DNA of 26,911 nucleotides, from NCBI GenBank assembly GCA_946482365.1, contig CAMLQY010000024.1, positions 1-26,911 of the forward strand, in the 5' to 3' direction. The position numbers and the translations under genes are program-made. The notes beneath the pieces are model-generated. The model saw only the letters and a list, made by a program, of their open reading frames with translations, made no database searches and had not been told where the DNA came from. Shown here one piece after another: positions 1 through 26,911 of the stretch. Positions within the stretch are counted from its first letter, which is position 1, and each line of letters starts with the position of its first letter. The DNA comes from an uncultured Actinomycetes bacterium (lineage in GTDB: Bacteria; Actinomycetota; Thermoleophilia; Solirubrobacterales; 70-9).

Positions 1-50
1 CCCTCCCCAAAACACTCCAGCGAGGCTCCCGCCGAGCGTTTTGGGGAGGG
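1..50. repeat. Family-1 palindromic element, copy A (cut by the window edge)
   Basis: Arms 1-17 (CCCTCCCCAAAACACTC) and 34-50 (GAGCGTTTTGGGGAGGG) pair over 17 positions with one A/C mismatch, around a 16-nt loop. The 34-nt core (9-42) differs by one base from the cores at 12250-12283 and, on the other strand, 11966-11999. The bases after it (51-64) resemble the outer arm of copy B, so the arm probably continues left of the window. There is no T-tract, so it is not a classical intrinsic terminator. Confidence 0.85.
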
Positions 51-103
51 GTGCCGGCGTCCCCACCCTCAAGCCTCCCTGCGTCGCGGCCGATGCCTCG
101 GAC

Positions 104-2125
104 ATGGACTCCCAGCACGCCCGCCGCCTGCCGCCCAAGGCCGTCATCGCCTGTCTCGGCGCACTCGCACTCCTGCTCGCCGCCTACGCGGCCGTGACCT
201 GGAACTCGATCGGGGGCGCCTCGACCGAAGACCTCTTCGGCCGCTGGGTCTACGACGCGGTCGTGCTCGGCGCCGCCGGGCTGGTGCTCTTCAGGGCGCT
301 GCGGACGCCCGACGAGCGACTCGCATGGGCCGCGCTCGGCACCGGCATGCTGCTCTGGGCCCTGGGCCAGACCTACTACTCGGTCGTCCTCTACTACGCT
401 AGCCCGGCGCCCTTCCCCTCCCCCTCCGACGCGCTCTTCCTCGCCTTCTACCCAGCCACCTACCTCGCCCTGGTGCTGCTCCTGCGCAGCCGCTCGACCC
501 GCGTCGACTCCTTCGCCTGGGTCGACGGCCTGATCGGCGCCCTCGCCGTCGCCGCCGTCGCCGCGGCGCTGATCTTCCCGCCGGTGCTCGACGCGCTGGA
601 AGGCAGCAACCTGGGCGTCTCCGTCAGCCTCGCCTACCCCGGCGCCGACCTCGTCCTCCTCGGGCTGGTCGCCGGAGCCCTGACCACCTCGCGCTGGAGC
701 GCCCACGGCGCCTGGCCGTTGATCGCCGCGGCGCTGATCCTCTTCGGCGCCGCCGACGTGGTCTACCTCTCGGTCGCCGGCCAGTCGACCCAGGCCCTCA
801 ACCTGGCCAGCGTCGCCTGGCCCCTCGCCTTCCTCCTCCTCGCCGCCGCCGCCTGGCTCCCGCAGGCCTCGGTGCAGCCCGCGCGAGCGCGCACGGCCCG
901 CTCGATCGCCCTGCCGGTCCTGCTCGCGCTCGCCGTGGTGGGCCTGCTCGCGCTCGGCAACTTCGCCGCGATCGGCACCGTCTCGATCGTCCTCGGGGTC
1001 GCCTCCCTGCTTGCGGTGCTGGCCCGCCTGGTCACCACCTTCGCCCTCAACACGAGGATGCTCGCCCTGAGCAAGCGCGAAGCGACGACCGACGCGCTCA
1101 CCGGCCTGCGCAACCGGCGCTCGCTGCTCAACGACCTGGAGCGGGAGCTCTCGGCCCCCGAGCCCAGCGAGGGGATCCTGGCGCTCTTCGACCTCGACGG
1201 CTTCAAGGCCTACAACGACAGCTTCGGCCACCCGGCGGGCGACGAGCTGCTGAAGCGGCTGGGCGCGAGCCTGGCGAGCGCGGTCGAGCCCTGGGGAGCC
1301 GCCTACCGCCTGGGCGGGGACGAGTTCTGCGTGCTGGTCTTCGCCGACCAGCGCAAGGCCGAGGCGGTGGTGAAGGCGGCCGAGGCGGCGCTCGTCGAGC
1401 AGGGCCCGAGCTTTGCGATCAAAGCGTCATGGGGAATGGTCCGCCTGCCGAGCGAGGCGCAGACGCCAAACGACGCCCTGCTCACGGCCGACCGGCGCAT
1501 GTACACGCAGAAGGGGCAGCGGGCCGACTCGGCGCTGAGCCAGACCAGGGGCGTCCTGCTCGGGGTGCTGAGGGAGCGCGAGCCGGCGCTCGACCGCCAC
1601 CTCGGCGGCGTCGCCCACCTGGCCGCGGCGACGGGGCGCGCGCTCGGCCTCGAGGCCGAGGAGATGGACGTCCTCGTGCGCGCAGCGGAGATGCACGACA
1701 TCGGAAAGATCGCGATCCCCGACGAGATCCTCCACAAAGCCGGGCCGCTCTCCGAAGCCGAGGAAGAGCTGGTGCACAAGCACACGCTGATCGGCGAGCG
1801 GGTGCTCGCCGCCGCGCCCGCCCTGCGGGGAGTGGCGAAGGTGGTCCGCTCGAGCCACGAGAGATGGGACGGGAGCGGCTACCCCGACGGCCTCGCCGGC
1901 GAGGAGATCCCGCAGGCGTCGCGGGTGATACTGGTCTGCGACGCCTACAGCGCGATGACCGGAACGCGTCCCTACGGCGAACCGATGTCTCCCGACGCGG
2001 CGCTCGCGGAGCTGCGCCGCGCGGCCGGGACCCAGTTCGACCCGGCCCTGGTCGAGCTCTTCGCCGAGAAGGTCGTTGTCGAGGCGCCTCAGCGGGCGAG
2101 CCGGAACATCGCCTCGTCGACGTAG
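104..2125 (+). CDS. Membrane-bound GGDEF / HD-GYP protein (c-di-GMP turnover)
   Basis: A 673-aa protein. The first ~315 residues are a run of about eight hydrophobic segments forming a membrane sensor module of unrecognised type. A GGDEF diguanylate cyclase domain follows, with an intact GGDEF motif at residues 404-408. The C-terminal HD-GYP domain has HDIGK near 531 and SHERWDGSGYP near 585-594, with GYP intact. By family knowledge these make and degrade cyclic di-GMP, so the protein could do either or both, gated by the membrane domain. The frame is open upstream to a TTG at 41, but that start would translate the palindromic repeat; ATG 104, just before the first basic/hydrophobic stretch, is preferred. 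No strong Shine-Dalgarno is seen. The 3' end overlaps the convergent zinc-finger ORF by 37 bases. Confidence 0.9.
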   Translation: MDSQHARRLPPKAVIACLGALALLLAAYAAVTWNSIGGASTEDLFGRWVYDAVVLGAAGLVLFRALRTPDERLAWAALGTGMLLWALGQTYYSVVLYYASPAPFPSPSDALFLAFYPATYLALVLLLRSRSTRVDSFAWVDGLIGALAVAAVAAALIFPPVLDALEGSNLGVSVSLAYPGADLVLLGLVAGALTTSRWSAHGAWPLIAAALILFGAADVVYLSVAGQSTQALNLASVAWPLAFLLLAAAAWLPQASVQPARARTARSIALPVLLALAVVGLLALGNFAAIGTVSIVLGVASLLAVLARLVTTFALNTRMLALSKREATTDALTGLRNRRSLLNDLERELSAPEPSEGILALFDLDGFKAYNDSFGHPAGDELLKRLGASLASAVEPWGAAYRLGGDEFCVLVFADQRKAEAVVKAAEAALVEQGPSFAIKASWGMVRLPSEAQTPNDALLTADRRMYTQKGQRADSALSQTRGVLLGVLREREPALDRHLGGVAHLAAATGRALGLEAEEMDVLVRAAEMHDIGKIAIPDEILHKAGPLSEAEEELVHKHTLIGERVLAAAPALRGVAKVVRSSHERWDGSGYPDGLAGEEIPQASRVILVCDAYSAMTGTRPYGEPMSPDAALAELRRAAGTQFDPALVELFAEKVVVEAPQRASRNIASST

Positions 2126-2274
2126 CACCAGCTCCAGTCCTCGCCGGGCTCGACCGAGCGGATCACCGGGTGACCGGTCCGTTCGTGATGGGCGGTGGCG
2201 TGCCTGCCCTCGGAGTTGTCGCAGCAGCCGACGTGCCCGCAGGTCTGGCACATGCGCAGGTGGACCCACTGCAT
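2089..2274 (-). CDS. UBP-type zinc-finger protein; annotated start loses zinc ligands
   Basis: Reading from ATG 2274 gives 61 aa with the UBP zinc-finger signature HLRMCQTCGHVGCCDNS, ATAHHERTGHPVIRS and a GEDWSWCYVDE end. This is the small ubiquitin-binding-type ZnF_UBP domain found alone in many bacteria. The open frame continues upstream to a TAA at 2374-2376. Those 33 codons still read as the domain's N-terminus, including SCAHIQSIEVFDPP and GCEEC with expected zinc-binding Cys/His, but contain no ATG, GTG or TTG. The true protein therefore probably begins upstream through a one-base frame change (GTG near 2371 lies in the neighbouring frame), or the gene is 5'-damaged. Family assignment is firm; the start is unresolved. 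Confidence 0.7.
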   Translation of the reverse strand: MQWVHLRMCQTCGHVGCCDNSEGRHATAHHERTGHPVIRSVEPGEDWSWCYVDEAMFRLAR

Positions 2275-2477
2275 GGCCTGCGCCAGGCACTCCTCGCAGC
2301 CGATGACCTCGGCCGGCGGGTCGAAGACCTCGATCGACTGGATGTGAGCGCAGGAGGGAGCCGTTCGATCACCTTAGCGAGACCCACGGGGCTTCCGGTG
2401 CGCTCTATGCCATCCATGGGCACATAAAGCGCACTGGAAGGCTGGCGACAGAGCTCGGCATCTGCAAGGGTGGACCG

Positions 2478-2960
2478 ATGGGAGACGCGGAACCGACCGG
2501 CGAGGCGATCACGGAGGAGGGGATCGCCGCGCTGCGCGAGGAGATCGAGCAGCTCGAAGGCCCGGCCCGGGCGAAGATGGCGGCGCGGATCAAGGTGGCG
2601 CGCGAGGAAGGCGACCTCAAGGAGAACGCCGAGTACCACATCGCCAAGGACGACCAGGCACACCTCGAGACCAAGATCAAGCGTCTGCGCGAGCGGCTGC
2701 GCACCGCGGTCGTCGTCGAGGTCGACGGCGACGCCGACAGCTTCGCCTTCGGCCGCACCGCCGAGGTGCTCGACGAGGGCAAGGACGAAGTCCACACCTG
2801 GACCCTGGTCGGCTCGACCGAGGCCGACCTCGGCGCGGGCCGGCTCTCCGCCGAGTCCCCGATCGGCCGTGCCCTGCGCGACGCCAAAGTCGGCGAGCCG
2901 ATCGAGATCGAGACCCCCAAGGGGTCCCGCACCTTCGTGGTCCAGAAGCTCGTCGGCTGA
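2478..2960 (+). CDS. greA: Transcription elongation factor GreA
   Basis: A 160-aa protein of normal GreA length. The N-terminal coiled coil (about residues 10-80) carries the acidic tip motif GDLKENAEYH at 45-54; Asp46 and Glu49 match the residues that hold the catalytic Mg2+ when Gre factors enter the RNA polymerase secondary channel and stimulate transcript cleavage. The C-terminal FKBP-like domain has the usual SPIGRALRDAKVGEPIEI segment. ATG 2478 is preceded by a purine-rich AAGGGTGG. The gene stops 3 bp before the end of a convergent small membrane ORF. Confidence in function is high. Confidence 0.95.
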   Translation: MGDAEPTGEAITEEGIAALREEIEQLEGPARAKMAARIKVAREEGDLKENAEYHIAKDDQAHLETKIKRLRERLRTAVVVEVDGDADSFAFGRTAEVLDEGKDEVHTWTLVGSTEADLGAGRLSAESPIGRALRDAKVGEPIEIETPKGSRTFVVQKLVG

Positions 2961-2963
2961 AGC

Positions 2964-3134
2964 TCAGCTGACGAAGAGCAGCGCCCAGACGACCGCCGCC
3001 AGCACCGAGACCACCAGCAGGCGAACCCCAAGCTCCCGGTCCTGCCGCACCTCGACCAGCCCGAGCAGCAGCCCCGCCGGCGGCAGGAGCACGGCGATCA
3101 CGAAGGGGAAGATCGAAGAGAGCCGATCAGCCAT
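2964..3134 (-). CDS. Small two-helix membrane protein, unknown function
   Basis: A 56-aa ORF from ATG 3134 to TGA 2964. It starts MADRLSSIFPFVIAVLLPP and contains two hydrophobic helices (about residues 7-26 and 38-55) joined by a charged loop VEVRQDREL. This hairpin membrane topology, with strong GC bias at third positions, argues for a real gene although it is short. A weak GGTGGA lies about 7 nt upstream of the ATG. It converges with greA with 3 bp between the stop codons. No family is recognised. Confidence 0.6.
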   Translation of the reverse strand: MADRLSSIFPFVIAVLLPPAGLLLGLVEVRQDRELGVRLLVVSVLAAVVWALLFVS

Positions 3135-3162
3135 CAGGTTCCACCCTAACTATGCGGTTGAA

Positions 3163-3190
3163 TTGATCCGTCCGAGCCAGATGCTACAGT
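3163..3190 (+). promoter_or_regulatory. Predicted vapBC promoter
   Basis: TTGATC (3163-3168), a 16-nt spacer and TACAGT (3185-3190) resemble a sigma70/sigmaA promoter. The expected transcript start falls at about 3197, at the ATG of the antitoxin (3198), suggesting a leaderless mRNA. Confidence 0.5.
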
Positions 3191-3197
3191 GTCGCAC

Positions 3198-3440
3198 ATG
3201 GAGATCGGGGTACGAGACCTACGCAACAGGACCGCAAGCGTCATCGACGCAGTCAAGGCGGGTGAGCGCGTCGTCCTCACGGTCAACGGCGACCCCATGG
3301 CCGACATCGTTCCTCACGGCCAGCGCACCCGCTGGCTCGGGGGGGCCCAACTGCGTGAGCAGCTGCGAGAGCGGGCTGCAGACCCCGCTCTTCGGCGTGA
3401 GCTCGACGAGTTGGCCGGCCAAACCCTCGACGAGCTGTGA
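3198..3440 (+). CDS. vapB: VapB-like antitoxin (Phd/YefM-type)
   Basis: An 80-aa protein starting MEIGVRDLRNRTASVIDAV, with the typical Phd/YefM N-terminal fold that dimerises and binds its own operator. It continues through a VVLTVNGDPMADIVP segment to an acidic/Leu-rich C-terminal tail of the kind that wraps the cognate toxin. ATG 3198 is preferred over GTG 3189 because the -10 box overlaps the latter. It overlaps the toxin start by 4 nt (GTGA), so the pair is translationally coupled. By family knowledge the antitoxin-toxin complex represses the shared promoter. Confidence 0.85.
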   Translation: MEIGVRDLRNRTASVIDAVKAGERVVLTVNGDPMADIVPHGQRTRWLGGAQLREQLRERAADPALRRELDELAGQTLDEL

Positions 3441-3844
3441 CTGAACCGACAGCGGGACTGCTCGATACCTCGGTCTTCATAGCTCACGAGACGGGGCGCC
3501 CGCTCGGCGATCTTCCCGAACGCGTTGCCGTCTCGGTGGTGACCATCGGAGAGCTTCAACTCGGCGTCCTGAACGCAACCGATGACGCAACTCGAGCCCG
3601 TAGAGCGGACACCCTCGCCCTCGCCCGCTCTGCTGATCCAATTCCCATAAGCGAGGCCGTCATGACGACCTGGGCCCGTTTGGTCGCTGACTGCAAGGCA
3701 GCCGGTATTCACCGCACCGTCAAGCTCACCGACGCCTTGATCGCTGCCACCGCGGTAGAGCACGGCCTTCCGGTTGTCACCCAGGATGGTGACTTTGCCC
3801 GGCTGGCCTCTGCACACGCCGCCCTGCGCATCTTGAGCGCTTAG
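3437..3844 (+). CDS. vapC: VapC-like PIN-domain toxin RNase
   Basis: A 135-aa PIN-domain protein starting at GTG 3437. Conserved acidic residues of the Mg2+-dependent RNase site are visible: Asp10 in LLDTSVFIA, Glu39 in VVTIGELQLGV, Asp99 in LTDALIAATA and Asp117/Asp119 in VVTQDGDFARL. Length is normal for VapC. VapC toxins cleave tRNA or rRNA when freed from the antitoxin; the target here cannot be told. With its partner it adjoins an Mrr-like nuclease in a stretch of lower GC, suggesting an acquired defence/stability module. Confidence 0.9.
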   Translation: MTEPTAGLLDTSVFIAHETGRPLGDLPERVAVSVVTIGELQLGVLNATDDATRARRADTLALARSADPIPISEAVMTTWARLVADCKAAGIHRTVKLTDALIAATAVEHGLPVVTQDGDFARLASAHAALRILSA

Positions 3845-3902
3845 CCGACGCAAGCACCATCGGAACGACACTTGGCCGACCTTCGCCACTATGGTCTTCG
3901 TC

Positions 3903-4895
3903 ATGGCGGTGCCAGATTTCCAATCACTCATGCGACCCCTGCTGGAGATCTTGGCCGATGACGGCGATCATTCAATTCGGTCAATTCGCGAGGACCTCAC
4001 GAGCCACTTCGCACTAAGCCAAGAGGATGTCGAAGAACGGATTCCCAGCGGCCGGGTAACGACACTTCAAAACCGGGTTGGCTGGGCCGCAACTTATCTG
4101 TACCGCGCTGGCCTCATCCAGCGTCCAAAGCGGGCCGTTTACCGGATTACCGATCGTGGGCAGGAAGTCCTCGAGTCCAACCCGGTTCGGGTAGACCTGG
4201 CTGTGCTGTCCCAATTCGAGGAGTTCTCCGAATTCAGACAGGCAAAAGGCAACCAAGGAGTCGCGACCGAGGCACCGGCTGCCGCAGAGGACCAAACACC
4301 GGAGGAACGCATCGAGGATTCGTATCGAGAGCTTCGCTCTGCGCTTGCCGGAGAGCTGCTGGACCGAATACATGACCAGACTCCAGAGTTCTTTGAGCAA
4401 CTAGTGCTCGACGTTCTCCATGCGATCGGCTATGGCGGAAGGCAGGAAGGGGCGGCTGAACGTCTAGGCAAAAGCGGTGACGAAGGAGTTGACGGTGTCA
4501 TCAGGGAAGACCGCTTGGGCCTAGACACTGTCTATGTCCAGGCGAAGAAGTGGACTGGCACTGTTGGGCGTCCCGAGATCCAGAAATTCGTCGGTGCGCT
4601 GCAGGGCCAAAATGCAACGAAGGGTGTCTTCATCACTACCTCGGCATTCAGTCCAGATGCCATCGAGTATGCGGGGAAGGTGACCCCGCGCATCATCCTC
4701 GTCGACGGGAACGAACTTGCGCAGTTGATGATCGAAAACAACGTAGGCGTCGCGGTCGCCCGCAGCTATCTGCTCAAGCGCCTCGACTTGGACTACTTCG
4801 TCCTCGATGAGGACGAAGTAGTCACCGCGCCCGACGCTGCAGAGCCACTGGCGTCAACTGCCGCGAGCACAGGCCGCCCTAGACCGGCACCTTAG
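3903..4895 (+). CDS. mrr: Mrr-like restriction endonuclease
   Basis: A 330-aa protein with Mrr architecture. The N-terminal winged-helix domain begins MAVPDFQSLMRPLLEILAD (residues ~1-95), followed by an acidic linker and a C-terminal Mrr_cat nuclease domain (~160-290). The PD-(D/E)xK-type core is visible as GKSGDEGVDGVI (Asp197) and VYVQAKKW (Gln213-x-Lys215), the QxK variant typical of Mrr. Mrr enzymes cut modified DNA. ATG 3903 is chosen over ATG 3891 because the family starts at MA(V/I)PDF. Base composition and codon use are less GC-rich than in flanking genes, consistent with horizontal acquisition together with vapBC. No methyltransferase or specificity subunit is next to it, which fits a type IV role. 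Confidence 0.85.
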   Translation: MAVPDFQSLMRPLLEILADDGDHSIRSIREDLTSHFALSQEDVEERIPSGRVTTLQNRVGWAATYLYRAGLIQRPKRAVYRITDRGQEVLESNPVRVDLAVLSQFEEFSEFRQAKGNQGVATEAPAAAEDQTPEERIEDSYRELRSALAGELLDRIHDQTPEFFEQLVLDVLHAIGYGGRQEGAAERLGKSGDEGVDGVIREDRLGLDTVYVQAKKWTGTVGRPEIQKFVGALQGQNATKGVFITTSAFSPDAIEYAGKVTPRIILVDGNELAQLMIENNVGVAVARSYLLKRLDLDYFVLDEDEVVTAPDAAEPLASTAASTGRPRPAP

Positions 4896-4953
4896 GGGCC
4901 AGGCGTCGACTCAAGGTCGCCTGACCAAGCAGATCAAGAACGCAGGGAGCGTG

Positions 4954-4968
4954 GCGTGCTCTGCACGC
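4954..4968. terminator. Possible bidirectional hairpin between mrr and trxB
   Basis: GCGTGC-TCT-GCACGC is a perfect 6-bp stem in the 102-bp gap between two convergent genes. There is no T-tract, so it is only a weak terminator candidate. Confidence 0.3.
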
Positions 4969-4997
4969 GAGCGACCGAGGACGCCGATATGCGCCGG

Positions 4998-6005
4998 TCA
5001 GCCGACCTTGGGGGCGATCTCGGCGGGCTCGCCGCCGGGCATCCAGTGGGCCTCGGGCGAGGGCGGGGTGTCGCGCAGGTACCACTCGGCGTCGAGGGCG
5101 CCCATGCAGCCGGTGCCGGCGGCGGTGACCGCCTGGCGGTAGGTGTGGTCGACGACGTCGCCGACGGCGAAGACGCCGGCCAGGTTGGTCCTGGTCGAGC
5201 CTGGCTGGGTGACGATGTAGCCCTCCTCGTCGGTGTCGAGCTGGCCGACCACGATCTCCGATTTCGGGATGTGGCCGATCGCGATGAAGGCGCCGTCGGC
5301 CTCGAAGTCCTCGCTCTCGCCGCTCTCGACGTCGCGCAGGCGCACGTGGCCGAGCTTGCCGTCCTCGCCGGCGACGAACTCCTCGGCGACGAACGGGGTC
5401 TTGAACTCGATGTTGTCCCGCTCGCGCGCCCTCTCCTGCATGATCTTCGAGGCGCGGAACTCGTCGCGGCGGTTGACCACGGTCAGCTCGCTGGCGTACT
5501 TGGAGATGAAGATCGAGTCCTCCATCGCCGAGTCGCCGCCGCCGATCACGATCACCTTGCGGTCTTTGAAGAAGGCGCCGTCGCAGACGCCGCAGGTGGA
5601 GACGCCGCGGCCGCCCAGCTCCATCTCCCCCGGCACGCCGAGCCGGCGCGGCTCGGCTCCCATTGCCAGGATCACGGTCTTCGCCAGGTGCTCCTCGTCG
5701 CCGAGGAAGACCTTCTGCACGCCGCCGTCGGAGAGCTCGACCCGGTCGACGTCGTCGGTGACGAAGCGGGTGCCGAAGCGCTCCGCCTGGGCACGGAACT
5801 GGCTCATCATCTCCGGCCCCATGATCCCCTCGGGATAGCCCGGGTAGTTCTCGACGTCGGTCGTGTTCTGCAGCTGCCCGCCCCACTGGAAGCCCTCGAA
5901 GACGAGCGGCTCGAGGTTGGCGCGGGCGGTGTAGAGCGCGGCCGTGTAGCCGGCGGGGCCGCCGCCGACGATGATCACGTTCTCGACCTTCCTGCCCTCT
6001 GTCAT
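4998..6005 (-). CDS. trxB: Thioredoxin reductase
   Basis: A 335-aa FAD/NADPH flavoprotein of normal TrxB length. It has an N-terminal FAD-binding GGGPAGY (14-20), the redox-active CGVC at 138-141 within STCGVCDG, a NADPH-binding GGGDSAMED (~154-162), and a C-terminal FAD motif GVFAVGDVVD. It transfers electrons from NADPH to thioredoxin in the cytoplasm. The ATG (6003-6005) overlaps the stop of the upstream membrane-protein gene by 4 nt (ATGA), so it is the last gene of a three-gene minus-strand operon. The CGVC active site differs from the more common CATC. Confidence 0.95.
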   Translation of the reverse strand: MTEGRKVENVIIVGGGPAGYTAALYTARANLEPLVFEGFQWGGQLQNTTDVENYPGYPEGIMGPEMMSQFRAQAERFGTRFVTDDVDRVELSDGGVQKVFLGDEEHLAKTVILAMGAEPRRLGVPGEMELGGRGVSTCGVCDGAFFKDRKVIVIGGGDSAMEDSIFISKYASELTVVNRRDEFRASKIMQERARERDNIEFKTPFVAEEFVAGEDGKLGHVRLRDVESGESEDFEADGAFIAIGHIPKSEIVVGQLDTDEEGYIVTQPGSTRTNLAGVFAVGDVVDHTYRQAVTAAGTGCMGALDAEWYLRDTPPSPEAHWMPGGEPAEIAPKVG

Positions 6006-7135
6006 GTCCGCTCCGAGTCTAGTGACGCTGCCAATACTTTACTTTGTATAGTACCGCGCTCAGCCGGCAGATCCCCCCTCTCCCATTCGTGCGCGGTGTG
6101 GCGGAGCTGGAGGAAGGCGACGATCCCCAGCGGCAGCGGCATCCAGAAGGCGATCAGGCGGTAGACCAGGATCGCCGGGAAGACGGTCTCCTCGGGGATG
6201 CCGAAGAGGACGAAGGCGCCGATCATCCCGGCGTCCACCGCACCCACGCCCGCGGGGGCCAGGGGGAAGAGGTTGGCGACCATGCCGAGGAAGAAGCCCT
6301 GGACGACGACGGCGAGCGGCACGTGGACGCCGAATGCCTTGAAGGAGGCCCAGAGGATGCCGATGTTGGCCGCCCAGAACCCGGCGGCGCCGAGCACCGC
6401 CAGCCCGCCGCGCGAGGGGCTGGCGAAGAGCCCGGCCGTGAACCTCAGCCCCTCGCCGACGACCGCCGGCACCTTGGCGACGCTGGCGACGATCGCCTTG
6501 CTCCGCTCGCTGCGGGCGAACCCGGTGACCCGCCGCCCCAGGTCGGGCGGGATCAACGCGACGAGCACCCCGAGGATCAGCAGCAGGCCGGCGACGCCGG
6601 CGGGGACGATCGTCAGCTCGACCGAGCCCTTGCCGGGCACGACTCCGGTGCGCAGCAGGACCCCGCAGACGATCAGCGCAACCGGATAGAAGACGTACTG
6701 CAGCGCGAGAAAGGCGACCATCCGCCTCCCCGCCTCGTGCCGGGGCATCCCGGCCTTGCGCAGCGCCCAGAAGCTGAGCACGATGCCGCCCGCTCCCCCC
6801 GCCGAGAAGAGCCGGGTCGCGGCGAGGCCCGCCATGTTGATCTCGTAGGTCTCCTTCCAGCTCAGCGGCATCACGTCGCCGCCGACCACGGCCTTGAACA
6901 GCGCCACGTAGGTGGCGATCGCGACGACGTTGAAGGCGATCGCCACCGCCACCCAGAGCAGCTCGGCTTCGCTGAGCTTGCCGAGGGCGTCGCCGAGGCC
7001 GACCAGCCGCGGGAAGAGGAAGTAGATCGCGACCAGCACGACGAGGACGAGCAGCGTGGTCTGGGCGACTCGTCGCCGCGTGAAGATCGGAAGCTCAGCG
7101 GCGTCGCCGCCGTTCGCCGAACCCTCTGGAGACAC
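6002..7135 (-). CDS. Lysylphosphatidylglycerol synthase TM-region / UPF0104 membrane protein
   Basis: A 377-aa polytopic protein (about eight hydrophobic helices) starting at GTG 7135. It carries typical PF03706-family segments such as NMAGLAATRLFSAGGAGG and NLFPLAPAGVGAVDAG with conserved Gly/Pro. This family includes the flippase half of MprF and other lipid-linked transport proteins; no aminoacyl-transferase domain is attached, so lipid or isoprenoid translocation is more likely than lysine transfer. It sits 10 bp after a PAP2 phosphatase gene, which supports a lipid-related role. The last ~16 codons are AT-richer than the rest of the gene. Confidence 0.8.
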   Translation of the reverse strand: MSPEGSANGGDAAELPIFTRRRVAQTTLLVLVVLVAIYFLFPRLVGLGDALGKLSEAELLWVAVAIAFNVVAIATYVALFKAVVGGDVMPLSWKETYEINMAGLAATRLFSAGGAGGIVLSFWALRKAGMPRHEAGRRMVAFLALQYVFYPVALIVCGVLLRTGVVPGKGSVELTIVPAGVAGLLLILGVLVALIPPDLGRRVTGFARSERSKAIVASVAKVPAVVGEGLRFTAGLFASPSRGGLAVLGAAGFWAANIGILWASFKAFGVHVPLAVVVQGFFLGMVANLFPLAPAGVGAVDAGMIGAFVLFGIPEETVFPAILVYRLIAFWMPLPLGIVAFLQLRHTAHEWERGDLPAERGTIQSKVLAASLDSERT

Positions 7136-7145
7136 CTAAGGGAAG

Positions 7146-8090
7146 CTACCCGCTCGCGAGGCGCTCCAAGCGGCGCAGGCCCCGGTTCACCGCGTGGACG
7201 GCGGGTTCGGCGAGCGGCTCGCCGCGCCTGACGGTGGCGACGAGACCTGCCCCGGCGAGCAGGTCGGTGACGTAGTGCTCGCCCAGGTAGACGAGCGCGA
7301 AGCCGAGCGCCGTCGCGTATCCCCACCCGACCGCGCCCTCGGCCCTGCCCGCTTCGGAGAGCGAGATCGCGGCCATCGTCGAGGTGGCGAAGTGCAGCGA
7401 GGGCATCGCCGCCCAGGGATTGCCCCCGAGCGCCCCGTACATCGCCGGCCAGGCCGAGCGCCAGGTCTCTTCGCCGACGCCGACCATGATCCGGCGCACC
7501 TCTTCCCCGCTCAGCCCCTGCTCGGAGGCCCACCACGGCGGCGCCGTCGGCACCGCGAAGTAGCCGACGCAGCCGAGGTCGAAGACCGCGGCCATCTGGC
7601 GGGCCGCCCGCGGGAAGCGCTCGGGATGGCGCAGCAGGATCCAGATCAGCGCGGCGTAGGGCTCGAGGAACCAGAGCCAGTGCACCCAGGTGAGCATGCG
7701 GTCGAGCGAGTCGACGCGAGGGAAGCGGGCCAGGGCGCGCTGGAGGCGGGCGTTGGGGAGCCGGCCGAGCCCGATCGCGCGGTCGACCGCGATCGGGTAG
7801 CGGGTGCGCAGCCGGCGGCGCAACCGCTCGGGGTCGTCGTAGGGCAGCTCGTGCACCATCGTGAAGGCCCACATCTGCATCGCGAAGAGCGCGACGTCGC
7901 GCTTGTGCGAGCGGGGATAGAGGACGGCAAGCGCCAGCGGGCCGGCGGCGCAGCTCGCGATCGTCACTCCGGCGGGCACACGCAGGCGCCTGCGCAGCAG
8001 CGGCACGGCGACCGCGGCGGCGACTGCGCCGGCGGCCCCGGCGCGCAGGGCCGCGCGAAGCGCCGGAGATGGCCGGGATCGCCTGCGCAT
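7146..8090 (-). CDS. PAP2-superfamily membrane phosphatase (inositolphosphotransferase-like)
   Basis: A 314-aa membrane protein. The phosphatase motifs are PSLHFATS (PSLH at 230-233) and GEHYVTD (His272, Asp276), with the PTAPPWW motif (181-187) of the PAP2_3 / Aur1-type group. These enzymes hydrolyse or transfer phosphate between membrane lipids, using the two histidines as nucleophile and acid/base. The exact substrate is unknown. It starts at ATG 8090 just after a TATACT box, and is the first gene of an operon with a flippase-like protein and trxB. Confidence 0.85.
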   Translation of the reverse strand: MRRRSRPSPALRAALRAGAAGAVAAAVAVPLLRRRLRVPAGVTIASCAAGPLALAVLYPRSHKRDVALFAMQMWAFTMVHELPYDDPERLRRRLRTRYPIAVDRAIGLGRLPNARLQRALARFPRVDSLDRMLTWVHWLWFLEPYAALIWILLRHPERFPRAARQMAAVFDLGCVGYFAVPTAPPWWASEQGLSGEEVRRIMVGVGEETWRSAWPAMYGALGGNPWAAMPSLHFATSTMAAISLSEAGRAEGAVGWGYATALGFALVYLGEHYVTDLLAGAGLVATVRRGEPLAEPAVHAVNRGLRRLERLASG

Positions 8091-8100
8091 AGGGTCGGCG

Positions 8101-8106
8101 AGTATA
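8101..8106 (-). promoter_or_regulatory. Predicted -10 box for the PAP2-trxB operon
   Basis: TATACT on the minus strand lies 10 bp before ATG 8090, so the transcript would be leaderless or nearly so. No good -35 element is seen. Confidence 0.45.
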
Positions 8107-8166
8107 TGGAGCCCCCACCCACCCTGGGCGAAGGGACGGGCGCCGCGGCGCGCCGCCCTGCGTGAT

Positions 8167-8172
8167 TAGAAT
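8167..8172 (+). promoter_or_regulatory. Predicted -10 box for the pseudo-oxidase operon
   Basis: TGATTAGAAT contains a near-consensus TAGAAT preceded by TG, as in extended -10 promoters. The transcript start would fall at or near the TTG start codon at 8182, suggesting a leaderless mRNA. There is no clear -35. Confidence 0.45.
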
Positions 8173-8181
8173 GGCCGCGCT

Positions 8182-8868
8182 TTGAGCCCTAACTCGCCTG
8201 GCACCGACCAGATCGAAACCCTGCTTTGGATTGGCTTCATCGCCGCGACGATCGTCGTCGCCGCGGTCAACGGCGCGCTGGTCTACGCGCTGCGCCGTCG
8301 CAACGCCGCCGTTCGCGAGCCGGCGACCGGGCGGCACACCCAATTCCGGGTCGGCGCCCTGCTCACCGTCTTCGCAGCCGCGATCTTCGTCGTCAGCATC
8401 GTCTACACGGGGAAGGCGCGCGAGACCCCGGCCACCGGGCCGGCGGGCCTCGCCTCCGCCCGCTCGGAGCCGCTCCGGATCCAGGCGACGGGCCAGCAGT
8501 GGCTCTGGCGCTACGACTACCCGAACTCCGCCTACTCCTATTACAAGCTCGTCGTGCCGGTGGACACCGCGGTCGAGCTCGACCTCGTCTCCACCGACGT
8601 GATCCACACCTGGGACGTGCCGGCGCTGGCAGGCAAGCGCGACGCCGTCCCCGGCAAGACGAGCCACGTCGTCTTCCGCGCCGAGGAGGAGGGGACCTAC
8701 GAGGGGCAGTCGGCGACCTTCTCCGGCCAGGCCTACGCCGCGATGCGCACCGCCGTCGAAGTGGTCTCGGCGGCGGAGTACGAAGACTTCCTCGAGAGCC
8801 AGAAAGCCGACATCCAGGCAGCCCAGGACCGCGTCGTCGGCCTGATCGAAGGGGGAGAGACACCGTGA
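8182..8868 (+). CDS. Cytochrome oxidase subunit II homolog lacking the CuA cysteines
   Basis: A 228-aa protein starting at TTG 8182. Two N-terminal helices (~10-35 and ~55-75) precede a cupredoxin domain of COX2 type. It retains LRIQATGQQWLWRYDYPNS and DVIHTWDVPALAGKRDAVPG (His142), so the fold is a subunit II. The CuA loop reads QSATFSGQAYAAM, where the usual pattern is CxExCGxxHxxM: Ser177 and Ser181 replace both Cys, Thr replaces Glu, Tyr185 replaces His, and only Met188 remains. It should not form CuA. Quinol oxidase subunits also lack CuA, but the partner subunit I here is degenerate as well. The stop overlaps the GTG of the next gene (GTGA), indicating coupled translation. Confidence 0.85.
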   Translation: MSPNSPGTDQIETLLWIGFIAATIVVAAVNGALVYALRRRNAAVREPATGRHTQFRVGALLTVFAAAIFVVSIVYTGKARETPATGPAGLASARSEPLRIQATGQQWLWRYDYPNSAYSYYKLVVPVDTAVELDLVSTDVIHTWDVPALAGKRDAVPGKTSHVVFRAEEEGTYEGQSATFSGQAYAAMRTAVEVVSAAEYEDFLESQKADIQAAQDRVVGLIEGGETP

Positions 8869-10616
8869 GCGACCCGATCGACGCGGTGACTGCCGGGGGT
8901 TCGAATCCGCGGCGATCGGGTCGCGAACCCGGTGTGGCTGGCGGAGCGCGTCCCGAGATCGTCTCCGACGGCTTCCCCAGGCGCCGCCCGCGCTGGATGG
9001 AGATCGCCGGCAGCGCCGACCACAAGGACGTCGGCCGCATGATGATCGTCGCCTCCCTCGGCTTCCTCTTCATCGCCCTGGTGGAGCTGCTGCTGATGCG
9101 CCTGCAGCTGGCGATCCCCGAGAACACGTTCCTGACGCCGGTCACCTTCAACCGGATGCTCTCGCTCTACGGCGCCACGGCGATCTTCCTCTTCGCGATC
9201 CCCCTGGCACTCGGCCTCTTCTACTACCTGGCGCCGCTGCAGGCGGGGGCGCGGGGCACGGCCCTGCCGCGCCTCGGGCAGATCGGGCTCTGGCTCTACA
9301 TAGCCGGCGCGACCGTCCTCTACTCGGGCTTCCTCTTCACCCCCTCCGAGGCGGGCGTCAACCCGCTGGCGCCCCTCTCCGAGCTCGCCTTCCTGCCCAA
9401 CAACGGGGTCGACGCCTGGGCCGCCGCGAACGGCCTGGTGACGCTCGGCTTCGTCCTGATCGCGATCAACCTCGTCGCGACCCTGCACAGGCTGCGCGCG
9501 CCCGGCATGGCCTGGCGCCGCCTGCCCGTCTTCACCTGGGCGGCCGCGATCTGCTCCTGGCTGCTGCTCGTGATCGGCCCGGTGATGCTCGGCGCGATCG
9601 CGATGCTGCTGATCGACCGCAACTTCGACGGGATCTTCTTCGCCGACGGCTCGGGCGGGGCGCCCCTGCTCTGGGAGCACCTCAGCTGGACCTTCTTCAC
9701 GGGCGCCTACATGCTGATCCTGATCGCGGCCCTGGCGGCGATCGCCGAGATCGTCCCCGCCTTCGCCGGCAGGCCGCTGCAGGGGCGCCGCGTCGTGGTC
9801 GGCTCGCTGATCGCGATCGCAGCGATCGGCACGCTCGCCTGGATGCAGAACATGCTGACCGCGCCGATCGGGATCGGCTGGATGTACTACGCGATGCTGA
9901 TGTCCCTGGCGCTGATCGTCCCCTTCGGCCTCGTCCTCTACAACCTGATCGCGACGCTGGCCGGCGGCGTCCTGCACATGCGCGCGCCGCTGCTCTTCGC
10001 CCTCGGCGCGATCTCGGCGATCTCGATCGGCCTCGCGTCCGAGATCTCGCACTCGATGGTCGCGGTCGCCTGGCGCCTGCAGCACACCACCGACTCCACC
10101 GCGGCGACCCACTTCGCCCTCGTCGGCGGTGCGGTCCTCGGCGGCTTCGCCGCCCTGCACTACTGGTTCCCGAAGCTGACCGGGCGGACGATGGGCGAGA
10201 CGATGGCGCGGATCTCGTTCTGGACGATCGCACTGGGCACCCTGCTCGCCTTCGTGCCGCTCTTCTTCGCCGGCGGCGAGCACGGCGAGGTCGTCGACGC
10301 CTACAAGTTCTTCAGCGGCACCGGGGTGAGCGGCCTCAACCTGATCGCCTCGATCGGCGCCTTCGTGCTGGCGGCCGGGATCGTCCTCACGCTCGCCAAC
10401 GCGATCCTCAGCCGCACAGGCGGCGCCCGCGCCGGCCACGACCAGTGGGGGGCCGACTCGCTCGAGTGGTTTGCGCTCTCGCCCCCGGAGCCGCACAACT
10501 TCGACGTCCTGCCCGACGTGCGCAGCGACCGGCCGATGCGCGACATCCGCGAGGCGATCGCCCACCGCACGCGCCGCGCCGAGCCTGCGGCGCCCGAGAA
10601 GCAGCCGGTAGCCTGA
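8865..10616 (+). CDS. Heme-copper oxidase subunit I homolog with lost metal ligands (pseudo-oxidase)
   Basis: A 583-aa polytopic protein (~12 helices) starting at GTG 8865, after a GGGGGAGA ribosome site. Family identity is clear from IFLFAIPLALGLFYYLAPLQ, LLWEHLSW, HYWFPKLTGRTMGE and the C-terminal DSLEWFALSPPEPHNFD. By eye alignment with the intact subunit I at 19004-20911, the helix II heme His is Tyr102; the helix VI CuB His and cross-link Tyr are Thr279 and Met283; the helix VII CuB His-His pair is Gln328-Asn329; the K-channel Lys is Val357; and the heme a3 His is Ala414. Only His416 (low-spin heme position) remains. There are no stops or frameshifts, and helices and loops are well kept, so this looks like a selected, catalytically silent protein. 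Residues 1-44 are a disordered extension encoding a hairpin. Confidence 0.85.
   Translation: MSDPIDAVTAGGSNPRRSGREPGVAGGARPEIVSDGFPRRRPRWMEIAGSADHKDVGRMMIVASLGFLFIALVELLLMRLQLAIPENTFLTPVTFNRMLSLYGATAIFLFAIPLALGLFYYLAPLQAGARGTALPRLGQIGLWLYIAGATVLYSGFLFTPSEAGVNPLAPLSELAFLPNNGVDAWAAANGLVTLGFVLIAINLVATLHRLRAPGMAWRRLPVFTWAAAICSWLLLVIGPVMLGAIAMLLIDRNFDGIFFADGSGGAPLLWEHLSWTFFTGAYMLILIAALAAIAEIVPAFAGRPLQGRRVVVGSLIAIAAIGTLAWMQNMLTAPIGIGWMYYAMLMSLALIVPFGLVLYNLIATLAGGVLHMRAPLLFALGAISAISIGLASEISHSMVAVAWRLQHTTDSTAATHFALVGGAVLGGFAALHYWFPKLTGRTMGETMARISFWTIALGTLLAFVPLFFAGGEHGEVVDAYKFFSGTGVSGLNLIASIGAFVLAAGIVLTLANAILSRTGGARAGHDQWGADSLEWFALSPPEPHNFDVLPDVRSDRPMRDIREAIAHRTRRAEPAAPEKQPVA
8871..8922. repeat. Palindrome inside the 5' end of the pseudo-oxidase subunit I gene
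   Basis: GACCCGATCG (8871-8880) pairs perfectly with 8913-8922, then CGCGG (8882-8886) with 8907-8911 after one A/G mismatch, leaving a 20-nt loop. An alternative pairing, 8897-8903 with 8924-8930, would exclude it. It begins 6 nt after the GTG start. Confidence 0.6.
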
Positions 10617-10621
10617 CGGCG

Positions 10622-11515
10622 ATGGATTCCACCGCCGCGGCGGTCACCCGCCACTCAGCGGCTCCAAGCGCTCTTCGCGACTACCTGACGCTTACCAAGC
10701 CGAAGGTGCAGTCGCTGCTGCTGCTGACCACGATCACGACCATGTACGTGGCCGGCGACCCCTCGCTCGGCCTCGTCTTCCTGGTCTGCCTCGGCGGCGC
10801 CCTCTCAGCCGGCGGCGCCGGCGCGATCAACCACGCGATCGACCGCGACGTCGACCGGATCATGGCCCGCACCGCGACCCGGCCGGTCGCGGCGGGGCGG
10901 ATCTCGCCCCAGGCCGCCGTCGCCTTCGGGGCCCTGCTCGGCTGCGCCTCCTTCGCCCTGCTGGCCCTGGCGGTGAACCCGCTGGCGGCGGCGCTCTCGA
11001 TCTCGGGCCTGTTCGGCTACGTCTTCGTCTACACGCTCTGGCTCAAGCGCTCGACGCCCCAGAACATCGTGATCGGCGGCGCGGCCGGCGCGGTGCCGCC
11101 GCTGGTCGCCTGGGCGGCCGTCACGGGCGGGCTGAGCGGCACCGCCTTCTACCTCTTCGCGATCGTCTTCTTCTGGACCCCGCCGCACTTCTGGGCCCTC
11201 TCGCTGCTGATGAAGGACGAGTACGCCAAGGCCGGCATCCCGATGCTGCCCGTGGTCCGCGGCGAGGACGAGACCCGGCGCCAGATCCTCCTCTACACGG
11301 TGCTCCTCTACGCCGTCACCCAGCTCCCCTTCTGCGCCGGCGGGTTCGGCGTCGAGTACCTGGTCGCCTCGATGACGCTCGGGGCGGGGTTCATCTACTG
11401 CGCCGTTCGCCTGCTGCGCAGCGCCGACCGGCGCTGGGCCCTGCGCACCTACCTCTTCTCGCTCGCCTACCTCGCGCTGCTCTTCGTCGCGATGCCGCTC
11501 GACCGGGCCTTCTAG
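10622..11515 (+). CDS. ctaB: Protoheme IX farnesyltransferase (heme O synthase)
   Basis: A 297-aa UbiA-type prenyltransferase with about nine helices. The catalytic Asp-rich motif NHAIDRDVDRIMARTATRP (NxxxDxxxD) is intact, and the second conserved region YTLWLKRSTPQNIVIGGAAG is present. It attaches a farnesyl group to heme b to give heme O, the precursor of heme A. ATG 10622 lies 5 bp after the pseudo-oxidase subunit I stop. It looks fully active, so it most likely supplies heme for the intact oxidase at 17506-21716 together with the heme A synthase at 13654-14631. Confidence 0.95.
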   Translation: MDSTAAAVTRHSAAPSALRDYLTLTKPKVQSLLLLTTITTMYVAGDPSLGLVFLVCLGGALSAGGAGAINHAIDRDVDRIMARTATRPVAAGRISPQAAVAFGALLGCASFALLALAVNPLAAALSISGLFGYVFVYTLWLKRSTPQNIVIGGAAGAVPPLVAWAAVTGGLSGTAFYLFAIVFFWTPPHFWALSLLMKDEYAKAGIPMLPVVRGEDETRRQILLYTVLLYAVTQLPFCAGGFGVEYLVASMTLGAGFIYCAVRLLRSADRRWALRTYLFSLAYLALLFVAMPLDRAF

Positions 11516-11528
11516 TAAAAATCCGGGC

Positions 11529-11642
11529 GTGGACCGCGAGACAGCAAGATCGAGCATCTCCGCCGGCCTCCTCGCCGGCGGCATCGCCACAGCCGTCTTC
11601 GCCCTCAGCTTCCTGGTGGCGGTCCTCTACGTCGCCTCATGA
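11529..11642 (+). CDS. 37-aa single-helix membrane protein in the pseudo-oxidase operon
   Basis: A small ORF from GTG 11529 to TGA 11642, starting MDRETARSSISAGLLAGG, with one hydrophobic helix (about residues 13-36). Its TGA overlaps the ATG of the next gene by 4 nt, and it lies 13 bp after ctaB, which supports its being translated. Small single-helix subunits are common in oxidase operons, so a minor-subunit role is plausible but only inferred. No clear Shine-Dalgarno is seen. Confidence 0.55.
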   Translation: MDRETARSSISAGLLAGGIATAVFALSFLVAVLYVAS

Positions 11643-11932
11643 GCCCCGAGCACCGACATGTCCCCGAGCCCGGAGAGCTGGTCCATGCGCCCGGGCCCTC
11701 ATGGGCACCCGCGGTCTTCGCCCTCGCCCTCGCCCTCGCCGTCTGCGGCATCTTCGCCGAGGGATTCATGGTCCGCGGCTGGATCTACTCGATCATCGGC
11801 CTCGTGATCGCCCTCTTCGCCTTCCGCAGCATGGTCCGCGGTTCGATCCGCGACTACTTCCGCCTCCCGCGCAAACAGCACGTCCGCGGGGCCGTCCTCC
11901 CGGTCGAACAGATCAGCCCTTCGAAGCGCTAG
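11639..11932 (+). CDS. Small two-helix membrane protein, cytochrome oxidase subunit IV-like
   Basis: A 97-aa protein with a His/Pro-rich N-terminus, two hydrophobic helices (~24-40 and ~48-64) and a basic C-terminal tail (RDYFRLPRKQHVRG). This size and topology match the small subunit IV-type proteins encoded near actinobacterial oxidase genes. Assignment rests mainly on position at the end of the ctaB-containing operon. The start overlaps the preceding 37-aa ORF (ATGA). A large palindromic element begins 12 bp after the stop. Confidence 0.6.
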   Translation: MSPEHRHVPEPGELVHAPGPSWAPAVFALALALAVCGIFAEGFMVRGWIYSIIGLVIALFAFRSMVRGSIRDYFRLPRKQHVRGAVLPVEQISPSKR

Positions 11933-11944
11933 CGGGGTTGTTTG

Positions 11945-12020
11945 GGGATGCCGGTGCCCCTACCCAAAACGCTCGGCGGGAGCCTCGCTTGAGTGTTTTG
12001 GGTAGGGGCACCGGCATCCC
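11945..12020. repeat. Family-1 palindromic element, copy B
   Basis: Arms 11945-11965 and 12000-12020 are perfectly complementary over 21 bp. Core arms AAAACGCTC and GAGTGTTTT extend the stem to 30 bp with one G/T wobble, around a 16-nt loop (11975-11990). The 34-nt core 11966-11999 is the reverse complement of cores A and C with one or two changes. It lies 12 bp after the plus-strand stop at 11932, so it could act as a strong 3'-end hairpin, but there is no T-tract. Confidence 0.9.
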
Positions 12021-12237
12021 ATCAACAGCGCACGAGCTTCGAAAGCTTCCTCCCCCAGGCGTCAACTCGGCTCCCGGGAAAGCTCCAGATGCCCTAGGTT
12101 CCGTCACGGGCGCCACAAGCTTTTAAAAGCGCTCGAAAAGCGCCGGTCTCTCACTTGGGCCTGGAAGCTTGGGGACCTTGATCCCTGGATCGCAGCCCGA
12201 GCCTTGCCGAGAGCTGTGTCACCCGAAAGGCCTGCGG
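12021..12237. other. Spacer between palindromic copies B and C
   Basis: No gene is convincing here. The short ORFs that cross it owe their length to the palindromes. It contains a perfect 12-nt palindrome GCTTTTAAAAGC (12119-12130) and an adjoining 5-bp hairpin (12129-12143). It is slightly less GC-rich than its surroundings. Confidence 0.5.
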
Positions 12238-12295
12238 GGGTCCCTCTCCAAAACACTCCAGCGAGGCTCCTGCCGAGCGTTTTGGAGAGGGACCC
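12238..12295. repeat. Family-1 palindromic element, copy C
   Basis: Arms GGGTCCCTCTCC (12238-12249) and GGAGAGGGACCC (12284-12295) pair perfectly. The core 12250-12283 matches copy A at 33 of 34 positions. The outer arm differs from A and B yet is self-complementary. It lies 28 bp beyond the end of the minus-strand CBS gene and is inverted relative to copy B. Confidence 0.9.
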
Positions 12296-12323
12296 AGGCC
12301 CCAGGCTCCACTCCGCAAGTCAG

Positions 12324-12725
12324 TCAGTCCGGCGTCATCCCGGAGGTCGCCCCCTCAGAGGTCCAGACGCGGACGATGTCGCGCATCGAGAGGACGCCGA
12401 CCAGCTCGGGGCCGTCGTAGACGACCAGGTGGCGAATCCCGCGGCGCGACATCTCGGCGGCGGCCCGCTCGAGGCTCCATTCCGGCGAGGCGACGATCAC
12501 GCTGTCGCTCATGTGGTCGGCGACGCGCTCGGAATCGGGGTCCTCGCCACTGCCCAGGGAGAGCAGGATGTCGCGCTCGGTGAGGATGCACGGAACCGGG
12601 GTCTCGTCGTCGGCGACCAGCGCTGCGCCGACCCCTTTCTCGGCCATCATCGTCGCCGCATCGCGCAGAGTGTGCGACGGGCCGACCGTGAGGACCACGT
12701 TCGACATGCCTTCCCGTACCTGCAT
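12324..12725 (-). CDS. Two-CBS-domain protein
   Basis: A 133-aa cytoplasmic protein made almost entirely of a CBS pair (about residues 5-60 and 70-128). Signatures are TLRDAATMMAEKGVGAALVADD…TERDIL and SLERAAAEMSRRGIRHLVVYD…LSMRDIV. CBS pairs bind adenosyl ligands such as AMP or ATP and act as energy or redox sensors. With no attached effector domain, the target is unknown. It has a very good ribosome site, AGGAGG, 6 nt before ATG 12725. Its upstream region faces the di-heme cytochrome c gene, so the two are divergently transcribed. Confidence 0.9.
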   Translation of the reverse strand: MQVREGMSNVVLTVGPSHTLRDAATMMAEKGVGAALVADDETPVPCILTERDILLSLGSGEDPDSERVADHMSDSVIVASPEWSLERAAAEMSRRGIRHLVVYDGPELVGVLSMRDIVRVWTSEGATSGMTPD

Positions 12726-12770
12726 CCGGCGCCTCCTTCCGTGGTTCGCGAGCTAGTGAGGATCGTTTCA

Positions 12771-12798
12771 AGCGTACCCGACACCCACGCCTGCGCAA
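12771..12798 (-). promoter_or_regulatory. Predicted promoter of the CBS gene
   Basis: On the minus strand, TTGCGC (12793-12798), a 16-nt spacer and TACGCT (12771-12776) fit a sigmaA promoter. This gives a leader of about 40 nt containing the AGGAGG site. Confidence 0.45.
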
Positions 12799-12822
12799 GG
12801 GAGCTTTCGCGGGACCGTGGCG

Positions 12823-12848
12823 TATAGACTCCGGCGCGCTTCGCGCCG
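12823..12848 (+). promoter_or_regulatory. -10 box and start-proximal hairpin of the cytochrome c gene
   Basis: TATAGA (12823-12828) is a good -10 box without a clear -35. It is followed by a perfect 7-bp hairpin, CGGCGCG-CTT-CGCGCCG (12832-12848), ending one base before ATG 12850. A hairpin there would hinder ribosome loading. Confidence 0.4.
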
Positions 12849-12849
12849 T

Positions 12850-13602
12850 ATGCCCAAGATCTCGACCGCCATCCGCCCCCTGCTCGCCCTCGTCGCCGTC
12901 GCGGCCGTGGCGCTGCCGGCTTCCGGCTGCGGCACCAGCGACGCCGACCCCGAAAGGGGTCGGGCCCTCTTCATCCAGAAGTGCGGCGCCTGCCACGGAA
13001 TGGCGCAGGCGGGAACGGCTGACGGCGTCGGCCCCAACCTCGACGACGCCTTCGCCGCGGCTCGCGCCGTCGGCGAGAACGACGAGACGGTCAAGGGCGT
13101 GGTCGAAGCGCAGGTCGAGTTCCCCAGGCCGAGCAACGACAACCCGGCGGTCTCGATGCCCGCCGGGTTGGTCAGCGGTCAGGACCTCCACGACGTGGCT
13201 GCCTACGTCGCGCTTTACGCCGGCGTTCCCGGCGCCGCGCCGCCCACGGTCCCGGGCGGCCCCGGTGCCCAGGTGTTCGCCGACAACGGCTGCGGGGGCT
13301 GCCACACGCTGGCCGCCGCCAAATCGGGCGGCGTGACCGGCCCCAACCTCGACGAAGTCCTGGCCGGCCAGAGCGCCGCGATGGTCCACGAGTCGATCGT
13401 CGACCCGAACAAGGTCATCGCCAAGGGCTATCCGCCCAACGTGATGCCGGCCAACTACGAACAGATGCTCACCCCGAAAGAACTCGAAGACCTGGTCCAG
13501 TACCTGCTCGAATCGGCCTCTGGCGGCGGCAAAGGCAAGGGCAGGGGCAAGGGCTCCGCACCGCCCTACGAAGGCCCGCCAGTTCACGCCTCCGGCGACT
13601 GA
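12850..13602 (+). CDS. Di-heme cytochrome c, probable lipoprotein
   Basis: A 250-aa protein. An N-terminal hydrophobic segment ends in LPASGC (Cys27), a plausible lipobox, so it is likely exported and lipid-anchored. Two cytochrome c domains follow, each with one heme-binding motif: CGACH at 45-49 with candidate axial Met103 (SMPAG), and CGGCH at 148-152 with Met199 (VMPANY). The C-terminus is a flexible Gly/Lys-rich tail (GGGKGKGRGKG). It probably carries electrons to the CuA site of the intact oxidase. ATG 12850 is preferred because the upstream GTG 12817 precedes the -10 box. Heme A synthase follows 51 bp later on the same strand. Confidence 0.9.
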   Translation: MPKISTAIRPLLALVAVAAVALPASGCGTSDADPERGRALFIQKCGACHGMAQAGTADGVGPNLDDAFAAARAVGENDETVKGVVEAQVEFPRPSNDNPAVSMPAGLVSGQDLHDVAAYVALYAGVPGAAPPTVPGGPGAQVFADNGCGGCHTLAAAKSGGVTGPNLDEVLAGQSAAMVHESIVDPNKVIAKGYPPNVMPANYEQMLTPKELEDLVQYLLESASGGGKGKGRGKGSAPPYEGPPVHASGD

Positions 13603-13653
13603 GCCGCCAGCGCGGCGACGACTAGCCGCTGGCATCATCTCCCGAGGCTTCCC

Positions 13654-14631
13654 ATGCGCGACCGCCTCCGCATCTCTCCGCAGCTCTACGCGACCGTGGC
13701 GCTGGTCGCCCTTGCCGCACTCTCGCTGATCGTCCTCACCGGCGCCGCCGTCCGGATCACCGGCTCGGGGCTCGGCTGCCCGGACTGGCCCAAATGCTAC
13801 GGCGGCACGGTGCCACCGCTCGAGACCCACGCCGTGATCGAGTACGGCAACAGGCTGCTCACCGGCTTCGTCGGCCTCGCCGTGATCGCCGCCAGCGCCC
13901 TGGCCTGGTTCCGCCAGCCGTTCCGGGGCCACCTGGCGTTCTTCGGGGCCCTGCTGCCGCTCGGCGTCGTCTGCCAGGCGATCCTCGGCGCCCTCGTCGT
14001 CAAGTACCACCTGGCGCCGGGGCTGGTGATGGGCCACTTCATCCTCTCGATGCTGCTGCTCGACGCCGCCTTCGCCCTCGCCTGGTGCGCCCGCTACGAG
14101 CCCGGCGAGCGGCGCGCCTCGAGCGATCGGCTCGGCGTCTGGGCGGTGCGCGCGCTGATCCCCCTCGGCCAGCTGACGATCCTCGCGGGGACGATCGCAA
14201 CCGGCTCCGGGCCCCATGCCGGCGCCCACGAGGGTGAGCTCGTACACCGCTTCGACTTCGAGGGCACGGGAACGCTGGAGTGGGTCGTGCAGCGCCACTC
14301 GGCGATCGCCGCCGTCTTCGGTCTCGCCGCGATCGCCGTCTGGCTTCTCCTGCGCCGCCAGGGGGGCGACAGGAGGGCCTGCGGGCCACTGGGGGCCGTC
14401 ATCTGCCTGCTAGGCCTGCAGGGCGTCGTGGGAGGCGTCCAGTGGGCGCTGGAGCTGCCAGCGGAGATCGTCTGGCTTCACGTCGCCCTCGCCACCGCCA
14501 CCTGGCTGGCGATGCTGTGGGCAGTCGCGAGCGCAGGGCGCCTGGAGCCATCGAATCGCGAGCTCGTCACCGAGGGCCCGACTGAGCCTCGGTCAATGGG
14601 TGCAGGAGCGAGAGCGCCTGTCAAGGCGTGA
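13654..14631 (+). CDS. ctaA: Heme A synthase (CtaA/COX15 family)
   Basis: A 325-aa protein with about eight helices in two four-helix bundles. The family motif GLGCPDWPKCYGG with its Cys pair (~41-48) is present, followed by AVIEYGNRLLTG with the catalytic Glu, and histidines in VMGHFILSM, VVQRHSAIA and VWLHVALATA. Asn rather than His in EYGNR is, to my knowledge, a usual actinobacterial variant. It oxidises the C8 methyl of heme O to formyl, giving heme A for the aa3-type oxidase. A modest GAGG site lies before ATG 13654. The last 39 bases overlap a convergent small ORF. Confidence 0.93.
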   Translation: MRDRLRISPQLYATVALVALAALSLIVLTGAAVRITGSGLGCPDWPKCYGGTVPPLETHAVIEYGNRLLTGFVGLAVIAASALAWFRQPFRGHLAFFGALLPLGVVCQAILGALVVKYHLAPGLVMGHFILSMLLLDAAFALAWCARYEPGERRASSDRLGVWAVRALIPLGQLTILAGTIATGSGPHAGAHEGELVHRFDFEGTGTLEWVVQRHSAIAAVFGLAAIAVWLLLRRQGGDRRACGPLGAVICLLGLQGVVGGVQWALELPAEIVWLHVALATATWLAMLWAVASAGRLEPSNRELVTEGPTEPRSMGAGARAPVKA

Positions 14632-14781
14632 ATAGAGCCGATCGACACGACGATCGAGATAGGCCCGCTCTCTTTGGATCTCTTCGCGGAGTCGGGCGAA
14701 TTCCCGGTCCATGCGCTCTGAGAGCACGTCGATGCGTCGATCCACCCCGGCGATGCGTTCCATGCTCCATTTCGACGACAT
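14593..14781 (-). CDS. Small charged coiled-coil protein, unknown
   Basis: A 62-aa ORF from ATG 14781, beginning MSSKWSMERIAGVDRRIDV. It has heptad-like hydrophobic spacing through SERMDREFARLREEIQRER and very high Arg/Glu content, which predicts one long amphipathic helix. An in-frame ATG at 14820 would add 13 residues. Codon use at the 5' end is AT-richer than in its neighbours. It overlaps the end of ctaA by 39 bases in antisense, so it could be spurious; the coiled-coil periodicity is the main support. Confidence 0.4.
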   Translation of the reverse strand: MSSKWSMERIAGVDRRIDVLSERMDREFARLREEIQRERAYLDRRVDRLYSRLDRRSRSCTH

Positions 14782-14866
14782 GCCAATAGCGTAATCGAAT
14801 TCGCAGACAACTAGTTTCATCGCCGTTGAGCAGCACCCGAGCGCGTCAGCGCCGCAAGCAGATCCC

Positions 14867-15523
14867 TCAAGGAGTCGTGTGTTCGGCCTCGAGGTCGACC
14901 ACCACATGCGCGATCGGCAGGTCGATCTGCTCGCGCGCACGGTCGACCACCCCCCGCTCGAGCCAGCGGGAGCGGTGCGGCGGGTGGGTGGAGACGATGA
15001 TCTCGTCGGCCGGGAAGACCCGCAGCGCGTCCTCGATCGCCACGTTCGGATCGGAGTCGCCGATCTCCCCCTTCGCCTTCAGCCCAAGCTGCTCGAGGGC
15101 GATCAGCGAGAGCTCCATCCGCTGCCGGGCAAGCTCGATCGCTTCGTCGACGTCCGACGCCCAGTGCGAGGCGCGCGAGCCGGTCAAGGCCGGAGTGACG
15201 ATGAGGATCTCGCAGTCCCGCCCCCGACAGCGACCACGGATCTCCTCCAGCAGCGCCTCCCCCTCGACCGTCTCGTTGGCGACGACGAGCACCCGGTGCC
15301 TGCCGTCTTTCCCGCGGGTGAGGGCGACGCTCCGCGGCAATGACCCGCGTGAATTGCGGTACGCGACCCCGGCGCCGAAGCCGATCAAAAGCGCCGCCCA
15401 CACGACCCCCACCACCGGCCGGGTCAGCAGTGTCAGCGCAATCACCGATACCGCCCCCAGCCCGATGACGACCACCCACCGAAAAGCGTCAGCCTCGGAT
15501 CTCAGCGGATTGTGCATACCCAT
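14867..15523 (-). CDS. Membrane-anchored USP-like protein
   Basis: A 218-aa protein with two N-terminal helices (~14-36 and 38-55), then a cytoplasmic alpha/beta domain (~75-215) beginning HRVLVVANETVEGEALLEEI. It includes DPNVAIEDALRVFPADEIIVST and SRWLERGVVDRAREQIDLPIAHVVV. This C-terminal half resembles the second domain of the protein encoded inside the cox operon (18129-19007): both have a DxxxAxxxA-IxxxxxDEVxxST…SRWLE pattern. They look like paralogs of a USP-like nucleotide-binding fold. The true ligand is unknown. ATG 15523 and ATG 15517 are both possible starts. Confidence 0.75.
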   Translation of the reverse strand: MGMHNPLRSEADAFRWVVVIGLGAVSVIALTLLTRPVVGVVWAALLIGFGAGVAYRNSRGSLPRSVALTRGKDGRHRVLVVANETVEGEALLEEIRGRCRGRDCEILIVTPALTGSRASHWASDVDEAIELARQRMELSLIALEQLGLKAKGEIGDSDPNVAIEDALRVFPADEIIVSTHPPHRSRWLERGVVDRAREQIDLPIAHVVVDLEAEHTTP

Positions 15524-15558
15524 GTTTTACCGCGTAATCAGAGAATGCAAACGCCGTC

Positions 15559-17409
15559 CTAGTCGAACTTGGCGGTGACCGTCCTGTCACCCGGAGTCGC
15601 GACGATGCATTCGACGCCTTCGAAGCTGTCGCATCCCTCCCACTGCACGTACCCCGAGGCAAACCTGCCGTGAATTGGAGTCAAGGCCACCGCGGTCGTC
15701 TGCGGGAAGAAAGCCGTAGCCGTCGTGCAGTTCTGGCGACAGGAAATGCCGGACGGCCTCCCCACCACCGTCCCGGCGCCTTCACCCGCCTTGTTGACGG
15801 TGAGAGTTTTGGTCGGGGTCGCCGTGAACTCAGCCGTGACCGACCTGGCCTCGGACATCGTTACCTCACAGGCCCCCGCGCCCGAGCAGGCCCCACCCCA
15901 TTCGGCGAAGGTGGAGCCCCGGCCAGGCGTCGCCTCGAGGGCGACGACGGCGCCTTCTTTGAATCTCGCGCTCTGATGCGTGCAACCGCTGTAGCAAGTG
16001 ATCCCACCGGGGTTGCTGCCCACCGTCCCGGTGCCGGTGCCCTCGGCCTTGCCGACCGTCAAGAGCCTTGTCGGTCCGGGTGGTTTGCCTTCGATCAGCG
16101 CAAAGGCAGCTCCGACGGTCTCCGCCTCGGACAGCGTCACGACGCAGGCGCCGGTACCGGAGCAGGCACCTGTCCAGCCGCCGAAGACCGATCCTTTGGC
16201 GGGCGTCTGGATCAGCGTAACCACCGTTCCCTCATTGAAGGAAGAAGTCTGGGACGCGCAAAGCGCGCCGCAGTTGAACGTCGACGGCGGGCTCTTGACG
16301 ATACCCGCGCCGCTGCCTTCCTTGTTCAGTGTCAGCGATCTCTTGGGGAGAGGCGTGAACTCTGCCGTCACCAACTTGGATTCGGACAGCGTCACAGCGC
16401 AGGCACCTGTGCCGGAGCAGGCACCGCCCCAACCGGTGAAAACCGACCCCTTTGCCGGCACAGCGGTGACCGCAACCGACCTGCCGGTCGGGAACAGCGC
16501 GCTGGTCGAGAAGCATGCCATCGGGCAGGCGATGCCGCCAGGCGACGTGGTGACCAACCCTGCACCCTCACCTTCCTTCTGCGCCGAAAGCGTCTTGACC
16601 TCGGTGAACCTGGCGCTGACTGCCTCTGCCCCGTCGACGGTGATCCTGCACTCCCGGCCGATGGCTACGTCACAGCCTCTCCAGCTGCTGACGACCGAGC
16701 CCGCTGCGGCGCCAGCCCAGAGCGTTACTTTTTCGCCTTCTACGAACTCGGCCGTGCAGGTGGCGCCGCAGTCGATCCCCGCGGGGATTGATTTGACCGT
16801 ACCCGAGCCCGTTCCCGTCTTGGAGACCTGGATGACCTTCGAAGTTTTCGATTCTGTGATCGGTTTGAGATTGAAGGTTGCGGTAAGCGCGCTGTTGGCC
16901 GTAACAGTGAAGGAGCAGGGCGAGGCAGAGCAGCTCGATGTCGAACCGGTGCCGGAGCTGAAACCTGTGAATTCAGAGTCGCCGGCGGCTTCGGCAATCA
17001 GCATCAGAGAAGTACCTGTGGGGTATTGGGCCGCGCAGGAACCGACCGACCCAGCGCCCACTTTGCACCTGATGATGCCGGTACCAGTGCCAGCTTTGGT
17101 GATCGAGAGGGCGAATTTCCGTTCTTCCACGCAGAGCCACGGCTCGATCATGCACTCCGACCCCCCATAGCAGTACCACGGTTCGATCAGGCATCGTTCA
17201 CAGGACATCGGCTCCCATTTGCACAGGTCAATCACCAGGTCGCCTGTCGCGTTGATGGACAGCTCCCCCTCACCATGGCTTGCTGCGCCTGAGGCCTGTC
17301 CCCACGCGGGAGTCGCGAAACCGAGCACCGAGAAGCCGAGGGCGAGAACCACCACCCAGCCGAGAGCAAAACTGGGCCTTTTGAGGGGGATCTCGTCCAT
17401 AGCTCCCAC
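15559..17409 (-). CDS. Secreted protein with a Cys-rich head and six ~80-aa beta repeats
   Basis: About 616 aa from GTG 17409 (613 from ATG 17400). A signal peptide (hydrophobic core ~18-32, then TPAWGQA) is followed by a Cys-rich segment with three similar units: KWEPMSC, IEPWYC, IEPWLC. Six tandem repeats follow, each with a basic-Gly start (xLTVxKxGxGxG), a Cys pair, an EGxxVxL strand, a GSxFxxWxGACSG block and a VTAxF end. They resemble InlB-B/Flg_new-type beta repeats with internal disulfides, common in surface proteins. No C-terminal anchor is seen, so it is probably released or bound non-covalently. Function is unknown; adhesion or cell-surface structure is likely. Confidence 0.85.
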   Translation of the reverse strand: MGAMDEIPLKRPSFALGWVVVLALGFSVLGFATPAWGQASGAASHGEGELSINATGDLVIDLCKWEPMSCERCLIEPWYCYGGSECMIEPWLCVEERKFALSITKAGTGTGIIRCKVGAGSVGSCAAQYPTGTSLMLIAEAAGDSEFTGFSSGTGSTSSCSASPCSFTVTANSALTATFNLKPITESKTSKVIQVSKTGTGSGTVKSIPAGIDCGATCTAEFVEGEKVTLWAGAAAGSVVSSWRGCDVAIGRECRITVDGAEAVSARFTEVKTLSAQKEGEGAGLVTTSPGGIACPMACFSTSALFPTGRSVAVTAVPAKGSVFTGWGGACSGTGACAVTLSESKLVTAEFTPLPKRSLTLNKEGSGAGIVKSPPSTFNCGALCASQTSSFNEGTVVTLIQTPAKGSVFGGWTGACSGTGACVVTLSEAETVGAAFALIEGKPPGPTRLLTVGKAEGTGTGTVGSNPGGITCYSGCTHQSARFKEGAVVALEATPGRGSTFAEWGGACSGAGACEVTMSEARSVTAEFTATPTKTLTVNKAGEGAGTVVGRPSGISCRQNCTTATAFFPQTTAVALTPIHGRFASGYVQWEGCDSFEGVECIVATPGDRTVTAKFD

Positions 17410-17417
17410 GCCGTGAC

Positions 17418-17445
17418 CCTATAGGAACAGCTACGTATTGGTCAA
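17418..17445 (-). promoter_or_regulatory. Predicted promoter of the secreted repeat protein, with twin TACGTA sites
   Basis: On the minus strand, TTGACC (17440-17445), a 16-nt spacer and TATAGG (17418-17423) make a strong sigmaA-like promoter ending close to GTG 17409. TACGTA occurs at 17432-17437 and 17448-17453, flanking the -35 box, so it could be an operator. Confidence 0.6.
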
Positions 17446-17505
17446 GGTACGTAAAGGGTTAAAGCCGAGGAACGAGCTCGTCAACTGACCCATCAGGAGG
17501 TGTCT

Positions 17506-18129
17506 TTAGAGGATGTAAACCGTTGTATAGACGACTATCCACATCACGTCGACGAAGTGCCAGTAGATGCCCGGGACCTCGACGCCGAGGTGGTCCTTGG
17601 CCGCGGGGCCGAAGTGGCCGCGGAAGGCGCGGATCGTGGCGAAGCTGAGCAGCAGCAGGCCGACGAAGACGTGGGCTCCGTGCAGGCCGGTGAGGCTGTA
17701 GAAGATCGAGCCGAAGCCGAGGTCGCGGGCGCTGAAGCCGATGTGCACGTACTCGTTTACCTGGATGAAGAGGAAGGTGGCCCCGAGCAGCCAGGTCAGC
17801 ACCAGGCCGAGTTTCAGGCCGCGGTGGTTGCCGCGCCGGATCGACTCCAGCGCGTAGTGGATCGTGAAGCTGGAGGAGACCAGGATCGCGGTGTTGATCC
17901 CGGCCACGGCCACCGGCAGCTCGTAGGGCTCCGGCGGCCAGGTCGGCGGGTCGACGACGACCCGGAGGAAGAAGTAGGCGGCGAAGAAGGCGCCGAAGAG
18001 CATCACCTCGGAAACGATGAAGAGCAGGATCCCCAGCGTCTGGCGGTCGATCCGCGAGCTCTCGTGGGCCTCGGGGGGGCCGTGGTGCTCCTCGTGGGCG
18101 TGACCCAGCGTGACCGTCGCGCTCTCCAT
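17506..18129 (-). CDS. ctaE: Cytochrome c oxidase subunit III
   Basis: A 207-aa protein with a His-rich N-terminal tail and five helices. It shows subunit III features: GILLFIVSEVMLFGAFFAAYFFLR, the TGLHGAHVFVG motif and the C-terminal GIYWHFVDVMWIVVYTTVYIL. Its length matches short, five-helix COX3 proteins. Subunit III stabilises the oxidase and supports proton uptake and oxygen access. ATG 18129 overlaps the stop of the USP-like gene (ATGA). It is the last gene of the glycosyltransferase-coxB-coxA-usp-coxC operon. The other oxidase locus has no subunit III of its own. Confidence 0.93.
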   Translation of the reverse strand: MESATVTLGHAHEEHHGPPEAHESSRIDRQTLGILLFIVSEVMLFGAFFAAYFFLRVVVDPPTWPPEPYELPVAVAGINTAILVSSSFTIHYALESIRRGNHRGLKLGLVLTWLLGATFLFIQVNEYVHIGFSARDLGFGSIFYSLTGLHGAHVFVGLLLLSFATIRAFRGHFGPAAKDHLGVEVPGIYWHFVDVMWIVVYTTVYIL

Positions 18130-19007
18130 CAGGGCGTCTCCCCTCCCTCGGCTACGGCAGCCGCGACGGCGGCCGCAGGGCGGCCCACCTCGAGATGCTC
18201 GACGGACTTGTCGGTGATCTCGCGCACCTTGCCGATCAGGTCGTCCTCGAGCCAGCGCGAGCTCTCGCCGGCGAAGGTCGAGATCAGCACCTCGTCGATG
18301 CTGTAGTGCTCGATCGCGTTCTTCACGGCATGGAAGGGGTCGGGGCTCATCGGCTGCCCGGTGGCGTCGACGTCTGCCCGGTAGAGCTCGGCCAGCGTCG
18401 AGGCGAGGTCGCGGACGATCTGCGGCTCGGTCACGTCATCCGCGCGCGGGCAGATGATCGTGTAGCGGTGCGGGTGGCCGGCGGCGCGCTCCTTGAGCCG
18501 GCCGACCAGGTCCGGCGCGGCCACGGTCTGGGTCGCCACGACCAGCGTGTGGCTCTTCTCCCAGCTGATCGAGTCGTCTGAGATCCGCACGGGGATGTGG
18601 GTGACCTCGACCTCAGGCTCGAAGCGGTCCGTCGCCCAGGCGACCAGGTCCTTGCGGGTGAGGCCGAAGCGCGTCTCCGCGGCGCAGGAGAGAAGCACCT
18701 CGCAGGGTTCGTGGGCGCGGATCGCGTCGTCGAGCGCCAGCGACGGGTCGATGTCCATCACCTCGCCGACCGAGTCGACCCCGTACTCGGAGAGGATCGA
18801 CATCGTCACCTCGACCCGGGCCCGCGCGGCGTCGCGCAGTTCGCCCGAGTCGGTCAGCTGGCCGATCGCGGGCTGGTTCTGAGGCGCGGCGACGGCCACG
18901 AAGGGGACGCGGTCAGCCCTCTCCTGCACAGCCTGCAGCAGCTTGCGCCCACCCGCCACCTCGTTGAGGAAGACGAGCAGGGGACGTGCCTCGGGGGTCC
19001 CGCTCAT
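18129..19007 (-). CDS. Two-domain USP-like protein encoded inside the cox operon
   Basis: A 292-aa soluble protein from ATG 19007, with no signal peptide or membrane segment. It looks like two related alpha/beta domains: residues ~8-140 (RPLLVFLNEVAGGRKLLQAV … DPSLALDDAIRAHEPCEVLLS) and ~150-275 (HTLVVATQTVAAPDLVGRL … DPFHAVKNAIEHYSIDEVLIST, SRWLEDDLIGKV). The layout suggests tandem universal-stress-like domains. It overlaps coxA upstream and coxC downstream by 4 nt each, so it is tightly co-translated with the oxidase and may help its assembly or sense its state; this is inference. The membrane-anchored protein at 14867-15523 is a paralog. Confidence 0.75.
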   Translation of the reverse strand: MSGTPEARPLLVFLNEVAGGRKLLQAVQERADRVPFVAVAAPQNQPAIGQLTDSGELRDAARARVEVTMSILSEYGVDSVGEVMDIDPSLALDDAIRAHEPCEVLLSCAAETRFGLTRKDLVAWATDRFEPEVEVTHIPVRISDDSISWEKSHTLVVATQTVAAPDLVGRLKERAAGHPHRYTIICPRADDVTEPQIVRDLASTLAELYRADVDATGQPMSPDPFHAVKNAIEHYSIDEVLISTFAGESSRWLEDDLIGKVREITDKSVEHLEVGRPAAAVAAAVAEGGETP

Positions 19008-20911
19008 GTGGAGCCCACCACCGTCGTCCGTGGCTCCGCCGGTGACTCGACGCTCTCGCCGGCCATGATCGCGTGCCTCGCGCCGGGCACGCCGAACTCG
19101 TATGGGCCGCCGACCACGCGGGGGATCTCGTCGAAGTTGAAGATCGGCGGCGGCGAGGAGACCTGCCACTCGATCGAGTTGGCCCGCCACGGGTTGGCCT
19201 CCGCGCGCGGGCCGAAGCGCCAGCTGACGACCATGTTGTAGAGGAAGACGAGCTGGCAGGCGCCGAGCAGGAAGGCACCGCAGCTGATCAGGATGTTCCA
19301 CTCGCCGAACTGGGTCGCGTAGTCGGCGACCCGCCGCGGCATCCCGTCCATGCCGACCCAGTGCATCGGGATGAAGGTGACCCAGGTCCCGACGAGCGTG
19401 CCCCAGAAATGGACCCGGCCGAGCCTCTCGTCGTACATCCGCCCGGTCATCTTCGGGAACCAGTGGTAGATGCCGGCGAAGATCGTGAAGACCGAGCCGC
19501 CGAAGAGGACGAAGTGGATGTGGGCGACGATGAAGTAGGTGTCGGAGACGTGGATGTCGATCGGCACCATGCCCAGCATCACGCCGCTGATGCCGCCGAT
19601 CGTGAAGGTGACGATGAAGGCGAGCGCGAACAGCATCGCCGTCGAGTAGGTGTGGATCTTGCCGAAGTAGAGCGTGCCTAGCCAGGAGAAGATCTTGATC
19701 CCGGTCGGCACGGCGATCAGCAGCGTGGTGATCATCATCGGCACCCGCAGCCAGCTGAACATGCCGGCGACGAACATGTGGTGGGCCCAGACCGAGTAGC
19801 TGAGCACGACGATCCCGATCAGCGCCAGCGCCATCAGGCGGTAGCCGAAGATCGGCTTGCGGGCGTGGGTCGAGATGACCTCGCTGATGATCCCGAAGCC
19901 GGGCAGCATCATGATGTAGACGGCCGGGTGCGAGTAGAACCAGAAGATGTGCTGGTAGCTGACCACGTCGCCGCCCCCGGCGAACTCGAAGAACTGGGTG
20001 CCGAGGGCCCGGTCGAAGAGGACCATGAACTGGACGCCGGCGATGAAAGGCGTCGCGGCGACGACCAGCAGCGAGGTCGAGAGGTTCGCCCAGACCAGCA
20101 GCGGCATGCGCCAGAAGGTCATTCCGGGCGCACGCATAGTGATGATCGTCACTAGGAAGTTCAGAGCGGTGGCGATCGAGGAGGCGCCGGCGAACTGGAC
20201 TCCGAGGTTGAAGAACGACTGCCCCAGCGGCGCCCCGGTCGAAAGCGGCGCATACCCGGTCCAGCCGGTGTCGAAGGCGCCGCCGGGCGCCAGGAAGCTG
20301 CCGATGAAGAGCAGCCCGGCCAGCGGCAGCATCCAAAAGCTAAGCGCGTTCAGCCGCGGGAAGGCCATGTCCGGCGCGCCGATCATCAGCGGCAGGACGT
20401 AGTTGGCGATCCCGGCGAAGACCGGGATCACGAAGAGGAAGATCATCAGCACCGCGTGGGTGGAGAAGAGGCTGTTGTAGGTGGCGACGTCGACGATCTG
20501 GGTGCCCGGCTGCGCCAGCTCGGCCCGGACCAGCATCGCCATCAGCCCGCCCACGAAGAAGAAGAAGAAGGTGGTGACGATGTACTGGATGCCGATCACC
20601 TTGTGGTCGGTGTTGAAGCGGAAGTAGTCCCTCCAGCTCTTGGCGCCGTGCTGGGAGTGGTCCTCGGGAATGGTCGGCATGCCGACGGCCCAGCGCACCC
20701 AGTAGTCGAAGCAGCCGAAGCCGGCGAGGAAGCCGAGCGGGCCGGTCACCAGCGGCACGACGATGTGCGGGTAGCCGGTCTGCTCGGTCTGGTAGAGCGG
20801 CAGGTCGGAAATCGCGCGGAGGGCGATGACGAGGCCGAAGCCGAAGCCGGCGCCGAGCAGCGCGCCGAGCACGCCACGAATCCACCCCGGTCGCTTGATC
20901 GCAGCCACCAT
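19004..20911 (-). CDS. ctaD: Cytochrome c oxidase subunit I, A2-type, with N-terminal extension
   Basis: A 635-aa protein with all catalytic residues: heme a His152 (STHAVLM) and His466, CuB His328/His377/His378, heme a3 His464 (VAHIHFV), cross-link Tyr332 and K-channel Lys406. YSHPAVY lacks the Glu of A1 enzymes and has the Tyr-Ser pair typical of A2 enzymes. It reduces oxygen to water and pumps protons. The first ~95 residues contain two extra helices (~12-34 and 48-68) before the canonical core begins at HKVIGIQYIVTTFFFFFVGG. ATG 20911 lies 13 bp after coxB, and the stop overlaps the USP-like gene. Confidence 0.96.
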   Translation of the reverse strand: MVAAIKRPGWIRGVLGALLGAGFGFGLVIALRAISDLPLYQTEQTGYPHIVVPLVTGPLGFLAGFGCFDYWVRWAVGMPTIPEDHSQHGAKSWRDYFRFNTDHKVIGIQYIVTTFFFFFVGGLMAMLVRAELAQPGTQIVDVATYNSLFSTHAVLMIFLFVIPVFAGIANYVLPLMIGAPDMAFPRLNALSFWMLPLAGLLFIGSFLAPGGAFDTGWTGYAPLSTGAPLGQSFFNLGVQFAGASSIATALNFLVTIITMRAPGMTFWRMPLLVWANLSTSLLVVAATPFIAGVQFMVLFDRALGTQFFEFAGGGDVVSYQHIFWFYSHPAVYIMMLPGFGIISEVISTHARKPIFGYRLMALALIGIVVLSYSVWAHHMFVAGMFSWLRVPMMITTLLIAVPTGIKIFSWLGTLYFGKIHTYSTAMLFALAFIVTFTIGGISGVMLGMVPIDIHVSDTYFIVAHIHFVLFGGSVFTIFAGIYHWFPKMTGRMYDERLGRVHFWGTLVGTWVTFIPMHWVGMDGMPRRVADYATQFGEWNILISCGAFLLGACQLVFLYNMVVSWRFGPRAEANPWRANSIEWQVSSPPPIFNFDEIPRVVGGPYEFGVPGARHAIMAGESVESPAEPRTTVVGST

Positions 20912-20924
20912 CAGTCAGCCTCCA

Positions 20925-21716
20925 TTATGCCCCGCCGGCGCCCAGGGGCACCGGGTCGGTCTCAGTGTCTTGGACGACGGACTCCATCAGCGGCTCGGGC
21001 ACCGTCTCCTCCAGCCCGGCGACCCATTTGCGGAAGTCGGCCGGGGTTTCGACGACGACCTTGGCCCGCATCGAGGCGTGGCCGAAGCCGCAGAGCTCGG
21101 TGCAGATCAGCTGGTAGGTGCCAAGCTTGTCGGGCGTGACGATCGCGGTCGTCGTGATCCCGGGCACGTTGTCCTTCTTGATCCGCCACTCCGGCACCCA
21201 GAAGGAATGGATCACGTCCTGGGCGTGCATCTTGAAGTGGACCTGGCGACCTAGCGGGACGTGCAGCTCTCCCTCCGACCAGGCGTTTTCCTTGCCCGGG
21301 TACCCGAAGCTCCAGGCGAACTGCTGGGAGAAGACCTGGACCTTGAGCGCGTCATCGACCGGCTCTTCGATCTTCTCGAGGACCCACCAGCTGTAGCCCG
21401 CGCCGAAGAGCACGATGATCGTCGGGATCACGGTCCAGGCCACCTCGAGGCGGGTGTTGCCGTGGATCGGCTCGCCGTCGGACTCGTCACCCGGCTTGGC
21501 TTTGAACTTCCACAGGGCGTAGAAGAGCATCACCATCACCAGCGAGAAGACGAAGGCCGAGAGGACGATCATCACGCTGAGCAGCTGGTCGATCTTCGGC
21601 GCCGCCGTCGACGCCCCCTGGCCGTTCCAGTTGATCGGCACCATGACCGCCGAGATCACGACGGTGCCCACGAGCGTGGCGGCGAGCATCTTGGCTATCG
21701 GGAGGCGCCCGATCAT
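20925..21716 (-). CDS. ctaC: Cytochrome c oxidase subunit II with intact CuA site
   Basis: A 263-aa protein with an N-terminal signal/anchor (~8-27), a second helix pair (~44-70 and 93-113) and a cupredoxin domain. CuA ligands are complete: His170 (DVIHSFWVP), Cys205, Glu207, Cys209, His213 and Met216 in CTELCGFGHASM. It accepts electrons from cytochrome c, probably including the di-heme protein at 12850-13602; no cytochrome c domain is fused. It lies 12 bp after the glycosyltransferase stop and 13 bp before coxA. Confidence 0.95.
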   Translation of the reverse strand: MIGRLPIAKMLAATLVGTVVISAVMVPINWNGQGASTAAPKIDQLLSVMIVLSAFVFSLVMVMLFYALWKFKAKPGDESDGEPIHGNTRLEVAWTVIPTIIVLFGAGYSWWVLEKIEEPVDDALKVQVFSQQFAWSFGYPGKENAWSEGELHVPLGRQVHFKMHAQDVIHSFWVPEWRIKKDNVPGITTTAIVTPDKLGTYQLICTELCGFGHASMRAKVVVETPADFRKWVAGLEETVPEPLMESVVQDTETDPVPLGAGGA

Positions 21717-21728
21717 CGGCGGCGCATT

Positions 21729-23132
21729 CTATGCATCCGGCAGACGGTCAAGCTCCCCCCGTGAGGCGGCTACGACGCCACGGGCCACGCCCTCCCAGCT
21801 CCAAAGCCGGCCAGCGGTCTCGACAAGCGCCTCGCGAGCCGCGATGCGCTCCTCCTCGGGCAGCCCCAGCCACCCGTTGAGCCGCTCCGCGATCGCCTCC
21901 ACAGCACCCTCCTCGACGGGGAACGACGTCAAACGCCCGACCTCGGCGGGCAGGGCCTGCTGCAGCTGCCGCGACACCTCGAGCATCCCCGAATGCCCCG
22001 CAGACACCGGCAGCACCCCGCAGGCCGCGGCCTCCGCCGCCACCATCCCAAACGCCTCCGGAAACGTGCTCGGCATCACCAGCGCTTCCGCATCCGGCAA
22101 CAGCTCAGCCACCTCATCGTGCTCCAGCCGCCCGATGAGCTCGACCGACCCGGCGGCAGCCCGGGCAGCTTCCGCATAGCCAGCAGGCGGGTCGCTGAGA
22201 AAAGCGGACAGAATCGGCAGCGGCCTCTCCTCCCCGCCCTCGAGACTCCAGCCAGCCTTCGCAATCTCCCCAGCTCCGCCGAGGTCCCCCTGTCCGAGCG
22301 CATCCAGCAGGCGACGCAACCCGTCCTCGTACGCGCCGAACCCGGCGATTTCGAGCTTCGCGTCCGGATGCTCGGCCTTCACCAGCGGCCACGCAGCCAA
22401 CAGCAGATCGACCCCCTTCGAAACGATCAGCTTCCCCACAAAGACGACCCTCCGCGGGTGGCGCGGACTCGGGGGGGCCGAGAACGGAGGCGAAGCCCCC
22501 GCCCGCAGGCCCCCCCGAGGCCGTGACGGGCCCCGCGGCCGAAACGCCTCCGTGTCAACGCCTGGAGGACCAAGGCGGGTCTTCTCTTCTAGCCCTGGCA
22601 CATCCGGCAGCGCCTCCCAGAGCGACTCCGCCGTATGCCGCGAGCCGACGAGAACTCCCCGAGCGGCCTCCATGCCCTCCTGCGCATACGGCAGGAAGCG
22701 CGGATGAGGCTTCACGGTGTACTCCAAGGCCGACCCGTGGATCTTGGCCGCGAAGGGGCCGATATCTGCGCGAGCGAGGATCGCCGGGCCCATCACGAGG
22801 TGGTTGGCGAGAGCTGCGTCTATGCCGCCGGCTTGTGATGCGACGTCGCGAACGGCAGCGACGTTTGCATCGATGTAGCGGTCGAGCTCCTCCTCGCTCA
22901 GCTCCGGGAACGTCTTCACCTCGAAGCCCTCGTAGGGGTCCTTGACGTAGACGGGGAGCAGGCCGTGGATGTCGGGGTTGTGGATCTCGACCCCCTCGAT
23001 CTTCGTTTCGCGGTCCTGGCAGAGCAGGTGGACCTCATGACCCAGCCTGGCCAGGGCGCGAGCGAGATTGGCGTTGTAGATGTTGCTGCCGGTGCCGCGC
23101 AGCATGTAGCCGTGGAAGAGGAGGACGCGCAT
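21729..23132 (-). CDS. GT4-family glycosyltransferase
   Basis: A 467-aa GT-B glycosyltransferase starting MRVLLFHGYMLRGTGSNIYN, the usual glycine-rich N-terminal motif. The linker GPPGVDTEAFRP leads to the C-terminal nucleotide-sugar domain (RVVFVGKLIVSKGVDLLLAAW), and PEAFGMVAAEAAACGVLPV carries the EX7E motif. It transfers a sugar from an activated donor; the acceptor is unknown. Residues ~200-227 are a Pro/Arg/Gly-rich low-complexity stretch encoded by a palindrome. Being 12 bp upstream of coxB on the same strand, it is likely transcribed with the oxidase. ATG 23132 is chosen because upstream codons read as Arg/Pro-rich noise. Confidence 0.88.
   Translation of the reverse strand: MRVLLFHGYMLRGTGSNIYNANLARALARLGHEVHLLCQDRETKIEGVEIHNPDIHGLLPVYVKDPYEGFEVKTFPELSEEELDRYIDANVAAVRDVASQAGGIDAALANHLVMGPAILARADIGPFAAKIHGSALEYTVKPHPRFLPYAQEGMEAARGVLVGSRHTAESLWEALPDVPGLEEKTRLGPPGVDTEAFRPRGPSRPRGGLRAGASPPFSAPPSPRHPRRVVFVGKLIVSKGVDLLLAAWPLVKAEHPDAKLEIAGFGAYEDGLRRLLDALGQGDLGGAGEIAKAGWSLEGGEERPLPILSAFLSDPPAGYAEAARAAAGSVELIGRLEHDEVAELLPDAEALVMPSTFPEAFGMVAAEAAACGVLPVSAGHSGMLEVSRQLQQALPAEVGRLTSFPVEEGAVEAIAERLNGWLGLPEEERIAAREALVETAGRLWSWEGVARGVVAASRGELDRLPDA
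22452..22538. repeat. In-frame palindromic insertion inside the glycosyltransferase gene
   Basis: CTCGGGGGGGCC (22468-22479) pairs perfectly with 22508-22519. Outer CCGCGGG (22452-22458) pairs with CCCGCGG (22532-22538). It encodes a Pro/Arg/Gly-rich linker between the two Rossmann domains and keeps the reading frame. Confidence 0.65.
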
Positions 23133-23164
23133 CGGAACCGCGCAAGCTATTAGTCTTCGCCGTC
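23133..23164. promoter_or_regulatory. Overlapping divergent promoters (glycosyltransferase / zinc ribbon)
   Basis: Only 32 bp separate the two start codons. The segment CTATTAGTC gives TATTAG (23148-23153) for the plus strand and TAATAG for the minus strand, so one AT-rich patch probably serves both genes with near-leaderless transcripts. Confidence 0.4.
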
Positions 23165-23428
23165 GTGAACTCGAAACAGCTCTTCCGGATGCGCGCCCCG
23201 GCCTCGGGCCGCGAGGCCCTGGCCCACGCCGAGCCGGGCCAGGTCTACCTGGACCGCGAGACCGGCGAGGAGATGGAGCCGGTGGCGATGGTGCTGCCGC
23301 TCGCCCCCTCCGCGTCTTCCCTACCCCGCACCCCGGACAACCTCCGCGCCTGCGCCCGCTGCGACCAGCTGATCGGCCTCGACGTAAGCGACTGTCCCTA
23401 CTGCGGAAAACGCCAAGAAGCGCTCTGA
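23165..23428 (+). CDS. Small zinc-ribbon protein, unknown function
   Basis: An 87-aa protein from GTG 23165. The N-terminal half (MNSKQLFRMRAPASGREAL…) has no recognisable domain. The C-terminus is a CxxC…CxxC zinc ribbon, CARCDQLIGLDVSDCPYCG, near residues 63-81. Such ribbons bind structural zinc and often mediate nucleic-acid or protein contacts. It is divergent from the glycosyltransferase gene by 32 bp. A palindromic element begins 10 bp after its stop. Confidence 0.7.
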   Translation: MNSKQLFRMRAPASGREALAHAEPGQVYLDRETGEEMEPVAMVLPLAPSASSLPRTPDNLRACARCDQLIGLDVSDCPYCGKRQEAL

Positions 23429-23437
23429 GCCCGACGG

Positions 23438-23557
23438 GAGACGGCCGTCGGTAGGCCCTGCTCACTCGCCTACCTGGCAGATTCGTTTGGAGCCTTCCGA
23501 GGGACCTCTCCGGGCCAGCGGCGCAAAACGTTCGCAGGGCCTACCGACGTCCGTCTC
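23438..23557. repeat. Family-2 palindromic element, copy 1
   Basis: Arms 23438-23461 and 23534-23557 pair at 23 of 24 positions. The 72-nt interior begins TCACTCGCCTACCTGGC and ends GGCCAGCGGCGCAAAACGTTC; CTGGC and GCCAG within it can form an inner stem. The same interior ends recur in copy 2 on the opposite strand, with unrelated arms. It begins 10 bp after the zinc-ribbon stop. Confidence 0.9.
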
Positions 23558-23652
23558 AGTTCAGCTGAAAGGCAAGACTGGCCCCGGCGCCCCCGTTTGA
23601 ATCGTCGACCACGCCTCGTTGTTGGAGCTTTCGTGGGCCGGAGACGCTTGTT
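23558..23652. other. Spacer between family-2 palindromes
   Basis: Ninety-five bases between the two inverted elements. No gene, tRNA or promoter is evident. Confidence 0.5.
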
Positions 23653-23767
23653 GGGGCCGGGCGGGTGCCCCTGCGAACGTTTTGCGCCGCTGGCCGAGCA
23701 GCGATCTCGAAAGGCGAGGGGCGATCCAGCCAGGCAGGCGAGTGAGCAGGGGCACCCGCCCGGCCCC
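23653..23767. repeat. Family-2 palindromic element, copy 2 (inverted)
   Basis: Arms 23653-23674 and 23746-23767 are perfectly complementary over 22 bp. The reverse complement of the 71-nt interior matches copy 1 over the first 17 bases (one change) and the last 21 bases (identical), with a diverged middle. It ends 20 bp beyond the minus-strand stop at 23788. Confidence 0.9.
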
Positions 23768-23787
23768 TCACACAACCGCTACGCGGT

Positions 23788-24549
23788 CTACGGCTGCTTG
23801 ACGAGCGTTGCCGTGTACAGCAACCGGGCGTTGGAGTAGTAGCAGCCGTAGGTCTTCACTTTGCCCACCCCCTGCTGGGGGTGGCCGCCCTGGATGTCCT
23901 CCTTGGAGGCGCACTGGCCGGTGAGGCGGCTGCCGCGCCAGGTGTCTTCGGCGGAGACGTTGAAGGCGAACATCGGCGCCCAGGTGGGGATGGTGAGGGC
24001 GACGACCTGGCCGCGCAGCACCGTCAGCGGGTGCTCGAGGGCGAAGATCGGGGTGCTGCCGAAGTGGGGGTTGAGCCGCTCCAGCGGGCTCTGGCGGACG
24101 AGCTTGTACTGGGGGGGCTTGGAGCCCTCGACCGGCCGCAGGACGCCGATCCGCGCCTGCGAGGGCTCGCCGAGGAATTCGTCGAAGAAGCCGACCTCGT
24201 CGGTGGTCGTTTTCGTGTCCGCGCGCGAGGGCTTCGCCAGCGTGATCGACCAGGCGACCAGCTTGCCGTCGAAAGGTGCCTCGTAGGGCCGCGCGACCCC
24301 GCCGGCGCTGACCTGGAAGCCGGTCACGTGGCCCTCCACCCGGCAGGGGACGACCTCGACGTTGTTGACGATCTTCCCCGGGCAGGAGGGCGGCGGCGTT
24401 TCCGCGGTCTTGCCGAGCACGACGACGCGCAGCGGCGCGGACTCGGCGGCCCCCGGCCAGGCCACCACGACCAGCGCGCCGAGCAGCGCCGCGAGGGCGA
24501 GGGCCATCGGCGCACGCGAGGCCGGTCCGTTTTTGGCTGCTGGTCGCAC
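23788..24549 (-). CDS. Secreted protein of unknown function
   Basis: 253 aa from GTG 24549, or 239 from ATG 24507. The GTG start gives a signal peptide with a basic n-region (MRPAAKNGPASRAP), a hydrophobic core (MALALAALLGALVVVAWPG) and an AESAP cleavage region. The mature part has four cysteines (PPSCPGK, VVPCRVE, GQCASKE, YGCYYS) suited to two disulfides, and a beta-rich middle (LTVLRGQVVALTIPTWAPMFAF). I recognise no catalytic motif. It is probably an extracellular or cell-wall-associated beta-sandwich protein. It is divergent from the amidase operon. Confidence 0.7.
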   Translation of the reverse strand: MRPAAKNGPASRAPMALALAALLGALVVVAWPGAAESAPLRVVVLGKTAETPPPSCPGKIVNNVEVVPCRVEGHVTGFQVSAGGVARPYEAPFDGKLVAWSITLAKPSRADTKTTTDEVGFFDEFLGEPSQARIGVLRPVEGSKPPQYKLVRQSPLERLNPHFGSTPIFALEHPLTVLRGQVVALTIPTWAPMFAFNVSAEDTWRGSRLTGQCASKEDIQGGHPQQGVGKVKTYGCYYSNARLLYTATLVKQP

Positions 24550-24682
24550 GATCTGAAGCTGCAAACCTCGGTCGAGACCAGGGTTGCGGCCACGATTCTG
24601 CCGTCCCGCCCGGGGAGATGCGGCGTTGCACGGGCCCTTGCACGATCCCGGCCATCCCGCCTCTGTAGGGTTGCCTGCCGGA

Positions 24683-24886
24683 ATGGAGGCCGCGGATCGA
24701 GCAGAGCAGTTCATCCCCGCCGGCCTCGCGTCCCTGCGGATCGAGGCCGACGAGGTCGACCTCGCGGTGATGAGCGCAGCCCACCAGATGTTCTGGCCCG
24801 CGATCCGCGCCCTGCTCTCGCTCGACCTCGGCGACCTCGAGCCCGAGCGCAATCCCGATCTTTCGCGGGCGCCGGAGAAGCTTTGA
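24683..24886 (+). CDS. GatC/AtzG-like small amidase partner
   Basis: A 67-aa protein starting MEAADRAEQFIPAGLASLRI, predicted helical, ending in DLEPERNPDLSRAPEKL. The helix-helix-acidic/Pro tail, small size and position directly before an amidase match GatC/AtzG-type accessory subunits that wrap around amidase-signature enzymes. Sequence similarity is weak, so the call rests mostly on context. Its TGA overlaps the TTG start of the amidase (TTGA), giving obligate translational coupling. Confidence 0.6.
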   Translation: MEAADRAEQFIPAGLASLRIEADEVDLAVMSAAHQMFWPAIRALLSLDLGDLEPERNPDLSRAPEKL

Positions 24887-26250
24887 ACGCGCTCGACCTC
24901 TCCCTGCGCGGACAGGCCGCTGCGATCGCGGCGGGGGAAGCGGACGCCACCGAGCTGCTCGACGCGACCCTGGCCCGTATCGAGGAGCGAAACCCGGCGA
25001 TCAACGCCGTCGTCGCGACCTTCCCGGAGGAGTCGCGGGCGATGCTGGCCGAGGCGCCCGACGGGCCGCTGCATGGCGTCCCGGTCGTGGTCAAGGACGA
25101 GTGGCCGCTCCCCTGGCGGGCGCAGCGCTTCGGCGCCGCGGAGCTCCTGGCACCGACCGCCCCCGGCGAGTCCGGCCCCTACCGGGCCCTGCGCGACGCC
25201 GGCGCCGTCGTCGTCGGCGTCGGCAACATGCACGAGCTCGGCTCGGGGAGCACCGGCAACGTCTCGGTCTACGGCGCCGCCCGCAACCCCTGGGACACCG
25301 AGCGCTGCCCCGGCGGCTCCTCCAGCGGCCCCGCCGCCGCGGTCGCCGCCCGCCTGGTCCGCGGGGCGGTCGGCGCCGACGGCGTCGGCTCGATCCGCTA
25401 CCCCGCCGCCTACTGCGGCCTCACCGGCCTGAAGCCGACCTTCGGCCGCTCGGCGATGGACGGCCACCACATGGCCGCCGTCTCGACCACGATCGTCTCC
25501 GGCGCCCTCTGCGCCGACGCCGCCGACTGCCGCCTGCTCGACTCGGCCCTGTTCGGGGAAGAGCTGCGGACCGACGACGCGGCCGGGCTGCGGATCGGCG
25601 TGATCCGCGGCGAGGTATCCGAGGACGTCGACCCCGCCGTGCGCGAGGCCTGCGAGGGCGCGATCGAGGACCTGCGCCGCGAGACCGGTGGCGAGGTGCG
25701 CGAGATCGAGCTGCCCGAACTGGCGGTGGCGACCCTGGCGACCGTCCTGATCGCCAACAGCGAGAGCCTCGGCGGCATCACCCCGGAGCGGCTCAACAAC
25801 CTTGATCCCGAGCTGAGCCCGATCGCCCGCGGCCTGCTCAAGTTCCGGGCGCTGCTGCCGGCGATCGCGACGGTCAAGTCGCACCAGATCCGGACCATGG
25901 CGCGCCGCACCCTCGCCTCGGTCTTCGACGAGGTCGACGTGCTCGCCTGTCCGACCGTGCCCGCTGTGGCGCCGTCGCTGGAGGCGCCGGTCGTCGAGCT
26001 GCCCTCGGGCACGCTGACCGCCGACGAAGCCAACGTCCGCGGCGGCGCCCTCGCCAACCTCACCGGCATCCCCGCGATCAGCGTCCCGGTCGGCTCATCC
26101 GAGGGGCTGCCGATCGCGCTGCAGCTGCAGGCCGCCTGGGGCCGGGACGAGCTGCTGCTCGACGCCGCCGAGGCGATCGAGCGGGCCAACGGCCGCCGCT
26201 GGGTCGAGGCGACGCCGCCCGCGTTGGGCGCCGAGCCGCTGGAGGCCTAG
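24883..26250 (+). CDS. Amidase-signature family hydrolase
   Basis: A 455-aa protein starting at TTG 24883. The Ser-cisSer-Lys triad is visible: Lys71 in VPVVVKDEW, Ser146 in PGGSSSGPAAAVAA and nucleophile Ser170 in GADGVGSIRYPAAYCGLTGLKPT. Length is normal for a free-standing amidase. The family hydrolyses amide bonds in small molecules or amidates Glu-tRNA as GatA. The substrate-binding half does not clearly match GatA, and no gatB is in view, so a catabolic or AtzE-like role is favoured. Coupled to the 67-aa partner upstream and followed 2 bp later by an ABC ATPase. Confidence 0.88.
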   Translation: MNALDLSLRGQAAAIAAGEADATELLDATLARIEERNPAINAVVATFPEESRAMLAEAPDGPLHGVPVVVKDEWPLPWRAQRFGAAELLAPTAPGESGPYRALRDAGAVVVGVGNMHELGSGSTGNVSVYGAARNPWDTERCPGGSSSGPAAAVAARLVRGAVGADGVGSIRYPAAYCGLTGLKPTFGRSAMDGHHMAAVSTTIVSGALCADAADCRLLDSALFGEELRTDDAAGLRIGVIRGEVSEDVDPAVREACEGAIEDLRRETGGEVREIELPELAVATLATVLIANSESLGGITPERLNNLDPELSPIARGLLKFRALLPAIATVKSHQIRTMARRTLASVFDEVDVLACPTVPAVAPSLEAPVVELPSGTLTADEANVRGGALANLTGIPAISVPVGSSEGLPIALQLQAAWGRDELLLDAAEAIERANGRRWVEATPPALGAEPLEA

Positions 26251-26252
26251 CG

Positions 26253-26911
26253 GTGCCGGCGATCGTCGTCGAGGGTCTGGAGCGCGCTTTCGGCGAGGTT
26301 CTCGCCGTGCAGGGGATCGACCTGCAGGTCGAGGAGGGCGAGATCTATGGCTTCCTCGGTCCCAACGGCGCCGGCAAGACGACCACGGTGCGGATGCTGA
26401 CGACGCTGCTGCTGCCGACCGGCGGCCGCGCCAGCGTCGCCGGCCGCGACGTCGTCGGCGAGGCGCGCCAGGTGCGCGCCGCGATCGGCGTCGCCCTGCA
26501 GGAAGCCGCGCTCGACCCGCTGATGACCGGCCGCGAGCTGATCCGGCTGCAGGCGACCCTGCAGGGACTGCCCCCGGCGAGCGGCCGCGACCGGGCCGAC
26601 GCCCTGCTGGACCGGGTCGGGCTCACCTACGCCGCCGATCGCCGCGTCGGCACCTACTCGGGCGGGATGCAGCGCCGGCTCGACCTGGCGGCGGCGCTGG
26701 TGCACGAGCCGCGGGTGCTCTTCCTCGACGAGCCCACGACCGGCCTCGACCCGGTGAGCCGCAAAACGATCTGGGAGGAGGTGCGGCAGCTGAACGACGA
26801 GGGAACCACGGTCTTCCTCACCACCCAGTACCTCGAGGAGGCCGACCAGCTGGCCGACAACGTCGGCATCATCGACAACGGCCGGATCGTCGCCGAGGGC
26901 ACCCCGGAGGC
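26253..26911 (+). CDS. ABC transporter ATP-binding protein, DrrA-like (3'-truncated by window)
   Basis: 219 residues are visible from GTG 26253 and run off the window end. They include Walker A GPNGAGKTT, signature YSGGMQRRLDLAAALVHEP, Walker B VLFLDEPTTGLDP and the TTQYLEEADQLAD motif, in which Gln replaces the switch His as is usual in DrrA-type exporters. It would energise an ABC-2 permease, probably encoded just downstream, for drug or lipid export. It begins 2 bp after the amidase stop, so it is in the same operon. Confidence 0.9.
   Translation, partial: MPAIVVEGLERAFGEVLAVQGIDLQVEEGEIYGFLGPNGAGKTTTVRMLTTLLLPTGGRASVAGRDVVGEARQVRAAIGVALQEAALDPLMTGRELIRLQATLQGLPPASGRDRADALLDRVGLTYAADRRVGTYSGGMQRRLDLAAALVHEPRVLFLDEPTTGLDPVSRKTIWEEVRQLNDEGTTVFLTTQYLEEADQLADNVGIIDNGRIVAEGTPE

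Follow-up and report, generated by a model that had tools for sequence, protein, structure and literature searches.

A putative two-subunit pseudo-oxidase without metal ligands, conserved beside an intact cytochrome c oxidase in soil and freshwater bacteria

Subunit I of the heme-copper oxidases is highly conserved, and its metal ligands are the signature of the superfamily. Quinol oxidases have a subunit II (CyoA or QoxA) without the CuA site, joined to a subunit I that keeps all redox centres, and cytochrome bd contains a heme-less membrane subunit, CydB, which is the structural partner of the heme-bearing one. Part of one account describes CydB with bound quinone, or with aromatic residues in place of quinone (PMC8951039). 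Here we analyse a bacterial locus at which homologues of oxidase subunits II and I, designated psII and psI, both lack a complete set of redox ligands. Judging from alignments and predicted folds, psII and psI almost certainly constitute a conserved, ligand-free, two-subunit pseudo-oxidase.

Two oxidase subunits without metal sites

The window, by which we mean the whole stretch of 26,911 nucleotides that was analysed, has a G+C content of 69% and finds its nearest homologues mostly in Solirubrobacterales and other Thermoleophilia. Its plus strand carries psII (8182..8868; 228 residues, TTG start), a subunit II homologue with two helices and a cupredoxin domain (PF00116, E 4.1e-19) and without a CuA site, and psI (8865..10616; 583 residues), a subunit I homologue without metal ligands, whose start overlaps the stop of psII by four bases. 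The heme O synthase gene ctaB (10622..11515, plus strand; NF003349, 352.8 bits against a cut-off of 246) begins, as read from the sequence, with an ATG five bases past the psI stop. Further along the same strand lie a gene for a small membrane protein (11639..11932; no family over cut-off), which, to judge from its position in relatives, probably belongs to the active oxidase as a small subunit, a c-type cytochrome gene (12817..13602; PF00034, E 4.7e-20, two matched stretches), likely to encode the electron donor of that oxidase, and a ctaA-like heme A synthase gene (13654..14631; PF02628, E 1e-27), with a CBS gene on the opposite strand between the small membrane protein and the cytochrome. 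Facing the psII-psI-ctaB group on the minus strand is an intact oxidase, consisting of ctaE (subunit III, 17506..18129; PF00510, E 1.3e-40), ctaD (subunit I, 19004..20911; PF00115, E 1.6e-151), in which every ligand is present, and ctaC (subunit II with a CuA site, 20925..21716; PF02790 and PF00116), in which the H-C-E-C-H-M motif is complete. A thioredoxin-reductase-like gene, so named by eye from its sequence, together with LPG_synthase_TM and PAP2 genes (4998..8090, minus strand; PF03706 and PF14378) forms the flank that marks the locus in relatives. The window yielded no RNA family at the gathering threshold and no tRNA, and a promoter and terminator scan of 7900-12400 gave no signal above chance.

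The psI frame is open from its GTG start to its TGA stop, which rules out an artefact or frameshift as the origin of the window's gene; the protein is full-length, its residues 56-501 match Pfam COX1 (279.6 bits, E 5.8e-83), and identity to the intact paralog CtaD is 31% across 548 columns. A sequence-only reading had proposed that this frame, although intact, had lost five of its six ligand histidines, the cross-link tyrosine and the K-channel lysine relative to the paralog at 19004-20911, and alignment bears it out at every position. Tyr102 (codon 9168..9170) replaces the first heme a histidine; Thr279 and Met283 (9699..9713) replace the first CuB histidine and the cross-link tyrosine; Gln328 and Asn329 (9846..9851) stand at the CuB His-His pair, Val357 (9933..9935) at the K-channel lysine and Ala414 at the heme a3 histidine, and His416, at the place of the second heme a histidine (Ala414 and His416, 10104..10112), is the only ligand left. 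The equivalog model TIGR02891 (CtaD_CoxA) gives psI 371.2 bits, below its cut-off of 670.75; the intact paralog, at 667.3 bits, likewise falls slightly under it. The predicted structure of psI retains the 12-helix subunit I fold intact.

These losses are shared by a family of relatives. When GTDB genome contigs were scanned with a 12-member alignment, using the family peptides LAWMQNM and IGIGWMY as seeds, 18 loci at 47-82% identity emerged, in which the Gln-Asn pair is present partly by choice because the seed peptides include it. A profile search of a class sample of 399 genomes, free of any peptide seed and scoring at most three candidates per genome, gave 38 genomes with a match of at least 538 bits, and a 39th in which psI is cut by the contig end. 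The window's frame, the 18 scan loci and 23 others make up 42 different frames, all at 538 bits or above. The next 14 frames, at 510 bits or less, hold every ligand, and among 79 lower matches of the class list that were read singly, 78 are intact and one is of another kind. A phylum sample (396 genomes, 25-row profile) gave four matches over 850 bits, all already in the class search, and a next score of 606; as it added no new genome, the family appears confined, as far as sampled, to one class lineage, a single group of soil and freshwater bacteria.

No histidine occurs at any of the five lost positions in the 42 frames (the first position is unreadable in L009 and L014), that of the heme a3 ligand included, and neither a CuB histidine nor the cross-link tyrosine is present in any of them. 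Position 357 has Ile, Val, Leu, Ala or Thr in all 42 frames and never Lys, and Asp131 has given way to Gly, Ser, Thr or Ala across the family; we take these two positions to be the K- and D-channel residues, respectively. Gln328-Asn329 is fixed in 42/42 frames (codons CAG 41 and CAA 1, AAC 41 and AAT 1), including 23/23 frames obtained without that stretch as a seed. The statement that only His416 remains holds for the window's protein and not for the family, in which this residue is kept in just 25 of 42 frames and lost in 17, so that it can be discarded as a family-wide heme ligand. Close relatives repeat the pattern: 121 protein records, comprising two copies of the window's protein and its best matches from a search of 5.8 billion proteins, have Tyr at position 102 (121), Thr (120) or Ser (1) at 279, Met at 283 (121), Gln (120) or Arg (1) at 328, Asn at 329 (121), Ile (78) or Val (43) at 357, Ala (115) or Ser (6) at 414 and His at 416 (121). 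Because the 120 matches listed, the best of 7998 scored candidates, are all 82-100% identical, this search alone is uninformative on distant kin. No internal stop interrupts any of the 38 matches to the family that were listed for the class sample. Local faults near residues 70-120 affect three of the 42 rows and are taken for assembly faults: a run of N in L009, missing letters in L014, and a frame change with missing letters in L007, where the assembled sequence breaks the frame near residue 70.

In subunit II, alignments with CtaC and with psII from other loci place Ser177, Thr179, Ser181, Tyr185 and Met188 of the former CuA loop (8710..8745) where Cys, Glu, Cys, His and Met stood, turning H-C-E-C-H-M into H-S-T-S-Y-M, with both cysteines, the glutamate and one histidine lost and one histidine and the methionine left. 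Both cysteines are absent from all 39 loci read (Ser 33 and Ala 6 at one; Ser 37, Asn 1 and Ala 1 at the other), as is the second histidine (Tyr 36, Phe 3), and the glutamate is absent from 38; the first histidine (His142) and the methionine (Met188) are kept in 39/39. The intact orthologues described below and CtaC show H-C-E-C-H-M, save for single letters in L094 and L102. The predicted fold of psII, two helices and a cupredoxin domain, resembles oxidase subunit II chains (best Foldseek match 2yev_B, E 3.0e-13). The CuA loss had escaped the sequence-only reading. With psI devoid of its ligands and psII of its CuA site, the redox core of the two subunits is gone.

Descent, company and a second lineage

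In a tree of 69 rows, built by a quick search with the ligand columns included, the 42 psI proteins form one clade (SH-aLRT 100; stem length 1.02 changes per column) that neighbours 14 intact proteins (SH-aLRT 90), and the CtaD type stands apart. In the stretches that encode these 14 intact proteins, subunits II and I are accompanied by TrxB (10/14), YbhN (11/14), PAP2 (10/14) and CtaB (13/14), and the flank order is conserved beside psII-psI and beside most intact orthologues. Since the intact proteins occupy the same genomic place, psI and a working-type oxidase are positional orthologues. Relatives with intact ligands had been named beforehand as a sign that psI might be a recent decay; they had gone unnoticed and do exist at the same locus, but the ligand-free clade is deep and the loss lies at its base, which argues against recent decay. 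Four of the 14 stretches (L088, L090, L097 and L098) carry a second oxidase of the CtaD type along with the intact orthologue.

The pseudo-oxidase is found in the company of the active enzyme. Among the 38 listed class-sample genomes whose CtaD is at least 78% identical to the window's, 37 keep psI (36 with a psI match in the class search, and G372, where psI is cut by the contig end), and one, G047, has the clade's CtaD and no psI. Conversely, psI is present in G015 and G301, where a full CtaD and COX3 were not found, perhaps because these assemblies are incomplete. CtaC-CtaD-CtaE lies nearby: in 16 genomes of the class sample a single contig carries psI as well as CtaD, and there the two are 4.4 to 24 kb apart. 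In genome G105 psI lies on a contig of 3.42 Mb, which may come from a cultured strain. A single COX3 match was found in 35 of the 41 psI genomes searched, beside CtaD where mapped, so the psII-psI pair seems to be without a subunit III of its own. Of 41 psI loci, 38 have ctaB downstream on the same strand and 29 have a ctaA-like match, sometimes between psI and ctaB. This linkage is ancestral, given that the intact orthologues have it, and therefore carries little weight for a new role. Homologues of the small membrane gene occur in 13 of the 14 genomes with an intact orthologue, eight of the 13 within 5 kb of a CtaD match, which excludes it as a partner specific to psII-psI. A bc complex does not discriminate the psI clade either, cytochrome b matches being present in 52 of the 55 genomes of both groups; a Rieske gene was spotted by eye at L195. 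Further COX1 genes in family genomes (seven loci: L179, L180 and L182-L186) belong to other oxidase types and have His ligands where readable, with two frames cut by N at L186 and one gap at the lysine at L182. The remaining candidate, L181, scored 189 bits in a separate search and gave no match to the dedicated profile in two attempts.

A second lineage shows partial loss, again an observation beyond the sequence-only reading. Among 40 controls, one (L263, from genome G129) lacks the lysine, the heme a3 histidine and all three CuB histidines while keeping both heme a histidines and the tyrosine. The gene sits at the same locus as psI (L268), with a CtaD retaining all ligands near, and the subunit II of L268, seen in one genome, reads H-S-Q-G-F-M, CuA being lost. 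Among the best 120 listed homologues of L263, nine show such loss (P0122, P0126 and relatives) and 111 are intact; some of the nine retain the last CuB histidine, and eight of them the tyrosine. A tree of 53 rows groups eight of the nine in a single clade (SH-aLRT 99) and places the ninth, P0134, next to an intact protein. A common origin with psI was rejected (p 0.024) and a single origin of all nine was not (p 0.097), in a test that included the ligand columns and whose groups were named after the tree was seen. With this caution, the sequences point to two independent origins of the loss, perhaps three. The partial set of ligands suggests an order in which the oxygen site and CuA were lost first and heme a last.

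Constraint and candidate roles

Synonymous and nonsynonymous changes indicate that psI is under constraint, and under less of it than CtaD. The 20 psI pairs with the smallest dS have Nei-Gojobori dN/dS ratios of 0.19-0.55, not near the value of 1 that had been named beforehand as refuting, against 0.12-0.22 for intact CtaD and 0.09-0.66 for the intact orthologues (ten lowest-dS pairs each), all of these values being rough because third codon positions are 97% G+C. When all pairs are taken together, pN/pS has a median of 0.71 in psI, 0.47 in the intact orthologues and 0.31 in CtaD. Within the psI family, 108 positions are conserved at 95% or more. Residues that never vary in the intact group but differ in psI include Asp 131, Trp 165, Glu 281, the Arg pair 477-478 and Asn 138 (Asn remains in 4/42). 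Those newly fixed or nearly so include, among others, Gln328 and Asn329 (entropy zero), Arg97 (40/40 frames with a residue there), Leu390, Glu393 (40/42) and Asp478, which replaces an invariant arginine (entropy 0.17). Positions 102, 279, 281, 283, 414 and 416 are about as variable as the median membrane position, most of the former ligand positions other than the Gln-Asn pair having entropies of 1.2-2.1 against a median of 1.37. Side chains in the 12 helices take up about 1630 cubic angstroms less than in the intact orthologues, so filling of the heme cavities by bulky residues finds no support.

With catalytic residues lost and a fold conserved across species, psI qualifies as a pseudoenzyme. 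That such a pseudo-oxidase is kept for a non-catalytic role, as originally suggested from the window alone, is supported by the absence of ligands from every frame of a single well-supported clade, the intact predicted fold, the fixed Gln-Asn pair and the retention of psI in nearly all of the listed genomes; it suggests a dead oxidase given another job. Our first choice for that job, held tentatively and at a little short of an even chance, is that psII-psI supports or regulates the active respiratory complex as a partner without redox chemistry. In this reading the pair is a retired aa3-type cytochrome c oxidase. Its subunits II and I have lost ligands at CuA, heme a, heme a3 and CuB along with the proton-channel residues, as the sequences show, and would have been retained for their fold. 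The pair may still assemble as a cofactor-free two-subunit membrane module that adjoins, or holds in place, the active CtaC-CtaD-CtaE oxidase and the partners of that oxidase (the small subunit, the c-type cytochrome and perhaps the bc complex). The contacts of the older oxidase in the respiratory assembly could have stayed useful even after a second oxidase took over the chemistry. We favour the partner role because both the fold and the pairing have been preserved, parts needed by the active oxidase are encoded in the operon, and nearly all genomes with the pair have a second oxidase. Against it are the fixed polar residues of the membrane part (Gln328, Asn329, Arg97 and Glu393) and Asp478, which exceed the needs of a spacer; the faster evolution of psI than of CtaD; the two genomes without a full CtaD and the one without psI; and the lower membrane side-chain volume, which implies that the heme cavities were not simply filled.

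Those same polar residues open a second explanation, possible though unlikely, in which the old metal cavity has become a polar, periplasm-facing pocket or path for a small molecule or ion, making psII-psI a transporter, channel or sensor. Thr/Ser279, Gln328 and Asn329 would lie mid-membrane and Arg97, Glu393 and Asp478 towards the periplasm, the membrane sides being presumed from known oxidases. The near-complete fixation of the last five of these residues, in the unseeded frames as well for the Gln-Asn pair, speaks for such a core, and the smaller side chains may leave room for it, but the D- and K-channel residues are lost and most of the remaining former ligand positions are about as variable as typical membrane positions. 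More doubtful still is a bolder version, in which an entire two-subunit oxidase, stripped of its four redox centres, would have become a membrane machine that works without cofactors. Built round a new polar core (Gln-Asn at the CuB His pair, with Arg97, Glu393 and Asp478 on the side where the heme propionates used to lie), it would sense or transport a small molecule or ion, or else gate the neighbouring active oxidase, and the locus would have set out in this direction twice or more.

An assembly factor for heme A or copper, with psI docking CtaB/CtaA or nascent CtaD at cofactor insertion, is improbable: the downstream ctaB and ctaA-like genes would suit it, but their linkage is identical where the oxidase is intact, and the psI family has no fixed heme or copper ligand, its last histidine included. 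Even less is to be said for a module that is still redox-active, holding heme or copper by other residues. His416 in some psI proteins, the invariant His142 and Met188 of psII and the retention of both heme a histidines in the second lineage would fit, and yet the histidines conserved at 90% or more in psI (His53, His272 and His544, the first two common to intact enzymes) are not known to be ligands, no cysteine is conserved, and the Arg pair 477-478, which holds the heme propionates in known oxidases, is lost. Slow decay of functionless genes whose loss is still pending is barely credible, since the looser evolution relative to CtaD, the long stem, the absence of psI from G047 and the broken frame of L007 are outweighed by the absence of internal stops from the 38 listed matches, the 108 conserved positions, the retention of psI in 37 of 38 listed genomes and dN below dS in the 20 lowest-dS pairs.

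Whichever role the partner reading or its rivals assign to the pair, a deep clade with both subunits and no redox centre is a natural experiment that parts the structure of complex IV from its chemistry. It also carries a warning for annotators. Sources label members of the psI family as cytochrome c oxidase subunit I, and counts of oxidase genes may be inflated as a result.

Relation to known systems

Among titles and abstract openings of the open-licence literature we found no description of an oxidase subunit I that lacks its ligands, and we found no named family that fits psI, the NCBIfam oxidase models matching below their cut-offs; this agrees with the initial impression that no such family had been named. 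Among the closest described systems is the A-type heme-copper oxidase, whose aa3 subunits I and II (CtaD/CtaC) share with psI-psII the sequence family, the gene order, the predicted 12-helix and cupredoxin folds and, through the intact same-locus orthologue, descent. They differ in that psII-psI has no complete ligand set for heme a, heme a3, CuB or CuA, and psI no cross-link tyrosine, D- or K-channel residue or propionate Arg pair. The quinol oxidase models for CyoA and QoxA both match psII, with 72 and 65 bits where the cut-offs are 266 and 241; in those enzymes, however, subunit I is redox-intact, whereas psI is stripped. CydB, by contrast, belongs to an unrelated superfamily and to a known enzyme, while the partner of psI is proposed here by inference. 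A further comparison is the second lineage (P0122, P0126 and L268), in which the heme a3 and CuB ligands are lost, some members keeping one CuB histidine, at the same locus and together with CuA in L268, and which, unlike psI, keeps both heme a histidines and stands separate in the tree.

Other genes of the window

Upstream of the oxidase genes, a protein that combines GGDEF with HD domains (window 41-2122, forward strand), likely acting in cyclic-di-GMP signalling, is encoded along with a PIN-domain protein (3437-3844, forward strand), followed by an Mrr-type restriction endonuclease carrying Mrr_N and Mrr_cat domains (3891-4895, forward strand). Between the two oxidase operons, psII-psI-ctaB and ctaE-ctaD-ctaC, lies a gene on the reverse strand (15559-17409) whose product, 616 residues long, has four matches to the divergent InlB B-repeat.

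Other subunit I homologues

A second lineage of oxidase subunit I, separate from the ligand-free homologue psI and found at the same locus, has lost the heme a3 and CuB ligands (some members keep one CuB histidine) while retaining the heme a histidine pair. It comprises the protein of locus L263, the same gene as L268:11135-12760 (reverse strand; genome G129), and protein records P0122, P0126-P0128, P0134 and P0136-P0139. The subunit II partnering the L268 protein lacks CuA. Elsewhere, locus L181 (genome G010, contig C20) gave a COX1 match of 189 bits and no match to a separately built profile.

Occurrence of psI across genomes

Among the listed genomes with the CtaD type that accompanies psI, only G047 (locus L212) yielded no psI, and the window's CtaB, the heme O synthase, had no match there either. 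Three psI loci (L007, L009 and L014) have letters absent or N at roughly one shared place, near psI residues 70-120, perhaps reflecting an assembly problem of that stretch. In G105, psI sits on a contig of 3,421,728 bases (C1) that may be a cultured strain's closed genome; if so, this strain would open psI to experiments.
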